Shown here in pieces: positions 1-64,000 of a DNA stretch of 64,000 bases. A model generated the notes under the pieces. It did no database searches. It saw nothing but the letters and a program-made list of their open reading frames with translations, and was not told where the DNA came from. Position numbers and translations under genes: made by a program. The stretch's first letter is position 1; the number at the start of each line of letters is the position of its first letter. This stretch comes from a virus: the IMG/VR virus record IMGVR_UViG_3300017971_000002, positions 62,001 through 126,000 of that record. The stretch is one strand, 5' to 3'.

Positions 1-568
1 TCTTTCTAAGATCCTTTTCCTTCTGCAGAATGGCGTCTCCGGAGAAATGCTCGTTTTTCTTCTCGTAATATAGACTATTGGTAATGTCCTGAAACTTGGC
101 GTTACTGGAATATATCTTCTCGCAAGATATAAATGCACCTCCAGGTATCAACGAATTGTTTATCTTCTGAATCAATCTCTTTCTTGATGAGAGGGGTAGA
201 AATTGTAATGTAAACATTGACACCACAAAGCTCGCAGTGTTGTAGTCATTATAATTTAGAAGGTCAGAACATTCAAAACGGATATCTGGATATTCCTCCT
301 TCTTGGGCAATAGATTTTTACTTATATCTATGCCGACATATCTTACACCATCCCTTCTATTAAGAGACTTTAGGAATTTTCCAGTGGAACAACCCAAGTC
401 ATATACATTGGTGTTATCCTCTATGAAATAATCGGATAGATTTCTTACCTGCTCCAAAACAAAAGAGTAGTTTGGTATGGACAGATCAATATGAGTATCG
501 AAATCTTCCATGTCATCAAATGAGAACTCCTTTGAACCTTTTTTCAAATGATTATCTTTATTTGTCAT
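1..568 (-). CDS. CmoA-like SAM-dependent methyltransferase (3' part cut by window edge)
   Basis: The reading frame starts at 568 (ATG, with GGAG about nine bases upstream) and runs off the window at base 1, so about 189 residues are visible. Class I SAM-methyltransferase motifs are clear: VYDLGCSTGKF (motif I), VGIDIS (acidic loop), MFTLQFL and IPGGAFISCEK. This set, with an upstream SIPNYS, resembles CmoA, which makes carboxy-SAM for wobble-uridine modification in tRNA. The missing C-terminus holds the carboxy-SAM-contacting arginine in CmoA, so true CmoA activity cannot be judged. It overlaps the next upstream gene by 11 bases. It could instead be another small-molecule or tRNA methyltransferase. 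Confidence 0.75.
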   Translation of the reverse strand, partial: MTNKDNHLKKGSKEFSFDDMEDFDTHIDLSIPNYSFVLEQVRNLSDYFIEDNTNVYDLGCSTGKFLKSLNRRDGVRYVGIDISKNLLPKKEEYPDIRFECSDLLNYNDYNTASFVVSMFTLQFLPLSSRKRLIQKINNSLIPGGAFISCEKIYSSNAKFQDITNSLYYEKKNEHFSGDAILQKEKDLRK

Positions 569-758
569 GTAATATCTCCTTGCATTTATTTCTCACAAGT
601 TTGCTATCATGTGTCATGTATAGCAACGCATCGTTTTTGGTTTTAATTTTTTCTAAAAGACCCCATCCGGATACTTCATTATAATATTCATCGACTTTCA
701 TTATATCCTTCTGTTGTCGAATTAACATTCGTTGTAAAACATCAATTGCTCTCTCCAC
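558..758 (-). CDS. Small protein with recurring KNxALLY module
   Basis: This 66-residue protein is of unknown function. Its C-terminal 30 residues (KTKNDALLYMTHDSKLVRNK) closely match the C-terminal part of the proteins at 1009-1383 and 4801-5268, so it belongs to a local paralogous family. It overlaps the CmoA-like gene downstream and the zinc-ribbon gene upstream, so it is translationally coupled in the same minus-strand unit. The module has a HEAT-like helical look, but that is only an impression. Confidence 0.7.
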   Translation of the reverse strand: MERAIDVLQRMLIRQQKDIMKVDEYYNEVSGWGLLEKIKTKNDALLYMTHDSKLVRNKCKEILHDK

Positions 759-951
759 CTTTCTCTCCTTCTCTCTTTATCCGTTTACCATTCCATCCGT
801 CGCCTCTAAGAATGTAATTCATATCTCCGGGCATGAGTCTTTTACATGGAGCGGCGCAATAGTTACATTTGATTTCAGGAGTCTCTGTGATCGAATGTCG
901 TTCCTCCTGTATTCTATCGCACCCTACACACTGATAATCGTAGAACGGCAT
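742..951 (-). CDS. FmdB-type zinc-ribbon protein
   Basis: This 69-residue protein begins MPFYDYQCVGC and has a second pair at CNYC, giving CxxC-x(n)-CxxC, followed by a FILKG-like stretch (YILRGDGWNGK). This is the layout of FmdB/CxxC_CxxC_SSSS small zinc ribbons, which are common in bacteria and phages and whose exact role is mostly unknown. It overlaps the genes on both sides by 17-28 bases, consistent with an operon. Confidence 0.8.
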   Translation of the reverse strand: MPFYDYQCVGCDRIQEERHSITETPEIKCNYCAAPCKRLMPGDMNYILRGDGWNGKRIKREGEKGGESN

Positions 952-1109
952 ACCTTTACCTCTATTGCTGGGGGTTTTGAAATTTTATTTATTTGTTTAA
1001 GTATCATATTATCGATCTCTTTTTGAATCTCCTGAGCCATTAGTTTCATCATTAAATGATCGATTGGTTTTTCTTCTAGAGGATTTCCTAGTTTTACTCC
1101 GATTCCCAT
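924..1109 (-). CDS. Hypothetical small protein
   Basis: This 61-residue unknown has a central amphipathic helix-like stretch (MMKLMAQEIQKEIDNMILKQ). Its start is preceded by AAAGGAAAAAAAC, an acceptable ribosome site. It overlaps the 3' end of the upstream gene by about 100 bases and the start of the zinc-ribbon gene by 28. The long overlap lowers confidence; either this ORF or the basic tail of the upstream gene may be a non-selected reading. Confidence 0.5.
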   Translation of the reverse strand: MGIGVKLGNPLEEKPIDHLMMKLMAQEIQKEIDNMILKQINKISKPPAIEVKVCRSTIISV

Positions 1110-1383
1110 TTTTGTTTTTTTCCTTTAATATGTTTATACAATGTTCTCTAACAAATCTATTATTATGGGTCACATATAATAACGCCTGATTCTTTGTCGT
1201 GATTCTAATTATCAATTTTCTTATTTCCTCGTTTATAAACGCATAAGCCAACCCAGACGGTCCGTTCATTGGTTGAACATTAACAATCTTATTAGCAAAT
1301 AATTTTGGAAACTGTCTCCTTATTAATGGAATTGATAAATTTTCAAATTCTGGCAGTTTATATTTTTGAGATGATTTTTTCAT
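1009..1383 (-). CDS. Small early protein carrying a major-capsid-protein-like segment
   Basis: About 124 residues. I place the start at 1383 because GGAG lies seven bases upstream; an in-frame ATG at 1389 is too close to it. Residues ~17-47 (IPLIRRQFPKLFANKIVNVQ, then PMNGPSGLAYAF) match this phage's own capsid protein (RRTFPALFANQVVGVQ, then AMTGPVGLAYAL) and the equivalent T4 gp23 region. The rest has the KNQALLYVTH module shared with two neighbours and a basic, low-complexity tail. It lies in the early-type minus-strand block, far from the head genes. Function unknown; see findings. Confidence 0.75.
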   Translation of the reverse strand: MKKSSQKYKLPEFENLSIPLIRRQFPKLFANKIVNVQPMNGPSGLAYAFINEEIRKLIIRITTKNQALLYVTHNNRFVREHCINILKEKNKNGNRSKTRKSSRRKTNRSFNDETNGSGDSKRDR

Positions 1384-2734
1384 ATACATGCTCCGCGACT
1401 GCCTTCATCAATAGAGGAGGAACGGCCCTTCCAACAAATTCATTTGACTTACTATGTCCAAGTATATTGTAATATTGTGACTTGGTATCAACTTTAATCT
1501 CTGGTTCCTTTAAATCAAGATAGAAACATTTTTCATCCCAACGTTCCTTTGGAAAATCTACGAGAGAACAAATGTATGGTATATCTCCAGAGTCCTGTCC
1601 TGCTTGAAAATTATAACAATTGAATTTCTTTTTAAGTAAATCGTTGACTGAAACTTTTATTCTCTTGAATGGCTGACCCAGTACATCAAAGTCTGATGGG
1701 AATGATTGAAGTAATTTTGATTCGTTCACGGCCGTGTATCTATTGACCAGCGCATGAATGTTATAGTCTGATTGGAGGATCGTCCGATGAGGGTAGAACC
1801 AGTTATCCCGTGGCATCCTCTGGCAGAACGCTTTGAGGTTGTTCTTCTTTGCTATCTTGGTCACCTGATGAAGGGTGGTTAATGGTTTAAACCAGTTATG
1901 TATATAGTCCCACTCCTTCGTCCCGTGGGTCAGATTCCTCTCACAGCCGTTGAATATGAATGGAAACATCACATCTCCCGCCTTTATCGGTCTCTGCCGA
2001 AACCCCTTATTCCCCTCTGGGAATGATGGGCTCATTCCAAGATCATCCCGTACGCCAACAAAAATCAACCTCTCCCTTATTTGCGGAACGCCGAACTCTA
2101 TTGAATTCAGAACCTTATAAGACACCTTGTATCCACACGCTCTTAGTGTCTTAATTATGTTATCCTTCTCATGAATGATACCCACATTCCTCGCCTTACC
2201 AAAAAAGTTCTCCAGTCCCTTACCCTTGTTTCCGAGCAGAGCCTTTACATCACCAAGCGCAAGCCCCTTCACGTTCTCTGCTATGAAGGTCTTGGGTTGC
2301 ATATCTTTAAGTATCCTTGAAAATTCATAGAACAGATCGTCCACACGCTGCTTTGTGGATGAATATCCCTTCACCTCGCCCCACATCTTCTTCCGTTTTC
2401 CGGCCATGGAGAATGAGGCGCAAGGAGGTGAGCCATCAAGAAGATCAAGTTCTCCAACCTTAAGACCAAGTTTCTTTAACATCTGAACACCATTTAGTGT
2501 TCGTATATCATCGGGGAATATATATGTATCTGGATAGTTTCTATTATATATTGACCTAGCCGCCTTCATAAATTCATTGACTGCGAGTATCTTTGCACCC
2601 GCCATTCGGTAACCAGTAGAGCTTCCACCCATACCAGCGAACAATGAAATCACATTGAACTTTTCCTGTGAGGATAGTTTATGAACCTCGTCCATCGTTG
2701 GAACTTTATATCTATCATCCATATACATATTCAC
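1358..2734 (-). CDS. DNA cytosine-C5 methyltransferase (copy 1)
   Basis: 458 residues with the ordered motifs of C5-cytosine methyltransferases: SAM-binding VISLFAGMGGSS (~28-39), the catalytic loop GSPPCASFS with nucleophile Cys105, AENV at ~152-155, the QxRxR-type motif GVPQIRERL near 216, and a C-terminal motif X (GRAVPPLLMKAVAEHV). The protein would methylate cytosine in double-stranded phage or host DNA, probably as protection from restriction. The start is uncertain: GTG at 2734 has the best-spaced GGAG, but ATG at 2728 or 2722 is possible. A paralogue lies at 3500-4822 with three small ORFs between them. No partner endonuclease is seen. Confidence 0.93.
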   Translation of the reverse strand: MNMYMDDRYKVPTMDEVHKLSSQEKFNVISLFAGMGGSSTGYRMAGAKILAVNEFMKAARSIYNRNYPDTYIFPDDIRTLNGVQMLKKLGLKVGELDLLDGSPPCASFSMAGKRKKMWGEVKGYSSTKQRVDDLFYEFSRILKDMQPKTFIAENVKGLALGDVKALLGNKGKGLENFFGKARNVGIIHEKDNIIKTLRACGYKVSYKVLNSIEFGVPQIRERLIFVGVRDDLGMSPSFPEGNKGFRQRPIKAGDVMFPFIFNGCERNLTHGTKEWDYIHNWFKPLTTLHQVTKIAKKNNLKAFCQRMPRDNWFYPHRTILQSDYNIHALVNRYTAVNESKLLQSFPSDFDVLGQPFKRIKVSVNDLLKKKFNCYNFQAGQDSGDIPYICSLVDFPKERWDEKCFYLDLKEPEIKVDTKSQYYNILGHSKSNEFVGRAVPPLLMKAVAEHVYEKIISKI

Positions 2735-3035
2735 GATTCCGCTCCAATAGGCTTATGTCAAACTTTAGACTCTTTAATATTGCTGCGACTTTATTTATCC
2801 CTTTTCTCTCAAACTCTAAAACCAAAGTTATTGATTTTGTATGATTAAGATTATGTAATCCCCCGGGTAATCGAAACACTTCCACCTTTGCTTTATATTT
2901 GACTGTAGTAAGAAACATCAATCTTCCTAATTTGTCAAGAAAATCATGTCTGACCATATCAAGATTTGCTTCTAATTTAACCCATCCGTCAATGTCATCG
3001 CTTATACTTGTAATAAAATTCATTTTAAATTTCAT
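2715..3035 (-). CDS. Hypothetical protein
   Basis: This 106-residue unknown lies between the two cytosine methyltransferase genes. It overlaps the methyltransferase start by ~20 bases and the upstream ORF by 11 bases. No motif is recognised; the composition is mixed alpha/beta with no membrane segment. Confidence 0.6.
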   Translation of the reverse strand: MKFKMNFITSISDDIDGWVKLEANLDMVRHDFLDKLGRLMFLTTVKYKAKVEVFRLPGGLHNLNHTKSITLVLEFERKGINKVAAILKSLKFDISLLERNREYVYG

Positions 3036-3255
3036 CCACCATTAACATTATGGTTCTCTTTTGTCCCCAGCTTATACATCTCTGATAATCCACACCAATC
3101 AATCTATATTCAATTGAATTAATTTCTATAGTTTCATTTATGAATTTTTTAAATGTTTCAAATAGACTCCACCCGCCTTCATCAATATCAATTCCTGTAT
3201 CAAATATTGATTTATTTTTTATCTTACATACATATTTGGCTTCTATTGGTTTCAT
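3025..3255 (-). CDS. Hypothetical protein
   Basis: This 76-residue unknown begins MKPIEAKYVCKIKNK. It overlaps its neighbours by a few bases on both sides, which supports a translated polycistron. No known domain was recognised. Confidence 0.6.
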   Translation of the reverse strand: MKPIEAKYVCKIKNKSIFDTGIDIDEGGWSLFETFKKFINETIEINSIEYRLIGVDYQRCISWGQKRTIMLMVDEI

Positions 3256-3503
3256 TGGACCTTTTGATAACTTACTATTATTTTAATTTCTCTTTTTTGA
3301 AATTTATATTTTTCAATAAGATTCACTGCTTCCTTTTTTGTCTTATAAGAATATTCACAACTATTTGAGGCATCGGCACCATCTGTTGGAGTTGGATAAA
3401 TATTTAACCAACTACTTAATATTCCTAGTTTAACCTGAGGGGTATACATAAAATAAATATCCCCACAATCATTATATTTGTATTGTTTAATTCTAAATTT
3501 CAT
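3252..3503 (-). CDS. Hypothetical protein
   Basis: This 83-residue unknown overlaps the stop of the second methyltransferase gene by four bases and the next ORF by four bases. The middle, TPTDGADASNSCEYSYKTKK, looks like a short beta-type domain. No function can be assigned. Confidence 0.6.
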   Translation of the reverse strand: MKFRIKQYKYNDCGDIYFMYTPQVKLGILSSWLNIYPTPTDGADASNSCEYSYKTKKEAVNLIEKYKFQKREIKIIVSYQKVQ

Positions 3504-4822
3504 ACCGCTTTCAATATGTTTTCATATACATGCTTTGCTATTGCCTTCATCATTAGCGGCGGGACCGCTCGACCTATATACTCCCAACTCTGAGCATGGC
3601 CTATGGCATCAGCACGTTTATTGCTAGTCTTAAAATCTAATCTAAAAAACTTATCATCCCTAGACACGTTTAACTTGGACAATTTTAAAACTTTGTCCAC
3701 ATCACAACAATTGAATCCTGCTTCATGGTTAGCCAGGCCAGTTAGACCTTCCAGCTCGTTGATGGATAACATTCTTGTCTCCACATTCTCTTGAAGTAGA
3801 TCAAAGTCCTCTGGAAATGACTGTATCGCTTTGGCTTCCTCTATTGATTCCCATCTATCGACTAGAGCATGTATTGGACGATTGGACTGACATATTGTGA
3901 AATGGGTGTTGAACCAATTCGTTCTGTCATAGATGGACTCATATAGTTCCTTGATATTCTGTCCCCTTGATATCTTCATTATGGCTTCACGATCAGTAAG
4001 CGCAGGAAAGTATTTCTTCATTGTCTTACAGACAACCGTATCGGGTCTCATCCAGAATTGTGATCCATTGAAAAGAAGATGGCCAATTACGTCTTTAGCA
4101 TGTATCGGTTTTGTATTGATTGATTTTGGAAATGATGGCCGAAAGTCTATATCATTTCTTACCCCTATGAAAATTAGTCGAACACGTTTTTCTGGAACAC
4201 CAAAGTCCAGAGAGTTTAATAACTTGAATGACACCTTATATCCACAGGAACGGAGCGCCTCTGTTATAGTCTGAGTCTCACTTAAATCCTTTTTCAATTT
4301 ACCAAAAGCTGTCAGGCTCTTTGATTTTGATCCGAGTATTTTTTTGGCGTTCCCCATAGTCAACCCGCGGACGTTCTCAGCTATGAACACTTTTGGTTGA
4401 ATCTCATTTAAAATTCGTGCGAATTCGAAAAAAAGATCATCGACCCGTTGAACAGTTTTTGAATATATCTTTTTCTTTCCCCATGATTTCTCTCTGGTCT
4501 TTAGTACCTGATTTGAGAAGGAGGCGCATGGCGGTGAACCGTCAAGCACATCCAGCTCCCCCTTCTTCAATCCTACTTGGTTCAATATCTTTTTACCCGT
4601 TAGTTTTCGTATGTCCTCGGGTATGACTAATGTATGGGGATAATTTTTAGAGTATATTTTTCGTGCCGATTCCATAAACTCATTCGCGGCTATTACATTA
4701 CCACCAGCCAGTCGGTAACCGGTAGAACTTCCACCCATACCAGCGAACAAACTTATGACCTTGAAAAGGTTTTTCTTCTCCGCGGCATATACATCCTTCA
4801 TCAAGTATGGTTTATAATCCAT
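3500..4822 (-). CDS. DNA cytosine-C5 methyltransferase (copy 2)
   Basis: 440 residues, paralogous along its whole length to the enzyme at 1358-2734. It has SAM-binding VISLFAGMGGSS (~22-33), DGSPPCASFS with catalytic Cys99, AENV (~148-151), GVPEKRVRLIF (motif VIII) and GRAVPPLMMKAIAKHV (motif X). The region between motifs VIII and IX, which sets target specificity in this family, differs from copy 1, so the two probably recognise different sites. Its start overlaps the upstream ORF by 22 bases. Confidence 0.93.
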   Translation of the reverse strand: MDYKPYLMKDVYAAEKKNLFKVISLFAGMGGSSTGYRLAGGNVIAANEFMESARKIYSKNYPHTLVIPEDIRKLTGKKILNQVGLKKGELDVLDGSPPCASFSNQVLKTREKSWGKKKIYSKTVQRVDDLFFEFARILNEIQPKVFIAENVRGLTMGNAKKILGSKSKSLTAFGKLKKDLSETQTITEALRSCGYKVSFKLLNSLDFGVPEKRVRLIFIGVRNDIDFRPSFPKSINTKPIHAKDVIGHLLFNGSQFWMRPDTVVCKTMKKYFPALTDREAIMKISRGQNIKELYESIYDRTNWFNTHFTICQSNRPIHALVDRWESIEEAKAIQSFPEDFDLLQENVETRMLSINELEGLTGLANHEAGFNCCDVDKVLKLSKLNVSRDDKFFRLDFKTSNKRADAIGHAQSWEYIGRAVPPLMMKAIAKHVYENILKAV

Positions 4823-5268
4823 TCAGCCTCTTCAAATTGATCAACATCTCTAATTTGTTTAATGTCATCAATCTTAATCTTTCCTTTGATTACATTAATA
4901 CAAAAATCTCTCAATAATTTATCATCAGATTTGCAATTCAGGAGCGCATCGTTTCTATTCTTTATTTTTGAAAACAATTCTTTGATCTTCTCCAATTCAA
5001 ACTCAAACTTCTTAACGACCTCGATCATCACATCATGGACATTATTTTCCCGAAGTATATAATCACTAATCACATAACTTATTCTATAATATTTAAGATC
5101 AATCGAGACACTCAGTCCGCCCTGGATCATATCATACCAACATTTCACATTTTGCACCATGAGTTTTTTGTTTTTCGATTTTACCCTGGCCTTGATCACT
5201 TTATTGAGTACGGATTCAATAAACTGTTCATTTAATATTGGATTATGTGACGCCATTCTTTGTTTCAT
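4801..5268 (-). CDS. Hypothetical protein with KNxALL module
   Basis: 155 residues. The C-terminal part (KIKNRNDALLNCKSDDKLLR) is related to the modules in the proteins at 558-758 and 1009-1383. The N-terminal ~90 residues show no known domain. The start at 5268 lies one base from GGAG; ATG at 5256 is the alternative. It overlaps the small ribbon-helix-helix ORF upstream. Confidence 0.65.
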   Translation of the reverse strand: MKQRMASHNPILNEQFIESVLNKVIKARVKSKNKKLMVQNVKCWYDMIQGGLSVSIDLKYYRISYVISDYILRENNVHDVMIEVVKKFEFELEKIKELFSKIKNRNDALLNCKSDDKLLRDFCINVIKGKIKIDDIKQIRDVDQFEEAEWIINHT

Positions 5269-5413
5269 TCTCCTTTATGTGTTTCTGAAGTATATCGTTA
5301 CATAAGGCGTTCAACGTTATGTCCCGTCTATGTGCTTCCAGTGCCAGTTCCAATAATATTTGGTCGTCAAGTTCAACCTCAACCTGTTCAAATTTCTCTT
5401 TATTTTGATTCAT
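5243..5413 (-). CDS. Small ribbon-helix-helix-like protein
   Basis: 56 residues, read directly from the sequence. It begins MNQNKEKFEQVEVELDDQ and continues with an alpha-helical LLELALEAHRRDITLNALCN stretch. The beta strand followed by two helices fits the Arc/CopG ribbon-helix-helix fold, typical of small DNA-binding repressors and antitoxins. AAAAAAGGATATAATT precedes the ATG. It is the first gene after the promoter-like element at 5435-5480, so it could regulate this accessory operon. That role is inference. Confidence 0.65.
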   Translation of the reverse strand: MNQNKEKFEQVEVELDDQILLELALEAHRRDITLNALCNDILQKHIKENETKNGVT

Positions 5414-5434
5414 AATTATATCCTTTTTTATGTC

Positions 5435-5480
5435 AAATATAGAAAAACTTGATTGAATTGTTTTTTATTTTTGGATTAAA
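5435..5480 (-). promoter_or_regulatory. Putative early/middle promoter (copy A)
   Basis: On the minus strand this reads TTTAATCCAAAAAT (5467-5480), 25 bases, then TATATTT (5435-5441), ending 22 bases before the ribbon-helix-helix start. The same two blocks with the same 25-base spacing occur at 25068-25113 in front of gp55. The spacing is longer than a sigma-70 -35/-10 gap, so the upstream block may be an activator or UP-like site with TATATTT in the -10 position. Confidence 0.6.
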
Positions 5481-5489
5481 TTTTTGGAT

Positions 5490-5539
5490 TCCGGACTTGG
5501 TGTACAAAAAGGTGCAATATAATTCCTGGAAAGTCCGGA
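5490..5539. repeat. Inverted repeat TCCGGACTT / AAGTCCGGA
   Basis: Nine-base arms (5490-5498 and 5531-5539) are separated by 32 bases in the gap between the lipase gene and the promoter-like element. The right arm lies within the 8-base palindrome GTCCGGAC. It could be an operator or an RNA stem in the lipase 3' region; there is no U-tract to make it a terminator. Confidence 0.5.
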
Positions 5540-5562
5540 CCGTTTACTAATAAACATTTAAT

Positions 5563-6246
5563 CTAAAGCCGATGATCGTCCAAAAGCTGAAAGTATGTTC
5601 TCATTGAATGATCATTAATTCCTTTGATCTTTCTAATTATAAATTTCCAGCTCCATGGTTTCTTGATTGTCTTTCTTCCATGTTTATCAAAGTAAACAGG
5701 TCGTCCCACATGAAAGAAAAAGAATGATGGTATCTTTGTGACCGTATCCTGATTATTGATATATCGAACACATTCCCGTGGTCCCATTAACGTCTTGAAT
5801 TTTCCTTTCCATGTCCAGTTTCCGACTCGGGGTTGTCCAAAGGTAACAAGTCGTTTGATCCATGCACTATAGAATGAGTCCACAGAGAATAGACAAGCGA
5901 GAGCCCCTCCAAGTGAATGTCCAGTAACATATATGTTTTTATCTTTCGCATTAACACGTTCAAGAGCTGTTCTTGTCAATGACCTGAGATCAAGCCATGC
6001 CTCCCAGAAACCATTATGTATCTTTCCATAGAGAGTCTCCTGTTTGATAAACTGAACATTCGTCCACCAATCTTCAAGATCATTAGAGCCAGTAAAGACA
6101 ACCACCACGTCCTTTTCATTATAGAATATGAGACATCGGTCGTTTCCCTTTGTGATTATATCGCATTCAAACCCTTCTAAGTTTGGCATTATTTTTTCTT
6201 TATATGACTCAAGACACGCCTTGGCCAATATTGTATCGGTTACCAT
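5563..6246 (-). CDS. Class 3 lipase-like alpha/beta hydrolase
   Basis: 227 residues. The lipase nucleophile elbow VTGHSLGGALA places Ser111. NNQDTVTKIP supplies the likely Asp167 and NDHSM the likely His213, giving a complete triad in the usual order. VVVFTGSNDLEDWWTN matches the oxyanion-side block of Lipase_3 proteins. No signal peptide or membrane segment is visible, so it would be cytoplasmic until lysis. It may hydrolyse host membrane lipid. Lipases are unusual in T4 relatives. It lies 9 bases downstream of the ribonucleotide reductase gene and is probably co-transcribed. Confidence 0.85.
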   Translation of the reverse strand: MVTDTILAKACLESYKEKIMPNLEGFECDIITKGNDRCLIFYNEKDVVVVFTGSNDLEDWWTNVQFIKQETLYGKIHNGFWEAWLDLRSLTRTALERVNAKDKNIYVTGHSLGGALACLFSVDSFYSAWIKRLVTFGQPRVGNWTWKGKFKTLMGPRECVRYINNQDTVTKIPSFFFFHVGRPVYFDKHGRKTIKKPWSWKFIIRKIKGINDHSMRTYFQLLDDHRL

Positions 6247-6255
6247 TTTTCTCTC

Positions 6256-8484
6256 CTACAGATCACACTTGCCTCCCGCACATGCAACAGTATCTGTTAT
6301 TTTTGTGTTGTCCCTCTCCTCGTGAAAGTCTTCCCAGTTGACTGGTTTATATTCACGTTTGAGGTCGCACCATAGTTTCCAGTTATATACATCCTTTAGA
6401 CAGTATGTCATCTTTCTTAAATCTTCATTGAAGTATCTATCTGAGAATTGCTTAGCCCTTCGCAACCATTCCATCTTCTCATCATAGTTATTTTCTCTCT
6501 TCCATCTATTTCGTTGTTTCACACTATTAAAGTCAGGAAGGGTTATGTTTTCCCCATGCCCAAGTACACACGCACATGCTGCCCATAGATCATCATCCCA
6601 TGCCCTCATCCCATCAACAATAAGACCAGAAGCCATTAATGACCCATCTCCATATTCCTTTACTATCTCATCTGGTGTATATACGGTCGTAAATGGTGCT
6701 TGAGGGTAGTCCTTGTCTCCGTCGATTGGAAGAATTGAAATACCAGCAAAGAATTTTCTATTTTGATATATGTATTTGGATACCTCATCCCATTCATCGT
6801 CTTTCACATGAATAGTATTTGAAACGTTATGACTCAACCATTCTTTAACGCAACGACTTTTATCTCTTCCAGATTGTACCCAGTTCTTCTGAGTCAGTTT
6901 GACATATTCAAGAAGTTTGATTCCCTCTATGTTCACCTTTGTTCTTGCGTTGGCCGGTACTTCGCAGACGAAAGTAATCATTTCATCTGTGTTATTAGTC
7001 GACCATACGGACTCCTCGACGGCGAGAGGGTTGATCTTCTTAAAATATAGTAACGGTTCTTCCATCTTATTGGACTGCTGTCGTCTAAAATATCTCTTTG
7101 AATGATGTGGATGGATTCCGGACGCCGTACCAAGTATGCAGCTAGTGCTACCAGCGGGTTTTACGCAGGTCGCCCGAGCAGCTATGTTAATTCCAATCTT
7201 TCCTGCAATTCTCTCATTGGTCTTTCTGACTAATCTTGCACCTTCTCGCTGAAGTTCCTCATCAAAGGCTATATCTGGATTATCCATCATGCCTGTCATA
7301 GACACGCCAAGTAGTGCTTCCCGTTTTACTATTTCCTCTGAAGGTTTGCCAAGATAGGGGAAGGAATTATATCCAGCTTGTAATGTTCCCATGGTCGCTG
7401 CATATTCACACATTTGAAGAAACTGCTCACGGGTCTTTGCTTTCTTCATGTTTATTTCGCAAAGATTACAAAACCCCCATCCACTATTTCCCTTACTATC
7501 ATAGGCATATATACCTATCTCAACACATGGGTTGACTAGAAATTCAAGATCATCGGCCCATACAAATCCAGGCTCCCCAAATTGTTTTACATTCTCAATG
7601 ATCTCCTTAAAGTCCTTATAGTATGTTTTATCTCTAAGAAGGATGACTGAATTGTTACTTCGGGCCCTCTGTGGATTCGTACTCATCCAATTGCCAATCT
7701 TGGCATTCATCATTTCCTCATCATCCAATGAGAATAAACATATTGTTGCAGAACGCCGTACGCCACCGGACAAGACCGCGTCTGATATATGCATGACTAT
7801 ATCATATGCGTCTATAGGTCTTAATCTGGTAAGACCATCATCGCAGATTTTATCAAGCAGTTGTCTAATCTTTTCGATTGAGTTTTTCAATCCTTCAGGC
7901 CCGGGAGCCTTCCCGCCACTAGATTTGATTATAGAACCTGCTGGTCTTATATCGGAGTAATCAAATTCAATTGTAAAATTCTTTACCTCGGGATGTGGTT
8001 GATCGCTCTGAAAATAGGATGAAAGAAGTTGTCCAATGGCATCGGCCCAACCCTCAATCGAATCCTCTATCTTTATGGAATATGTTCTTCCGGTTGGTTT
8101 CTTGATCTTTGGAAGTTTGGCTATGTGATGTTTCTGAACACTAAATCCTACACCACAACCACAAAGAAGTAACCACATCGTTTCCTGAAAGAAACGAGGT
8201 CGATCACAATATGATGCTGTGCAATTATATAGCCGTGCATTTTTCTCAAGTATCGCCCTTCCTCCAAATTGTAGGGCTCGTTGAGAACCGAGGACGAGTC
8301 TCCTCTTCATAGCCTGTTCCACGACTTTCAACTCATCAGTTATGTTTACATTAGCATACTTGATGAGGTGCATGTTGACGACCCGATTTATCTGTTCATC
8401 CCAGGTCTCCCGTCTTGCGCATTCGTGGTTATATCTTGCATATTTTGAAATCCGTGTGTATTCCTGAAGCTCCTTTATTGACAT
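6256..8484 (-). CDS. nrdJ: Adenosylcobalamin-dependent (class II) ribonucleoside-triphosphate reductase
   Basis: 742 residues, the size of monomeric class II enzymes such as the Lactobacillus leichmannii reductase. Visible features are an N-terminal active-site cysteine in LYNCTASYC (Cys88), GGVRRSATICLF, the radical-site loop FCNLCEINM (cysteine and glutamate of the NxCxE motif), and the C-terminal re-reducing pair ACAGGKCDL. It converts ribonucleotides to deoxyribonucleotides for phage replication and needs vitamin B12 coenzyme from the host rather than a diiron or glycyl radical. It takes the place of the T4 NrdAB and NrdDG systems in this window. Confidence 0.95.
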   Translation of the reverse strand: MSIKELQEYTRISKYARYNHECARRETWDEQINRVVNMHLIKYANVNITDELKVVEQAMKRRLVLGSQRALQFGGRAILEKNARLYNCTASYCDRPRFFQETMWLLLCGCGVGFSVQKHHIAKLPKIKKPTGRTYSIKIEDSIEGWADAIGQLLSSYFQSDQPHPEVKNFTIEFDYSDIRPAGSIIKSSGGKAPGPEGLKNSIEKIRQLLDKICDDGLTRLRPIDAYDIVMHISDAVLSGGVRRSATICLFSLDDEEMMNAKIGNWMSTNPQRARSNNSVILLRDKTYYKDFKEIIENVKQFGEPGFVWADDLEFLVNPCVEIGIYAYDSKGNSGWGFCNLCEINMKKAKTREQFLQMCEYAATMGTLQAGYNSFPYLGKPSEEIVKREALLGVSMTGMMDNPDIAFDEELQREGARLVRKTNERIAGKIGINIAARATCVKPAGSTSCILGTASGIHPHHSKRYFRRQQSNKMEEPLLYFKKINPLAVEESVWSTNNTDEMITFVCEVPANARTKVNIEGIKLLEYVKLTQKNWVQSGRDKSRCVKEWLSHNVSNTIHVKDDEWDEVSKYIYQNRKFFAGISILPIDGDKDYPQAPFTTVYTPDEIVKEYGDGSLMASGLIVDGMRAWDDDLWAACACVLGHGENITLPDFNSVKQRNRWKRENNYDEKMEWLRRAKQFSDRYFNEDLRKMTYCLKDVYNWKLWCDLKREYKPVNWEDFHEERDNTKITDTVACAGGKCDL

Positions 8485-8498
8485 CGAGCTGTGCCCTC

Positions 8499-8999
8499 CT
8501 AGAATAGAATTTTCTCTGTGATGATCCTAAACTTCCAGTTTTTCCCCGCACAAAAACGTTTGGCATATTTCCATTTATTTTGATTCTTTACATATTCTCG
8601 GAGGGCCAGGTTATAATTCATCATGGCCTTTCGGGTTTTATTTCTTGGGGGTACTGGCTTTTTCTGTTGTTTATCTGGCTTGACCTCAACAAGATAGGTC
8701 TGTACAAGACCGTCCTTATCTTTGATCTTACACCATATATCTGGATAATAGTTATGTAACTTTTGATCGATTTCAAATATATATGGTACCTTGATGATCT
8801 CTGAGCCCCAACTAATCACATTTTTGTTGGAATCGCACCAATTCATCAAACGCATTTCCCAAGAGGATCTGGCGAATGGCTTCTGACCCCCAAGTGTAAG
8901 ATTTATACATTTCTTTGGGTTTTTGGGTGTAAATTCACCCTGATACCATCTTCCCATTACCTTTTCCTTAAACCATCTATCGAACCATCTTAACATCAA
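8499..8999 (-). CDS. gp4-like head completion nuclease
   Basis: 166 residues. RWYQGEFTPKNPKK, WEMRLMNWCD, VISWGSEIIKVPY, NYYPDIW and YLVEVKPDKQ follow the T4 gp4 pattern, a TnsA/PD-(D/E)xK-type fold with acidic residues and a lysine in YPD...EVKP. In T4 this protein finishes the filled head. The ORF overlaps the upstream nuclease gene by four bases. ATG at 8957 (MGRWYQGEF, preceded by AAGGAAAAGG) is an alternative start. A minus-strand TATAAATA at 9100-9107 could give late expression. Confidence 0.85.
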   Translation of the reverse strand: MMLRWFDRWFKEKVMGRWYQGEFTPKNPKKCINLTLGGQKPFARSSWEMRLMNWCDSNKNVISWGSEIIKVPYIFEIDQKLHNYYPDIWCKIKDKDGLVQTYLVEVKPDKQQKKPVPPRNKTRKAMMNYNLALREYVKNQNKWKYAKRFCAGKNWKFRIITEKILF

Positions 9000-9886
9000 C
9001 CTATCTCTTTCAATGACGGTGTGAATTCCTGCAAGTTCTCTATGAAAAAGTTCAGTTTATACTTGACAAGAAAGTTAAATATTTTTCCACCATTGTATGT
9101 ATTTATATGGTAGTTATCGAATTCAGAGGTAATTTTTTCAACAATTTCCAAAGGTATCATATCGAAATCTATGAGCTGTTTATTCCTCTCGAAATTGTCC
9201 TCCATCGACTTGTTTAAGAGGCTATTTGTTAGCCCCAGGTCAAGCATCTGCTGGGCTGTAACAGGGCCGCATTTGCTCTTGACGCCGGGGATATCATCAC
9301 CTCTATCGCCAGTCAGTATTTTTAGTACCAATTCCCGGGCTGGATTCAAGTGTGTTATGAATTTTTTCTTTATTGGATCAAACTGTGTATAGTTTTTATA
9401 TTTAAACAACTGATACATATCCTTGTCGGTCGAGTAATTGACCACATCATCTTTTTGGAATCTTTCCTTTGTCAGAACGGCAATTATATCATCAGCCTCG
9501 CATCTATGAACTGCGAGAAAATGAATCATTGTAAGCGCCTCTTTAAGATCCTCCATGAATTTGTCATATACTCCAAAGAAGTGATCAAAGTCTATTCCTG
9601 ATTTATCTCTCATGCCTTTTCTGGATGCCTTGTATCCAGGATATATATCACGCCTCCAATAATTTCTTGAGTCCGAAGCGATTATCACTTTAGTTGGTTG
9701 AAAGTTTTTTATATTCTTAAATATACCATTCATCACCAAGAATTTAAAATATCCATAGGTCTTGTCAAGAGGGTCCTGTCCATGAGACACGAACAGAGAC
9801 CTGAATAAGAGATTATGCATATCAAAAAATAGCACCTTCTCCTTCTTGGTGTAGCCCTTCATAAATTTGGTTAGCTTGGTTTTCAT
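8996..9886 (-). CDS. rnh: RNase H / 5'-3' exonuclease (FEN-like, T4 Rnh type)
   Basis: 296 residues. Metal-binding acidic motifs of the FEN-1/T4 RNase H superfamily are present: VLFFDMHNLLFRS, ASDSRNYWRRDIYPGYK, CEADDIIAVL, STDKDMYQL and TGDRGDDIPGVKSK (helix-hairpin-helix region). In T4 the enzyme removes RNA primers from Okazaki fragments. The SD-like AAGTAAGG lies upstream of the ATG. It sits between the RuvC-like and gp4 genes. Confidence 0.88.
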   Translation of the reverse strand: MKTKLTKFMKGYTKKEKVLFFDMHNLLFRSLFVSHGQDPLDKTYGYFKFLVMNGIFKNIKNFQPTKVIIASDSRNYWRRDIYPGYKASRKGMRDKSGIDFDHFFGVYDKFMEDLKEALTMIHFLAVHRCEADDIIAVLTKERFQKDDVVNYSTDKDMYQLFKYKNYTQFDPIKKKFITHLNPARELVLKILTGDRGDDIPGVKSKCGPVTAQQMLDLGLTNSLLNKSMEDNFERNKQLIDFDMIPLEIVEKITSEFDNYHINTYNGGKIFNFLVKYKLNFFIENLQEFTPSLKEIG

Positions 9887-9895
9887 AATTTTACC

Positions 9896-10549
9896 TTACT
9901 TGTTTAGGAAATCCCTTGCCAATATATTGACCGGGTTGGATTTTGTACAACGATTAAATATGGAAATATCTGTTTGGGAAAGATTATTAAGAGAGACAAA
10001 CCCATATCTAAGTAATAGTTCCAGATTTAATAACTTGGTAGCATAGTATGCGTCAACCAGATCGGTCTTTGGTGAGGCATATTCTTTCAATGATGGAAGA
10101 TCCAATAATCCTGACGATGCCGCGGCTATGGTATTATAAGCATCGCACATGGACACCTTGTCCGAGTTCCCCTTTCCAGTTGCAAACTTTTTGAGAACGG
10201 TGGGTTCATACATCCTGAGCATCTTTCCAGAATCATATAAAAGAATCTTCAACCCACCTACGAATTCTCCAATATGATACACACGACCAGTAGCCGCAAA
10301 AGCATAGTCTTCCATTGCCACATACGATACATCGTCCAGAAAACTGGATAAATGATCGTACATGAATTTGTTTTGTTCGATGTAATTATAAAAGTTTGTT
10401 TTCTTATAGTGAATAATTGATTCACATGAATATTTTTTCACCTGGGTAAAACCTAAATGACTAACTTTTTGAACCTGTAATTTATCATCTAGGAAAAATT
10501 TAAACACTCCTGTTCCATTTATTGATGGGTCTATTCCTGCTATGATCAT
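9896..10549 (-). CDS. RuvC-like Holliday junction resolvase
   Basis: 217 residues with an RNase H fold signature: MIIAGIDPSINGTG (Asp7), YVAMEDYAFAATGRVYHIGE (Glu80) and SPKTDLVDAYYATKLL (Asp163/Asp166). These are the four acidic residues expected of RuvC-type nucleases. T4 uses the unrelated endonuclease VII (gp49) to resolve branched DNA before packaging, so this may be a functional replacement. GGAGATTTAAAA precedes the start, two bases after the primase stop. Confidence 0.85.
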   Translation of the reverse strand: MIIAGIDPSINGTGVFKFFLDDKLQVQKVSHLGFTQVKKYSCESIIHYKKTNFYNYIEQNKFMYDHLSSFLDDVSYVAMEDYAFAATGRVYHIGEFVGGLKILLYDSGKMLRMYEPTVLKKFATGKGNSDKVSMCDAYNTIAAASSGLLDLPSLKEYASPKTDLVDAYYATKLLNLELLLRYGFVSLNNLSQTDISIFNRCTKSNPVNILARDFLNK

Positions 10550-10551
10550 TT

Positions 10552-11586
10552 TTAAATCTCCAAATATAATTTATCATAAAAGTTTTTTGAGAAGTAATCC
10601 TCTAGATGACCGAACTTAAATTTCTCGATCTCATACTTCACTATTACATCATTTATATCTTTACATCCGCTTGATAGATGCCACTTATTCCAAAGAAATA
10701 CTTTCTCTCCATCGAGCAGTAATTTCTTACTCTTTTCCATTCCGGTTTTGTCATTATCAAATAGGTAGTATACATCGAGTTTACTTATTCTTTTCTTTAC
10801 CTTGTTTGAAATACTTGCCCCAATTATAGCGATACTATTTTCAATGAACAAAGAGTCAATTATTCCTTCAAGAACAATAACCGGTTTGGAGGGATCAATA
10901 TGATCTATGTTATATATAACATCATCCTTTGATCCAAGACGATTTAGGTATTTTGGTTCGTCTCCAACAAGTGTTCGTGCCTGATAATAATATATCGTAT
11001 TACTCTTATTAAAGAATGGAATGATCAAACGATTTCGATACATTCCCCCAGTTGCAACCCACCATCTCTTCCAGACCTCTCTGGGAATTCTCCTCTTCTC
11101 GACAAATTCCCTTCCCTTTTGAGATAGGAAATCACTATCACCATTTATGGTCTTGAAATGTTTGATCGCTTGCTTCTCTTTTTCGATCTGTTTCTTACGT
11201 TTCTCCTCTTCTAATTTCTTTTGTCGAAGTCTTTCCTCCCGTTCTTTCTCTGAGTTCTCTTTCTCACTTGAATGAATTTTGAATAACTCCCTACTATATC
11301 TCTTATATAATTCCTTGCTTGTAAACTTTAACCACTTCTCTGCAGACCAGGCATTTCCCTCACCAGATGCTGGACATCCTTCATTGAAACATTTGAACGC
11401 CCAAAAGTATTCGCTACTCTTCCGACTTTTTGAACGCAGCAAATGACCACGCATACGATTCCCCGTCTTGCCATCGCCACATACATTACAAGAAAAGTTT
11501 ATATTGTTTGTCTTGATAATTTTTCTTTTGAGGCCACCTACAGCAAGATGCAAATATCGTTCAAGTATGACATGACGATTAAACAT
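10552..11586 (-). CDS. DNA primase (gp61-like)
   Basis: 344 residues. The N-terminal zinc module has Cys33, Cys36, Cys66 and Cys71. A charged coiled-coil-like linker (~105-142) follows, then a TOPRIM domain with IVLEGIIDS (Glu240) and YYLFDNDKTG (Asp277/Asp279). It makes RNA primers with the gp41-type helicase. The linker of about 35 lysine, glutamate and arginine residues is longer than expected from memory of T4 gp61. Confidence 0.9.
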   Translation of the reverse strand: MFNRHVILERYLHLAVGGLKRKIIKTNNINFSCNVCGDGKTGNRMRGHLLRSKSRKSSEYFWAFKCFNEGCPASGEGNAWSAEKWLKFTSKELYKRYSRELFKIHSSEKENSEKEREERLRQKKLEEEKRKKQIEKEKQAIKHFKTINGDSDFLSQKGREFVEKRRIPREVWKRWWVATGGMYRNRLIIPFFNKSNTIYYYQARTLVGDEPKYLNRLGSKDDVIYNIDHIDPSKPVIVLEGIIDSLFIENSIAIIGASISNKVKKRISKLDVYYLFDNDKTGMEKSKKLLLDGEKVFLWNKWHLSSGCKDINDVIVKYEIEKFKFGHLEDYFSKNFYDKLYLEI

Positions 11587-11594
11587 AGAGAATA

Positions 11595-11621
11595 AAAAGG
11601 GAGGGCATTACCCTCCCTTTT
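11595..11621 (-). terminator. Rho-independent terminator after gp32
   Basis: A perfect 11-bp stem, AAAAGGGAGGG and CCCTCCCTTTT, closes a CATTA loop. On the minus strand it ends in a U-run 13 bases after the gp32 stop and just before the primase start. It probably uncouples high gp32 expression from primase. Being symmetrical, it could act in both directions. Confidence 0.85.
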
Positions 11622-11633
11622 GTCTGACTGTGT

Positions 11634-12542
11634 TTACTCATCCTCTTTTCTGAGGTCTTCAAAGAATTTTGAACCTTGAGCAAGATCCTCTTCACTTGGA
11701 GAATCAATCTCGCCCCCATTCGTTTTCTTAGAAGTGCTAGTTGCCGGTTCTTGTGCGACAGGTTTCTCCGGAACCTCGGTAACCTCTCCGATCTTTTTCT
11801 TGAAGATATTTTCAAGATCCTCAAAGGACTTGAACTTGTCGTCTCCAACAATCTGCTGAAGAGGAAACAACATGGACTCAATCTGTTCAATGTATTCTTC
11901 CTCACCAACTGCCGTGGGTACGCCAGTAAACTGTGACGAATCATAATTCTTGAACTTCTTAGGAGCAGGTCCTGTCTTAATTTTGAGCTTGAAATTCATA
12001 CCGATATCATAGTCGAATATAGGTACAGACTCATCCAGCTCACCAGACGGAGACATCTTCTCCATGATCTTTTCATGTATCTTCTTACCGTAACGGAAGA
12101 TAAAAACCTTACCTTCGTTCTCGGGTTTCTGCGGATCTTTGACTATCAAAATGTTTGCGAAAAAACTCTGGCGCCTTGCTCTGGATTTTGCAAGATCCTC
12201 ATCTCCCGCTTTCCAGGCGATACTATTCGCCTTACACACAGGACACTGACCACCGATTGTGGTTGGACAGTTCTCAATGAACCACTGACCACCGAGGGTC
12301 TGAAACCCATGGTTATATAATTTGACAAACGGAACACCATCACCATCGTCTTCCCTGCGGGGCAGGAAACGTATGATGGCCTCATAGGTACCATCGTCTT
12401 TCATTTGTGGGGTGAAAAGATTTTCGGAGTAACCGTCGTCCTTAATAAAGTTGGGCTTATCGGCGGTCTTGATTGTCTCCGTTATTGCGGACCAGTCGAA
12501 TTTCCTTCTCTTTGATTTTGATTTAGTCGTGCTTTTAGCCAT
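11634..12542 (-). CDS. Single-stranded DNA-binding protein (gp32-like)
   Basis: 302 residues, about the size of T4 gp32. A basic N-terminus (KSTTKSKSKRRKFDW) is followed by an OB-type core with a zinc site built from His78, Cys92, Cys100 and Cys103 (CPTTIGGQCPVC). The C-terminal tail is acidic and Ser-rich, ending DLRKEDE; in T4 this tail recruits replication partners. GAAAAGGAGAAAG precedes the ATG. The gene is followed by a strong terminator. Confidence 0.92.
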   Translation of the reverse strand: MAKSTTKSKSKRRKFDWSAITETIKTADKPNFIKDDGYSENLFTPQMKDDGTYEAIIRFLPRREDDGDGVPFVKLYNHGFQTLGGQWFIENCPTTIGGQCPVCKANSIAWKAGDEDLAKSRARRQSFFANILIVKDPQKPENEGKVFIFRYGKKIHEKIMEKMSPSGELDESVPIFDYDIGMNFKLKIKTGPAPKKFKNYDSSQFTGVPTAVGEEEYIEQIESMLFPLQQIVGDDKFKSFEDLENIFKKKIGEVTEVPEKPVAQEPATSTSKKTNGGEIDSPSEEDLAQGSKFFEDLRKEDE

Positions 12543-13093
12543 CTTCTTTCTCCTTTTCGGTTTAGTATAAGTTTAGTTATATTGTTTAGCTTTATTAATT
12601 GATTAGATACATCATACTTGTTCTCGGATTCATCCCATCCATGCTCAAACATTACTATATAGAACAGGGGCGAGATCATACCTTTCAAGATCAAATCAAG
12701 CAAAATATTGTTGCCGTCGGAGTTGGTCTTGTAGTAAGTATTTATATTCTTAATCTTTAATTTCTTGGCCAATTCCAGCATAAACGCCTCTTCTTTTCGG
12801 AGGTTTTTCTCAGTGAAAAGAGTGCTTATTCTCTGAATCTCGGTGACCTTTACATCCTTCCAATATAACCGGTCGTTGAATATGAAATGATACAAAAGAT
12901 ATATCTTAAAATCCTGAAGATCAAAATGTCCATTGTTTATGTATCGAACAATTTTCTCACAGTAGCCCTTTACATAATCTGGACTTCTATTAAGCCAGAT
13001 GGTACTGACTCTCGAATTAAAATCTATATCCTTACCCTTCTCAAAATACGACTTAACATTCTGGAAGGTGCTAAATACCATTAGTTTGTTCAT
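12482..13093 (-). CDS. Hypothetical; possible gp59-like helicase loader
   Basis: 203 residues with no firm motif. It is rich in aromatic and basic helices and ends in a basic tail. It lies immediately upstream of gp32 and overlaps its start by 61 bases, the place where T4 and relatives often keep the helicase loader gp59. A weak resemblance to the gp59 C-terminal half (LKGMISPLFYIVMFEH) is the only sequence hint. Its promoter may be the TATATTT at 13099-13105. Confidence 0.45.
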   Translation of the reverse strand: MNKLMVFSTFQNVKSYFEKGKDIDFNSRVSTIWLNRSPDYVKGYCEKIVRYINNGHFDLQDFKIYLLYHFIFNDRLYWKDVKVTEIQRISTLFTEKNLRKEEAFMLELAKKLKIKNINTYYKTNSDGNNILLDLILKGMISPLFYIVMFEHGWDESENKYDVSNQLIKLNNITKLILNRKGERRWLKARLNQNQREGNSTGPQ

Positions 13094-13098
13094 GTATC

Positions 13099-13145
13099 AA
13101 ATATAAGAAATGGACTCACTACCGTTCCCTCTTTTTTGGTCTTTT
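13099..13145 (-). promoter_or_regulatory. Weak third copy of the early-type promoter element
   Basis: On the minus strand, TATATTTGATACAT lies just before the start at 13093. A GACCAAAAAAG block lies upstream, with one base more spacing than in the two good copies (5435-5480 and 25068-25113). The match to TTTAATCCAAAAAT is partial and lies inside the upstream coding region, so this is tentative. Confidence 0.3.
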
Positions 13146-13520
13146 CTTTTTTGGATAAAGGAACAAATCAAGGGTCGAATGTTTCAGTGGTATATTATTC
13201 CTCTCAGCAAGAGATACCCTTAGTTCGTAAAGGTTCTCCTCATTGAGACACGCCAATAATTCCTTCACCGTGAACATTTCTGTCTCTAGATATATAGCAG
13301 ACTCTGCTATATCAATCCTTTTTGATCTATGAAGTTCTTTTAAAATGAAATTAAATTCATGAAAAGGCAGATAGTCATTCTTCTTTCTTTTTGAGGATAA
13401 TCGATCAAGATCGATTCCTGATTCATCAATGATTCCAAAGAAGGTCTCTTTACTTATTTGTTTGAGAACAGTCTCCTCCAATCGCTTGTCTATGATGTGT
13501 TGTATATCGCCTAATTTCAT
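13119..13520 (-). CDS. Candidate late-transcription coactivator (gp33-like) or other clamp-binding protein
   Basis: 133 residues of otherwise unknown type, helical and charged. The C-terminus reads KHSTLDLFLYPKKKR. STLDLFL resembles the sliding-clamp-binding tails of T4 gp33 (TLDFLL) and gp55 (SLDFLY), and also bacterial beta-clamp motifs. The gene sits in the gp32-gp41 interval, near where T4 carries gp33. I infer a clamp-binding role. The basic tail after the motif is not T4-like. Confidence 0.4.
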   Translation of the reverse strand: MKLGDIQHIIDKRLEETVLKQISKETFFGIIDESGIDLDRLSSKRKKNDYLPFHEFNFILKELHRSKRIDIAESAIYLETEMFTVKELLACLNEENLYELRVSLAERNNIPLKHSTLDLFLYPKKKRPKKRER

Positions 13521-13521
13521 A

Positions 13522-14949
13522 TTACATATTTACGTCCAAGATTTTCTTCTTCTCGGTCTTCCTATTTTGTTTGAATGTTTTTAATACTCCAGCTGCCGCT
13601 TCGTCTACCAGCTCGGTCGATTTGGTCCCCGGTGGGGTGGATGGTTTACCATGACTCACTCCAACACTCGTCGGTTGCTCGTCCTCATCATCATCCACCA
13701 CATCATATAATCTCATCTTATCATAGGTGACACCGACTGAACATTTAAGTCTATTTAGTCCAAACCTATTTTTAAGAAGTATAAAACAGAAACGATCAAT
13801 TGCTCGCATTTCTGGAGTTTGGGTTATACCAAAGATAATATCGGCCGCGTTGGTAGTTCCAATTGACTCTGCAATATCTGTTAAGTCTATCTCTGCGGAA
13901 GAGAATCCTCCACGGTTGGTCTGAACGGATGATACTATAGGTATACCTTTTTCCATCGCCAGGCCCCTCAACTCCTCGGAGATTACTTTGAGCTCCGTGT
14001 TGGTATTGAAAGACTTGTTTATTCTATTGGGTAACATTATACCAAGATAATCAACAAACACAATGTCCGGAACAAAATTCTTTTTGAGCTCCAATTCCTT
14101 CAGCAAGTTTCTTATTCTATTGGTATTGGAAGAACGGGTTGGAAACTCTTTAATAATAATTTTACTTAAAATCTTCTCTCTCATAACGTCAAACTTTTTG
14201 AGAAATCTAACCTTGGGTATTGATTGAAGATCATTTATATTGAAGTCAAATACATTTGACATGATTCGCTCAGAGACCTTTTCCTCGGCCATTTCCAATG
14301 TGATGTATAGCACGTTTTTATTTTGAAGTAGACAGTTTGCCGCAAAGGCTATTTTGACAAGTGACTTTCCGAGATTGGTCTCCGCCATAAATAGTGTTAG
14401 AGTCTTTTCGTGAAACCCTCCTTTGATTAATTTGTCTAGTCTGTCGATACCAGTTGGTATTACATTGTCTTTGTGGTGGAGATATTCAAAGAGCTTATCC
14501 CCAGACTCAAAGAAGTCTAGCCCAATATCCGTATCAAAATTAAAAGCCAAGGCTTCTCTTAACTTATCAGGAGCCTCGTTCTTTGCTGATTCATCCTCAT
14601 TCTTTAGAGCCTCTAATGCGGTATATAATTCATTATAGAAAATCTTATTCTTGAAAAAAGTTTCAAGTTCTCCTTTGATAAAATTTTCATCATAGTCTTC
14701 CTTGTAATCCTTCTCCAGTTCTTTCGATACAAAAGAATACACATCCTTATTTTGTATTACTACTTTTAGTTCTGCAATGGATGGAAACTTTTTATGAGAG
14801 TTTGAGAAGGATAATATATTGGAAATCAGTTCTTTAACCTCAAAGGTCTCAAATATATCTGGTCGAAGAAATGGTAATAACTTCTCCCTAGACTTCGGAT
14901 CTCTGAACAGAAGTTGAATTATTAATTTTTCAAATAATAAAGGATCCAA
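13522..14949 (-). CDS. Replicative DNA helicase (gp41/DnaB-like)
   Basis: 475 residues. The C-terminal RecA-type domain starts with TGIDRLDKLIKGGF, has a degenerate Walker A AETNLGKS (189-196), TLEMAEEKVSERIM, Walker B DIVFVDYLGIM and VSSVQTNR. This is the gp41 arrangement, including the gp41-style replacement of GxxGxGKS. It would act as a hexamer on the lagging strand with the primase at 10552-11586. The C-terminal ~50 residues are acidic, then basic. Confidence 0.93.
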   Translation of the reverse strand: MDPLLFEKLIIQLLFRDPKSREKLLPFLRPDIFETFEVKELISNILSFSNSHKKFPSIAELKVVIQNKDVYSFVSKELEKDYKEDYDENFIKGELETFFKNKIFYNELYTALEALKNEDESAKNEAPDKLREALAFNFDTDIGLDFFESGDKLFEYLHHKDNVIPTGIDRLDKLIKGGFHEKTLTLFMAETNLGKSLVKIAFAANCLLQNKNVLYITLEMAEEKVSERIMSNVFDFNINDLQSIPKVRFLKKFDVMREKILSKIIIKEFPTRSSNTNRIRNLLKELELKKNFVPDIVFVDYLGIMLPNRINKSFNTNTELKVISEELRGLAMEKGIPIVSSVQTNRGGFSSAEIDLTDIAESIGTTNAADIIFGITQTPEMRAIDRFCFILLKNRFGLNRLKCSVGVTYDKMRLYDVVDDDEDEQPTSVGVSHGKPSTPPGTKSTELVDEAAAGVLKTFKQNRKTEKKKILDVNM

Positions 14950-16005
14950 TTATTCCTCCGAGACCATCTCGTTTATATCAACACTCGCCACATCAATCTC
15001 TGTTGATTTGAACGAATATTTATCTTCAAGATGTTTCTTAAAATCTGTGTCCTTAAAGATAGGAAGCCAGAACTCTATATTATATATATCCTTCTCCCTA
15101 TACTTATGATCATCTCCGGCTCTTACATACCAACCCTGATTGGGGCTAGTCACGCAACCATGTTCCATTGCATCTGGAAGTAATCCATAGAATACATCAA
15201 GCCCGCCATTGTTTTTCAATCTATATTGAAGTTTAGACCAACGTTTGCCGAATCTGGATTTATTTGTAATAGCGGTGACAATAGCTCCACTAATTTCTTT
15301 CTGGGAATTCTTTTCTTTGGCCATACTATTGCCCTGAACTATACATGATGTGGAAAATTCAAGTCCCCGGCCGCCCGGTATCTTAAAGGCATCTCCATAA
15401 CCGCTGATGTTATCATATACATGATTTACCACGAACCCAGTTATCTTTTTACCCATGAGCATCTTGGCAAGTCTATTCTTTTTCTTAGATTCTGTCATGT
15501 CTGCAACATCTTTACCAATTTCCGCATCTTCAATTGTCTTTGAAGTGAGAAGTCCGCCATAACTATCAAGTAGAACGAATGTATGCATTCGCTCCTCTAT
15601 AGAGAGATCCTTCATCATCTCCAAAAACTTCTGACGAACATCCTCGATCATGTTCTCTTGATATACAAAAAGAGATTCTGGCGATGTATCGACACCAATA
15701 CGTTGTGCCCATTTGAAATCAAAGGCGTTCTCTGTGTCAAACACAATTCCAAAGAATCCTTTTCGTTGTGCGTTTGCAAGAGCGGTCAGTCCAACAAATG
15801 ATTTTCCAAGACCTGATGGTGCCGCGATCTGAGACACCTTTCCGACGGGAATACCGCCGTCCACACGTCCACTAAAAAGAAGATTAAGAACTATTACACC
15901 GGTTGAGAGAAACTCAGCCTCCTCGTTTTCACTTGTGGCGAAGTCCATGATCTTCTTGTTTCTCATTATCTTTTTATAAATTTCTTCTCTCATGTCAGTC
16001 TCCAT
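14950..16005 (-). CDS. uvsX: UvsX-like RecA recombinase
   Basis: 351 residues. Walker A is APSGLGKS (62-69), preceded by GGIPVGKVSQI. GIVFDTENAFD, FVLLDSYGG (Walker B) and GFVVNHVYDN complete the RecA/UvsX core. It catalyses strand exchange for recombination-dependent replication, working with gp32 and the UvsY-like protein at 27183. It follows the helicase start by one base. Confidence 0.93.
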   Translation of the reverse strand: METDMREEIYKKIMRNKKIMDFATSENEEAEFLSTGVIVLNLLFSGRVDGGIPVGKVSQIAAPSGLGKSFVGLTALANAQRKGFFGIVFDTENAFDFKWAQRIGVDTSPESLFVYQENMIEDVRQKFLEMMKDLSIEERMHTFVLLDSYGGLLTSKTIEDAEIGKDVADMTESKKKNRLAKMLMGKKITGFVVNHVYDNISGYGDAFKIPGGRGLEFSTSCIVQGNSMAKEKNSQKEISGAIVTAITNKSRFGKRWSKLQYRLKNNGGLDVFYGLLPDAMEHGCVTSPNQGWYVRAGDDHKYREKDIYNIEFWLPIFKDTDFKKHLEDKYSFKSTEIDVASVDINEMVSEE

Positions 16006-16243
16006 CTATTAGTTTTAAAATCTTATCAGCCTCAATTCTATCGCTTTCCTTCTCGGAGCTTTTAAGGTCTCTATAATAAGTATTCATTTGTCGTTTCCAT
16101 CTCTTGACATATCGTTTAGGAATTGTTATTCGACCAGTGACCGAATCGATCTCGCATTTACTAAATAGATATTCCATCCATCCAGACCAGGCCTCGTGCA
16201 TCGCATGTGCAACCAGTTCTCTTTTAACGAATTGTATGCTCAT
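15995..16243 (-). CDS. Conserved small phage protein
   Basis: 82 residues with AMHEAWSGWMEYLFSK, then IPKRYVKRWKRQMNTYYRDL and KESDRIEADK. This pattern is familiar from small proteins of many phages and prophages, but I know of no defined function. It overlaps uvsX by 11 bases and the co-chaperonin gene by 20. Confidence 0.8.
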   Translation of the reverse strand: MSIQFVKRELVAHAMHEAWSGWMEYLFSKCEIDSVTGRITIPKRYVKRWKRQMNTYYRDLKSSEKESDRIEADKILKLIDGD

Positions 16244-16562
16244 CTGTTAGACTTAAAAGTAAGTCTCGTTCCCTTATAAAGAAGCATTTTTTATCATCGA
16301 CCTTAAATACCTTATTTGCACTATCTCCATCATGCATGCTATACAATACTTTATCTCCAACCTCTACGGTCATTGGTCTTATCTTTCCGCTCTTTGTTTT
16401 TCCACCCGGGCCTATCGCTATAACCTTTCCGATCTTTATCGGTTCAAATTTATTTGCAGGGAGTAATATACCGGCGGAGGTTGTGGTGTCTTCCTTTTCG
16501 ATTGGTGCCACAACGACAAAATTTGAACGAACCTTCAATTCACTAGATTTAAAATTCTCCAT
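16224..16562 (-). CDS. GroES-like co-chaperonin (gp31 analogue)
   Basis: 112 residues. LKVRSNFVVVAPIEKED, TSAGILLPANKF, GKVIAIGPGGKTKSGKI and VEVGDKVLY follow the Cpn10 beta-barrel, including the position of the mobile loop (EKEDTTTSAGILLP) that contacts GroEL. T4 gp31 replaces GroES so that host GroEL can fold the capsid protein, so the same role is likely. Unlike T4 gp31, the sequence is recognisably close to cellular GroES. Confidence 0.88.
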   Translation of the reverse strand: MENFKSSELKVRSNFVVVAPIEKEDTTTSAGILLPANKFEPIKIGKVIAIGPGGKTKSGKIRPMTVEVGDKVLYSMHDGDSANKVFKVDDKKCFFIRERDLLLSLTDEHTIR

Positions 16563-16563
16563 C

Positions 16564-16794
16564 CTACACTCCTATATGTTCTGGTTTAATCGAAATTGGC
16601 TTCTGAATAACACAAAGACTAATGGCCTCAGACACGGCAACAATATTGTTGGTTTTTAATAACGCAGCAAACTGTTTCTGAACTTGATGTAGATTGTTTT
16701 TTGTTATACAATTACCATGAACCCTAACAACCAATACATCATCTGGCTCCAATCTTAACTTAGTAATTTCCAGTTCATTTATCTTTGGTTCCAT
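16564..16794 (-). CDS. Hypothetical protein
   Basis: 76-residue unknown with DDVLVVRVHGNCITKNNLHQ and a following helical stretch. It overlaps the start side of the polymerase 3' end by 20 bases and sits one base upstream of the GroES-like gene. No domain assigned. Confidence 0.65.
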   Translation of the reverse strand: MEPKINELEITKLRLEPDDVLVVRVHGNCITKNNLHQVQKQFAALLKTNNIVAVSEAISLCVIQKPISIKPEHIGV

Positions 16795-19363
16795 GGACTT
16801 TTTTTCTCCTGGACTTTAGAAATTTATTCAAACTTCCAGCCCTGAAATTTATCTTTCCCCAATTAAGTACATCAAACATCCTTTGAATAACACCAAGAAA
16901 TGATTTCTCAAATTGATAATCATAATCAATCTCAAATATATCATCAAACTCCGTTGGCCAATTGCCTATGAATGCTATGGTGTCTGTATCGAACCTGTTC
17001 TTTGGATTTGTATGTATGTATTTGATTTTTGTCCCATCAGAGACTTTCATGTATCCAAGTTTGTTCTCCTCAATTAAGAAGTTATAATACATGGACGCAC
17101 GAACGTGCATCGGTGTACTCTTTTTAATCTTGATGAATCCACGTTTCAATGTCTTTTCAATTGGCTCTGAATACTTCATGAACCCATACACGCCCTTGTT
17201 AAAGGCTATATCTGGTAGTCGTTGTTTCTTGAATTCTTTTTTAATTGATTTTAATAGAGCTATAACTTTATCCTTATCTGGGTCTTCCCCTTCAAATAGA
17301 CAGTCCACCACCTTCTCAATTTTATCTCGACAAAATGTAGGGGTATCACTTCTCTTTATCTCAACGCCCTTAATCTCTAACTCGGGTTTCTTAAACACGA
17401 CTCCTTTGTTAGCAGCGAGCAGTGAAAGATATTTCTTCTTGGCTAGACAGAACTGCTTGATTATAATTCCCTCTCGTTTTATATTGATCATCTGTTCAGT
17501 ACCAAACCTCTTAGCCCATATGTCGAGTATATTTTCATAAAAAGGTTCAAGTATGTTTTGCTCAATTATAGTCGCAAATTCAATCAGACCCATGTTAGGG
17601 GCAATCGCCTTCTTAATGTTATCAAGGCATATGTAGTTTGAATCAGTGTCTATAATCTTTACCACATCTTCATCAATGGTAATGGCAGGACACCCCGGAA
17701 AGAAAGTTGGCAATAGTTTTGGAACGATCTCTCTAAAATACTTGTTGGTTGTACTTGCGATGAATTGAATTATTTTTCTACCATGTCGGGTCACGACTCT
17801 GGCATTATCAACATCATAGAAATGGAAGAACTTGTTAAGGAGCACCCCATACATAGCATTGATCATAATCTTTCTTATATGTCTCTGAGATTTATAAAAC
17901 TTGGCAAGTTCCTTGTCGCCACTATTCTCTGCCTCTTCAGCAAGTCGTTCAAACTCTTGCTTCTCAGTAAACACGCTCTCAACCGCTGCGGGAAGAACTC
18001 CCTTCTTTCTTCTATAATATACACCATTGATTGGTGACTTAATTAAATCTTCATTTTCAATTTGCTCAACCGTCGGATTGAATACTTTTGTCTCTGGACT
18101 AATGTTGAACATCTGAATCGTTCTTGGATACAAGGATTCAATATCCTCGCCAACTAATGATTTATATAGCCCAGGGGTTGCAGCAACATGAGCCCCCTTG
18201 ACGGCAAATGCTTCAAAATCTTTTTCACCATCTTCATACTTTACATTTTGAAGTTCGTCACCATGTTTCCATAAGCCCAACTCCTTCCACATATCTGTCT
18301 TAACGGTCTTTCTATCGGGCATGACCATGTTTTTCGAATGAAGAAGTTTTAGCATGTATCCCTCTGTTATTGCGACTGACGAGTAAACCTTGTCAATTGG
18401 AATAAGGGACTGAGAGGCAATCTTCAATGATAATTCAATAAACTTTTTCTTGTTTTCAATTCTTTCACAGAGCTGTGTATCTACTATATTATACTCGACA
18501 AATCTATTCCAATCTGTCTTATATACATCATTAATATGTCCCTCTAGTTCTAGCTTTCCTCCGACCTCTTCCTCAAGGGCAACAAAGTTTAATGAATAAG
18601 ACGCAAGCTGGTCGTAGGTGAAATTTTTATATAATTTCATCATGTCAAGTATAACTAGACCGGCAATATTACAATAAAAGTTTTTCTTACCTTTATTCTC
18701 TGTGTTCTTATATGTCACCTTGTTGATTGGCGAAAGGGACACTGTTATTCCATGCGCAAGACAGCGCCTGAGAATGGTTTGTATATCAAACTGTTCTACA
18801 TTCCATCCAGAGATGATATCAAACTTTCTTTTTCGCATCCAGCGAATGAAGTTTTCAAGCATTCGTTTCTCATCTGGAATGTATGTATAGTTTTTTACAA
18901 GTTTAGAATCACCTGTATATTCCGACGTTCCCCATGTATGGGTCTCGCCCGTCTTTGAGGAAATGATTGTAATTAGATTGATTGGATATAATGCCTTTTC
19001 GGGTTCTGGAAATTCATCATCTCCCGCAACCTCAATATCCATATAGGCTATATCAAAATCCTCGACCTTGGGGTCTAGTTCAACTCCCTTGTATCTTTTC
19101 TGAAGAAAACAAATCGACTCTTGCAGATCAGATTCGCAGAGGTTGACCCCTGCTTCCTTGAGGGATTCTATTCGTTTCTTATCTCTGGTTGTCTGGAGCT
19201 TTACTGGATTTCCATATACATCCCTTATATGTGAAGTTCCAGAGTCATCAGAAGCATAATACTCGTATGTATAGTCCTCAACTAGCTTACTTGTCTTACC
19301 ATTGAAGGTTTCCCATAGGTGAATCTTCTTGGTCTTAAAGTCGTAATATACACTTTTGAACAT
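16775..19363 (-). CDS. DNA polymerase, family B (gp43-like)
   Basis: 862 residues, similar to the ~900 of T4 gp43. The 3'-5' exonuclease motifs are YMDIEV (~107-112), ISGWNVEQFD and YNIVDTQLC. Polymerase motif A appears as GEDIESLYPRTIQ, motif B as MINAMYGVLLNKF and motif C as IDTDSNYI. All catalytic acids are present, so polymerase and proofreading activity are expected. The C-terminus is basic (KSRRKKVHGTK). The first Asp of motif A is in EDIESLYP rather than the more common DxxSLYP. Confidence 0.96.
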   Translation of the reverse strand: MFKSVYYDFKTKKIHLWETFNGKTSKLVEDYTYEYYASDDSGTSHIRDVYGNPVKLQTTRDKKRIESLKEAGVNLCESDLQESICFLQKRYKGVELDPKVEDFDIAYMDIEVAGDDEFPEPEKALYPINLITIISSKTGETHTWGTSEYTGDSKLVKNYTYIPDEKRMLENFIRWMRKRKFDIISGWNVEQFDIQTILRRCLAHGITVSLSPINKVTYKNTENKGKKNFYCNIAGLVILDMMKLYKNFTYDQLASYSLNFVALEEEVGGKLELEGHINDVYKTDWNRFVEYNIVDTQLCERIENKKKFIELSLKIASQSLIPIDKVYSSVAITEGYMLKLLHSKNMVMPDRKTVKTDMWKELGLWKHGDELQNVKYEDGEKDFEAFAVKGAHVAATPGLYKSLVGEDIESLYPRTIQMFNISPETKVFNPTVEQIENEDLIKSPINGVYYRRKKGVLPAAVESVFTEKQEFERLAEEAENSGDKELAKFYKSQRHIRKIMINAMYGVLLNKFFHFYDVDNARVVTRHGRKIIQFIASTTNKYFREIVPKLLPTFFPGCPAITIDEDVVKIIDTDSNYICLDNIKKAIAPNMGLIEFATIIEQNILEPFYENILDIWAKRFGTEQMINIKREGIIIKQFCLAKKKYLSLLAANKGVVFKKPELEIKGVEIKRSDTPTFCRDKIEKVVDCLFEGEDPDKDKVIALLKSIKKEFKKQRLPDIAFNKGVYGFMKYSEPIEKTLKRGFIKIKKSTPMHVRASMYYNFLIEENKLGYMKVSDGTKIKYIHTNPKNRFDTDTIAFIGNWPTEFDDIFEIDYDYQFEKSFLGVIQRMFDVLNWGKINFRAGSLNKFLKSRRKKVHGTKDK

Positions 19364-19557
19364 TATTTGTTTTTCACGGAGTCTTTGATAACCTCAAGTG
19401 CGGTGTCCAACGCCTTCTTCACCAATTCTTTTCTCTCCTCCTTGGTGATTTTCTTATCCTTTATTGCTTCAAGAAATGCATCAATGAAATCAGAAAATTC
19501 ATCAATGAACTGAGCAACGTTTTTTGTCTTGTCCCATAGATTTAATAGCCACGGCAT
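19363..19557 (-). CDS. Hypothetical small helical protein
   Basis: 64-residue unknown, charged and helical (EFSDFIDAFLEAIKDKKITK). Its stop overlaps the polymerase start by one base, so translation is likely coupled. GGAGGTACAT precedes the start. Confidence 0.65.
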   Translation of the reverse strand: MPWLLNLWDKTKNVAQFIDEFSDFIDAFLEAIKDKKITKEERKELVKKALDTALEVIKDSVKNK

Positions 19558-19567
19558 ATGTACCTCC

Positions 19568-19948
19568 TTACTTTCGATATATTGTATGTTTGTTTACGAT
19601 CTTGCCTCCAAAGAATTTCTTTGTGAATTCTGCTGCGTCTCCAGATTTAAAATTCTTACATGAAAATATATTGAAATAAACACATTTCAATTCTTCAAGT
19701 GTATGAATTACAATATTACTGGTTTGTATGAACTGACAACATGAAACTCCTTTTAAGTGAGGTGGAAGTTTATCATACTCCTCTTGGGAAAGAGTTTCTG
19801 GAGAATATTCCCACCAATGAAGATCCTCTCGTACCATGTCGATAAGTTCACAGAGCTCCTTGAGATATTTTTCAATATCTTTTTTATTAAATTTGGATAC
19901 ATCACATTCATGTATATCCAATATTAATTCTTTTCCGTACCCTTTCAT
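19568..19948 (-). CDS. speD: S-adenosylmethionine decarboxylase-like protein
   Basis: 126 residues. GKELILDIHECD, GVSCCQFIQTSNIVIHTLEE and YFNIFSCKNF match bacterial SpeD in order. The pyruvoyl-forming serine would be Ser77 (in TSN, where cellular enzymes have ES[HN]), followed by the conserved His82 and Cys97. SpeD decarboxylates SAM for spermidine synthesis. The residue before the serine is Thr rather than Glu, so self-cleavage and substrate may differ; some viral SpeD homologues are known to decarboxylate amino acids instead. Confidence 0.8.
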   Translation of the reverse strand: MKGYGKELILDIHECDVSKFNKKDIEKYLKELCELIDMVREDLHWWEYSPETLSQEEYDKLPPHLKGVSCCQFIQTSNIVIHTLEELKCVYFNIFSCKNFKSGDAAEFTKKFFGGKIVNKHTIYRK

Positions 19949-19957
19949 CTTATCTCC

Positions 19958-20881
19958 TTAGTTATAATAGTTTTTCTCAATATGATTTACAAGTTCGCCA
20001 ATCTTTTCTTGAAATTTAATAATGTCCTCTTCTGCCATACCTCCTGAGTTGGCATGACCTCCTCCAAACCCAAGCTCCTGAAGTATGTTACCGATATGTA
20101 TATCGGGGTGTTTACTTCTGAATGAGCATGTCGAGTTCGCTGGGTTTTTACATATTATAAGATCATACCCTTTCTCGTCCATTAGCTTGGTGCACACCTC
20201 ATTAACAAATTTGTTTTCAAGAACAAAACACGCATTGATATTTTCAATGTCCCACATATTAAGATTGGCATATACAAGATTAAATTCTTGCTTCTTTGAT
20301 TCGATATATTCCTTTTCCTTTTTCGTGAATTTGGTGTCACCATTCTTAAATCGCTTTACGAAATCATCCTCCCAATAGTTGAAATGTAATTCATTCAACT
20401 CTCGACTCTGAGGGTCCTCCAGATTCCATAGATCATAATCTTGCCCAAGCCGCGTTAGCTCATCAAGGTAACCAAGATCGACATCTGCATACATGCTCAC
20501 GAACTTCTTTGTCAATGTCCCACCACATTCATCTTGATAGACAAATCTCATGTTGTCTGGGTCGTGGCAGGCGGACACCGTGTCATGATGATCGATCAAC
20601 ACCAGGTTATCATGAAGATCAAGTAGCGCCGGATCTTGCGGCGATATATCGGTAAGGATCACCATGTCGAACTTCTCTGAGTCGATCCCCCTCACGATCT
20701 CGTCTATGTTGCCGTACTTCGCCTTCATAAAGGTCGTGTTCCTGAACACATTATATAATGGAATTGTGGATATTGTTCCGTCCATACATCCAAAATGACT
20801 TATACTCAGGATCTTTAGATCCTTCCTGAAGGGTATCTTTTTCTGGACTTTTTCTACGTCCGATTTGGTTATAGTTTTCAT
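19958..20881 (-). CDS. DHH-family phosphoesterase
   Basis: About 307 residues, starting at 20881 where AAAGGAAATTCA gives a good ribosome site (an upstream ATG at 20896 is less likely). The hallmark LIDHHDT (~96-101), a preceding GCMDGTI and TDISPQD, and the DHHA1-type GGGHANSGGM near the C-terminus are present. Such enzymes cleave nanoRNA, cyclic dinucleotides or single-stranded DNA ends. In this phage the target could be host signalling nucleotides or short RNA, which the sequence does not settle. Confidence 0.85.
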   Translation of the reverse strand: MKTITKSDVEKVQKKIPFRKDLKILSISHFGCMDGTISTIPLYNVFRNTTFMKAKYGNIDEIVRGIDSEKFDMVILTDISPQDPALLDLHDNLVLIDHHDTVSACHDPDNMRFVYQDECGGTLTKKFVSMYADVDLGYLDELTRLGQDYDLWNLEDPQSRELNELHFNYWEDDFVKRFKNGDTKFTKKEKEYIESKKQEFNLVYANLNMWDIENINACFVLENKFVNEVCTKLMDEKGYDLIICKNPANSTCSFRSKHPDIHIGNILQELGFGGGHANSGGMAEEDIIKFQEKIGELVNHIEKNYYN

Positions 20882-20927
20882 TGAATTTCCTTTCAATAAA
20901 GATTCTTTGAAAAGAAATTTATTAAAG

Positions 20928-22298
20928 TTATTTTTTGATGGGTGAGAATTTTGGATTTTGTAAAAGATTTTTCCAATAATTCACATACTGAATCGACTCA
21001 AGCCATCTTCCATCATCATCCAATTTCTTTCTCTGAGTATCACGAACTGATTTATAATATTCAGGATCTTTAAGTTCATCAACAATTTTATTAATATCCT
21101 CTACGGTGCATGTATTGGGTACCTTCAATTCAATGTCATCATAGGGTGATGGCTTTCCGTTTTCAAAGACTGTCCCGATTGCAGGGACCCCGTCTGCACA
21201 ATGCTCGATGTACTTGATGTCAGATTTACTATAGTTGAAATCATTTGGTACCAGAGGCATAACACCGATATGGGCCTTGCACCTCTTGACCAATGTATGA
21301 TATCTGAACGAGTCCACCCATTGCTCGATCTGAATCTTATCCTTTATATTTTCAAAGAACCATGGTAGCCCACCAAGACAAATAAAATGTATCTTATCCT
21401 CCTTGACGGACTCGGTGACCCATGCTCTCCAGGCGTTATCCCAATCACCTAATTTCTTTCTCTGATTGTGATAGTGAGTCGGTGAGCCTGTATATATCAC
21501 CCGCGGTTTCTTTAGTTCCTCTGCCGTTGGCATTGGTCTAAGATCCTCGCCCCAAAAGAATTGAGATACGGAATTTGGTACAACCACGCACGGGGCCTTG
21601 ACCTTCAATTCATTCTTAGCATAGTCAGCAAGAAACTGTGTACTAAATGTACATACATCCATAAGTTCCATCACCCGGATTGACCATTTCTTGACCTCCT
21701 TGGTTATGTTCTTTGAACCGAAGTTATATGTAGGAACACCATGTTCCTTTGTTCCACCCTGCTCCTCATTGAGACCCCAAATCATATCATCCATGTCCCA
21801 TGCCATTGTATACTTCAGGTTGGGTTGAAATTTCTTATATACACTCAATGTATTATAGTGTTGTTGAGTCATCTGTCTTTGAAAGAACAACATTCGTGCT
21901 CTTGCCAATAGTTCTTGCTGTGTGAGAAAGAACGGAGTTATTATAGTATTCAACATACCCTGTTTTGCGAATATGGAATTTAGAAACTGCATTGGAAACA
22001 CATTTCTAATATGTCCACAACCCGTGGCATCTGATACAAATGAGATCAATATGTTCTTCTGTACTTTGATCTGCTTAGTTCCCGTTGGCCCGCCCGCTGT
22101 CATTGGTTGTCCAGGAACTCCTTTTGTCGCTGCTGCCTTGAGCTGCTCCTCAAATTCTTTTAGATTACTTGGATTCTCTCCTTTTATTTGTTTCTTCAAT
22201 TGATCTTCAAATGACTTTAAGGAGTTCTCCTCTTTCGGCTTTGCTCCAGTTATCTGTTGTTTCAATTGTTCTTCAAATGATTTCAAATCATCAGTCAT
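20928..22298 (-). CDS. Glycosyltransferase-like protein with N-terminal heptad-type repeats
   Basis: About 456 residues. I choose ATG 22298, eight bases from AGGGG; ATG 22304 is only two away. The N-terminus has three copies of a LKSFEEQLKQQI-like unit joined by Gly/Pro linkers, perhaps a coiled coil. The rest looks like a GT-B glycosyltransferase: DATGCGHIRN, VVVPNSVSQFFWGEDLRP, PRVIYTGSPTHYHN, SDIKYIEHCADGVPAIGT. It might glycosylate DNA, a virion protein or a host surface component. Substrate unknown. Confidence 0.75.
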   Translation of the reverse strand: MTDDLKSFEEQLKQQITGAKPKEENSLKSFEDQLKKQIKGENPSNLKEFEEQLKAAATKGVPGQPMTAGGPTGTKQIKVQKNILISFVSDATGCGHIRNVFPMQFLNSIFAKQGMLNTIITPFFLTQQELLARARMLFFQRQMTQQHYNTLSVYKKFQPNLKYTMAWDMDDMIWGLNEEQGGTKEHGVPTYNFGSKNITKEVKKWSIRVMELMDVCTFSTQFLADYAKNELKVKAPCVVVPNSVSQFFWGEDLRPMPTAEELKKPRVIYTGSPTHYHNQRKKLGDWDNAWRAWVTESVKEDKIHFICLGGLPWFFENIKDKIQIEQWVDSFRYHTLVKRCKAHIGVMPLVPNDFNYSKSDIKYIEHCADGVPAIGTVFENGKPSPYDDIELKVPNTCTVEDINKIVDELKDPEYYKSVRDTQRKKLDDDGRWLESIQYVNYWKNLLQNPKFSPIKK

Positions 22299-22309
22299 AT
22301 ACATATCCC

Positions 22310-23362
22310 CTATATGTTGGATTTACATTCGTTATATAAATCAATAATCTTTTGCGTGATCTCTTTTTTATATTTGATGTCTAGATCACCGACATACTCA
22401 TTTATCAATTCTGGAACCGTCTGCACCTTATAATCGCCGCTTGTGGACATACTGAAATTATTTTCAATCTTCACATTTGCGGGAAAGGCGGGTCGATAGG
22501 ACTCAACTGTCGAGAGATAATCCTGAAATTCTTTTTCATCATAGTCCTCATTAATATTCACATGAATATCGACTATATTTCCTCTAATCTTATTTACATC
22601 AAAATCCTCTGGATAATATAATCTCTCAAATCGGATCGATATATCGTTATTCACGAAGTGATATTCAAGCGTCTCCAGATCAAGAACACAGAATCCTCTA
22701 TCAGAATCTATATCATGCCTAGTGAGATGATATGGATTTCCAAAATATTGAATTATACTATCATTATATTTCTTGTTACTTCTCCGATGAAAATGTCCAG
22801 ACATTGTGAGAGTATAATTGTTGAAAAACAATTCAGGAGATAACCCCTCCTCACATACCTTTGCCGAGTTTAAAAAGAATCCCGCGGTCTCAAAATGACC
22901 TATACATATATCACAATGTATATTTTGATCTGCAACTTTCTTTTTAAATCTCTCATGATCTGTTTGCCACGGAACAAACAAGATTGATCTTCTAAACTCA
23001 TTATTGTTATGTAATTGTATATTATCAATTACATTAATATTGGGCATCTCACCAATTAGTTTTAAGGAGTGAGTCTCTATTGAAGATTTAAAGAATGTGT
23101 CATGGTTGCCAACCAATATGTACAATTCAAAATCTTTTAGATCCTCTGTTAGAAGTTTATGCACCTCATTTAAAACTTTGATGTTTATGTTATTTCTATT
23201 ATCAAAAAAGTCACCCGCATGAACAATAGTTGAAATTCCATTCATCTTACAATGAGGTATAAGACACTCCCTAAAGAATCTTAATTGTGAATCCAGAAAT
23301 ATCTGGGACGACTTGTATATACCAAAGTGGGTGTCGCCTATAAGTGCGATCTGTTTATTCAT
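22310..23362 (-). CDS. Recombination nuclease subunit (gp47/Mre11-SbcD-like)
   Basis: 350 residues with the calcineurin-type metallophosphoesterase series GDTHFG (9-14), HAGDFFDNR (~48-56), VGNHDTF (~84-90) and MSGHFHRRS. It pairs with the gp46-like ATPase at 25118-26872. In T4 the pair resects DNA ends and degrades host DNA for recombination-dependent replication. Its start overlaps the stop of the MT-A70 gene by four bases. Confidence 0.93.
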   Translation of the reverse strand: MNKQIALIGDTHFGIYKSSQIFLDSQLRFFRECLIPHCKMNGISTIVHAGDFFDNRNNINIKVLNEVHKLLTEDLKDFELYILVGNHDTFFKSSIETHSLKLIGEMPNINVIDNIQLHNNNEFRRSILFVPWQTDHERFKKKVADQNIHCDICIGHFETAGFFLNSAKVCEEGLSPELFFNNYTLTMSGHFHRRSNKKYNDSIIQYFGNPYHLTRHDIDSDRGFCVLDLETLEYHFVNNDISIRFERLYYPEDFDVNKIRGNIVDIHVNINEDYDEKEFQDYLSTVESYRPAFPANVKIENNFSMSTSGDYKVQTVPELINEYVGDLDIKYKKEITQKIIDLYNECKSNI

Positions 23363-23961
23363 TTTAAAAATCCTTTTAATTTACTTTCTTTTCTCTTGAT
23401 CGTAAATTCATCCCAAAAGTTGGTCTCTGATTCGTTGCCCCATACATCCCAACCCTTGATCTTCTCTCTGGAAAAGAGTTCTATTCTTGGGAGATTCCCC
23501 ATCAACCTGACTATCCTGTCACGTACAATGTTGGGTTTCTTACTATGCTCCATGACCCGTGCACTGATGACAGAGTTTACATCGGCGTTCTTTCTTCTTA
23601 TCTTACCCTTCACACCAAGGAGGCAAAGCTCCGCATTGGAGCGCGTCCAGCTTCCACAACCAGTAAACCAGTTTCCATTCTTTGACCTCTTCACCCATGT
23701 AAAGGCATTAGTCTTATATGTAAACCCCCATGTCTCCATGAGATTAAACGCACTCTTTAAATGAGGCATTGTCGCCCACATGAATAGGGCGCAATCGTCG
23801 GCAGCAATATTCTGCACTGGTATCTTTTTAATTTCCTCTATGTCCATAACATCATACTTATAACACGCACCCCTATTGCCAGACATTTTATCATTGTATG
23901 CCCAGGGCGGATCCGCATATATGATGTTATATTTTTTCAATTTAATATCCTTTTCTTCCAT
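23359..23961 (-). CDS. MT-A70-family adenine methyltransferase
   Basis: 200 residues starting at ATG 23961. IIYADPPWAYND (DPPW at 17-20), GACYKYDVM, FMWATMPHL, WVKRSKNGNWF and a GSWTRSNAELCLLGVKG block match MT-A70 adenine N6-methyltransferases in phages and bacteria, which usually act on DNA. With the two C5 enzymes this gives three predicted DNA methylases in one window. Confidence 0.9.
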   Translation of the reverse strand: MEEKDIKLKKYNIIYADPPWAYNDKMSGNRGACYKYDVMDIEEIKKIPVQNIAADDCALFMWATMPHLKSAFNLMETWGFTYKTNAFTWVKRSKNGNWFTGCGSWTRSNAELCLLGVKGKIRRKNADVNSVISARVMEHSKKPNIVRDRIVRLMGNLPRIELFSREKIKGWDVWGNESETNFWDEFTIKRKESKLKGFLK

Positions 23962-24227
23962 CCCCAAATCAAATCACATACATGGTCACTTTCATCTGTT
24001 ACATTTAATTCGCAAAGGTAATGGATAAAAACATGATTGACATAATATTCAAATGTATTAAAATTATCAAAATCTTTGATCTTCTCTACATTCAATCTTA
24101 CCTGATTAATATCCGTTACATCACAAGGATCAGTCATCAGGGCGGGTTTTATGGACGGAATGGTAACATCACACTCCTTACATAATTCGATAAAACGATC
24201 CTTTGCTTTATTAAATCTATCTATCAT
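23937..24227 (-). CDS. Hypothetical protein (start uncertain)
   Basis: About 96 residues if translation starts at ATG 24227, which follows GGATCAGGAG. The open frame extends to 24350 but would then overlap the MazG gene by over 130 bases. Visible features are a MTDPCDVTDINQVRLN stretch and a C-terminus ICDLIWGWKK-like segment. No function recognised. Confidence 0.55.
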   Translation of the reverse strand: MIDRFNKAKDRFIELCKECDVTIPSIKPALMTDPCDVTDINQVRLNVEKIKDFDNFNTFEYYVNHVFIHYLCELNVTDESDHVCDLIWGWKKRILN

Positions 24228-24585
24228 CTCCTGATCCACGTATGACCCCTCTTTTCTTACGGTCAAATAATTTTTCAACATTTTGTTTTGCGACCTCTTC
24301 AAGATCAAGATCAAGCTCCGTACACATATTAGATACATACCAGAGAACATCTCCTATTTCTTTGGACAAATCTTTTCTATGCTGGTCCGTGATGACCCCA
24401 AGATCATCACGGATTATCTTCTTGACCTTGCCCTGTATCTCACCGACTTCGCCAAGACCGTTTGCTACATAGGACAATGCGACTATTCGATATATGCTCT
24501 CCTTAAGTCCAGGATTTTTCTTCTCAAATCCTTTCATGTATATGGCGGTCTTTCGAGCTTCCTTTTGATATTCTTTAAAATCCAT
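24217..24585 (-). CDS. MazG-like nucleotide pyrophosphohydrolase
   Basis: 122 residues. The MazG metal-binding signature appears as NGLGEVGEIQGKVKKI and KEIGDVLWYVSNMC. Such all-alpha NTP pyrophosphatases hydrolyse dNTPs, modified nucleotides or possibly ppGpp, and are common in phages. It overlaps the late sigma gene by 11 bases at its start. Confidence 0.87.
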   Translation of the reverse strand: MDFKEYQKEARKTAIYMKGFEKKNPGLKESIYRIVALSYVANGLGEVGEIQGKVKKIIRDDLGVITDQHRKDLSKEIGDVLWYVSNMCTELDLDLEEVAKQNVEKLFDRKKRGVIRGSGDDR

Positions 24586-25036
24586 CTTCTATATCCTCAA
24601 TCGCTTGATTGTTTTGGACGTGCATATTTTCTATATATGAAAGTGGTTGAAATTTGTCCGAGTATTTGTTTTGCTTGTTTATATATTGAAGAAACGCATG
24701 ATGTGCAATTGTTGTGAAATAAGAAAATGGGTTTGTCTTACTTATATCATACCTATCAATATACTTACTCATATAAAACGTGGCATCAGATAACATCTCA
24801 CCTTTCCAATCTCGGGTGTAATTTATAAAGTTGGGTTTTGTAAGTATCCCTGTCCCTATCTTTACGAATATTTGACCAATTTCATTTTTGACCTTTGCTA
24901 CTCGATTTGCGATCATTCTAATCTCATCTGGAGACTTGGTCTTTTTAGCTTCTTTTAGTATTGTGTTTTCTATATTGTATTGTTTTAGTAATTCATAAAA
25001 TTCCTCATTATTTACATAGTGCTTACTCTTTGCCAT
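24575..25036 (-). CDS. Late sigma factor (gp55-like)
   Basis: 153 residues, shorter than T4 gp55. The core INYTRDWKGEMLSDATFY followed by KTNPFSYFTTIAHHAFLQYI corresponds to the T4 gp55 region that recognises the late -10 element. The many TATAAATA sites in this window fit that specificity. The C-terminus ends in an acidic IEDIEDGF and lacks the SLDFL-type clamp-binding tail of T4 gp55. The promoter-like element at 25068-25113 lies upstream. Confidence 0.85.
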   Translation of the reverse strand: MAKSKHYVNNEEFYELLKQYNIENTILKEAKKTKSPDEIRMIANRVAKVKNEIGQIFVKIGTGILTKPNFINYTRDWKGEMLSDATFYMSKYIDRYDISKTNPFSYFTTIAHHAFLQYINKQNKYSDKFQPLSYIENMHVQNNQAIEDIEDGF

Positions 25037-25067
25037 ATATCCTCCTCTGTTACAAAGGACATATATT

Positions 25068-25113
25068 AAATATAATAAACATGCTACAGATTGGGTCGCA
25101 TTTTTGGATTAAA
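25068..25113 (-). promoter_or_regulatory. Putative early/middle promoter (copy B) for the gp55 unit
   Basis: On the minus strand this is TTTAATCCAAAAAT (25100-25113), 25 bases, then TATATTT (25068-25074), 32 bases before the gp55 start. The upstream block and the spacing are identical to the copy at 5435-5480, while the intervening bases differ. That pattern points to selection rather than simple duplication. Confidence 0.65.
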
Positions 25114-25117
25114 CCCA

Positions 25118-26872
25118 TTAATCGGCCTCTTTGACTATGCTGGAGAAACCTCCGACCTTCTTTGCTACATATTTGTTATGAAAACTTAATTCAAGTGTTC
25201 TATGTGACATTATATATAAACAAAGGTTGGGATCTTGAAAGTACATATCTTTAATGGATTCCATGATCTTGTTTATCGCCTGAGCATCTGTACTTCCATC
25301 AAATATCTCATCAAATATAAGTACATTGGAACTCCAGTTACTAATAACCTTCGTTGTCTCTATGAATGATAAAAGAATGGCGATGTCAATCCTTTTCTTT
25401 TCACCTTCACTAAATGCGAGATATGGAATCTCCTGAAACTTTTCACCAAATACATATATCTTTTCCTCCATAAATTCATTGAAGGTAAGGGATATTGGTA
25501 AATCAAATGTTGTCAGATATTCGTTTATCTTTTGATTGAGTATCGGAATTAACTTGGCGAAGAAATGAGATTTTATTCCCTCCGTACCGAGTATGTTACA
25601 AATGGTCTCAAACATAGTAAGCTCTTTGGATAGCTCGGTTGTTTTCTTGAAGGTAGTTTTATACTCCTTCTTCTTAGACTCGTATAGTGCACGAATCTTG
25701 TCAATGTCAAATGTAAATTGTTTGGCTTCTGTCTGCACTCGGGTCTTTTTATAGTTCTCCATCTGCTCAGTATTCATTTTGAGTTTTTCATTCTCAATCT
25801 TTATTTGTTCCTTTATTGAATTGATCTTTTCTTCATTTCTCTTTTTAAGATCAATACTATCCTCGATGGATTTCTTTTCTTTTAATTTGAGAGCAAGAAC
25901 GCCCTCATCGTTTTTGACCCTTGCGGTTATTCTATTAATATGATCATCCTTGACCGTTCCGTCCTTCAGACTTGCTAAACACACGGGGCAACTATCGTTT
26001 GTCTCAAAGAACTTCAGATCCTTTTTACCCTTTCGTATTTTATACTCCAGTTTACCAATCTCCTCCGCGACTCTCTGTCTATCATTAGGTCCAAATTTGA
26101 ATTTCTTTTCATCAAAGAATTTCTCTGACTTTTGAAGTCTTTCGATTTTACTATTACCTTGTTTGATCTTATATTCAAGTGATTTTATATTCTTGTCTAT
26201 AAACTTTAATTCTTTTTCCTTGTCCTGTTGAAAATTCGCTTCAGTATATTCTATATCCTTGACTTGTTTACGAAGTTCAAGAATATTGGTCTCAAGCATT
26301 TTAATGGTCTTCTGTTGTATACCATAGTCACCTTTTACTCCAGACATATTCTGCTTAACGGTCTTTAACATCACTCCAAAGACTTTTATATTGAATATCG
26401 TTTCAACTATGTCCCGTTTCTCTTTTGCAGACAATGATAGAAAAGGCTTGTTTGCGTTTATGGCTAGTGAGATGATCTGCCTAAATAAGGTCACATCAAT
26501 CCCGAGTAATTTGTCGACCTCTTCTTGCGTCAATCTTTTTGTGGATAAAAGTTCAAGGGACTCTCCATTCTTCTGTATGTCGAATGAATATGGATTCAGG
26601 CATCTAGTGATCTGATATCTTTCATTCCTTATTGAGAATGTGACCTGTGTAAATAAACCACGCCTATTGGTTCGATTTATTATTTCCTTGATCCTGACCT
26701 TTCGATATGGAACTCCAAATAAACAGAAACATAAGGCTTCAAGAATGGATGATTTACCTTGGCCATTTTCTCCAGAGATAGAGTTTATCCCTTTTTTGAA
26801 ATCAAATGTGGTTAATGTATTTCCGTAAGAATTTACGTTTTTAAACCTGAGGGTATCGAATTTGATATACAT
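25118..26872 (-). CDS. Recombination ATPase subunit (gp46/Rad50-SbcC-like)
   Basis: 584 residues. Walker A SGENGQGKSS (~33-42), two coiled-coil arms around a CPVC zinc hook (295-298), the ABC signature FSEGEKKRIDIAILLSF near 500 and Walker B NVLIFDEIFDG are all present. It partners the gp47-like nuclease at 22310-23362. It is the most upstream minus-strand gene before the strand switch. Confidence 0.95.
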   Translation of the reverse strand: MYIKFDTLRFKNVNSYGNTLTTFDFKKGINSISGENGQGKSSILEALCFCLFGVPYRKVRIKEIINRTNRRGLFTQVTFSIRNERYQITRCLNPYSFDIQKNGESLELLSTKRLTQEEVDKLLGIDVTLFRQIISLAINANKPFLSLSAKEKRDIVETIFNIKVFGVMLKTVKQNMSGVKGDYGIQQKTIKMLETNILELRKQVKDIEYTEANFQQDKEKELKFIDKNIKSLEYKIKQGNSKIERLQKSEKFFDEKKFKFGPNDRQRVAEEIGKLEYKIRKGKKDLKFFETNDSCPVCLASLKDGTVKDDHINRITARVKNDEGVLALKLKEKKSIEDSIDLKKRNEEKINSIKEQIKIENEKLKMNTEQMENYKKTRVQTEAKQFTFDIDKIRALYESKKKEYKTTFKKTTELSKELTMFETICNILGTEGIKSHFFAKLIPILNQKINEYLTTFDLPISLTFNEFMEEKIYVFGEKFQEIPYLAFSEGEKKRIDIAILLSFIETTKVISNWSSNVLIFDEIFDGSTDAQAINKIMESIKDMYFQDPNLCLYIMSHRTLELSFHNKYVAKKVGGFSSIVKEAD

Positions 26873-26885
26873 AGATTTATTTAAA

Positions 26886-27012
26886 GTATAGGAGTCTCCC
26901 GGTGCTTCGCACCGGGAATCTATTCAATAAAATTAAAAATAAATAGAATGAATAAATTTTAAGCATAGTTCACCCTTTATATCATAAAGGGTTCCCTGAT
27001 GGAGTCCTATAC
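26886..27012. repeat. Multi-hairpin non-coding region at the strand switch
   Basis: An outer 8-bp pairing GTATAGGA (26886-26893) with TCCTATAC (27005-27012) encloses two perfect hairpins. The first is TCCCGGTGC/GCACCGGGA (26897-26917) with a three-base TTC loop. The second is ACCCTTTAT/ATAAAGGGT (26972-26992) with an ATC loop. They flank an AT-rich stretch. No U-tract follows either hairpin, so simple termination is unlikely. The location between divergent replication and late units suits an origin, a structured leader RNA or a divergent regulatory region. Confidence 0.6.
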
Positions 27013-27182
27013 AATACTGTTCTCCCTTTACATCATCATACTTTATATATAACAAAATGTTTCCTGGAGGGCTTCACGTTTTGGAACTATTTTAAGTTCG
27101 TCCAAAATTCTGTCCATGTAAGGTGGCGTCCTCGGTGGTAAGTTTGTTACATTATAAGTATATATACAACCAAGGAGACGCC
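27013..27182. other. Remainder of the divergent intergenic region
   Basis: The stretch holds a TATA-rich tract (around 27041-27053) and TTATAAGTATATATA upstream of uvsY, which resembles but does not equal the late promoter. GGCGTC (27125-27130) can pair with GACGCC (27177-27182), next to the uvsY ribosome site. A 24-codon minus-strand ORF starting at 27117 was seen but not called. No other gene is evident. Confidence 0.4.
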
Positions 27183-27593
27183 ATGGAAATAAAGACATTC
27201 AAAGCCCTAATGAAAAAGTTAGACTTGGAGCTAACCCTCACTGAGGAAAATCTCATCGAGAAATCTAAAAAACTTCCGATGCTCTATAACGAATATTTGG
27301 ATATATTTTCAAAGGAACTTAGAAGCCTGAAGAAATTGTCCGCGGATAAGCATAAGAAATTTGGGGAGCTATATAAACACTTCAAATACTTTGATAATCA
27401 CAATTGGGAGACCAAGGGTGAAATCGAGACTCAGATATTAGCGCATGATGAATATTATGCTTTGGTGGTTGAGTTTAATGAGCAGGAGACTATGGTCAAG
27501 CAACTGGAGATGGCGCTGGAAAATATCAAACGGACATCCTTCCAGATTAAAAACATCATAGAATATAAGAAGTTTGTGGAAGTAGGCTTCTAG
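27183..27593 (+). CDS. uvsY: Recombination mediator UvsY-like protein
   Basis: 136 residues, almost the length of T4 UvsY. The start at 27183 follows CAAGGAGACGCC; an in-frame GTG at 27123 has no ribosome site. PMLYNEYLDIFSKELRSL, a central NHNWETKGEIETQI and a C-terminal SFQIKNIIEYKKFVEVGF follow the UvsY pattern (LY-W...IK..FAIKHIQD..AFE.G). UvsY loads UvsX on gp32-coated DNA. It is the first plus-strand gene and lies near uvsW, as in T4. Confidence 0.78.
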   Translation: MEIKTFKALMKKLDLELTLTEENLIEKSKKLPMLYNEYLDIFSKELRSLKKLSADKHKKFGELYKHFKYFDNHNWETKGEIETQILAHDEYYALVVEFNEQETMVKQLEMALENIKRTSFQIKNIIEYKKFVEVGF

Positions 27594-27597
27594 GTTT

Positions 27598-27605
27598 TAT
27601 AAATA
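27598..27605 (+). promoter_or_regulatory. Late promoter TATAAATA
   Basis: A T4-type gp55-dependent late -10 element lies directly after the uvsY stop and 38 bases before the acidic protein start. It probably drives the small-protein cluster at 27643-29810. Confidence 0.75.
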
Positions 27606-27642
27606 CTTCAAATAATTTGTTCAACCTAACAGGAGGCATAAA

Positions 27643-27882
27643 ATGACAGTATTGGATAGATTAAACAAGTACCTCGAAGAGGATGAGTCCAAAGAAGAAC
27701 TCGAAGAAAAGAAGGTGAAGGAGCAGGAAGAGGAAGATAAAGAAAAGGAAGACAAGGAAAAGGATGACGAGGAAGAGTCCAAGGATAAGGACGATTCTGA
27801 GGATAAAGACGATAAAGAAGAAGATGACGAGGAAGAGAAGGACGAGAAGAAAAACGAAAAGAAAGATTGTAAGAAGAAATAA
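27643..27882 (+). CDS. Very acidic/basic low-complexity protein
   Basis: 79 residues, almost entirely Glu, Asp and Lys after an ordered N-terminus MTVLDRLNKYLEED. The first residues resemble the capsid-targeting leaders of the following genes (aromatic, then leucine, then glutamate). AACAGGAGGCATAAA is a strong ribosome site. It could be an internal head or core protein; no domain can be named. Confidence 0.7.
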   Translation: MTVLDRLNKYLEEDESKEELEEKKVKEQEEEDKEKEDKEKDDEEESKDKDDSEDKDDKEEDDEEEKDEKKNEKKDCKKK

Positions 27883-27934
27883 TCTTGCTCCTTTGTCATA
27901 TACATAACTATTTCAATCCTATGTAGAGGTTTCT

Positions 27935-28207
27935 ATGAGATTTCTGGATTACATCGGTGAGGCAAAGAGAGGTCCAAACTATTGGACTTTCTCTCTTTAT
28001 GGAAAGGGGAAAAAAGGTTTTCAAATGAAAACCAAAGTGATCGAACTTATTAAGAAACATGGTGGTAAGGTCGAGAACGATTTCCAGACAGGCGCTGGAC
28101 GATGGAACATAGAGGTCGAGATAGATAAGAAAAAAGTTCAACACGGTTCACCGCTTAATGATGCGTTAGTCTCTATGGGGGTTAGTATATCAAGCGGAAT
28201 CGGATAA
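27935..28207 (+). CDS. Predicted capsid-targeted small protein
   Basis: 90 residues. The N-terminus MRFLDYIGEAKRG has the pattern aromatic-x-x-[FY]-[IL]-x-E followed by a small residue, like T4 internal proteins (MKTYQEFIAEA) cut by protease gp21. The mature part has a KKHGGKVENDFQTGAGRWN stretch of unknown function. It lies behind the late promoter at 27598. Confidence 0.7.
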   Translation: MRFLDYIGEAKRGPNYWTFSLYGKGKKGFQMKTKVIELIKKHGGKVENDFQTGAGRWNIEVEIDKKKVQHGSPLNDALVSMGVSISSGIG

Positions 28208-28216
28208 GAGGTACAT

Positions 28217-28588
28217 ATGTCAGATTTAACAAAAGATGCCAGAACATGGATGAATGAGAAGCCAACTGAATTCATCAAAGAGGCAGACGCTTCTGGGTTT
28301 GATAAGATGGCTCGGAAGAACTTCAAGGAGGCCGATACATTGATGAAAAATGTTTCAAAGGTGTTATCTACTCTCAAGAAGGAATGGAATACAAATAAAC
28401 AGTCTGGAACATTACTACGACTCACCCAGGTTCTCAATAGCCTCCGAGATATAAACAGATATACTAAGGGTGATTATTATTCCTCTCCAGAGGCGAAGGC
28501 ATTTGTTAAGTCTTTCGTTCAGGGTGGCGCCAAAAAAGGTGCGTCTGAGGAAGAGAAGGCATTTATCAAATCATTTGTGAGGAAATAA
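28217..28588 (+). CDS. Hypothetical late small protein
   Basis: 123 residues, helical, with two related segments near the C-terminus (EAKAFVKSFV and EKAFIKSFV). An internal PTEFIKEADAS at ~16-26 offers an I-x-E cleavage-like site. AAGAGGTACAT precedes the ATG. Function unknown. Confidence 0.65.
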   Translation: MSDLTKDARTWMNEKPTEFIKEADASGFDKMARKNFKEADTLMKNVSKVLSTLKKEWNTNKQSGTLLRLTQVLNSLRDINRYTKGDYYSSPEAKAFVKSFVQGGAKKGASEEEKAFIKSFVRK

Positions 28589-28589
28589 C

Positions 28590-28802
28590 ATGAAGGAATT
28601 TATAGATAGATTCATACCAAAGATTCCTAAAGAGGAAGTCATACTTGAGACCACGTTCACCAAGCAACATTTCCAGGCGATGGCCAAGGCGATAAAGGAC
28701 GCCAAGACCAAAGAGGAGATGGCAAAGATGATGATCGATATATTTGCGAAGGCGAACCCAAGATTTGATGAGGAAAGATTCAAGAAAGCTGCGGGGTTAT
28801 AA
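28590..28802 (+). CDS. Hypothetical late small protein
   Basis: 70 residues starting MKEFIDRFIPKIPK. The AMAKAIKDAKTKEEMAKMM helix continues the theme of small, lysine-rich late proteins. It begins one base after the previous stop and its own stop overlaps the next ATG. Confidence 0.65.
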   Translation: MKEFIDRFIPKIPKEEVILETTFTKQHFQAMAKAIKDAKTKEEMAKMMIDIFAKANPRFDEERFKKAAGL

Positions 28803-28984
28803 TGGGTCGATTCAAAACTTTTTTAAATGAAAGAAAAGTCAAGAAAGGCATTCAACACAAACAGAAACCAACGGTGTTTGTTCAGGATGTGAATATGCTC
28901 CTTGCAGATGGAGAGGTCGCAACGATTGAGATAACAAAAGTTAGTGATAAAAATTGGACATATCAAATCAATAAAAAAGTATGA
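28802..28984 (+). CDS. Predicted capsid-targeted small protein
   Basis: 60 residues. MGRFKTFLNERK resembles the targeting leader (aromatic, lysine, F-L-x-E). The remaining residues form a short beta-type domain. The ATG overlaps the upstream stop by one base. Confidence 0.6.
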   Translation: MGRFKTFLNERKVKKGIQHKQKPTVFVQDVNMLLADGEVATIEITKVSDKNWTYQINKKV

Positions 28985-29181
28985 AGTTTACAGACTACGT
29001 TACAGAGGGAGTATTCAAGAAGGTCTTTGTCTTGATATTCCAAAGAGGGAGCAACAAGGCGCTTCCTTTTGGTGTATACTATTCAAAGCAGAAAGCTGAA
29101 CAAGCAAGAAAAGATGCTGCTGATTTTACAGGAGATAAGATAACTGACTTCAGAGTAGAGGAGTCCGATATAAAAGGATAG
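28981..29181 (+). CDS. Predicted capsid-targeted small protein
   Basis: 66 residues. The leader MKFTDYVTEGVF has a V-x-E/G site. The mature part, FVLIFQRGSNKALPFGVYYS, looks like a small compact domain of unknown role. It overlaps the upstream stop by four bases. Confidence 0.62.
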   Translation: MKFTDYVTEGVFKKVFVLIFQRGSNKALPFGVYYSKQKAEQARKDAADFTGDKITDFRVEESDIKG

Positions 29182-29185
29182 TCAT

Positions 29186-29491
29186 ATGAACTGGAAAGAA
29201 TATCTTAAAGAAGAACTGAAAGGTAAGATACCTCACACTAAAAATACTCCGATGGATGAATTGAAGGTACAGATTTGGAATATATTCGGAACAGAAACGG
29301 ATAAAAGATGGGGAAACGATCTGAACTTTTCAAAGAAGAACAGAATCGAGATCAAGGGTAAAAATAATAACACAACTTCAATTGAAATAATGTTAGATAG
29401 ATACATAGGAAAACCTTTTCATAAGAAACTTAAGGAACGAGGATTTAAGGTCAAAAGAACTTCGGAAAAGATTATTATAGAAAAAGGATAA
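29186..29491 (+). CDS. Predicted capsid-targeted small protein
   Basis: 101 residues. MNWKEYLKEELKG aligns residue by residue with the T4 internal-protein leader (TYQEFIAE): aromatic, Lys/Gln, Glu, aromatic, Leu/Ile, any, Glu. The mature domain is basic. A near-identical leader occurs in the next gene. Confidence 0.7.
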   Translation: MNWKEYLKEELKGKIPHTKNTPMDELKVQIWNIFGTETDKRWGNDLNFSKKNRIEIKGKNNNTTSIEIMLDRYIGKPFHKKLKERGFKVKRTSEKIIIEKG

Positions 29492-29516
29492 TTTTGGAAA
29501 ATGAAAGGAAGAAATT

Positions 29517-29810
29517 ATGAACTGGAAAGAATATATTAGTGAGGAATTTATAAATGAGGATATAATTCCTCTTGAGGTCAAGGATCTTGAACCCGATCTA
29601 AAAAAGTTTTTCACAAGATTTAAGAGTTCTGTTTTGAGAATAAACTGGATAACCCAAAATAAAAAGATGAATATTGCTCTTGATGCTTCACTTGGAAAAG
29701 GAAGTACATTTTACCCCAAAGATTTGAAACAGATAGCGAAGTTTTCAAATCTAGAATGGATGGGCTTTGATTCCTCAACAAACACTATAAGATTTGTTTT
29801 TAAAAAGTGA
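29517..29810 (+). CDS. Predicted capsid-targeted small protein
   Basis: 97 residues. The leader MNWKEYISEEFIN is almost the same as in the previous gene, but the mature parts differ. AAAGGAAGAAATT precedes the ATG. It ends overlapping the GTG start of the amidohydrolase gene. Confidence 0.7.
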   Translation: MNWKEYISEEFINEDIIPLEVKDLEPDLKKFFTRFKSSVLRINWITQNKKMNIALDASLGKGSTFYPKDLKQIAKFSNLEWMGFDSSTNTIRFVFKK

Positions 29811-30874
29811 TCTACAACTGTCATACACATACATTCTTGGACATTGATATACCAGATAAGTTGCTACCAGCTTACCTTGTAAAAATATTACGCACCAAGC
29901 CGGGCAATAAGTTGATCACTGGGTTTCTTAGTGGGCTTATTCCTTTCACTGATAAAGACCTTCTTCATAGATATGCGACATTCGCACGTACTTGCGATCT
30001 TGGATCCCAGAAAAAGATATTTGAAAAATTAATCAAGTTTTATCCAAAGGGAACAAAATTCATAATACTTCCTATGGATATGGAACATATGGGAGCGGGC
30101 GATGTTCCCAGAGAATATTCCGACCAGATACATGAACTAAAGTTACTTAGAAAACAATATCCAGAACAGGTTATACCGTTCTTTCATGTTGATCCCAGAC
30201 GAACTGGAGTTCTAAGTGAGTTTATGTTTGCGGTAGAACGACATGATTTTCGTGGAGTAAAGCTATACCCACCTTTAGGATATTACCCATATGATAAGAG
30301 ATTGTATCCAATATATCAAATTTGTGAGAATAAAAATCTACCTATACTTGCGCATTGTAGTCCATATAATCCGATCCATTTCAAGGGCAAGAAGAAAGAA
30401 CTAAAGAAATTATTAAGAGATGGAAATTCTAATGTAAAGATTAAGGGTAAGAACAGAAAAGAACTTTGTTCTATGTTCACCAACCCTCTTAACTATCTTC
30501 GGGTGATTAAGGATTTTCCGAAACTAAGAATTTGTTTTGGTCATTTTGGTTCTGCATATATGTGGGATAAGTATCTCGATGATCCCGGAATGAAGGGAAA
30601 CTGGTATCGGATAATAAAGGATTTGATCAAAAGACATGATAATTTTTATACCGATATATCTTTCACATTAAGCGACAGACGATTCTTTCCTTTATTGAAT
30701 AATATTTTAAATGATAAGAAGGTAAGGGATAAGGTGTTGTTTGGTTCGGACTATTATATGGTAGAGATGGAGTCAGACGAGAAAAGATATGGAGTTGAAC
30801 TCCGTTCGTTTATAGGTGAAAAGAAATTCAAAGCAATCGCTACAGACAACCCAAAGAGATTTCTAGGCGAGTAA
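29807..30874 (+). CDS. Amidohydrolase-superfamily metal hydrolase
   Basis: 355 residues with a GTG start overlapping the previous stop. NCHTHTF (4-10) is the HxH metal motif. GVKLYPPLGYYPYD, LPILAHCSPYNP, CFGHFGS and VLFGSDYYM give the remaining His/Asp ligands of the amidohydrolase_2/TIM-barrel family (decarboxylases and hydrolases). No substrate can be read from the sequence. It is the only metabolic-looking enzyme inside the late cluster and has no capsid-targeting leader. Confidence 0.82.
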   Translation: MIYNCHTHTFLDIDIPDKLLPAYLVKILRTKPGNKLITGFLSGLIPFTDKDLLHRYATFARTCDLGSQKKIFEKLIKFYPKGTKFIILPMDMEHMGAGDVPREYSDQIHELKLLRKQYPEQVIPFFHVDPRRTGVLSEFMFAVERHDFRGVKLYPPLGYYPYDKRLYPIYQICENKNLPILAHCSPYNPIHFKGKKKELKKLLRDGNSNVKIKGKNRKELCSMFTNPLNYLRVIKDFPKLRICFGHFGSAYMWDKYLDDPGMKGNWYRIIKDLIKRHDNFYTDISFTLSDRRFFPLLNNILNDKKVRDKVLFGSDYYMVEMESDEKRYGVELRSFIGEKKFKAIATDNPKRFLGE

Positions 30875-30882
30875 TTTTAAAG

Positions 30883-30890
30883 TATAAATA
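30883..30890 (+). promoter_or_regulatory. Late promoter TATAAATA
   Basis: The element sits between the amidohydrolase stop and the uvsW ATG at 30918, spaced for transcription of uvsW. Confidence 0.75.
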
Positions 30891-30917
30891 TCCTTATAGT
30901 TTGTAAGGGTTGAAGAT

Positions 30918-32411
30918 ATGAATGAAATTTTAATTGAAAAAGTGAATCAGGTATATGTACGGGTCAGGTGCCATCTTGATCAGGAATTGGAGCTAAAATC
31001 TTTCCTCAGCTGCCATGTTCCGAATTATATGTATCATCCAAAATTTAGAGCAAAGATTTGGGACGGCAAAGTCTCATTCTTTAATATGCAGAATAAGCTG
31101 CTACCTGTTGGGTTGCTCCCAGACTTCCATAGATTCTGTAAGCAATTTGGTTACAAATATCGTTTCGATTTCGATACATCGGAACTATGTAATGATGTGA
31201 CCATAGAACAAGTGGAGTCATTCGCTAATGGGCTTATGGAAAATACTAGGTACGACCCATACGACTATCAGATCGAGGCGGTTACCAATTCTATAAGGAA
31301 CAAGCGGGGCGTAATTCTTTCCCCCACTGGTAGCGGCAAATCATTGACCATATACATGACAATACGATTACTTCTTGCTCAAGATCCAGATAGAAAAATC
31401 ATTCTTATCGTTCCGACCACATCTCTTGTTGAGCAGATGTATTCGGACTTTCAGGATTATGGATGGTTGAATATTGACTATAAGGTGACTAAATTATATT
31501 CTGGACTAAAGCCAGATTTTAGAAAGAGTGTACTCATAACAACGTGGCAGTCGATACATCGTAAGCAGAAGATTTTCTTTCAAAAGTACGGAGTGTTGAT
31601 GGTTGATGAGACACATCAGGCGAAGGCGCTTTCAATTCAATCCATATCAAAGAAATGCACTGAGGCGGAATATCGTTTTGGATACACGGGTACATTACCA
31701 ACAAATCGCTCCGACTTGTTTAATATACATGGATATCTTGGACCTGTTATTTTCAAACAGATATCCAAAGAGCTAATAGATCGTGGTATACTTTCAAAGA
31801 TTAAAATTGTAAACGTCCTACTGAAGTTTCCAGAGTCCGTTATCCAGAAAAACCGGAACCGCCCGTATAATGAGGAAGAGGACACAATTATAAATCATGT
31901 TGGGCGTAATAAGATATTTGATTTAATATTCAATAATATTCCAGACGGCCAAAACTCTCTGGTGTTATGTAGAAAGATCGAACATTTAAAAATGATTCAG
32001 GAACATCTTGAGCATGTACTTCCTGACAAGTATATGATCGTGAATATATATGGAAAGACGAAACCCGAGGAGCGTGAAGCGATTCGCCATCTCATGGAGA
32101 AGGAGTCGAATATGATCCTTGTGGGGACATATGCTACGATGAGCACCGGAGTAAATATTAGAAAGATGCACAATGTATTCTTTGCGAGTAGTTATAAGTC
32201 CAAGATAAAAGTTCTTCAAGCGATAGGTCGTGGATTGAGAACTCATTCAAGTAAAGAAAAGGTTATAATTTGGGATTTTGTTGATGATTTGACTTGGAAG
32301 AAGCGAACTGGTAACATTGGACATAATCATACATACAAGCACTATCTTGAGAGATTGAAGTATTATGAGGAGCAGGGATTTACATTTTACAATCGAAAAT
32401 TCCAAATATAA
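30918..32411 (+). CDS. uvsW: UvsW-like SF2 helicase
   Basis: 497 residues. An N-terminal domain (1-110) with KFRAKIWDGKVSFFN precedes the helicase core: Walker A SPTGSGKS (135-142), DETH (230-233), YTGTLP, and a second RecA domain with motif VI QAIGRGLRTH. This is the T4 UvsW architecture. UvsW unwinds branched DNA and RNA-DNA hybrids and shifts replication from origin-driven to recombination-driven mode late in infection, consistent with its late promoter. Confidence 0.92.
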   Translation: MNEILIEKVNQVYVRVRCHLDQELELKSFLSCHVPNYMYHPKFRAKIWDGKVSFFNMQNKLLPVGLLPDFHRFCKQFGYKYRFDFDTSELCNDVTIEQVESFANGLMENTRYDPYDYQIEAVTNSIRNKRGVILSPTGSGKSLTIYMTIRLLLAQDPDRKIILIVPTTSLVEQMYSDFQDYGWLNIDYKVTKLYSGLKPDFRKSVLITTWQSIHRKQKIFFQKYGVLMVDETHQAKALSIQSISKKCTEAEYRFGYTGTLPTNRSDLFNIHGYLGPVIFKQISKELIDRGILSKIKIVNVLLKFPESVIQKNRNRPYNEEEDTIINHVGRNKIFDLIFNNIPDGQNSLVLCRKIEHLKMIQEHLEHVLPDKYMIVNIYGKTKPEEREAIRHLMEKESNMILVGTYATMSTGVNIRKMHNVFFASSYKSKIKVLQAIGRGLRTHSSKEKVIIWDFVDDLTWKKRTGNIGHNHTYKHYLERLKYYEEQGFTFYNRKFQI

Positions 32412-32435
32412 AAGACCCCCTTTATGGGGGTCTTT
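32411..32435. terminator. Bidirectional terminator between convergent genes
   Basis: A perfect 10-bp stem AAAGACCCCC/GGGGGTCTTT has a five-base TTTAT loop. It starts at the uvsW stop and lies 21 bases beyond the stop of the minus-strand gene at 32456, so it can end transcripts from both sides. Confidence 0.85.
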
Positions 32436-32455
32436 CGGGATCAGTTGAATTAATT

Positions 32456-32917
32456 TTAATTCAAGTTTTCTAATGTCAATGTCGCTGTCACTGTCGCACT
32501 CTCAACCCGACCAGTCAGGTATACTCCTATCTGATCATTTGCTGTGGCGGAAACAATTGTTGATCCACCGAGCGTTAGGCTTTCGACACCTTCGTATGTG
32601 GCTTTGTCTGGGTCCCAGATTTCTCCACCATGTATCCATCTCATGTTAATCGAATCAAGCTCACCGAAGCCAGCAGATGCTACTGTAACCCCTGCCTGCC
32701 TTACGTCCAGAATTAGTTCCTGGTTTACCTTGTCGGCTGGGTTTACTTTAACACTTGCTTCGACCCTAATAGGTCCAGCAGAAATCGTGTTTACTGCGCT
32801 CGTTCCGGAAAGAGCAAAGACGGAGCCATTGAAAAACCGAGTAGTGTCGAACGGAACAAACTGTGTGCCAGTTGTTGCTGACAATGTAGTCCCTGTTACT
32901 TTGATTATATCGGCCAT
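32456..32917 (-). CDS. Virion-type protein on the opposite strand
   Basis: 153 residues, rich in Thr, Ser, Ala and Val with beta-strand alternation (TLSATTGTQFVPFD, ESATVTATLTLENLN), like phage decoration or tail proteins. AATTCAACAAGGAGAATTAAAACA gives a strong ribosome site. It is the only minus-strand gene after 26872 and has its own late promoter at 33001-33008. Exact role unknown. Confidence 0.75.
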   Translation of the reverse strand: MADIIKVTGTTLSATTGTQFVPFDTTRFFNGSVFALSGTSAVNTISAGPIRVEASVKVNPADKVNQELILDVRQAGVTVASAGFGELDSINMRWIHGGEIWDPDKATYEGVESLTLGGSTIVSATANDQIGVYLTGRVESATVTATLTLENLN

Positions 32918-33000
32918 TGTTTTAATTCTCCTTGTTGAATTGTTATAGCTATATACAGGTTCAAAAATGCATTTTCAGGATGTTGTTAATCATCCAAAAG

Positions 33001-33008
33001 TATTTATA
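33001..33008 (-). promoter_or_regulatory. Minus-strand late promoter TATAAATA
   Basis: TATTTATA on the plus strand is a late -10 element reading left, 84 bases upstream of the minus-strand gene at 32456-32917. It is divergent from the plus-strand late promoter 21 bases away. Confidence 0.7.
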
Positions 33009-33029
33009 GATTAGGGTCTGAAAAAGTTT

Positions 33030-33037
33030 TATAAATA
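33030..33037 (+). promoter_or_regulatory. Late promoter TATAAATA
   Basis: The element lies 27 bases before the start at 33064 and forms a divergent pair with the promoter at 33001-33008. Confidence 0.78.
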
Positions 33038-33063
33038 CTAATAAACCAGGAGAGTTTCCTTTG

Positions 33064-33294
33064 ATGAAGTGGAAAAAGTATTTGACAGAGAAGAAGATCG
33101 TCACTGTCCAGGATTTTGAGGATCCGAAAGACCCGAATGTAAAATATCAGGCTCAGAAGTTTGGAGTTAAGATCAAGTTATTGGATGATGAGGGTATGGT
33201 TCGGGTAACTGGTAAGGAAGAGAATGTTAAGAAGTTTATGCGTAAGATGGGATTTCATTCAATTCTCATTGGTAAGAAATGGATAGACCTATAG
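33064..33294 (+). CDS. Predicted capsid-targeted small protein
   Basis: About 76 residues from ATG 33064 (an adjacent TTG is unlikely). The leader MKWKKYLTEKKI fits the aromatic-K-x-Y-L-x-E pattern. The mature part is a small basic domain with a KFGVKIKLLDDEGMVRV stretch, perhaps KH-like, though that is a guess. Confidence 0.68.
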   Translation: MKWKKYLTEKKIVTVQDFEDPKDPNVKYQAQKFGVKIKLLDDEGMVRVTGKEENVKKFMRKMGFHSILIGKKWIDL

Positions 33295-33303
33295 GAGATG
33301 TAT

Positions 33304-33588
33304 ATGGACTGGAAAGAATATTTAAAGAATGGGTATGGCCCTCCCACTGATCCATTTAAGGGTGTAAAGGATGTTACTAAACTATCTCCCCAAAAAAGAA
33401 AAGACCTTGCAAAACATCTTTCAATGAATAGTATGGGCGATTTAATAAGTTGGGAACATGAATATAGTAAAAAATTGAAAGATGCTAAAAAGAGCAGAGA
33501 TAAAAATGCAATTAAGATTGCTGATGCAAAATTAAAAATTGTATTTGATGCCCAAGTATTTAAGGAGAAGTTTTTGGAGAGGGATTAA
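33304..33588 (+). CDS. Predicted capsid-targeted small protein (variant leader)
   Basis: About 94 residues. ATG 33304 is six bases after ATAGGAG, better spaced than the ATG at 33298. The leader MDWKEYLKNGYG keeps W-K-E-Y-L but has Asn where the cleavage Glu should be, so it may not be cut. The rest is lysine-rich and helical. Confidence 0.66.
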   Translation: MDWKEYLKNGYGPPTDPFKGVKDVTKLSPQKRKDLAKHLSMNSMGDLISWEHEYSKKLKDAKKSRDKNAIKIADAKLKIVFDAQVFKEKFLERD

Positions 33589-33589
33589 T

Positions 33590-34009
33590 ATGGGTTGGTT
33601 AAAATATCTTAGAGAGAAATTCTATACATCGGACGTTGTTCGACCTTATGGTTGGAAAGAATATGTGGAGATATTTGAGAATCCTACCAGAAGTGAGATA
33701 GAGTCAATTAGTAAAACTGATGGCACGGGCGATGTTAGATTCTGTTTTGACTCAAAGTTAAAAATGTTTGCATGGAGGGCGGATATTCTCCATCATGTTA
33801 TTCAGAAGAAATTTCTCCGTGATATGACTTATGCGTTTCTACATGAGAAAAAGAAACCATCGGTGATTCAGGTTGATGACGATTCTTATCCTAGTCCGAA
33901 GACCCTTTCTGATGCAAAAAAGAAAAAACTAGAGACAAAGATCAAAAAAGTTTTTCCAAAAACAAAACGAATAGTATCCATGTTCACAGGGAAAGGATAC
34001 AGAATTTAA
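33590..34009 (+). CDS. Predicted capsid-targeted protein
   Basis: About 139 residues from ATG 33590 (GGAGAGGGATTAAT upstream). The leader MGWLKYLREKFY is followed by a second leader-like PYGWKEYVEIFENP near residue 22, as if the targeting motif were doubled. The mature part includes VRFCFDSKLKMFAWRADILH. Function unknown. Confidence 0.66.
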   Translation: MGWLKYLREKFYTSDVVRPYGWKEYVEIFENPTRSEIESISKTDGTGDVRFCFDSKLKMFAWRADILHHVIQKKFLRDMTYAFLHEKKKPSVIQVDDDSYPSPKTLSDAKKKKLETKIKKVFPKTKRIVSMFTGKGYRI

Positions 34010-34018
34010 GGAGATATT

Positions 34019-34342
34019 ATGGAAGGCGAGTTCAAAAAGTTTAGATTAAATTCTAATACCCTCTCAGATAAACAACAATTTAATGATCTTGATCTCAATG
34101 AGAAGGATCTTAGGGCTATACAAACAGTTTGCTTAGAGAGTAATATATCCATTGCTGCTTTGATTAATCTTATTCTCCGCCATAAGAACGGAAACGTGAT
34201 TAAAGAGGAGAATCGTGAGGAACTGCTCATCAGAGGTCTTATAAAGGAAAATGATGATGTATCGGAAGCTGGTGAGATATATATAGAGAGTGATGAGGTC
34301 AAAGAACGGTTGAAGAAAATACTTGAAGATGACCAGCAATAA
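34019..34342 (+). CDS. Hypothetical late protein with helix-turn-helix-like segment
   Basis: 107 residues, charged, with a DLNEKDLRAIQTVCLESNIS segment resembling small helical DNA-binding or ribbon-helix-helix proteins. AAGGAGATATT precedes the ATG. It overlaps the next gene's start at 34329. Confidence 0.6.
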   Translation: MEGEFKKFRLNSNTLSDKQQFNDLDLNEKDLRAIQTVCLESNISIAALINLILRHKNGNVIKEENREELLIRGLIKENDDVSEAGEIYIESDEVKERLKKILEDDQQ

Positions 34343-35807
34343 AGATAAGAAAGCAATCGAGGAATATAGAGAGTTCATCAAAGGGGAGAAAAAAGAATCT
34401 CCCAAGGATGACGTTGAAAATATTTTCACCTTTCTGGAAAGTCTTGATGTAAAGGTTGAAAATGTAAAAACAAAATTACTTGAACAAATAATAGATGGTG
34501 TCTCAAAGAAGATACCAGCTCCAAAAGATCCACCTTCCAAACAGGAAATAATTGAGGATCTTCTCAATGAGATTCCTGCGCCTAAAAATGGACTCCCTGG
34601 AAAACCTGGCGCCCGTGGCGAGGCCGGACCTCCAGGAAAAGATGGTCGAGACGGAACCCCTGGTAAGGGTTTGATGTTTCGTGGAATACATCACGAACAT
34701 CCAAAAAGTCCCAAAGAGGGACACTTCTATAAGAATGATTATCAGAAGACAGTCTACATATATGATGGCAAGAAATGGGTGAGTCTTGTCGAAGATGGAC
34801 AGGACGGTAAGGGTGGAATGGGGTCGGGCGTTGGACCCGATGAAGCACGTAGAATAGCCACCGATGTACATAATAGTCTTGGTGCTGGACAATCAAATAC
34901 AGCAAGTAATGTTGGCACTGGTGTTCAACTTTTTAAACAAAAGACGGGAGTAGATTTAGAATTTCGCACGTTATCTGCAGGACCCAATACTCAGTTAACC
35001 TCTGGGTCAAATGTTGTTACAGTTAGTGCGTCCTCTTTTTTAAATGGACCAACTTCACCCATTAATGGAGCCACAATAGTCTGGGATGACATTAATGGCT
35101 ATTGGGATGCCACTAATAATTTATTAATAACCTCTTCTGGGCTTATTGTTCCTAAGACATCCGGTTTTGGAATCAAGGTCGATGTAAACAATCCCACATT
35201 TGGATATAGAGATTTAACGGGTGATATGAAAAATAGACCCGATGCTGGCGGCGGTTCTGCTGCAAGACCAGACTATGTTCAATATAGAGGAAATATATAC
35301 GCATATAGATTTGGAACAGCAAATCCAAATAATCATTTACATGAAACTTTTATCGAATTTCATATGCCCCACGATTATGTTCCGGGAACTGATATGTTTA
35401 TTCATGTACATTGGTCTCAAATAACAGTAGACACGGGAGGGCCCGCCTCGGTTCCAGGAGTATCAGAATGGACATTTGAGATATCATATGCAAAAGGATA
35501 CGGAACACCCGGAGGAGTTGCTTCGGCTTTTAATGATCCAAAATCCGTAACAGTTACACAACAGGGGTCAACAACACAATACGGACATATGATTGCCGAG
35601 GTTCAGTTTACATCGGGGTCGGATACTTCATCTACTTTTGATAGAAATGATATGGAAATAGATGGATTGTTTTTAGTTAGATTAACAAGAGATCCTGGGT
35701 CAGCAAATGATACATTAGATCAAGATACGTTTGTTCATTTTATTGATATACACTATCAGAGTACGAATATTGGAACAAAGGATAAGAACGCGCCGTTCTA
35801 TATTTAA
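34329..35807 (+). CDS. Collagen-like virion protein
   Basis: About 492 residues from ATG 34329. A charged helical N-terminus is followed at ~85-113 by about nine Gly-x-y triplets (GLPGKPGARGEAGPPGKDGR onward), a collagen-like trimeric rod. A beta-rich C-terminal half contains PHDYVPGTDMFIHVHWSQ, a signature seen in phage structural proteins. Likely a trimeric head or tail fibre. The gene is followed by a late promoter. Confidence 0.78.
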   Translation: MTSNKDKKAIEEYREFIKGEKKESPKDDVENIFTFLESLDVKVENVKTKLLEQIIDGVSKKIPAPKDPPSKQEIIEDLLNEIPAPKNGLPGKPGARGEAGPPGKDGRDGTPGKGLMFRGIHHEHPKSPKEGHFYKNDYQKTVYIYDGKKWVSLVEDGQDGKGGMGSGVGPDEARRIATDVHNSLGAGQSNTASNVGTGVQLFKQKTGVDLEFRTLSAGPNTQLTSGSNVVTVSASSFLNGPTSPINGATIVWDDINGYWDATNNLLITSSGLIVPKTSGFGIKVDVNNPTFGYRDLTGDMKNRPDAGGGSAARPDYVQYRGNIYAYRFGTANPNNHLHETFIEFHMPHDYVPGTDMFIHVHWSQITVDTGGPASVPGVSEWTFEISYAKGYGTPGGVASAFNDPKSVTVTQQGSTTQYGHMIAEVQFTSGSDTSSTFDRNDMEIDGLFLVRLTRDPGSANDTLDQDTFVHFIDIHYQSTNIGTKDKNAPFYI

Positions 35808-35811
35808 TTTT

Positions 35812-35819
35812 TATAAATA
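35812..35819 (+). promoter_or_regulatory. Late promoter TATAAATA
   Basis: The element lies just after the collagen-like gene and 35 bases before the ATG at 35854. Confidence 0.75.
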
Positions 35820-35853
35820 TGAGTAACAGTTCATTTTAAAAAGGAGAAGTGAA

Positions 35854-36144
35854 ATGTCTGAAGAGAAGAAAAAGGAAGAGAAGGTCGAGGAGCAGGAAAA
35901 GAAGGTCGATGTAAAAGGCGTTATTAAGTCCCTCGGTGAAACGGATTGGGGCAAAGACAATGAAGCCCAGATGAAGGCCGTTCAACTTCTAAAGGGTATC
36001 GCACTTTCAGAGGATCCCCTCAGTAACAAATTCATGAAACAGTTGAGTGATGCTTCAACAGTCATCGCCCAGAATTTGCTGAAGGAAGCAACTCAGAATG
36101 ATGCCCAGAAGGAGGTCATTGACGAAGCCAGCCGTTATGTTTAA
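35854..36144 (+). CDS. Hypothetical late protein
   Basis: 96 residues. An acidic, lysine-rich first 25 residues leads into a helical part (SLGETDWGKDNEAQMKAVQL). AAAAAGGAGAAGTGAA is a strong ribosome site. It could be a small virion or assembly protein. No family recognised. Confidence 0.65.
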   Translation: MSEEKKKEEKVEEQEKKVDVKGVIKSLGETDWGKDNEAQMKAVQLLKGIALSEDPLSNKFMKQLSDASTVIAQNLLKEATQNDAQKEVIDEASRYV

Positions 36145-36163
36145 TTAAAATTGGGAGTATATT

Positions 36164-36619
36164 ATGGCTCATGCTGCTTTTGACAAATTGAAGCAATTTG
36201 TTTACGATGTGGGTGTGGATCTCACATCGGCTAATGCTGTTGGTGTCGCACTCGTTCAAGAGTCCAACGCAACTATAATAACGAGCGCGGCGACTGTCGA
36301 GGACGTGATGTCTATTAGTCCTTTAGGGGATACATCGTTGCCTCTTACACAAGTATCTGGTACTGGTTATTCATCACCGGGACAATATTTACAGAATGTG
36401 ATAGTATCTGCAACAGGCGGAATCGGATATATTGATGCCGATGATCTCACATGGACAAATTCAACGATCTCTGCTGGCGGTGCTTTGATGTATCTAAAGG
36501 GGGCGACACCCGAAACGGGTATTCCACTTGCGTATTATGATCTCTCAGTGACTCGTATATCAACAAATGGCCCATTTACTCTTCAGTGGAATAATGAAGG
36601 GTTGCTCACGATAGAATAA
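36164..36619 (+). CDS. Putative virion (decoration-like) protein
   Basis: 151 residues, beta-rich and Ser/Thr/Gly-rich after MAHAAFDKLKQFVYDVGVDL. The composition and place among head genes suggest a structural protein such as a decoration protein. No known family was matched. Confidence 0.65.
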   Translation: MAHAAFDKLKQFVYDVGVDLTSANAVGVALVQESNATIITSAATVEDVMSISPLGDTSLPLTQVSGTGYSSPGQYLQNVIVSATGGIGYIDADDLTWTNSTISAGGALMYLKGATPETGIPLAYYDLSVTRISTNGPFTLQWNNEGLLTIE

Positions 36620-36626
36620 GGATTCA

Positions 36627-37121
36627 ATGATGGCGAAAGAAAAGAAGAAAAAGAAGGCAGACAAGATCGATGTATCGAATGAGGAGAAGGTCAAAAGTGT
36701 TATGTCTTTTATGGTTCTCAAGAAACTAATTACTCCCATCCAGAATTCTAAAGCATTCAAACTGGGTCTTATAGATAAATCGGGAAAGATGATAAAGGAG
36801 CCAGAGACAAAGGAGGAGCGTAACGCTGTTACTTTGTTTGATCAAATAATGTTTAAGGTCAAGGCTCTTTTAGGTTCAAGGGTTGCAAAACTAAATAGGT
36901 TCATATATCTACAGACTGTTCTGGATGATGATTTCTATGATAATTTAGTGGTCATTGGAAATGTGGAAAGGCGTGCTGCAGTAAAGAGGGTCAAGCAAGA
37001 TATCGAACAGCTGATCGATTCATATGATTTTGATTATGATGAATTTTTCAATTTAATGATCGCTGAAGAGATGTACGAGTTTAAGAAGCAGCGGGAGGCT
37101 GAGAATGAGGGAGATCAGTGA
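36627..37121 (+). CDS. Conserved T4-superfamily protein
   Basis: 164 residues. VLKKLITPIQNSKAFKLGLI and LFDQIMFKVKALL resemble a protein found beside head genes in T4-like environmental phages, often listed as a putative structural protein. Two adjacent ATG codons (36627, 36630) are possible starts. Confidence 0.65.
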   Translation: MMAKEKKKKKADKIDVSNEEKVKSVMSFMVLKKLITPIQNSKAFKLGLIDKSGKMIKEPETKEERNAVTLFDQIMFKVKALLGSRVAKLNRFIYLQTVLDDDFYDNLVVIGNVERRAAVKRVKQDIEQLIDSYDFDYDEFFNLMIAEEMYEFKKQREAENEGDQ

Positions 37122-37284
37122 GTTTTCAAAAAGGGGAAATTTCATAATTATAGGTAACATCCAAGAATACCCAGAACTCCATAAACAATCCCCTTATATT
37201 TTTACTTATAGATTCCCTAATGACAACGTATCGGTTGTAGCATGTTATAAGAATAGATTTTACGAAGTCAGACATTTACTTTAA
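37105..37284 (+). CDS. Hypothetical small protein
   Basis: 59 residues, read directly. It starts MREISEFSKRGNFIIIGNIQ and ends in a beta-type FYEVRHLL. GCGGGAGGCTGAGA precedes the ATG, which overlaps the previous gene by 17 bases. No function assigned. Confidence 0.6.
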   Translation: MREISEFSKRGNFIIIGNIQEYPELHKQSPYIFTYRFPNDNVSVVACYKNRFYEVRHLL

Positions 37285-37291
37285 TTGAATT

Positions 37292-37696
37292 ATGATTGAA
37301 AATATTGAAAAGAATATGTTCCTGAGATTCAGGAAGTTATTTCCGGATGGTCGGAACGTGGATACATCTCAGAGCTTAATGAGTTTTGGTTTTGCTGTTG
37401 ATTATGGCTGGGCTGGGCTGCTTTGGGAATGCTTTGAGAGATTGGAGAAACTGGCAGGTGATAAATACGCCATAAACTTTATACAGGTCAAAGAGAAGTT
37501 TGGCGGACTTAGAATATATTGTAGACCTAGTTCAGAGATAGAGAGAGAGGTTAGGGACATTCTCTTGGAGTTTGAAAATAGATCATATGAGACCTGCGAG
37601 ACCTGCGGCGCACCTGGACGATTGAGATTTGGGATGTGGAAGAAGGTTAGATGTGATGATTGTGAGATAAAACACGAACAAGAAAGAGGAGGCTAA
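37292..37696 (+). CDS. Conserved phage zinc-finger protein
   Basis: 134 residues. FIQVKEKFGGLRIYC and the C-terminal CETCGAPG...CDDCE pair give a CxxC-x(n)-CxxC zinc site. This arrangement is common in small phage proteins, but no specific activity is known to me. Confidence 0.72.
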   Translation: MIENIEKNMFLRFRKLFPDGRNVDTSQSLMSFGFAVDYGWAGLLWECFERLEKLAGDKYAINFIQVKEKFGGLRIYCRPSSEIEREVRDILLEFENRSYETCETCGAPGRLRFGMWKKVRCDDCEIKHEQERGG

Positions 37697-37698
37697 TA

Positions 37699-38022
37699 AT
37701 GCCTGCAAATATAATCAAACCGTTCGCAGATAAATCTGGTAAATCAGAGGAAGAGGTTGAGAGGCTATGGAAGAAGGCGAAACAGATCGCAGTTGATGAT
37801 GGAAGAGCAGAGGAAGATGAAAATTTTTATCCTTATGTAGTTGGTATATTAAAGAAGATGCTTAATATAGAAAGTTCCATGGCTAATATAACGACCACGT
37901 CGGTCGGTAATGCAGCAACCCCTGGTGGTTCGGCAAACTTTGCTTTTAGGATGGGAACCCATCGTGATAAGGAAAAGAAAAAGGAAGAGGAATGGAGAAA
38001 GTTCCTTAAGAAGTATGCCTAA
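37699..38022 (+). CDS. Conserved phage protein
   Basis: 107 residues. KSGKSEEEVERLWKKAKQIA and FYPYVVGILKKML form a helical domain seen in many phage proteins of unknown role. The C-terminus is basic (RDKEKKKEEEWRKFLKK). Its stop overlaps the next ATG by one base. Confidence 0.68.
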   Translation: MPANIIKPFADKSGKSEEEVERLWKKAKQIAVDDGRAEEDENFYPYVVGILKKMLNIESSMANITTTSVGNAATPGGSANFAFRMGTHRDKEKKKEEEWRKFLKKYA

Positions 38023-38555
38023 TGCCAGCAAAACCTGACAGAGCAACATATGGTGTTCTACAGAGATATATCGAACATCTAAAGCAATTTCCAAGAACCA
38101 GGATTATGCGTCCTGGTTACTTTTATGCGTTTACATATAAGATAGATAGGACGCTTCCATATGAGAAGATTAAGTTTTATGATCTCATGCCTTTTGTGTT
38201 CTCCTATGATAAGTATAAGGACAAGGGAGATAACGACATGATCCGAGGTCTAAATTTTCACCATCTTCCAATAGCCGCAAGACAGTTTTGGTTGGATCGT
38301 GTGATGGAGGTATCAAAGGAGCAGATAAATGAGGACAAGAGGTTATTAAGACTTATTAGATATCAGAGGTTGCATTTTCTTTATAAGAAAGCAGCGAATG
38401 CGTGTACCCGACATTATAGGATGAATAGAATTTTTGCCATGAGAAGAATTCCAAACACCGCTGTCGAGGAGACATTGAAATTTTATGCGAGAACATATTA
38501 CGGAATAAACATCGGAATCGTGGAGAAGAACTTTATAACGGTTCCGAGGGATTAA
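38022..38555 (+). CDS. Conserved phage protein with GLNxHxLP motif
   Basis: 177 residues. RPGYFYAFTYKIDRTLPY, FYDLMPFVFSYD and GLNFHHLPIAARQFWLD form a pattern repeated in virion-associated proteins of large phages. It lies directly upstream of the portal gene, so a head or packaging role is plausible. Function not known to me. Confidence 0.7.
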   Translation: MPAKPDRATYGVLQRYIEHLKQFPRTRIMRPGYFYAFTYKIDRTLPYEKIKFYDLMPFVFSYDKYKDKGDNDMIRGLNFHHLPIAARQFWLDRVMEVSKEQINEDKRLLRLIRYQRLHFLYKKAANACTRHYRMNRIFAMRRIPNTAVEETLKFYARTYYGINIGIVEKNFITVPRD

Positions 38556-38563
38556 TATAAATA
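38556..38563 (+). promoter_or_regulatory. Late promoter TATAAATA
   Basis: The element lies immediately after the previous stop and 28 bases before the portal gene ATG. Confidence 0.8.
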
Positions 38564-38590
38564 TTAGTGTACATAACAAGAGGTTTATAG

Positions 38591-40336
38591 ATGGCGAGTT
38601 TTTTGGATAATCTAAAGTTTGTTAACCCGTTCTCAAAGGCGTTCAGACAAAATGATCTGATCAACCAGGAGATCCAGCGACAGATTGAGAGCAATTCTCA
38701 GGGTATGTCTGAGATCGAGTATGACTTCTTTTCACCACATACCAAGTATAATATACCCGGTTATGCCTATGGCGATTACACTAACACGGGTATAAACTTC
38801 AATCAAATTTTCATTGACAAGCGACAGAGAATCGCTAAGTATAGGGAAATGTCTTATTACCCAGAGATTTCTGAGGGGTTAGATATAATCTCTGATGAGA
38901 GTATAGTCGAGGATTCAGAGGGTAACATTATTCATCTAAACATTAAGAAGGAGCTACCAAAAAGGGTTGAAAAATTATTCACCAAAGAATTTGAGTATGT
39001 TTCCAAAGATGTATTTGATGTGAATGAGAATTTATATGACCTGTTTTTGAAATGGCTAATTGAGGGTGAGCTTTATGTGGAGCTAATACTTGATAAGAAA
39101 CGAAAGAACGTGATTGGATACAAGGTACTTCCTGCGTTCACCACATATCCTGTATATAATCCTACTGGGTCTATCAAGGGATTTTTACAGAATGTATATG
39201 ATGAACGAACTGGAAAAGATGATCTCAAGGCATTTGAGTCTAATCAGGTTGTATATGTTCATTATGGTAAGTATGGAAGAAATCTACTTGATATTCGTGG
39301 TTATTTAGAGACCTCTATAAGAACATACAACCAGTTAAAGAATCTGGAAGATTCGCTTGTTGTATATAGACTTGTCCGTGCCCCGGAGAGAAGGGTATGG
39401 AACATCGAGGTCGGAAGAATGCCTTCTCATAAAGCAGAGGAATACATCAGGAAGATTATACACAAATATAAGAGACAGCTTAATTATAATCCCGCAACGG
39501 GCGCTATAGACAGTTCAAGAAATGTTCAATCATTATCTGAAGACTTCTGGTTTGCAAGACGAGAAGGTTCTGGAACGAATGTCGAAACATTACAGAGCGG
39601 AATGAATCTTGGTGAACTCGAGGACGTCCGTTATTTTCAGGGCAAGATGTATAAGACATTGAAGATACCAAAGACCAGATGGGATCCACAGCTCGGGCAA
39701 CAGTCTTATCAGTCTGGGCGAGAGATGGATAGAGATGAATTGAAATTTAGTCTATTCATTATAAGATTACAGAAACGATTTAGAAAGCTCATAAAAGATA
39801 CATTCATGGAGCAATTAAAATTCAAGTTTGGAAAAGATGCCAAGATTAAGAAATATATCAATTCAAATTTCTTTGATGTGTATTTTACACAGGCGAACTT
39901 CTTTAAGGAGATCAAGGACTTAGAGTTACTTGAATCCAGATTGAATATACTCGGAACGGCCATTACATATGCCATCAACGAGGACGAGCCTAATAATCCT
40001 CTTGCAAGAGAACTGGTGTTACGTGATTACTTTATGATGTCTGATGAGGAGTGGGCAAAGAATCAAAGATTGCTGAAGAAGGAAAAGAAGGCGATTGAGG
40101 ATATGCCATCCGATGAGGATGAGGAAGGTGATGAAGGAGACGAAGGTGATGAGGAGGGAGGATCTCCAGAAAAGAAACCAGAGGGTCCTGAAAAACCACC
40201 TCCGGAGGAAGCTCCAAGAGAACCCGAAGAGGAAGAGGAGTCATTAGAAATGCCTGGCGATAGGTCATATCATAAAAATAGTAAATTGGTCAAGGATTTC
40301 CTAAAGAGGCCCAGAAAAACCAAGAAGGTATTATAA
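38591..40336 (+). CDS. Portal protein (gp20-like)
   Basis: 581 residues. YYPEISEGLDIISDES, GELYVELILDKKRKNV, VLPAFTTYPVYNPTG, LVRAPERRVWNIEVGRMP, LSEDFWFARREG and MYKTLKIPKTRWDP track T4 gp20 in order. It forms the dodecameric head vertex through which DNA enters. The C-terminal ~80 residues are strongly acidic and Pro-rich (GDEGDEGDEEGGSPEKKPEG), then basic. The start is preceded by AAGAGGTTTATAG. Confidence 0.95.
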   Translation: MASFLDNLKFVNPFSKAFRQNDLINQEIQRQIESNSQGMSEIEYDFFSPHTKYNIPGYAYGDYTNTGINFNQIFIDKRQRIAKYREMSYYPEISEGLDIISDESIVEDSEGNIIHLNIKKELPKRVEKLFTKEFEYVSKDVFDVNENLYDLFLKWLIEGELYVELILDKKRKNVIGYKVLPAFTTYPVYNPTGSIKGFLQNVYDERTGKDDLKAFESNQVVYVHYGKYGRNLLDIRGYLETSIRTYNQLKNLEDSLVVYRLVRAPERRVWNIEVGRMPSHKAEEYIRKIIHKYKRQLNYNPATGAIDSSRNVQSLSEDFWFARREGSGTNVETLQSGMNLGELEDVRYFQGKMYKTLKIPKTRWDPQLGQQSYQSGREMDRDELKFSLFIIRLQKRFRKLIKDTFMEQLKFKFGKDAKIKKYINSNFFDVYFTQANFFKEIKDLELLESRLNILGTAITYAINEDEPNNPLARELVLRDYFMMSDEEWAKNQRLLKKEKKAIEDMPSDEDEEGDEGDEGDEEGGSPEKKPEGPEKPPPEEAPREPEEEEESLEMPGDRSYHKNSKLVKDFLKRPRKTKKVL

Positions 40337-40339
40337 ATA
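40332..40339 (+). promoter_or_regulatory. Late promoter TATAAATA
   Basis: The element overlaps the portal stop codon and lies 31 bases before the gp67-like ATG. Confidence 0.78.
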
Positions 40340-40370
40340 CATTTAAAGTACATTAAAAGGAGTTCATATT

Positions 40371-40541
40371 ATGGAAAATGATGAGAAGAAAGTTAATGAT
40401 GGTACTTTATTGGGCAAGTTGCATGACAAGGACTTTTCCTCGTTAAAAGACGATGTGGAGTCTGTTGTTGCCAAAAAGATACATAATAAAATCATTGACA
40501 GTAAGAAGGAGTTTATCGACAAAGTAAGATCAGGGGTGTAA
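40371..40541 (+). CDS. Prohead core protein (gp67-like by position)
   Basis: 56 residues, read directly. It starts MENDEKKVNDGTLLGKLHDK and ends in a helical KKIHNKIIDSKKEFIDKVRS. It sits between portal and prohead protease, the place of T4 gp67, and has similar size and charge. The ribosome site is AAAAGGAGTTCATATT. Confidence 0.6.
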   Translation: MENDEKKVNDGTLLGKLHDKDFSSLKDDVESVVAKKIHNKIIDSKKEFIDKVRSGV

Positions 40542-40543
40542 CA

Positions 40544-41200
40544 ATGCTACTTATTACGGAATATATCGAACATCAAGACCTTGACATTGTATGTGAACAG
40601 GATGATAATGGAAAAGCTAAGGCTTTTCGGATTAAAGGTCCTTTTCTTCAAGCAGAGGTCAAGAATAGAAATGGTCGAATTTACGAGAAGAACCTCCTTA
40701 TGAGAGAGGTTGAATGTTTCAACAAAGAAAAGATTAAAGAGAAAAGGTCATTTGGTGAACTTGACCATCCTCCGTCACCAACAGTAAATCTGGAACGTGT
40801 GTCCCATCTTATTGAATCTCTTTCTATGGAAGGAAACAACGGGATTGGTGTCGCAAAGATTCTGGATACGCCAAAGGGACGAATCGCACATACATTACTC
40901 GAGGCCGGAACAAAACTCGGTGTATCGACAAGGGGTGTAGGTTCTCTTAATGGTCCGAAGGTGAATGATGATTTCAAACTTATAACAGTTGATATAGTTG
41001 CTGACCCATCGGCCCCGGATGCTTTTGTTGATGGTATCTTGGAGAACAAAGAGTTCATCATAAATAACAACAGAATCGTGGAGAAGGCAGTCGATACTTT
41101 GGAGAATAACGTGAAGAAAAACGGTTCCAGAGAGATCGCGGCAGCATTTAGTGATTTTCTTGATAACATCAAGGTCGGCTGGGCTGGACGTAGAAAATAA
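40544..41200 (+). CDS. Prohead core protease (gp21-like)
   Basis: 218 residues. GELDHPPSP gives catalytic His75, LGVSTRGVGS gives Ser128, and DIVADPSAPDAF is the conserved downstream block of herpesvirus/T4-type assemblins. It digests the scaffold, trims the capsid protein and, by inference, removes the leaders of the small capsid-targeted proteins at (I/L)-x-E sites. The gene is closed by the terminator at 41228. Confidence 0.92.
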   Translation: MLLITEYIEHQDLDIVCEQDDNGKAKAFRIKGPFLQAEVKNRNGRIYEKNLLMREVECFNKEKIKEKRSFGELDHPPSPTVNLERVSHLIESLSMEGNNGIGVAKILDTPKGRIAHTLLEAGTKLGVSTRGVGSLNGPKVNDDFKLITVDIVADPSAPDAFVDGILENKEFIINNNRIVEKAVDTLENNVKKNGSREIAAAFSDFLDNIKVGWAGRRK

Positions 41201-41227
41201 TAACCCATACATATATTAGTAGCAAAG

Positions 41228-41260
41228 AATGCTTGGTTGACCCAAAACCAAGCATTTTTT
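41228..41260 (+). terminator. Rho-independent terminator after the protease
   Basis: An 11-bp stem AATGCTTGGTT/AACCAAGCATT with a 7-base GACCCAA loop ends in TTTTTT and further T-runs. Confidence 0.85.
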
Positions 41261-41272
41261 GTTTTTTGGATT

Positions 41273-41280
41273 TATAAATA
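41273..41280 (+). promoter_or_regulatory. Late promoter TATAAATA
   Basis: The element lies directly downstream of the terminator and 54 bases upstream of the scaffold ATG. Confidence 0.8.
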
Positions 41281-41334
41281 ATTTTAATCATATATCACTT
41301 GAATATGGTTTTAAACTTTTAGGAGGAACGATAA

Positions 41335-42177
41335 ATGAGTAAGATTACTGAAAAACTTAAGGAAGTTCTTTCGCCTGAAGATTTAAAAACAATTGAGGAA
41401 GGCATTCAGAAGATGGTGGATGACGAGGTCGCATTGAGAGTCGAGGAAAAGACCAAGGAGCTCGATGAGAAGGCTGAGGAATTTTGCCAGATGAAGATCG
41501 CTGAAGGGGTTGACAAGGAAAAGGAAGCACTTATCGCTGAGTACGATAAGAAGATGGATGAACTCGAGGACACGATGGTCGAGAGACTTGACAAGTTCCT
41601 AGAGGTCGAAATCTCCGAGCAGATTTCCGAGGAAACTCTCAAGAAGATCGCAATCAATGAATCACTGAAGCCCCTCGTGGACGGTATCAAGCAGCTTTTC
41701 GAAGAAAAGTATGTGGAACTGGACTCTGATGGTGAAAAGGCTATTGCAGATAGTAAGGAAGAGATTCAGCAGCTCAAGGATCAGAATTCTGATCTTATGG
41801 CTGAGAAGATCGAACTTGCAAAGCTCGCTGAGGGCGCAGCTATTAAGCTCCTTATTTCCGACAAGACCGTTGATTTGACCGAGACCCAGAAGGATCGTGT
41901 TTCCGCTTTTTGCGAAGGCAAGACTTTTGAGGATGTCCAGGAAAAGATCGACAGATTTGTAGCCATCGTTGAGGATGACACCGAAGATAAAGGTGAAGAA
42001 CTGAACGAGGAAGAGGAAAAGGACAAAGAAAAGAATTTCTCTGATGAGGATGGAATTGACGATTCTGACAAGGACGATCTCAATGAGGAAGAGAAAAAGG
42101 AACAGGAAGAGGAAGAAAAGAAGGAGAAGGCAGGACCTTACGCCGACTTTTTGAGCTCGGCCAATAAATTATTGTAA
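41335..42177 (+). CDS. Prohead core scaffolding protein (gp22-like)
   Basis: 280 residues, almost entirely charged helix and coiled coil (EKLKEVLSPEDLKTIEEGIQ; EEEEKDKEKN), followed by a C-terminal GPYADFLSSANKLL that probably binds the capsid shell. Position between gp21 and gp23 fits T4 gp22. It carries several L-x-E/I-x-E sites for the protease, e.g. FLEVE and ISEET. Confidence 0.88.
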   Translation: MSKITEKLKEVLSPEDLKTIEEGIQKMVDDEVALRVEEKTKELDEKAEEFCQMKIAEGVDKEKEALIAEYDKKMDELEDTMVERLDKFLEVEISEQISEETLKKIAINESLKPLVDGIKQLFEEKYVELDSDGEKAIADSKEEIQQLKDQNSDLMAEKIELAKLAEGAAIKLLISDKTVDLTETQKDRVSAFCEGKTFEDVQEKIDRFVAIVEDDTEDKGEELNEEEEKDKEKNFSDEDGIDDSDKDDLNEEEKKEQEEEEKKEKAGPYADFLSSANKLL

Positions 42178-42182
42178 ACCTT

Positions 42183-42190
42183 TATAAATA
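42183..42190 (+). promoter_or_regulatory. Late promoter TATAAATA
   Basis: The element lies 48 bases before the capsid protein ATG and gives the capsid gene its own late promoter, as in T4. Confidence 0.82.
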
Positions 42191-42237
42191 TTTTTAACTG
42201 ATTTAGGTTTGATTTTTTGCAACAAGGAGATAATAAA

Positions 42238-43479
42238 ATGGAAAAAGATTATGTTAGAAAGCTGGTCGAAGATTGGAGCAGGGAAGACATCGGAAGGATG
42301 TCAGTCGGCGACATTTCTGATGACTATGTAAAAGAAAACATGGCCATTTTGTTAGAAAACCAAAAGACTGCTGACCTTCAGGAAGAACTTTTTGAAGGTA
42401 GTAAGGCTATCACAACTTCTGTGGCTTCTCAGACTCACGCTGGGCAGGACGGTGCTTTTTCGCCGATCTCTCTGGCTCTGGTAAGACGCACATTTCCTGC
42501 TTTGTTCGCCAACCAAGTTGTGGGCGTGCAGGCCATGACGGGTCCCGTTGGGCTCGCCTATGCTCTCCGCTTCATTTATGCGGACGATGGAAATAGTGAA
42601 GAAGCTGCATTTGATGTTGTGCCTCAGTATTCTGGATACACTGGCTCCGATGCTACTTCTGCTGGTGGTACATCTGGTACAGCTGATGCTGGAACAGGCG
42701 TTGACACTTCAGCCGCTGAAGCATGGAACATTGTAAGAAACAACACCGATACATCTCTGATTAAGACTCCGGAACTCGGACTCAAGATTGATCAGACTGC
42801 TATCACAGCAAAGACCAGGAAACTGGCTGCTAGTTTCTCACTCGAATCCGCTCAGGACATCAAAGCGATGCACGGTGTGGACATTGAGAGAGAGATGGTG
42901 AATGTTCTCCAGTATGAGGTTCAGGCTGAGCTCGACAGGGAACTGTTGAAGGCCATGAAGGACGCTGCGTCTGACGCAGGTACCTACACTGCCTCTGCAT
43001 CAAGCGGTCGTTGGACCCAGGAGCATTTCGCTAACCTCGCCAACAAGATAATCCTCGAGTCCAATAACATTGGAACCAGAACGAGGCGTGATGTTGGTAA
43101 CTTTGTTGTTGTTTCAACAAGGGTTGCAACTGCTCTGCAGGCACTGTCTAACAATGGTTTGTTCACTGCCAACAAAGCCAATGTGAATCCTTCAAACACA
43201 TTCGCTGAGATTGGAACACTGAACGGAACAATTAGGGTCTTCCGTGACACCTATAACACTGATAACAACGTTCTGGTTGGATATAAGGGTCCTGGTACTG
43301 CCGATGCCGGTATTATCTTCTCGCCTTATGTAACCGGTCTGTTCAACAGGGCTATGGCTCAGGAAGATTTCACTCCAAGAATCGGGGTTATGTCTAGGTA
43401 TGCCATAACTAGCAATTTGCTTGGTGCATCTCGTTATTACACGAAGTTCGCCGTTGCTGGTTTGACCAACCTGATTTAA
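42238..43479 (+). CDS. Major capsid protein (gp23-like)
   Basis: 413 residues from ATG 42238, preceded by CAACAAGGAGATAATAAA (an in-frame TTG at 42217 is not needed). The N-terminal ~53 residues form a helical delta domain ending QEELFE/GSK, an L-x-E cleavage site where the protease would trim it. The T4-conserved block ALVRRTFPALFANQVVGVQ then TGPVGLAYALRF follows, and the C-terminus ends FAVAGLTNLI. This is the building block of the head shell. A terminator follows. Confidence 0.95.
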   Translation: MEKDYVRKLVEDWSREDIGRMSVGDISDDYVKENMAILLENQKTADLQEELFEGSKAITTSVASQTHAGQDGAFSPISLALVRRTFPALFANQVVGVQAMTGPVGLAYALRFIYADDGNSEEAAFDVVPQYSGYTGSDATSAGGTSGTADAGTGVDTSAAEAWNIVRNNTDTSLIKTPELGLKIDQTAITAKTRKLAASFSLESAQDIKAMHGVDIEREMVNVLQYEVQAELDRELLKAMKDAASDAGTYTASASSGRWTQEHFANLANKIILESNNIGTRTRRDVGNFVVVSTRVATALQALSNNGLFTANKANVNPSNTFAEIGTLNGTIRVFRDTYNTDNNVLVGYKGPGTADAGIIFSPYVTGLFNRAMAQEDFTPRIGVMSRYAITSNLLGASRYYTKFAVAGLTNLI

Positions 43480-43500
43480 TTCTAACATTGGTGATTATTC

Positions 43501-43530
43501 AAAAGGCGCTCTTTACGGAGCGCCTTTTTT
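43501..43530 (+). terminator. Rho-independent terminator after the capsid gene
   Basis: An 11-bp stem AAAAGGCGCTC/GAGCGCCTTTT with a short loop is followed by further T residues. It lies 22 bases after the capsid stop. Confidence 0.9.
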
Positions 43531-43545
43531 ATTTGTTCCCTCGAT

Positions 43546-43553
43546 TATAAATA
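43546..43553 (+). promoter_or_regulatory. Late promoter TATAAATA
   Basis: The element follows the capsid terminator and lies 37 bases before the ATG at 43590. Confidence 0.8.
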
Positions 43554-43589
43554 TTAGTAGATACCACAATCAGTAAAGGAGTTTTGGAG

Positions 43590-43880
43590 ATGAAAATTGT
43601 CAATACTACAAATGCAACAGTTTCTGTGATCGTTGACGGCGTTTCGATTGATCTTAAAGGACTAAGCTCAATGGAGATTAGTGAAGGTTGTAAATATGTT
43701 CTTCCCCAGGGAGTAATTGTTCAGGATAAGAAGAAAGCTGTCAAAGAAAATGAGACACCTAAAAGGGAAATGCTCACAGAGATCGATCCCTATGAAAATC
43801 CAAAAAAGGAAACATTGGTTGAAGAAAATAATGAGAAGCCTAAAAAAGGATTCTTCTCACCCTTCTTCGGTAACAAATAA
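43590..43880 (+). CDS. Hypothetical virion-associated protein
   Basis: 96 residues from ATG 43590 (TTTTGGAG upstream). A small beta domain (NTTNATVSVIVDGVSIDLKG) is followed by a Lys/Glu/Pro-rich linker with two related KREMLTEIDPYENPKKETLV segments, then FFSPFFGNK. I-x-E-like sites occur in the linker. Function unknown. Confidence 0.62.
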   Translation: MKIVNTTNATVSVIVDGVSIDLKGLSSMEISEGCKYVLPQGVIVQDKKKAVKENETPKREMLTEIDPYENPKKETLVEENNEKPKKGFFSPFFGNK

Positions 43881-43882
43881 TA

Positions 43883-44638
43883 ATGGCTAGAATAACCACA
43901 CTCGCAGGTATGGAGACATACGTTCTCACCAAATTGGGATCGCCTGTTATTCAAATTGAACTTTCTCAAGGACAGCTTGATCAGGCTATAGAGGATTCTG
44001 TTCAATATTTCCAAACTCATCATACGGGGGAGGGAAATTATAGGAATTATTTTGGACTCTCAATAACAAATGGAGTCTCTGCCTATGATGTTGCGGATCG
44101 TAATATAGAGGCCACAATAGATACATCGCTTACTTTTGGAGAAAATGGAATAAATGTCCTTTTCTCATCTACGCACTCATTACTCTATGAGGATTGGGTG
44201 ATACATGGCGGATATCCGGGCGGTCCAGCGGGCGGAGCTTATCTTGATTCTGGGATGGCTCTCGCAGGGTATGAGGTCGCAATTCAATACCTAGAGGATA
44301 TTAAAGATTTCTTCAATCGTGTCTATCACGCGCAGTATTCCAGTGCTAGACGGGAGATACTAATCACTCCGACACCTACCGCGACAGGTATATTACTCGT
44401 GGAGTGTTTTTCGAGAGAAACCGCGGAGAATTTATATAATAATGAGATGGTGAAAGCCCTATCCGTGGCAGAGGCAAAGATACAATGGGGCCAGAATCTC
44501 AGAAAGTATAATATGACTTTACCGTCTGGAGGAACGATCAATTGGTCGGAAATTCTGGCAGAGGGTCGTGAGGACAAAGAGAGGTTGATGGAAAGAATAT
44601 CCGGGGAATCTGAAGAACCGATATTTTTCATCGAGTAA
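43883..44638 (+). CDS. Neck protein (gp13-like)
   Basis: 251 residues. VLTKLGSPVIQIELSQGQLD, AIEDSVQYFQTHHTGEGNY and NEMVKALSVAEAKIQWGQNL match the head-tail connector gp13 of T4-superfamily phages. It caps the portal below gp20. It begins two bases after the previous stop. Confidence 0.82.
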   Translation: MARITTLAGMETYVLTKLGSPVIQIELSQGQLDQAIEDSVQYFQTHHTGEGNYRNYFGLSITNGVSAYDVADRNIEATIDTSLTFGENGINVLFSSTHSLLYEDWVIHGGYPGGPAGGAYLDSGMALAGYEVAIQYLEDIKDFFNRVYHAQYSSARREILITPTPTATGILLVECFSRETAENLYNNEMVKALSVAEAKIQWGQNLRKYNMTLPSGGTINWSEILAEGREDKERLMERISGESEEPIFFIE

Positions 44639-44641
44639 GAT

Positions 44642-44649
44642 TATAAATA
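44642..44649 (+). promoter_or_regulatory. Late promoter TATAAATA
   Basis: The element lies three bases after the neck gene stop, 40 bases before the next ATG. Confidence 0.78.
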
Positions 44650-44688
44650 TAAGAAAGTATTTGAACATTTTAAAAGGAGAGAAATACA

Positions 44689-45084
44689 ATGGCTGTAGGA
44701 CTTTACACTGACACAAGAAATTATCTTGCTTCTGCCATAGGTAACTTGGTTGACGCTGAGCAGTCTTCAGGGGCCATCAAGATTTACACAGCTAATTTTG
44801 GAACCCTGTTGGCAAAGATCGATTTCCAAGATCCGTCATTTGGCGCACCTTCAAACGGAACGATCACAGCTGCAACTCCCCTGACAAACGAGACCAGTGC
44901 TCTTGCAACAGGCACTGCAGCCGCTTTCAGGTTCGAGGACTCGTCTGCTAACCCGATCCTTTCTGGAACGGTGGGAACAGATTCCAGTTTCGATTTGGAG
45001 TTCAACACGACTTCCATCACAGTGGGTGACGCGGTCTCTATCACATCAGTGACGGTGACGGTACCCGTAACGAGTGCTGGTTAA
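44689..45084 (+). CDS. Putative decoration or tail-tube-like structural protein
   Basis: 131 residues, beta-rich and Ala/Ser/Thr-rich (SAIGNLVDAEQSSGAIKIYT, TSITVGDAVSITSVTVTV), with TAAAAGGAGAGAAATAC upstream. Codon use and composition fit an abundant virion protein. No family recognised. Confidence 0.62.
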   Translation: MAVGLYTDTRNYLASAIGNLVDAEQSSGAIKIYTANFGTLLAKIDFQDPSFGAPSNGTITAATPLTNETSALATGTAAAFRFEDSSANPILSGTVGTDSSFDLEFNTTSITVGDAVSITSVTVTVPVTSAG

Positions 45085-45121
45085 TCGGTAGCTTTTTAAA
45101 TCTTAAATTGAGAGGTATATA

Positions 45122-45256
45122 ATGGCTAAAGATTTAAAGGACCTTAGAAAAGATCCGTTGTTTAGAAAGTTTAAAAAAGTTATTGGAAAGGGGATCGAAA
45201 CCAAGGTTAAGGCTGTCGGAATGGTCACGAAGAAGGATAAGGAAAAAGAAGATTAG
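45122..45256 (+). CDS. Small basic protein
   Basis: 44 residues, read directly. MAKDLKDLRKDPLFRKFKK then KGIETKVKAVGMVTKKDK; nearly one third Lys/Arg. TTGAGAGGTATATA precedes the ATG. Followed by a terminator. Function unknown. Confidence 0.55.
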   Translation: MAKDLKDLRKDPLFRKFKKVIGKGIETKVKAVGMVTKKDKEKED

Positions 45257-45291
45257 ACCGTCTGGTCCAAGACTACGACGGTTCATATTTG

Positions 45292-45322
45292 GAAAAGGTA
45301 TCACGAAAAGTGGTACCTTTTC
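45292..45322 (+). terminator. Rho-independent terminator
   Basis: A 13-bp stem GAAAAGGTATCAC / GTGGTACCTTTTC, with one T-G wobble and a GAAAA loop, lies between the small basic gene and the next late promoter. Confidence 0.75.
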
Positions 45323-45339
45323 TGTTTGTGGTGAAAAGG

Positions 45340-45347
45340 TATAAATA
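45340..45347 (+). promoter_or_regulatory. Late promoter TATAAATA
   Basis: The element lies 36 bases before the ATG at 45383, directly after a terminator. Confidence 0.78.
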
Positions 45348-45382
45348 TTCATATAGCATATTGAAAAGGAGAATTATTATTA

Positions 45383-45631
45383 ATGCCTGAATTAAAGACA
45401 AGTGCGACTGACACAAAAACAAGTGCGACTGACATAAAACCAATCACAGTTACGGAGCAAACAATTGTTGATACTATTGATGGATACACAAAAGAAGAAC
45501 CCCTTCCAACAGAGTTAAAATTCGTTGATGAATTATCACTCTTAGAATGTATGCGGGTTGCTTATTTTTCTGAACGTGGGCTAAATGAGATTCGTAGAAA
45601 ACTCGGAGCTCCAAAATATAGGACAAAATAA
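45383..45631 (+). CDS. Hypothetical late protein
   Basis: 82 residues. A nine-residue-type direct repeat near the N-terminus (KTSATDTKTSATDIK) is followed by a short helical domain ECMRVAYFSERGLNEIRRKL. It begins the operon that carries the large tail proteins. Function unknown. Confidence 0.6.
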   Translation: MPELKTSATDTKTSATDIKPITVTEQTIVDTIDGYTKEEPLPTELKFVDELSLLECMRVAYFSERGLNEIRRKLGAPKYRTK

Positions 45632-45634
45632 TTT

Positions 45635-47683
45635 ATGGCAGGCGGTCTTACACATACAAGAAAAGCTCCTTTACAGATTCAAGGGTCAGAGGTCACGGGT
45701 ACTCCCGCTGAGCTTATTTTTAAATTAAAGTGGGATGGTAATCCAGCTACGAGTAATCTTCCAGCGGATATGTTTACCACAAGTACATCGGCACAGTCCG
45801 ATGGTGGGGATATCCGCGTAACAACAGATTCCGCTGGTGTTAATTTAGTTCCCATTCATATAAGAGATTATTTTTCAGATGGCACTTCAGCTACCGCATA
45901 TGCTGAGATAGCAGCGGAGATTGATACCACTGGTTCGAATCAAACGATCTGGATATGGTGGAACACCACTGGTACGGACTCTCAACCTTCCAGAGAAACC
46001 TCTGGGGGTTCTGAGGGGGTATATAGTATTTGTTTCTATGCGTCACCAATGGATAAAACTGGGTCGACTCCGACCTTTACGGATCAATCGCCAAATAGCG
46101 CGGATGCAAATTCATATGGTAGCTTGGCGACAACTGCAACAGGAAATATATCAAGGGTAAGACAAAATTTAGATGGTTCAGGAGATTATTTTAATTTTGC
46201 AACAAACGGGCTATCAAATACATCGGAGGCGGTTGTTGTGTTTTCATGTTGGGTTGAGCCAAATGATATTAGTTTATATATGCCAATCTTTGCTTCGGTT
46301 GGCGATACTGATACTGGTGATTTTAGTCTTTTCATAGATAGTGAGTATGATGAAATAGGTATATTGGTTGTTGATAATGATGATGGGGAAGGCGGAAATG
46401 AATATATAGAAACACAAACATTCAACAGCGGTACAGAATATCACATAGCGATGAGGTATAATAGTACCATAGATCAAACAGAACTGTATGTAAATGGTGC
46501 ATCTGTTGGAACTGTTACATGGGATACCTCTTATCCCCTAAGGCTTCAGGAGGCCTGCCGTATTGCTAGGGATAATTTCACCGATTATGCAAACATAAAA
46601 CTTGATGAGATCCTGATCATTGATGATACAAAAGGTGATAATTGGTTACAGACATATTATGATGCATGGGCAACACCTCAGAATTTTATAAGTGCTGGTC
46701 CATCGCAGGCGGTCGGGCCCGTTACTCCAGAAGGGTCTGGAGCATTAACATTACCTGCGGTCTCAACCACAATCTCGGGTTCAGTCGAGGTCCCTGTTGT
46801 CAACGTGACCAGTCCAGATGATGACGGAACTTATATCGCCGGTCAGACCCTTTATCTCTGTGTCGAGTTTAGTGATCAGGTCTCTGCGACGGGTACACCA
46901 CAGCTCGATCTTGATGTTAAGGTAGGTGGGAGAAAAGTTGATTATGTAGCCAACTGGACACCATCAGAAATAGTAACATCGGGATGGTGGGACACAACCG
47001 ATGAAAGTACAATAACAACGGCGGCCGGTGGTGTTAGTAGTTGGGCAGATAAGAGCGGGATGGGCAATTCTTTGATTCAGGCCACGGAAGGGGATAGACC
47101 AGATACAGGGGTTAGAGAAATTAATGATTTGAATGTATTTGATTGTGATGGTGATGGACACTTAGAAGGGAATGTGACATTACCTTCTGATGGTAACATG
47201 ACATTCTTTGGTATATATGTAATTGATTCTCTTGCCAATGCAAACGATTCGGTGTTTTGTGTAGATGCTACAAACGATTTACAGTTTGCATCGGACAGCA
47301 CAGTAGATTTTGATGGAGAAATAAACCAATCTAATATTGGTGATGATGTTGTGTTATCTGGTGGGCCATTTAATGGCCCGTCCACATTTTCTGTAGTGAT
47401 GGATTTCACAAGTCAGGTATATTATGTCAACATAGATGGAATAAAAAGAACACCAGATGTTTTATATGATGATACATTAGATACATCACAGACATTTGGG
47501 GCATTTAGAAACAGAGGGGGAATAAGACACCCAAATGGCGCATTTGGTGAGTTTTTAATAGTGCCAGATGTATCGACCGCAACAATACAAAAAGTTGAAG
47601 GGTACCTAGCATGGAAGTGGGGTCTTGTGGACAATTTACCCAGTGGTCATCCATATAAGACCAAACCGCCTTTGGTGGAGTAA
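45635..47683 (+). CDS. Large virion adhesin with LamG-type domain
   Basis: 682 residues. The first ~120 resemble DUF2341 (FKLKWDGNPATSNLP, SDGGDIRVTTDS, IWIWWNTTG). A LamG/concanavalin-like domain follows (~150-340; SCWVEPNDISLYMPIFASVG, YHIAMRYNS, TELYVNGASVG). A second jelly-roll-like C-terminal half contains WWDTTDESTITTAAGGVSSW and AFGEFLIVPD. Such domains bind carbohydrate, so a receptor-binding or baseplate appendage role is likely. Confidence 0.72.
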   Translation: MAGGLTHTRKAPLQIQGSEVTGTPAELIFKLKWDGNPATSNLPADMFTTSTSAQSDGGDIRVTTDSAGVNLVPIHIRDYFSDGTSATAYAEIAAEIDTTGSNQTIWIWWNTTGTDSQPSRETSGGSEGVYSICFYASPMDKTGSTPTFTDQSPNSADANSYGSLATTATGNISRVRQNLDGSGDYFNFATNGLSNTSEAVVVFSCWVEPNDISLYMPIFASVGDTDTGDFSLFIDSEYDEIGILVVDNDDGEGGNEYIETQTFNSGTEYHIAMRYNSTIDQTELYVNGASVGTVTWDTSYPLRLQEACRIARDNFTDYANIKLDEILIIDDTKGDNWLQTYYDAWATPQNFISAGPSQAVGPVTPEGSGALTLPAVSTTISGSVEVPVVNVTSPDDDGTYIAGQTLYLCVEFSDQVSATGTPQLDLDVKVGGRKVDYVANWTPSEIVTSGWWDTTDESTITTAAGGVSSWADKSGMGNSLIQATEGDRPDTGVREINDLNVFDCDGDGHLEGNVTLPSDGNMTFFGIYVIDSLANANDSVFCVDATNDLQFASDSTVDFDGEINQSNIGDDVVLSGGPFNGPSTFSVVMDFTSQVYYVNIDGIKRTPDVLYDDTLDTSQTFGAFRNRGGIRHPNGAFGEFLIVPDVSTATIQKVEGYLAWKWGLVDNLPSGHPYKTKPPLVE

Positions 47684-47686
47684 TTA

Positions 47687-50600
47687 ATGTTTAAGAAACT
47701 ATGGTTTAAATATACTATAAGTGCTGGAGAGGCAAGCAATGATCTAAGTTATGTATCCACTTCAGCGTTATCACTTAATGGCGGAACGATAACCCTTTAT
47801 GAGTCTTCCTCAAAGACCGTCAACCTAACATTACCAACCCCAGGTGAGTCTGGAAGTCTAAGTTTTAATAAAGACCTTGTTATCAGCGCCGCGACGCCGT
47901 TGACATCTGGGGCGTTGGATATCAATATACCCGTCCCGTACATCACTGCAAGCGGGCTCGTCAATGATGGCGAGATAGTGATCGATGCCGGGTTTGTGGT
48001 TGTCGATGCAGCAGGCATCGTCAACACTGGTACGTTGAATATTGATACACCTGTTCCGTATGTCGATGCAGCTGGTCAGCTTGTCGTATCTGCGACCTCC
48101 CTCGATATTAATACAACGGTTCCATACACTAGCGGTCAGGGACAGGTAGAAGTTCAGGGAACGATTGTAATAGATGTTCCTATTCCGTATGTAGATGCTG
48201 TTGGGAATTTTGTTGTATCTGCAACTTCCCTTGATGTTGTAATTCCAGCAATTGATGTTGATGTATCTGGAGTTGTCAATAAAGGCACTCTGAATATTGA
48301 TATCCCCGTTCCATATGTAGATATAAGCGGGCTTGTCAATGATGGCGAGATAGTGATCGATGCTGGATTTGTGGTTGTCGATGGTGAGGGAATTGTAAAT
48401 CAAGGTAACATAGACATAGATACTCCAGTTCCGTATCTATCAGCAACGGGTATTATTGAATCTGTTGGAACGATTGACATAGACGTACCCGTTCCGTATG
48501 TTGTAGCAAGCGGTGTTGTAAATCAAGGAACACTAAACATTGATGTACCGGTTCCATATACGTCTGCGACTGGTTTAATAGAGACCGCGGGTACAATAGC
48601 GATAGATATTCCTGTTCCTTATGTGGATATTAATGGTCTTGTCAACGATGGCGAGATAGTAATTGACGCCGGGTTTGTGGTTGTTGATGGCGAAGGAGTT
48701 GTGAACAAGGGAACCTTGGACATTGATATTCCTGTTCCATATATCGAAGCCTCTGGTCAATTGGTCGTTTCTGCGTTATCCCTTGATGTTGTTATTCCTG
48801 CTATTCAGGCGTCATTGGTGGGTCAACTTGTTGTATCTGCTACATCATTGGATGTTATACTCCCTGCAGTTGATGTTGATGTTACTGGGGTTGTGAATAG
48901 TGGCGATGTAACAATAGATATACCAGTCCCATACATTGTTGCCTCTGGGCAGCTAGTGGTTTCTGGAACAGCCCTTGACATAGTAATTCCAGCGGTCGAT
49001 TCTAATCTTACTGGAGTTGTAAATCAGGGTAACATAAACATAGATATCCCTGTCCCTTATCTCTCAGCGACTGGGTCGACTGAGAAGCAGGGTTCGATAG
49101 ATATAGATACTGGGTTTGTATCGGTTGATGCCCAGGGTCTCGTCAATGATGGCGAGGTAGTCATAGTTGCTGGATGGGTCGTTGTTGACGCAGTAGGAAC
49201 TGTGAATAAAGGAACCCTGAATATTGATGTACCGATTCCATACATAGACGCTGTTGGGCAATTAGTTGTTTCTGCTGACGTTCTTGATGTTGTGATCCCG
49301 GCGGTTGAGGTTCAGGCGACCGGTCAATTGGTGGTTTCTGGAACAGCCCTTGACATAGTAATTCCAGCGGTCGATGTCGATGTATCTGGCGTTGTTAATC
49401 GTGGAACGATTGACATAGATGTGCCAGTTCCATATATAGTTTCTCAGGGTGTTTTAAATCAGGGTAACATAAACATAACTATTCCTGTCCCGTATCTGTC
49501 TGCTACAGGCACGGCAGAAACACAGGGTTCGATAGATATAGATACTGGGTTTGTTGATGTATCTGGAACGGGAACAATCTCGACGGTTGGTTTAACTGAT
49601 CTTGTGATACCCGCGGTCGATGTTATCGCCCAGGGACTTGTCAATGATGGTCAGATAGTCATAGATGCCGGTTGGGTTATTGTTGACGCAGAAGGCGTTG
49701 TTAATAAAGGAATATTAAACATTGATACGCCTGTCCCATACATCACTGCAAGTGGTGTATCAAATACTGGTTTAATTGACATAGATACGGGTTTTGTTGT
49801 AATATCCTCCCAGGGTATTGTTAATCAGGGTAACATAGATATAGATATACCAATTCCAGAGATTGGTGGTGTTGGTGAAGCAGCAACGGGTGGAACTATA
49901 GATATAGACACCGGATTTGTTGTTACATCTGGTACGGGTCTAATAGAAACAACAGGAACGATCACGATAGATACAGGATTTGTATCAGTCGATGTTCAAG
50001 GGATCGTAAATAAAGGAATTCTAAACATTGATGTTCCTATCCCATATATTGTTTCAAATGGACTTATTAATGATGGCGAGATCGTAATTGACGCCGGTTT
50101 TGTGATTGTCGATGCTGAAGGTGTTGTTAATGGTGGTGTCATTGATGTCGATATACCGATCCCATACATAACAGCAAGCGGTCAATTAGTAGTATCTGGT
50201 GGTGCCCTCGATGTGGCAATTCCTTCGATAATTCTAGACATATCTGCGTCAAATAATACTGGTCAAGCGGACATATCAATACCAGTTCCGGAAATTGATG
50301 GAACTGGTCAGAGAGTGGTTTCTGGGGATTCTATTGATGTGGACATACCAGCGGTTGATGTTGAAGGTACTGGTCAGCTTGTTGTTTCTGGTGATTCTCT
50401 TGATGTCCAGACACCAGTTCCAGAGGTTGACATACAAGGAACAGTCAATCGTGTAACTGGTAGTCTAATAATTCCATTTGTTAGTTGTTCCGGCTCGGGC
50501 GTTGTTAATCGTATAACAGGTGATTTAATAATACCTTTTACGATTGTAAGTGGAGTGGGTGCTGTTCCTATACAAGGTGCGATTGACATTGAAATACCAA

Positions 50601-51040
50601 AACCAACTACTGACATTGATGGTCTACTTGAGAGAAATATAACGACCATAGTGATACCCGCCGAGAGGGAGAATACACAGATATGGGCAGAGGATATATC
50701 AAAGGACGTTTTAACAACAGGTTATGTTCTTAATGAGAAAGCTATAAATAATAGCATTGAGAATATACTTTCCACGCTTAGAGGTGAGAGAGTATTTTCA
50801 CCGTTCTTTGGATCTGTGTTACCACTCACCATTTTCTCACAACTGGATTATGCTGACGCCGAGGCACTGCTTGTCGATCTGCTCAAGGCCATACAGTTCT
50901 GGGAGACACGAATAACGGTCATTGAGGACCAGATCGAGATGAACATATTGACGGAAGAGAACGCAATGACAATCCAGATACCATACATCATAAACAGGAG
51001 TGGTCTGACAGGTACGTTCTCTAGGAAGATAATTTTATAG
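47687..51040 (+). CDS. Giant repeat protein with C-terminal gp25-like baseplate domain
   Basis: 1117 residues. Residues 1-89 are a short N-terminal part. Residues ~90-979 are about 43 tandem units of 20-22 residues, each starting with Gly and holding a (L/I)-(D/N)-I-D-x-P-V-P-Y or LDVVIPAVDV core. The last ~138 residues resemble T4 gp25 (GPW_gp25 family): NNSIENILSTLRGERVFSPF, then VLPLTIF and TIQIPYIINRSG. gp25 is normally a small stand-alone baseplate wedge protein. The repeats probably form a long beta-solenoid or beta-bead arm. Confidence 0.78.
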   Translation: MFKKLWFKYTISAGEASNDLSYVSTSALSLNGGTITLYESSSKTVNLTLPTPGESGSLSFNKDLVISAATPLTSGALDINIPVPYITASGLVNDGEIVIDAGFVVVDAAGIVNTGTLNIDTPVPYVDAAGQLVVSATSLDINTTVPYTSGQGQVEVQGTIVIDVPIPYVDAVGNFVVSATSLDVVIPAIDVDVSGVVNKGTLNIDIPVPYVDISGLVNDGEIVIDAGFVVVDGEGIVNQGNIDIDTPVPYLSATGIIESVGTIDIDVPVPYVVASGVVNQGTLNIDVPVPYTSATGLIETAGTIAIDIPVPYVDINGLVNDGEIVIDAGFVVVDGEGVVNKGTLDIDIPVPYIEASGQLVVSALSLDVVIPAIQASLVGQLVVSATSLDVILPAVDVDVTGVVNSGDVTIDIPVPYIVASGQLVVSGTALDIVIPAVDSNLTGVVNQGNINIDIPVPYLSATGSTEKQGSIDIDTGFVSVDAQGLVNDGEVVIVAGWVVVDAVGTVNKGTLNIDVPIPYIDAVGQLVVSADVLDVVIPAVEVQATGQLVVSGTALDIVIPAVDVDVSGVVNRGTIDIDVPVPYIVSQGVLNQGNINITIPVPYLSATGTAETQGSIDIDTGFVDVSGTGTISTVGLTDLVIPAVDVIAQGLVNDGQIVIDAGWVIVDAEGVVNKGILNIDTPVPYITASGVSNTGLIDIDTGFVVISSQGIVNQGNIDIDIPIPEIGGVGEAATGGTIDIDTGFVVTSGTGLIETTGTITIDTGFVSVDVQGIVNKGILNIDVPIPYIVSNGLINDGEIVIDAGFVIVDAEGVVNGGVIDVDIPIPYITASGQLVVSGGALDVAIPSIILDISASNNTGQADISIPVPEIDGTGQRVVSGDSIDVDIPAVDVEGTGQLVVSGDSLDVQTPVPEVDIQGTVNRVTGSLIIPFVSCSGSGVVNRITGDLIIPFTIVSGVGAVPIQGAIDIEIPKPTTDIDGLLERNITTIVIPAERENTQIWAEDISKDVLTTGYVLNEKAINNSIENILSTLRGERVFSPFFGSVLPLTIFSQLDYADAEALLVDLLKAIQFWETRITVIEDQIEMNILTEENAMTIQIPYIINRSGLTGTFSRKIIL
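47954..50623 (+). repeat. Tandem coding repeats (~43 units of 60-66 bases)
   Basis: Units alternate among three recurring types: GxVNxGxxxIDxPVPYxxxx, GLVNDGEIVIDAGFVVVDxx and GQLVVSxxxLDVVIPAVxxxx. Identical DNA stretches recur between distant units (for example GTCAATGATGGCGAGATAGT), so the array is a likely site of expansion and contraction by recombination. Confidence 0.8.
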
Positions 51041-51049
51041 GGGTATTGA

Positions 51050-53158
51050 ATGGCGTTTCCTGACGGATGGAATTATAAGTTTAAGTTTACGACTTCGGGT
51101 GCCTTCTTCGGTGGAGAGTGGTCGGATGCTCCCTTTGTGTTAACCCATAGAACACTTCCCCAGCATGTATTTGCCAACGCTAGGTCAGATGGTGGTGACA
51201 TCCGAATCACTTCTGGGGCTGATGGTAGCGGACAGCAATCAATAGAGATAGTTAGATTTGAATCCTCAGCAAGCGCAGAGATTTGGTTCGCTTCTGATCA
51301 GTGGTGGCCGGGAGAAGATAATGAGTATTATTTCTGGTATGGTAATTCGTCCGCAACTGCAGAGGCTGTAGATGATCTTTGGGCAAATAATTCAATTGTA
51401 TATCATGGCGGAACAAGTGCTGGAGAAGCAATCAATAGTTCAGACATTGACGTTGATCCCTTCTTTGGTACATTAGTCAATGTTACAGAAACATCTGGTC
51501 ATTTAAATTCCGCATTCGATTTCGATATTGATTCTGATGCGTATATTGATGATATTAATGACTTCGGTGGCGAAAATGACATGACGGAGTTTTCAATTGA
51601 ATTTATAATGAAATTACATTCCATACCCGGCGGAACAGAGTTTTATTCAATATTTTCAAGTGATGATCCGGACGGTGGCGGTAAAAGAATTAATATAGGT
51701 ATAACAGAAAATGCCAAGTTAGAATTTGATTTGGGTTCAAATTATCATGAGTTTGATTATGTATTCTCCACGGATACTGAGTATCATGTATTGATATCTT
51801 TTCAGACTGAAGGAGATTTAATTTTATATGTGAATGGTGTCGAGGAGCAGTTAGAGACGGTCGCTGGAGAAACGGGCATTAACACAACAAGAAATCACAC
51901 GATTGGTGCAACTTGGATATCTCCTGATTTTGAGAACTTTTTTGATGGCACTATTGATGAATTTCGTTTTTGGGATTGGACTCATGTATCGGGACATAGT
52001 ACAAGTGCATTGTATTCTGCCATGTTTAATGAGGAGCAGTTCATACAATGGGACGCAGAACCAATTAGTAACTTACCAACTGGAAGTGGAGATTTGATCG
52101 TTTCATCTCCGGTTACAGAACTTAGCGGCACTATAAACTCTGGTCAATTGAATATTGATACAACAGTTCCATATACATCAATCTCTGGAACAATTACAAC
52201 TGCTGGCATATCAACAATTGATACTGGTTTTGTCACTACGACCATTCAGGGAATTATTAACACGGGAATTATAGATATTGATACAATAGTTCCATATACA
52301 TCAATCTCTGGAACAGTCGTAACAGCCGGATCATCAATAATTGATGCTGGGTTCGTTGTAACGACAATTCAAGGGAGTGTCAATAATGGTGCGATAGATA
52401 TAGACACGGGATTTGTTGTAACGACTATTCAGGGAATTGTTAATACAGGAACCATGAATATTGATGTAACGGTCCCATATATCGAAGCCAGTGGTCAACT
52501 GGTCGTTTCTGGTCAGGCGATTGATGTGAATATTCCAAATCCTTACACACAGATAACTGGAACATTGACCAGTGGCGTGTCTGATTTACTTTTACCGGGC
52601 CTGGGTGTTATTAGTGTTGGAACTATCAATAGTATATCAGCAGATATATACATTCCAGCTACATACATTGATGCTATTGTCAAGCAGTTTAATCATGATA
52701 TGTCCATATATATGCCTTGGCTTAGAATTAACATTCATGGAGAGATTGAGAAATTTACTCTTCCTGTCGATCCAACCCCCGAGGAGATCAAACAGCCAAA
52801 ATGGGCAATAGATATACATAAGAAAGCGGTATCTGTTGGAAAGGCATATAATGACGATGCAATTAATCAAAGTATAGAGAATATAATTGCGACATTAAGA
52901 GGTGAACGAATATTCAATCCAAGATTTGGAACAATACTTCCAATCGTGCCTTTTGAGGTTTTGGACTATCAGAATGCAGTTGATCTATTGGATATTATAG
53001 TACGAGCAATAAGGAGATGGGAGAAAAGGATAATAGTTTTGGAGAATCAAATCGAATTAAATGTACTGACCGAGGAGAACGCACTAACTATCCAGATTCC
53101 GTATGTGGTGAGGAGAAGTGGTTTGACCTCTACCTTCTCAAGGAAGATTAATTTATAA
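51050..53158 (+). CDS. LamG/DUF2341 virion protein with C-terminal gp25-like domain
   Basis: 702 residues in three parts. Residues 1-330 hold a DUF2341-like start (ARSDGGDIRITSGADG, EYYFWYGNSS) and a LamG fold (EFSIEFIMKLHSI, LILYVNGVEEQ). Residues ~345-520 hold about ten repeats of the same kind as the preceding gene (GTINSGQLNIDTTVPYTSIS). The C-terminus is gp25-like (INQSIENIIATLRGERIFNP, FGTILPIVPFE). It therefore combines the adhesin of one neighbour with the repeats and gp25 domain of the other. Confidence 0.75.
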   Translation: MAFPDGWNYKFKFTTSGAFFGGEWSDAPFVLTHRTLPQHVFANARSDGGDIRITSGADGSGQQSIEIVRFESSASAEIWFASDQWWPGEDNEYYFWYGNSSATAEAVDDLWANNSIVYHGGTSAGEAINSSDIDVDPFFGTLVNVTETSGHLNSAFDFDIDSDAYIDDINDFGGENDMTEFSIEFIMKLHSIPGGTEFYSIFSSDDPDGGGKRINIGITENAKLEFDLGSNYHEFDYVFSTDTEYHVLISFQTEGDLILYVNGVEEQLETVAGETGINTTRNHTIGATWISPDFENFFDGTIDEFRFWDWTHVSGHSTSALYSAMFNEEQFIQWDAEPISNLPTGSGDLIVSSPVTELSGTINSGQLNIDTTVPYTSISGTITTAGISTIDTGFVTTTIQGIINTGIIDIDTIVPYTSISGTVVTAGSSIIDAGFVVTTIQGSVNNGAIDIDTGFVVTTIQGIVNTGTMNIDVTVPYIEASGQLVVSGQAIDVNIPNPYTQITGTLTSGVSDLLLPGLGVISVGTINSISADIYIPATYIDAIVKQFNHDMSIYMPWLRINIHGEIEKFTLPVDPTPEEIKQPKWAIDIHKKAVSVGKAYNDDAINQSIENIIATLRGERIFNPRFGTILPIVPFEVLDYQNAVDLLDIIVRAIRRWEKRIIVLENQIELNVLTEENALTIQIPYVVRRSGLTSTFSRKINL

Positions 53159-53161
53159 ATA
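53154..53161 (+). promoter_or_regulatory. Late promoter TATAAATA
   Basis: The element overlaps the stop of the preceding gene and lies 25 bases before the ATG at 53186. Confidence 0.75.
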
Positions 53162-53185
53162 TTAACGATAATAAGGGGAATAGAT

Positions 53186-54814
53186 ATGGCTTTTAACATT
53201 GAACAGTCCACATGCACAGGAAGAGGGTTCTCAGCGACAAACGCCGATGGGCTTCTTGCCAATTTCAAGAACTGGGTCATAAGGACGCCTGTGGCGAGCC
53301 CCTCTGCAACTGTTAGTGGCGGTCCGGGTTGGTATATTATTGACGATCAGAGCGATACAAGTGTAGATCCGTCCCCAAATAAGGTTGCATGGTTGAAAAC
53401 AGATGATAATGGTCTGGGTACAAGTTTTGATACGTTGGCAGAAATAAGTGCGGTTAGTGATGGGGAGTTTCAGATAAGTATTGGCGGAGTCTCACGGGGT
53501 GTATCGGCTCTTGATTTTAGTTCAATAACAACCTGGGATGAGGTTGCTGATGTGATTCAGACAGGTATACAATCTGTTAGCTCAAGCCCAGGTGATGGTT
53601 TTGACGGAGCCATAGTTAAGCATTTTAGAAAACTATATGTAAACAATCCGTTTTATAATTCACAAACATTAGAAGATAGATTTATCATAGTTGCCGGAGC
53701 AGCAAACAAGGATGTATCGTATTTGACTAATCCATCATTGGGTGGAACATACATAGGAGGTGCTGCTTATCTTGATATGGAATCGGGTGCTGGAATCAAG
53801 AACGATATTAGTGTTGACCCGTATATAGTTGTATCCGATCAACAGAATCCAACAACATACTCTGGTGCAAAGTTTGTTGAGATTGGAATGGTCACTGGAA
53901 CTGCCGGACAGATATATATTAAGACTTGGATGAATTATGATACAACTATTCATACTGGTTTTGGAATGTTTGGCGCTCATTCACTTGGAACTGTTGATGC
54001 TGGTGCATTTGTTTATGATTTTCGTGGTGGCGATGAATGTATTGTAATTCAGACTAGAGTAGGAACTGCGTGGTCTACATATATTCTTGATGAATGGTTG
54101 ACTGACTTAAATCTTGTCGAAGCGGCTACAATAAGTGGTACACTTTCTGCAGCGGCCAACGACGGCGACTCAACGATATATTTGAACACAGGAGAGGGTT
54201 CTAATTTTACCGATGATAATTTTTATTTCTTATATAATCTTAATCGTTCTGAAGCCATTGATTATCTTCAGGTGACTGCTACGGCTGGAGATACATTATC
54301 ATTGAATGAAACTTTAACCAAGAGACATAGTTCTGGGTCGTTACTTTCCCCATACTATCAAAGATTTCATGTACTTGGTACAAATATATTGACTGGAGTA
54401 AACAATTATGTTAGAATGGGTATTCCCGTTAGAAGTGTTAGACAAAAAGAATTTGGTGTACATGCAACTGATGATTTTTGTTATTCAAGAATTGGCGGTC
54501 ATGTGTTGGAACAGTTAATAAAAGACTCCGCTCCCAATGATGAGGGTAAATACATAGTTATGAAGCCCGTGGTTGGTGAATATGATTCTAATTCCTCGCC
54601 AAATGCCGAAGGCAATCGTTCATATGGACAGGCAAAGAATCTTTATTACACAGCGGTGGGTTCAATGTCACAGATGTTAAATGGAAAAACTATCGTTTCT
54701 AAAGAATGGGTTTATTTTCATGCGACCCAACATCCAACAACATATACAACCATTGATATAATAGTCAATGATGCTCAAATTGGAATGATGGTCCCAAACT
54801 ATAACGAAGTCTAA
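53186..54814 (+). CDS. Tail/baseplate structural protein, partly DUF3383-like
   Basis: 542 residues. The segment VSDGEFQISIGGVSRGVSAL then DFSSITTWDEVADVIQTGIQ matches a short fold found in phage sheath-like and DUF3383 proteins. The rest is beta-rich with no enzymatic motif (MGIPVRSVRQKEFGVHATDD). It lies among three gp25-domain genes, suggesting a baseplate or tail-tip component. Confidence 0.68.
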   Translation: MAFNIEQSTCTGRGFSATNADGLLANFKNWVIRTPVASPSATVSGGPGWYIIDDQSDTSVDPSPNKVAWLKTDDNGLGTSFDTLAEISAVSDGEFQISIGGVSRGVSALDFSSITTWDEVADVIQTGIQSVSSSPGDGFDGAIVKHFRKLYVNNPFYNSQTLEDRFIIVAGAANKDVSYLTNPSLGGTYIGGAAYLDMESGAGIKNDISVDPYIVVSDQQNPTTYSGAKFVEIGMVTGTAGQIYIKTWMNYDTTIHTGFGMFGAHSLGTVDAGAFVYDFRGGDECIVIQTRVGTAWSTYILDEWLTDLNLVEAATISGTLSAAANDGDSTIYLNTGEGSNFTDDNFYFLYNLNRSEAIDYLQVTATAGDTLSLNETLTKRHSSGSLLSPYYQRFHVLGTNILTGVNNYVRMGIPVRSVRQKEFGVHATDDFCYSRIGGHVLEQLIKDSAPNDEGKYIVMKPVVGEYDSNSSPNAEGNRSYGQAKNLYYTAVGSMSQMLNGKTIVSKEWVYFHATQHPTTYTTIDIIVNDAQIGMMVPNYNEV

Positions 54815-54819
54815 TAGAT

Positions 54820-55935
54820 ATGAGTTTTGATGTAGGTATCGAATATACTCCAACTGTAGAGTATAGTGAAGAGGAATTTTCACTTGTTGGTACCGTTGTA
54901 TATGATGAGACCATAGTCCATACAGCAGATTTTACATTTAGTCAGGAAGAGGTTCCGCTACTCGGAACCGTTCTTGCCGTAGATGAAACTCTTGATGTAT
55001 CTGGTGCTATTGAGTTTAATGACGATGAATTTGCTTTACTCTCTGAACCCGTTACCTATGAAGATGCCATACCGTTCCGTACGTATACAATGGAACCGTA
55101 TCCCGGTGACGATACTCAGATCATAAAACTGGATAGTTCGTTTCCGACTATCGGTTCTTCAGTTCTTGATATAATTCTTGGGGTTCTTGTTTCTGGAACT
55201 GGTACATCGGTATCCCCTACAACAGGAATTTCTAACCTGAATGTTCCTTCAATCGAGATTGTTACACAAGGACAGGTTCAAAGTGCCGTTGGCATTTCCA
55301 CGACACCTTCACCAAGTGTATCTGGTGTTGGAACGGTTGTAAGTCCAAAGATTGGAACTATTTTATTTGATATTCCAACCCCGACTATTATAGCCGCGGG
55401 CAAATCACAGAGCGGCTCCGCAAACATAGTTATTGCCAACCCATACATCGGAGCCATTGTTAAACAGTTTAATGAGATCGTAGATATAAATTTACCGCTT
55501 CCTAGAATAGGAGGTTATGTAGAAGTTGAACAGATTTCTTTAACACTCGGTCTTTCTGAGGACGTGATACAACCCAAATGGGCGTATGATATACATAAGA
55601 AGGTTATATCAGTCGGAGAAGCATATAATCAGGATGCCATAAATCAGAGTATTGAGAATATACTGTCCACATTAAGGGGTGAGAGGGTATTTAATCTTAA
55701 ATTTGGAACCATTCTTCCAAGAGTTCCATTTGAGGAAATTGGGTATCAGGATGCAGTGGATCTTCTTGATCGTCTTGTTAGGGCTATAAAGAGATGGGAG
55801 AAACGTGTCATAGTTTTGGAGAATCAAATAGAGATGAATGTACTCACAGAGGAGAATGCAATAACGTTGGTGATACCTTACATGGTTAAAAGAAGTGGAC
55901 TAACATCCACATTCTCTAAAAAAATCAACTTATAA
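54820..55935 (+). CDS. gp25-like baseplate protein with short repeat region
   Basis: 371 residues. The first ~110 contain two to three SEEEFSLVGTVVYDE-like repeats. Residues ~115-235 hold degenerate versions of the neighbour's repeat (GTILFDIPTPTIIAAG). The C-terminal ~130 are gp25-like: AINQSIENILSTLRGERVFN, FGTILPRVPFEE and VIPYMVKRSGLTSTFSKKIN. It is the shortest of the three gp25-domain proteins and the best candidate for the core wedge function. Confidence 0.75.
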   Translation: MSFDVGIEYTPTVEYSEEEFSLVGTVVYDETIVHTADFTFSQEEVPLLGTVLAVDETLDVSGAIEFNDDEFALLSEPVTYEDAIPFRTYTMEPYPGDDTQIIKLDSSFPTIGSSVLDIILGVLVSGTGTSVSPTTGISNLNVPSIEIVTQGQVQSAVGISTTPSPSVSGVGTVVSPKIGTILFDIPTPTIIAAGKSQSGSANIVIANPYIGAIVKQFNEIVDINLPLPRIGGYVEVEQISLTLGLSEDVIQPKWAYDIHKKVISVGEAYNQDAINQSIENILSTLRGERVFNLKFGTILPRVPFEEIGYQDAVDLLDRLVRAIKRWEKRVIVLENQIEMNVLTEENAITLVIPYMVKRSGLTSTFSKKINL

Positions 55936-55938
55936 ATA
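55931..55938 (+). promoter_or_regulatory. Late promoter TATAAATA
   Basis: The element overlaps the preceding stop and lies 20 bases before the gp14-like ATG. Confidence 0.78.
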
Positions 55939-55957
55939 CTAATAAACAGGAGTAAAT

Positions 55958-56755
55958 ATGCCATCAGGATCTGGACAACCAACATCACCTTTTATAGAAT
56001 CTGATTCAGAAGGTACTGTAGCGAACTGGACGACCAGTAGGATCTCCACTATAGATCCTATGCCTAATCAGTATTTTCAGTTTTTCCAGAATAAGAGATA
56101 TGATGCGGATCGTGGATTATATGATGTTCTATTGTCTGAGGCAAATAACATTCACGGCAATCCGATGATGTATTATCGTGTGACCTACGATGTTAATTAT
56201 GATCCCCTTTTTGGTGAGGACGATGTTCGAAGAATAGAGAGAAGATTTCCTGTAAAGGCAGTGTTTGAATTACCCAAGCAGCTGGAGCTATACGCCAAAT
56301 TTGGTATTGAGGGATTGGACAATTTTCCGATGTATGTTAGTAAGAATCATTTTGCAGAGGCCTCTAAATATCCAACAAGTGGTGTCGCATTATATCCACC
56401 TGCTCAACAATCACAAAGGAATGTATATGGAGCATTAACGCCTAAAGTTGGTGATATAATTCGTTGCGAGTTTAATGGTGTATATTATGAGATAATTGAT
56501 GTTGGCGAGGAAGATGAGATGTTCCTTCAGGGAAAACACTCATGGACTTTCACTGTGAGAACTATGCTTGATCAGAAACTTAGCCTATCGGCAGACACCA
56601 GCGCCGCTATGACAGAGATAACGGGTGTCAATGATGTTGATGACTATCTTGATCAGAGTGATTACATTACCAACAAGAAGGATGATGTATTGTATACAAG
56701 TGGTTCAAGCGAGGAGAGTAGTAATCAGCCTGGCCTCGGTGGATGGTTTGATTAA
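55958..56755 (+). CDS. Neck protein (gp14-like)
   Basis: 265 residues. LYDVLLSEANNIHGNPMMYY, DPLFGEDDVRRIERRFPVKA, FPMYVSKNHF, PKVGDIIRCEFNGVYYEIID and FLQGKHSWTFTVRTMLDQKL follow gp14 of T4-superfamily phages. It forms part of the neck joining head and tail. Linked gp14-gp15-gp16 order matches T4. Confidence 0.85.
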   Translation: MPSGSGQPTSPFIESDSEGTVANWTTSRISTIDPMPNQYFQFFQNKRYDADRGLYDVLLSEANNIHGNPMMYYRVTYDVNYDPLFGEDDVRRIERRFPVKAVFELPKQLELYAKFGIEGLDNFPMYVSKNHFAEASKYPTSGVALYPPAQQSQRNVYGALTPKVGDIIRCEFNGVYYEIIDVGEEDEMFLQGKHSWTFTVRTMLDQKLSLSADTSAAMTEITGVNDVDDYLDQSDYITNKKDDVLYTSGSSEESSNQPGLGGWFD

Positions 56756-56766
56756 GGAGTTAAATT

Positions 56767-56952
56767 ATGGACTGGAAAGATTTTATAATTGAAAAATATT
56801 ACATTACTGATATAGGAGAACCTCCTAAAGGACTACCTATTAAAAGATATGGAGTCTGGGACAAAGATGGTAATGTAATAGATACATCAAACGATGTTGA
56901 GGCATTAAAGAAAAAATATAATGTATCAAACGTGGTAAGGACAAAACGATAA
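56767..56952 (+). CDS. Predicted capsid-targeted small protein
   Basis: 61 residues inserted between gp14 and gp15 genes. The leader MDWKDFIIEKYY keeps the W-K-x-F-I-x-E pattern of the cluster at 27935-33588. The mature part is a small domain with KRYGVWDKDGNVIDTSNDVE. AAGGAGTTAAATT precedes the ATG. Confidence 0.68.
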   Translation: MDWKDFIIEKYYITDIGEPPKGLPIKRYGVWDKDGNVIDTSNDVEALKKKYNVSNVVRTKR

Positions 56953-57786
56953 ATGGCATTAGTACCAGATAATTTTAGACCAAGAACCATAAGGGGAATA
57001 ATTATCGCCTTGTTAAATGAGTTCAATGGACTCGTGGTTGAAAACTTTGAAACGGGCGATTACCTTGAGACCACAAAAGTCAAGACCATACCAGTGTCCC
57101 TTCAGTTTGGTCATATGAATAAATATCATGAGATCATAAAGAGGGGAGAACCCTCTGCACAGAAGTATATGCCTTTGCCCAAGATGGCCCTCTCATGGGA
57201 TAGTATAAATTTCGCAGGAGATAGGGCGGCGGGTCTTTCTGAGGTAAGAACGTTTTACAACACTGCTCTGGGATTGAACGATATTGATAGGTTTATATCG
57301 AATCTAAATCCACGACCATATGATCTCGGTTTTTCACTTGAGATAAGAACCGAGAGTATGAATCATTTTACACAGCTAATGGAGAATATTCTTCCTTACT
57401 TTGATCCAGCACGATATTTAAGAGTGAAGGAATTTTCATTTCTAAATATAGAGAGGGATATAAAAGTCATTCTTGAAGGCATATCTCCAGATTTTCTTGT
57501 TGAGCAAAACGAGGACAATATTAGATATGTACGTGGTGTACTTCAGCTCAACGTCAAGGCGTTTTTATATAGAGAATTATCGGACGATGGTTTAATTAAA
57601 GAGATCAGAACGAGATACTATCCGGGAACAATGGGTCAAGGATTGTCCGCGGTCGGGGGAGCAAATACATCTGGATGGGATTCCAGCTCCACATTTACCG
57701 CTCCTTACGATATATCTGGAAATACCCAGACCCTTACAATGAGCGCAACATTACTGGATTTCGATTATTTTATCGACTTCATATAA
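56953..57786 (+). CDS. Tail sheath stabiliser / tail completion protein (gp15-like)
   Basis: 277 residues. TKVKTIPVSLQFGHMNKYHE, SNLNPRPYDLGFSLEIRTES and LMENILPYFDPARYLR correspond to T4 gp15 (NPSP...ELSIFTR...QILPYFQP). It terminates the tail and binds the neck. The start follows the previous stop without a gap. Confidence 0.85.
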   Translation: MALVPDNFRPRTIRGIIIALLNEFNGLVVENFETGDYLETTKVKTIPVSLQFGHMNKYHEIIKRGEPSAQKYMPLPKMALSWDSINFAGDRAAGLSEVRTFYNTALGLNDIDRFISNLNPRPYDLGFSLEIRTESMNHFTQLMENILPYFDPARYLRVKEFSFLNIERDIKVILEGISPDFLVEQNEDNIRYVRGVLQLNVKAFLYRELSDDGLIKEIRTRYYPGTMGQGLSAVGGANTSGWDSSSTFTAPYDISGNTQTLTMSATLLDFDYFIDFI

Positions 57787-57789
57787 ATA
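57782..57789 (+). promoter_or_regulatory. Late promoter TATAAATA
   Basis: The element overlaps the gp15 stop and lies 15 bases before the membrane protein ATG, close spacing for a leader. Confidence 0.7.
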
Positions 57790-57803
57790 TTTGGTAGAGC
57801 ATT

Positions 57804-58070
57804 ATGGAAGTGAAACAAAAAATACAAACCGTCTGGGGTCTGTTCGCTAGGTTCAGGCTGCTCAGGTGGGGTCTGTTCTTTTTATTGTTATGTTTAGGTA
57901 TTTTGATACTATCGGCGTCAAGGGTTTCATTCTTTGGCATAACCATCGAGAGGGACGTGGAGACATTCCAGCCCTATGAAGTGGAAGGGCCACCGAGAGA
58001 ATTTCTTGAATTCGATGAAGATTCAATAGTGGGTGATATATATGCCGAGGAAGAAGAAATTAGAGACTAA
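57804..58070 (+). CDS. Single-pass membrane protein
   Basis: 88 residues. One transmembrane segment at ~22-42 (RWGLFFLLLCLGILILSASR) follows a basic N-terminus and precedes an acidic C-terminal half, predicting N-in topology with an external acidic tail. It overlaps the small terminase start by 29 bases. It might be a holin, spanin or other envelope protein; nothing decides this. Confidence 0.68.
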   Translation: MEVKQKIQTVWGLFARFRLLRWGLFFLLLCLGILILSASRVSFFGITIERDVETFQPYEVEGPPREFLEFDEDSIVGDIYAEEEEIRD

Positions 58071-58560
58071 CGACTCGTTTGAAAAGATAAACGAGATGTT
58101 GGAGACGACCTTTGATGGTGAAGAGGTCGAGGAGGTTAAGACTGTCCTAAAGAAAAAGGAAAGTCTTGTGTCCAAAGATTTGTCAGGAATGACTTTGGAA
58201 GAAGCCGAGTATATGAAGAAGGAGATCAAGAACTGTGTGTCCAATCTTAATGATGTGATCACCAAGCTCGGAAATGATATAAAATTAGGTTCTCCCCCAA
58301 GAATGTTTGAGGTGTATGCTACCCTCGCCAATGTAAAAATCACAAGTATAAAAGAGCTTCGGGAGCTCGACAAGACCATAGTTGAACTAAAGTTTAAATT
58401 AGCAGGACCGCTGGGAGGTCCAAAGAATTTGACAGTGAATAATTTTCTATCGAATAAAGAGGTCGCAAAACTCATTGAGGATGCTAAAAGTAAAAACTCT
58501 CTAAATGAAATCAAGGCGGATTTCAAGATAACTGACGAGGGAGGTATATGTAATGAGTAG
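58042..58560 (+). CDS. Small terminase subunit (gp16-like)
   Basis: About 172 residues from ATG 58042 (a GTG at 58033 is possible). The central helices with GSPPRMFEVYATLANVKITS and IKELRELDKTIVEL match T4 gp16 (SPRHMEVFATLMGQM...REILKLHKDM). It regulates DNA packaging by the large terminase at 61470-63089. Two accessory clusters separate the subunits, unlike in T4. Confidence 0.82.
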   Translation: MPRKKKLETNDSFEKINEMLETTFDGEEVEEVKTVLKKKESLVSKDLSGMTLEEAEYMKKEIKNCVSNLNDVITKLGNDIKLGSPPRMFEVYATLANVKITSIKELRELDKTIVELKFKLAGPLGGPKNLTVNNFLSNKEVAKLIEDAKSKNSLNEIKADFKITDEGGICNE

Positions 58561-59122
58561 GCGTAGTTTCAAACAGTTCTACCGACAGGAGAAGGAAGAG
58601 AAGATTTTTGAAAAGACTTTTGAGAAGTTTTATAAGAGAGGTCATTTTGGAAAGATTAAGAAAGACCTTATCCGTGGACAACAGAAGGACTGGTATGATA
58701 AATTGAAAAATCTCATTGACGATAGAGACTATGGATCATTACTAATGGCCGTCGGACATAGAAAGAATAAGGTGTCAAGGGAACTATTTAGTAGACTGAC
58801 GGGCATAAACATCAAACAGAAAACCACAAAGATAATTGAAAAGACATTGAAAGATTTTTGTCTTAGGGAGAGTCATTTGGATTTTGAAAAATTGAAAGAG
58901 AATAAGAAAACTCTCACCGATGATGAGAGAAAGCTCTGCATAGATAAGAAGGCGATGTGGCATAATGGACCAAAGGGTCAGGCAACGCCCGCTGTTTGGA
59001 AGAGTATAGATGAGAAGGGAAACGTAACCTTCGTCACCAATACACATAGGGCGTTTAACACTGCAAAGACTTTAGAGGGTGCTATAGAGAGGTTTCATAA
59101 GTTTATAAAAGGGACGGCATGA
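58553..59122 (+). CDS. Hypothetical late protein
   Basis: 189 residues, strongly basic and helical. A C-terminal AMWHNGPKGQATPAVWKSID and HRAFNTAKTLEGAIERFH look like a small folded domain. It overlaps gp16 by eight bases and the next gene by four. Function unknown; a packaged or DNA-associated protein is possible. Confidence 0.65.
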   Translation: MSRRSFKQFYRQEKEEKIFEKTFEKFYKRGHFGKIKKDLIRGQQKDWYDKLKNLIDDRDYGSLLMAVGHRKNKVSRELFSRLTGINIKQKTTKIIEKTLKDFCLRESHLDFEKLKENKKTLTDDERKLCIDKKAMWHNGPKGQATPAVWKSIDEKGNVTFVTNTHRAFNTAKTLEGAIERFHKFIKGTA

Positions 59123-59709
59123 ATTTTCGTCAACTCATAGTCGAGGGTCCAGCTAATAAGGTAGAAATGATCAGGACCGATGTACTCCGAATGTTTAGGG
59201 AATACGACCGAAGTAATCTAACCTTTAGTAAACATTCGCCAGAAACATATCAGAAATTAAAAAAGGACATACTCAAGAAAGGTATAAAGGTACCACTTAC
59301 CATTACATATGATTTACACCGGGAATGGGCGTTGGTCACAGAGGGGAATCATCGAATTCAGATAGCCATAGACACTGGCATTAAAAAGCTCCCAGCTACC
59401 GTTTGGTTTCGCGGAGACCTAGAAAGGGGCGCCGGGGTACGAGGTTATCAGAAGGAGTTCGGACATCCCCCAGAATGGGTCAAGCCATCAGAGATCGGAA
59501 TTGTAAATAACGTGGCACAGGTGAAGAAATTCTACACCAAACCCAAGGCCTCGCCCAGACCCAAGGTGACCAAGAAATTATTGGAACCAAAGAAACCTCC
59601 AACGATGAAACAGCGAAGGCAGAAGTTTGCCAAACTGGTCAAGATTCAGCCAAAGAGCAAGAACAAAGAAGATATACTTTCCCAAATAATTAAATCGTTT
59701 GAAATATAA
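59119..59709 (+). CDS. ParB/sulfiredoxin-like domain protein with capsid-targeting-type leader
   Basis: 196 residues. The leader MNFRQLIVEGPAN has an I-x-E/G site. Residues ~35-95 (LKKDILKKGIKVPLTITYDL, LVTEGNHRIQIAIDTGIKKL) match the ParB-N/sulfiredoxin fold with its (E/D)GNHR motif, which binds nucleotide or DNA in ParB-type nucleases. The C-terminal 60 residues are very basic. Possibly a packaged, ejected DNA-binding protein. Confidence 0.72.
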   Translation: MNFRQLIVEGPANKVEMIRTDVLRMFREYDRSNLTFSKHSPETYQKLKKDILKKGIKVPLTITYDLHREWALVTEGNHRIQIAIDTGIKKLPATVWFRGDLERGAGVRGYQKEFGHPPEWVKPSEIGIVNNVAQVKKFYTKPKASPRPKVTKKLLEPKKPPTMKQRRQKFAKLVKIQPKSKNKEDILSQIIKSFEI

Positions 59710-59721
59710 AGGAGAATTGAA

Positions 59722-60321
59722 ATGAAATTATTTTTAATTGCGATATTACTTTGCTTAAAACTTGGTTTGGGTGATAGTGTATATGTTGATACTATTCCGA
59801 AATATGATAGAAAAGATTACAAGCATTGGGTCGATGAGGATAAGAATTGTAGGGACACTAGACAAGAGGTCTTTGTTGATGAACATTTTTACTACATAGG
59901 TGAATTGGAATTCAAGACAGACAAGCAGTGCAGGGTCACATCGGGGCTATGGTTTGATCTATTTACTGGTCAGTGGTTCACCGATCCAAAGGACATAGAT
60001 ATAGATCATACAGTCCCCCTAAAGGACGCACATATATCGGGAGCCTGGGCATGGAATTCAACAAAAAAGATGGAGTATGCCAATTACTTACATGATCCGG
60101 ATCATCTGATAGCAGTGTCCAAATCGCAGAACCGATCAAAAGGTTCTAAAAGTCCAGACAAGTGGTTGAAGATTCCGGAGCGATTGAAACCGCGATATTG
60201 TAAGAAATGGAACAATGTAAAGGTTAGATGGGGACTCACCGTGACCCAGTCTGAATTGGACACTTTGAAGGTGTATCTCAAGGATGAAAAAGGAATCAAG
60301 TATCCAGAAGTCCGTGAATAG
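59722..60321 (+). CDS. Exported HNH-family nuclease
   Basis: 199 residues. A signal peptide (MKLFLIAILLCLKLGLG, lysine then hydrophobic core) precedes a domain with DIDHTVPLKDAHISGAWAW, DPDHLIAVSKSQNRSKGSKS and PDKWLKI. This is the D-H...N...N-R/K-S-K-G pattern of HNH nucleases of the DUF1524/secreted-nuclease type. Export suggests action in the periplasm or outside, for instance on DNA of competitors or extracellular DNA. AAAGGAGAATTGAA precedes the ATG. Confidence 0.82.
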   Translation: MKLFLIAILLCLKLGLGDSVYVDTIPKYDRKDYKHWVDEDKNCRDTRQEVFVDEHFYYIGELEFKTDKQCRVTSGLWFDLFTGQWFTDPKDIDIDHTVPLKDAHISGAWAWNSTKKMEYANYLHDPDHLIAVSKSQNRSKGSKSPDKWLKIPERLKPRYCKKWNNVKVRWGLTVTQSELDTLKVYLKDEKGIKYPEVRE

Positions 60322-60329
60322 TATAAATA
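60322..60329 (+). promoter_or_regulatory. Late promoter TATAAATA
   Basis: The element lies just after the nuclease stop and 20 bases before the next ATG. Confidence 0.75.
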
Positions 60330-60348
60330 GATAGAAAGGGAGAATTGG

Positions 60349-61032
60349 ATGAAGGACGCAAACTATTGGTTACAGGCGATGTATGGCGAGGGTCGCTTTG
60401 AACCCCTGAATGAAGGGTACGCAGAGGACACCATACTTTATATCAATAGAGCCCTGGCCGAGATAGGTAGTGAAACAAAACAGTCCAAATTCCTGGAGGA
60501 TCTCAAGAAGTATTTGCAGAAGAACAACCATCTGACAGATGGTCAACAGCAAGCTCTTGCAGATATTACTAGGAATATGTCATTCGATAAAAACGTGAAA
60601 GGAAAAGGAAAGGAAGGCGATACAGCGGAGAAGCCAAAAGAGAAAGAGACTAAAGGAGAAGAACCCGAGGGTAAGGAAAAGGAAGAAAAGGGTTCCAAGG
60701 CGGTTTCTAAAGAGCAGTTAAAGAATACAAAAGCTGCGGTCGCCGGAGCGATGAAGTCACTTGGCAAGGGTCTTGGTTCTGGATTGAAAAATATTGCAAC
60801 CAAAATTGACCCTGCACTTGTCGGTGCTGTGGAGAAAGGGGTCGAGGCTGGAAAGTCTGTAAAGGACGCAGCAAAGGACGCCATCAAGGCAAGAATCGAG
60901 AAAGCAAAAGAGAGTATTAATAAAGAGATTGAGAAGTTGGAGAAGCAGAAGGAGGGGACTGAGAATAAGGACAAGCTCGCTGCTATTGACAAGGACATTG
61001 AAAAACTTAAAGCAAAACTTGGTAACGAATAA
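60349..61032 (+). CDS. Lysine-rich late protein, possible internal head protein
   Basis: 227 residues. The N-terminus contains EPLNEGYAED, an L-x-E/G cleavage-like site at about residue 24. After it come a helical DALAE-type part, a Lys/Glu-rich linker (60-120), an Ala/Gly/Lys helix (KAAVAGAMKSLGKGLGSGLK) and a coiled coil. This resembles a packaged core or ejected protein. No enzyme motif. Confidence 0.62.
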   Translation: MKDANYWLQAMYGEGRFEPLNEGYAEDTILYINRALAEIGSETKQSKFLEDLKKYLQKNNHLTDGQQQALADITRNMSFDKNVKGKGKEGDTAEKPKEKETKGEEPEGKEKEEKGSKAVSKEQLKNTKAAVAGAMKSLGKGLGSGLKNIATKIDPALVGAVEKGVEAGKSVKDAAKDAIKARIEKAKESINKEIEKLEKQKEGTENKDKLAAIDKDIEKLKAKLGNE

Positions 61033-61047
61033 CACAGGAGATACATC

Positions 61048-61281
61048 ATGAATTTTAACCAATACCTAGTTGATCAGCTTTGTGAGGGTAGTACAGAGGA
61101 CGCAAAGGGCGCACTCGAGGCTATCATAGGTTCCCTCAAGAAGAATGACAATCTTGAGAAGGATGGGAAGGAGATGCTGAAGATGGCACAGGGTATCATG
61201 GACTATTACAAGAAAGAAAAGTCCTTCTCACCCGATCAGGCCAAATGGATCTTCAATACCTCAAAGTCCCTTTTTAAATAA
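61048..61281 (+). CDS. Small late protein, possible internal head protein
   Basis: 77 residues. MNFNQYLVDQLCEGSTED resembles the cluster leader, with an L-x-E/G site at residue 13. The remainder is a helical domain. Preceded by AACACAGGAGATACATC. Function unknown. Confidence 0.6.
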   Translation: MNFNQYLVDQLCEGSTEDAKGALEAIIGSLKKNDNLEKDGKEMLKMAQGIMDYYKKEKSFSPDQAKWIFNTSKSLFK

Positions 61282-61291
61282 GGAGTAGTTT

Positions 61292-61468
61292 ATGAATAGT
61301 GTTAGTGCAACAGTAGACGGCCAGTCCGTAACTATTGTTGATGTAGCGGCTAATGGTGGAACTGTGTATATGACATACATAGACGCCTCAAACGAGCTTA
61401 AAGTGAGAAGGGATGCTATCTCACCAGATTTGTCTGCGACAACGATAGCAATTAGCGCAACGACTTAA
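61292..61468 (+). CDS. Hypothetical small beta protein
   Basis: 58 residues, read directly. MNSVSATVDGQSVTIVDVAA is followed by a strand-rich part and a Ser/Thr-rich end. AAATAAGGAGTAGTTT precedes the ATG. It ends one base before the terminase gene. Function unknown. Confidence 0.6.
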   Translation: MNSVSATVDGQSVTIVDVAANGGTVYMTYIDASNELKVRRDAISPDLSATTIAISATT

Positions 61469-61469
61469 T

Positions 61470-63089
61470 ATGTATAATGGGGATCCCACTCTAAGAGGGC
61501 CTGGCGAGAAAGTCGCCATGCCACCGAAACTACTTGCTGAATACATCAAGTGTAAAGAGGATGTAATGTACTTTGCTGAGAAGTATTTTTACATTATTGA
61601 TGTAGACAAGGGTAGAATGAGGATCCCGCTACGTTACTATCAGAAAAAGATTTTAAAAGCCTTCATTAAACCCACAAAGAAAAGAAAGCATGTGATCATG
61701 CTTAGTGCTCGGCAGTCTGGTAAGACAACCATTGCCGCACTATACATACTTCATTATGCCTTATTTAATAGGGATAAGACAATAGCAATACTTGCCAACA
61801 AAGAGAAGACCGCGCACGAGATTTTGCTTAGGATAAAGACCGCATTCCAGGAACTTCCATTATGGCTTCAGCAGGGCATTGAGGAGCAGTACGGCGGTTG
61901 GGCTAAAGGGTCAATTGGATTTGAGAATCACGTAAGAATCATTTCTGGTTCAACGGCTGGATCAGCGATGCGTACATACTCAATCAATCTTTTGTATCTG
62001 GATGAGTTTGCTTTCGTTCCCCAGAATATAGCAGACAATTTCATGCGTTCTGTGTATCCCACTATCTCATCTGGTAAAACAACAAAGATCATTATTGTAT
62101 CAACGCCGAATGGACTTAATCAGTTCTATCATATATGGCGTGCTGCGGTAAGAAATGAAAATAACTTCATGCCAATAAAGATCAACTGGGACGAGATTCC
62201 TGGTCGTGATGCGAAATGGAAACAGGAGCAGATAAATGACTTTGGACCGCAGGCATTCGCCCAGGAGTATGCTTGTAAGTTTCTTGGATCGACCAATACA
62301 TTGATAGACTCCGATCTATTGGAACGTATGCAGATGAAAGATCCCAAGACCCTCAAGTTGGGTTCGTTTCTTACCATATATGAGGAACCTAAGGAAGGGG
62401 AGATGTATATGTTGGGTGTTGATAGCGCCAAGGGCACGGGAAAGGATTATTCCGTTATTCAGGTTTTGAAGATATCATCGGAGAATGATATAGAACAGGT
62501 CGCGGTATATCGAAATAATTTGATTGAGCCACATGACTTTGCGCAAATTGTTATATCGGTTTCCAAATATTATAACGACTGTTACATGATGGTCGAGAAC
62601 AATGATGTTGGTGGAACCGTCGCCGAATCCATTTGGTTTGAATTTGAGTATGATAAGATCATTCTTTGTGATAAGAAGGGTATAGGTATACGGTCAACAA
62701 GAAAGTCCAAATTAGCTGCTAACATTCTACTAAAGAGATATATTGAGAATGGTTGGTTGGAGATAATTGACAGGAATACAATCTATGAACTGAGTAGATA
62801 CGAGGAGGTCACTCCGAATGTTTTCAAGGCACCGCGCGGTGGAAATGATGATTGCGTAATGGCTCTGATTTGGGGATTGTATTTTGTTTCAACTGTGCAC
62901 TTTGATGGAAAGAATACCAACATAAAAAAGATAGATAAGAAATTCCTAATTGATGAGTCCAAACAAGAGGACGATGCACCAGTAATGTTCTTTGATGATG
63001 GAAGTACACCAGACTCCATAAATGAGGAGGATCTTGATGAGGGTTGGGGTTACGATGAGGGTCTGAAACAGGACGATGACCCTATGTAA
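61470..63089 (+). CDS. Large terminase subunit (gp17-like)
   Basis: 539 residues. ATPase: Walker A SARQSGKTT (79-87), Walker B LLYLDEFA (174-181), coupling motif IVSTPNG. RNase H-type nuclease: MLGVDSAKGTGKDYSVIQV, MMVENNDVGG and GNDDCVMALIWG carry the acidic residues. It packages headful lengths into the prohead. The acidic C-terminus (DSINEEDLDEGWGYDEG) may contact the portal or gp16. No intron is seen. Confidence 0.96.
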   Translation: MYNGDPTLRGPGEKVAMPPKLLAEYIKCKEDVMYFAEKYFYIIDVDKGRMRIPLRYYQKKILKAFIKPTKKRKHVIMLSARQSGKTTIAALYILHYALFNRDKTIAILANKEKTAHEILLRIKTAFQELPLWLQQGIEEQYGGWAKGSIGFENHVRIISGSTAGSAMRTYSINLLYLDEFAFVPQNIADNFMRSVYPTISSGKTTKIIIVSTPNGLNQFYHIWRAAVRNENNFMPIKINWDEIPGRDAKWKQEQINDFGPQAFAQEYACKFLGSTNTLIDSDLLERMQMKDPKTLKLGSFLTIYEEPKEGEMYMLGVDSAKGTGKDYSVIQVLKISSENDIEQVAVYRNNLIEPHDFAQIVISVSKYYNDCYMMVENNDVGGTVAESIWFEFEYDKIILCDKKGIGIRSTRKSKLAANILLKRYIENGWLEIIDRNTIYELSRYEEVTPNVFKAPRGGNDDCVMALIWGLYFVSTVHFDGKNTNIKKIDKKFLIDESKQEDDAPVMFFDDGSTPDSINEEDLDEGWGYDEGLKQDDDPM

Positions 63090-63107
63090 TTTAAAAAGCA
63101 TTGGAAT

Positions 63108-63115
63108 TATAAATA
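63108..63115 (+). promoter_or_regulatory. Late promoter TATAAATA
   Basis: The element lies between the terminase stop and the tail sheath ATG at 63204, leaving a leader of about 80 bases. Confidence 0.78.
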
Positions 63116-63203
63116 ATATTAGATAAACAAATTTGATAAGTGGGTGAAATGTTTTGATTAATTTTATTGTTTTTATCAAAAATACACATTAAGGAGTTTT
63201 AAC

Positions 63204-64000
63204 ATGGCGAGAAAATTTACAGCACCGGGAATTGAGAGATTAGAAACTGATATTTCTGAAGTTGTTGCTCCGGTAGGTACCTCAACAGGCGCTATTGTAG
63301 GCGGAGCCACAAAAGGCCCGGTTAACGCAAGAACTCTGGTTGGAACGGATAAGGAATTCATAGAGAAATTTGGAAATCCAAACCCTGATTGGTTAGCTTC
63401 AAGAACGACAGACACCGTGGACGCAGGAATATATGGTGCATTAGAATTTCTCCAAGAGTCAGGTGCCTTGTATTTCACAAGGGTTGCGGATGGAACAGAG
63501 GTTTATGCTAACAGAATTCTAACAAGTGATTCAGCAAGCGCAGCTACAGATTTTACTGCGACATCGGCTACGGCTCTTGTTGCTCTTGGAAGGGACGCAA
63601 ACAAGGCTAACGAGATTTACGACATTGATAACTATGGATCAGGTGGATTCAATATTGCTTCAATAGGCCCTGGTGCTTATGGTAACAACGTTGGTATCAA
63701 GGTGACCACTTCTGCTAGTCATTCTAGCACGTGGACCTCAGCAACATCTGCCTTTGTTGAATCAACAAGCGCAAATGTCGATTGGGATTTCTTTTATGAC
63801 AATCCAGAGACCGATGGTTCAGCTTCCAGTGCGGCAGACGCCAAGTGGAAGAAAGTTTTCAAGATCGAGGTGTTTACAAGAACAACGACAGCTGACTCAT
63901 TTCCAACGACAGCAATCGAGGAGTTCTACGGTTCATTGGGCGACCTACTTGGACCCGATGGAAGCAACCTCAACATTGAACAAAGAGTCAATGGAATTTC
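63204..64000 (+). CDS. Tail sheath protein (gp18-like), cut by window end
   Basis: About 265 residues are visible. The start MARKFTAPGIERLETDISEV, then VGTSTGAIVGGATKGPVNAR and ALEFLQESGALYFTRVADGT, is the classic N-terminal domain of contractile tail sheath proteins. TTAAGGAGTTTTAAC precedes the ATG. It shows the phage is a contractile-tail myovirus. The C-terminal part lies outside the window. Confidence 0.93.
   Translation, partial: MARKFTAPGIERLETDISEVVAPVGTSTGAIVGGATKGPVNARTLVGTDKEFIEKFGNPNPDWLASRTTDTVDAGIYGALEFLQESGALYFTRVADGTEVYANRILTSDSASAATDFTATSATALVALGRDANKANEIYDIDNYGSGGFNIASIGPGAYGNNVGIKVTTSASHSSTWTSATSAFVESTSANVDWDFFYDNPETDGSASSAADAKWKKVFKIEVFTRTTTADSFPTTAIEEFYGSLGDLLGPDGSNLNIEQRVNGI

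Follow-up and report, generated by a model that had tools for sequence, protein, structure and literature searches.

From its gene sequences, an uncultured T4-like bacterial virus appears to carry an unusually large toolkit into its host together with the DNA. Internal proteins are a phage's weapons for the first minute of infection, and those of T4 each block one restriction variant; the T4 prohead protease gp21 cuts at (L/I)-x-E. In the 202.5-kb virus record that contains the window (the whole 64,000-nt stretch of DNA analysed here), at least 26 proteins bear the same address tag, against three in T4 counted in the same way, which suggests that this particle-borne toolkit is unusually large. 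We consider it very probable that the shared N-terminus is an expanded T4-type capsid-targeting propeptide serving an internal-protein arsenal. Late in infection the phage would then make at least 26 and perhaps some 35 proteins, most of them unrelated, with a tag of 9-11 residues; the tag would bind the gp22 scaffold core, enclosing the proteins in the prohead; the gp21 protease would cut after the Glu and release the mature proteins, which are basic, amid the DNA; and these would reach the next host together with the genome. Packaging, cleavage, injection and anti-host function in this phage are what we infer from the features described below.

The leader, its genes and the prohead machinery

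The leader (9-11 residues) consists of an aromatic residue, two polar residues, an aromatic or aliphatic residue, Leu/Ile/Val, any residue and Glu. Its strict form, M-x(1-3)-[FWY]-x-x-[FYVLI]-[LIVY]-x-E, was scored on the 379 called ORF starts of the whole record and matches 25 of them, or 26 proteins with MGRFKTFLNE (window 28802), which was masked in ORF picking, is absent from the 379 and is counted separately; about eight near-miss leaders lie beyond the strict set. All nine leader starts quoted in a preliminary description of this DNA lie where it placed them, although its figure of at least ten such proteins understated the set, which genome-wide is about three times the number it listed. 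Most leader genes map outside the window. The features within it are as follows (window coordinates; a slash marks the predicted cut).

27598..27605, + strand: T4-type late promoter TATAAATA, head of the window leader operon (record 89598)
27643..27882, + strand: very acidic small protein MTVLDRLNKYLEE..., heading the window operon
27935..28207, + strand: leader protein MRFLDYIGE/AKR, 90 aa, strict motif
28217..28588, + strand: possible displaced leader, PTEFIKE/A at residues 16-23 of 123 aa; weak, outside the strict motif (compare T4 YQEFIAE/A)
28802..28984, + strand: leader protein MGRFKTFLNE/RKV, 60 aa, T4 IPIII spacing; overlaps its neighbours' stop and start codons
28981..29181, + strand: leader protein MKFTDYVTE/GVF, 66 aa; DUF7336/phrog_3002-like domain from residue 14-15
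29186..29491, + strand: leader protein MNWKEYLKE/ELK, 101 aa, strict motif
29517..29810, + strand: leader protein MNWKEYISE/EFI, 97 aa, strict motif
33030..33037, + strand: late promoter TATAAATA, head of the second leader operon (record 95030)
33064..33294, + strand: leader protein MKWKKYLTE/KKI, 76 aa; ATG start, with an upstream TTG in the ORF list
33304..33588, + strand: leader with Asn at the cut, MDWKEYLKN-G, 94 aa; predicted to be targeted, cleavage doubtful
33590..34009, + strand: leader protein MGWLKYLRE/KFY, 139 aa; belongs with four others to a paralogous family
38591..40336, + strand: gp20 portal (PF07230, 4.3e-97)
40544..41200, + strand: gp21 prohead protease (PF03420, 3.6e-29); GELDHPP and GVSTRGVG conserved with relative G002
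41335..42177, + strand: gp22-type scaffold (PF25623, 1.1e-15)
42238..43479, + strand: gp23 major capsid protein (PF07068, 4.2e-81)
56767..56952, + strand: leader protein MDWKDFIIE/KYY, 61 aa, strict motif
58553..59122, + strand: leader-like start MSRRSFKQFYRQE, 189 aa; the homologue in relative G001 begins MSLSFKKFYKEE
59119..59709, + strand: leader protein MNFRQLIVE/GPA, 196 aa; weak ParB_N-like similarity
61048..61281, + strand: near-miss leader MNFNQYLVDQLCE/GS, 77 aa, compared with relative G002

The T4 internal proteins IPI-IPIII carry capsid-targeting sequences (CTS) (PMC9026906; PMC12373910), in which residues 4 and 7 serve targeting and residues 8 and 10 processing (PMC9026906). Both IPII and IPIII (MKTYQEFIAEA) fit the strict motif with identical spacing; in IPIII numbering, the aromatic or hydrophobic residues at 4, 7 and 8 and the Glu at 10 recur with the same relative spacing in all 26 starts, and MGRFKTFLNE has identical numbering. 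The cut motif likewise corresponds, with Leu at P3 in 15 leaders, Ile in 6, Val in 4 and Tyr in 1, while the P1 Glu of the 26 is fixed by the motif definition. Cleavage may be partial, given Val at P3 in several leaders, Tyr in one and Asp or Asn at P1 in a few, where T4 strictly has Leu/Ile at P3; the Asn described earlier for window 33304 is indeed present (MDWKEYLKNG).

The proposed machinery is also encoded: gp20, gp21, gp22 and gp23 all score above Pfam cut-offs, so that one phage combines the protease, the scaffold and a gp23 with a candidate propeptide cut at residue 53 (LFE/GS; LFE/AS in both relatives), a site conserved as LFE/(G/A)S across three relatives. Late promoters precede gp20, gp22 and gp23, and TATAAATA stands immediately 5' of eight leader genes, one of them at the head of a single late operon at record 47.7-56.2 kb in which 9 of 13 credible genes bear the leader; none was found for a few leader genes of the tRNA region (record 2291, 13500). 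Judged by promoter sequence, the leader genes thus mostly lie in operons with predicted late expression. The acidic protein at 27643..27882 gave no Pfam match; from its composition and its place in the operon, it may be a counterpart of the T4 core protein gp67.

Some of the leader genes are interspersed with tail genes (window 56767 and 59119; record 134762), as might be expected if the leader addressed another late structure (tail, baseplate or membrane) or were a general late-protein interaction motif that resembles the T4 CTS by coincidence. We regard this as unlikely: the spacing is exactly that of IPII and IPIII, Glu included; the gp21, gp22 and gp23 set is present; a cyanophage enzyme with such a leader has been detected in virions; and the mature parts are basic, with a net charge of +7.3 per 100 aa versus +0.6 (p = 4.5e-4), as expected of proteins packed with DNA. 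Together with the late-promoter operons, these points support the T4-type targeting leader first proposed for this cluster.

Mature parts and candidate cargo

That the mature parts differ from one another, as originally stated, holds for most of them, which are unrelated; outside the window, however, some are paralogous, and five proteins with one domain mean that the statement cannot be general. Four of this family have MKFxDxLxE-type leaders, whereas the fifth (window 33590) has MGWLKYLRE, with E9 kept despite the switch. The supposed second leader-like motif of window 33590 (YGWKEYVEIFENP) proves to be a VExFxNP block common to all five. A search for relatives of the family found none, and Foldseek, given an AlphaFold2 model (pLDDT 72), matched nothing in PDB or BFVD at E <= 0.001. 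The genes at record 168044 and 168287 form a duplicated pair.

The leader is separable from its cargo. The DUF7336-like domain of window 28981 begins at residue 14-15, so the leader precedes a stand-alone domain (tblastn of this protein in phages gave no match); with a G001 homologue of one leader protein, the alignment begins at the predicted P1 Glu and the leaders differ; and the window 61048 protein is 66% identical to its G002 counterpart from residue 14, with different N-termini. Leader-free homologues exist for the DUF7336 protein, for a cytidylyltransferase discussed below and for a CCA enzyme (Tunturi_5, Vibrio phage D181 and KVP40). A DNA pattern for M[ND]WKEY[LF] matched 35 stretches in viral_contigs, with 34 loci lacking a called strict leader start; two calls in contig L112 are different sequences from the pattern-matching stretch. 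No sequence relation of the mature parts to T4 internal proteins was found.

The duplicated pair and the family of five, with leader and mature domain in common, would suit a history in which the leaders are relics of repeated duplication from one ancestor, with no current targeting function. This seems distinctly improbable, since leaders persist on mostly unrelated mature parts, the leader type switches within the family with E9 retained, and codons at identical leader residues match at 0.53, barely above the 0.48 predicted from codon usage, which indicates that the similarity is maintained at the amino-acid level.

At record 51287-52720 lies the clearest enzyme of the proposed arsenal, a CCA-adding tRNA nucleotidyltransferase (the leader with Tyr at P3) that appears complete. 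It has the PolyA_pol head, RNA-binding and HD domains (PF01743, 2.5e-30; PF12627, 4.7e-11; PF01966, 1.4e-5) and, aligned to PDB 6ibp, the catalytic GGAVRD and DxD motifs; it matches NF009814 at 5e-71, yet below the curated cut-off, and no near relatives were confirmed in viral_contigs. The phage's own tRNA genes encode CCA in 34 of 37 cases, so the enzyme is unneeded for maturing them and repair is its natural role. An injected enzyme would be at hand in the first minute of infection and could mend the tRNAs of host and phage immediately; we tentatively suggest, as a possibility somewhat short of even, a pre-loaded counter to CCA-tail-cutting immunity. The authors of work on Cas12a3 state that how viruses resist tRNA tail cleavage is yet unknown (PMC12851939), and the leader makes this counter-defence idea directly testable. 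Amber recoding, considered on account of a CUA tRNA, is ruled out, with TAG terminating 36 of 268 credible genes.

Further leader-tagged cargo includes two AAA+ ATPases, whose PADLOC matches look like generic AAA similarity and were set aside. The protein of record 49735-50376, considered as a T4 Alt-type ADP-ribosyltransferase, had no Pfam or PDB match and no tblastn match in phages, and its single-sequence AlphaFold2 model (pLDDT 32) was unusable. Several cargo proteins are large (395-490 aa) and might be poorly packaged.

Excess of the leader over chance

Shuffling each start gives 0.6 expected strict matches, shuffling by column gives 1.4 (maximum 7 in 1000), and interior Met positions match at 2 of 1144, so that the 25 observed confirm the shared leader as genuine. 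The strict regex was devised with gene starts already in view, and the less circular tests are consequently the Glu test, the regional contrast and a check on cyanophage S-SM1. When the front half of the motif alone selects starts and the residue at the cut position is then read, Glu occurs in 25 of 40 (background 7.0%, p = 1.6e-19). In four blocks of the genome none of the 192 credible ORFs has a leader, versus 24 of 124 in the remainder. With the regex fixed beforehand, a single one of the 311 S-SM1 ORFs has the strict leader: MKKFSAFLNEAER, a known virion protein. That start-codon choice and a motif fitted to inspected starts produced the excess is scarcely credible, being already largely refuted by the shuffle and interior-Met controls, the front-half test, the leader-free blocks and S-SM1.

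Comparison with known systems

The closest parallel is T4 itself, whose internal proteins share with the present set the leader length, spacing and aromatic/hydrophobic/Glu pattern, the gp21-gp22-gp23 machinery and small basic mature proteins. In T4, however, there are three strict leaders, against at least 26 here, spread over several operons and with recognisable enzymes among the cargo. The T4 protein gp61.1, annotated as hypothetical, also has a CTS-like start (MKTFKEFIKEDMVAG). Other isolates have 0-3 strict leaders.

Among cyanophages, an enzyme that shares the leader (MKKFSAFLNEAER, MRFLDFIKEAKE) is the T4-GC190 cytidylyltransferase of S-SM1, S-BM1 and P-TIM40, although S-SM1 has only this one strict leader gene. 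The S-SM1 protein matches an S-BM1 protein annotated T4-GC_190 at 88%, the S-CAM3 homologue is without the leader, and mass spectrometry of purified S-SM1 virions detected T4-GC190 (PMC3037559). We found no report on T4-GC190 that remarks on the leader.

The phiKZ-like giants such as SPN3US have ejection proteins with N-terminal propeptides (PMC5694885). As proposed here, many head proteins of SPN3US lose these to the prohead protease and are ejected into the host; many of its propeptides, however, exceed 100 residues and carry an A/S-x-E motif, whereas those of the present phage have 9-11 residues and L/I/V-x-E. The uncultured huge phage LR756502.1 (642 kb) also seems, from its gene starts, to have a leader battery: its first 381 kb hold 19 leader-like starts (such as MSRIRKYKEFITES and MIKKWNQFINES) versus 3.0 expected, some of them on proteins that are probably enzymes, with a longer basic lead-in ahead of the aromatic residue than here; its protease matches Pfam S77 below the cut-off.

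With about eight times the tagged proteins of T4, enzymes included, the present phage points to particle-borne delivery as a major and mostly unrecognised strategy of environmental T4-like phages and perhaps of huge phages, and the leader, a simple sequence flag, could mark delivered proteins among the hypothetical genes of such genomes.

The leader battery across the record

The preliminary description recognized in the window a battery of proteins that share an N-terminal leader ending in Glu; the whole record (202,503 bases from an uncultured virus, of which the window is part 62001-126000) confirms this battery and extends it beyond the window cluster, to 25 + 1 strict starts. We scanned 379 ORFs, called over the whole record with a crude caller, for a fixed motif: M, 1-3 residues, an aromatic, two residues, [FYVLI], [LIVY], one residue and Glu. 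The motif stands at 25 of the 379 starts, to which we add MGRFKTFLNE (window 28802), a start outside the called set since ORF picking kept an antisense ORF in its place. Chance expectation is 0.6 matches when each start is shuffled and 1.4 under a column shuffle (maximum 7 in 1000), and among interior Met positions the motif occurs at 2 of 1144. Because the regex was written after the gene starts had been seen, we also scored Glu after the motif's front half, finding it in 25 of 40 cases vs a 7.0% background (p = 1.6e-19). About eight further starts are near-misses, each with one residue shifted or changed:

MRRFKDFYLNE, MRNFKEFYLQE, MNWKSYLMTE, MKFKQYIICE
MDWKEYLKNG, MDYKNYLKDG, MNFNQYLVDQ, MSRRSFKQFYRQE

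Many leader genes lie outside the window cluster. A minus-strand run at record 47.7-56.2 kb bears the leader on 9 of its 13 credible genes, and more leader genes lie at 162.7-169.1 kb, among tail genes and in the tRNA-rich 2-18 kb region; none of the 192 credible ORFs in the blocks 18.3-47.7, 56.2-89.1, 142.5-162.6 and 169.1-202.5 kb has one. The record contains 51 copies of the T4 late promoter TATAAATA, and 39 of these are followed by a start within 5-120 bases; such copies lie upstream of gp20, gp22 and gp23, head both the 47.7-56.2-kb operon and the window operon, and precede several single leader genes. Inside the window cluster, a 355-aa protein without a leader (window 29807-30874) resembles, by eye, a metal-dependent amidohydrolase (NCHTHTF start, GTG).

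Prohead machinery and probable capsid targeting

Judged by its sequence, the virus is a T4-like phage. It encodes the portal gp20 (Pfam 4.3e-97), the prohead protease gp21 (3.6e-29), the scaffold gp22 (1.1e-15) and the major capsid protein gp23 (4.2e-81), all above cut-off. By gp21 the nearest isolates are cyanophages (50-54% identity), and two metagenomic contigs, G001 and G002, are nearer than isolates (gp23 68-69% identical). Where the T4 gp23 propeptide end corresponds, gp23 carries LFE/GS (the slash marks the predicted cut), and both contigs carry LFE/AS.

The T4 internal proteins IPII and IPIII (MKTYQEFIAEA) match the regex with spacing identical to that of the leaders here, and the key positions of the T4 capsid-targeting sequence (residues 4 and 7 for targeting, 8 and 10 for processing; PMC9026906) coincide with the leaders' own aromatic, aromatic/aliphatic, Leu/Ile/Val and Glu residues. 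Two members have Asp or Asn in place of the Glu. Identical codons at shared residues are barely above the codon-usage prediction. Per 100 aa, the mature parts of the leader proteins carry a net charge of +7.3, vs +0.6 for other genes (p = 4.5e-4); such basicity would be expected of proteins packaged alongside DNA. The IPII/IPIII spacing, the gp23 LFE site and the basic mature parts support the T4-type capsid targeting that had been proposed from the window.

Predicted leader cargo and tRNAs

The predicted cargo includes these leader proteins of the record:

51287-52720: CCA-adding tRNA nucleotidyltransferase; head, RNA-binding and HD domains; motifs intact
54719-56191: AAA+ protein, distant relative of T4 NrdC.10
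134762-135637: FtsH/Pan-like AAA ATPase
49735-50376, minus strand: MKFTDLLNE/EQA; matches only phrog_11975/15932, of unknown function

T4 NrdC.10 itself lacks a leader. CCA is encoded in 34 of the phage's ~37 tRNA genes (record 738-24000), and the CCA enzyme is therefore not needed for their maturation. RNA repair to counter host nucleases has been discussed as a role of jumbo-phage CCA enzymes (PMC7824862), and Cas12a3 immunity cuts tRNA CCA tails, viral resistance to which would, according to its authors, need yet unknown means (PMC12851939); a particle-borne CCA enzyme, we infer, would be one. One tRNA has the anticodon CUA (record 16766-16841), despite which TAG is an ordinary stop, ending 36 of 268 credible genes. 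The 49735-50376 protein has, by eye, a faint ADP-ribosyltransferase look (YRGH, VFVTTAPAKASVFG) and could be an Alt analogue.

Leader and cargo can be told apart in several proteins. At window 28981 a DUF7336-like domain begins at residue 14; the product of record 164336 (MGRFIDTYYE/GRN) and its G001 homologue (MKFKEFYLTE/GRN) have different leaders, and their alignment begins at the Glu; and a five-member paralogous family including window 33590 keeps E9 while its leader type varies. The CCA enzymes of Tunturi_5, Vibrio phage D181 and KVP40 have no leader.

Comparison with other phages

An identical scan gave three strict leaders each in T4 and DSL-LC03, two each in KVP40 and P-TIM40, one in S-SM1 and none in S-CAM3, S-PM2 or HTVC008M. 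The S-SM1 leader (1 of 311 ORFs, regex unchanged) belongs to T4-GC190, a putative cytidylyltransferase, identified here through an S-BM1 protein that bears the annotation T4-GC_190 and matches it at 88%. The S-SM1 protein begins MKKFSAFLNEAER and the P-TIM40 protein MRFLDFIKEAKE; the S-CAM3 version has no leader. Mass spectrometry of purified S-SM1 virions detected T4-GC190 (PMC3037559), which makes S-SM1 an independent check on the motif.

The G001 fragment has four strict leaders and, in one run with them, several MKFKEFYLTE-type near-misses, and G002 has two strict leaders; the leader habit therefore belongs to the lineage. The first 381 kb of LR756502.1 (a 642-kb uncultured huge phage) hold 19 leader-like starts vs 3.0 expected with a slightly wider motif, which shows a predicted battery similar to this phage's. 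Leader-like starts there are also seen on likely enzymes, and its putative protease is a 699-aa ORF, weakly S77-like. T4 gene 61.1 (AF158101 18966-19130), annotated as a hypothetical protein, has a start resembling a capsid-targeting sequence, MKTFKEFIKED, and possibly encodes an overlooked internal protein; a methyltransferase-like protein of the cultured Vibrio phage KVP40 (39187-39834; MKQFCNFLAEV) is a possible enzyme with a capsid-targeting sequence.

At least ten internal proteins have been reported among T4-related phages (PMC12373910), and our literature search found no paper describing such a battery within one genome. The findings support reading the leader set as T4-type internal proteins grown into a large, enzyme-containing set, whose packaging, cleavage and injection are predicted.
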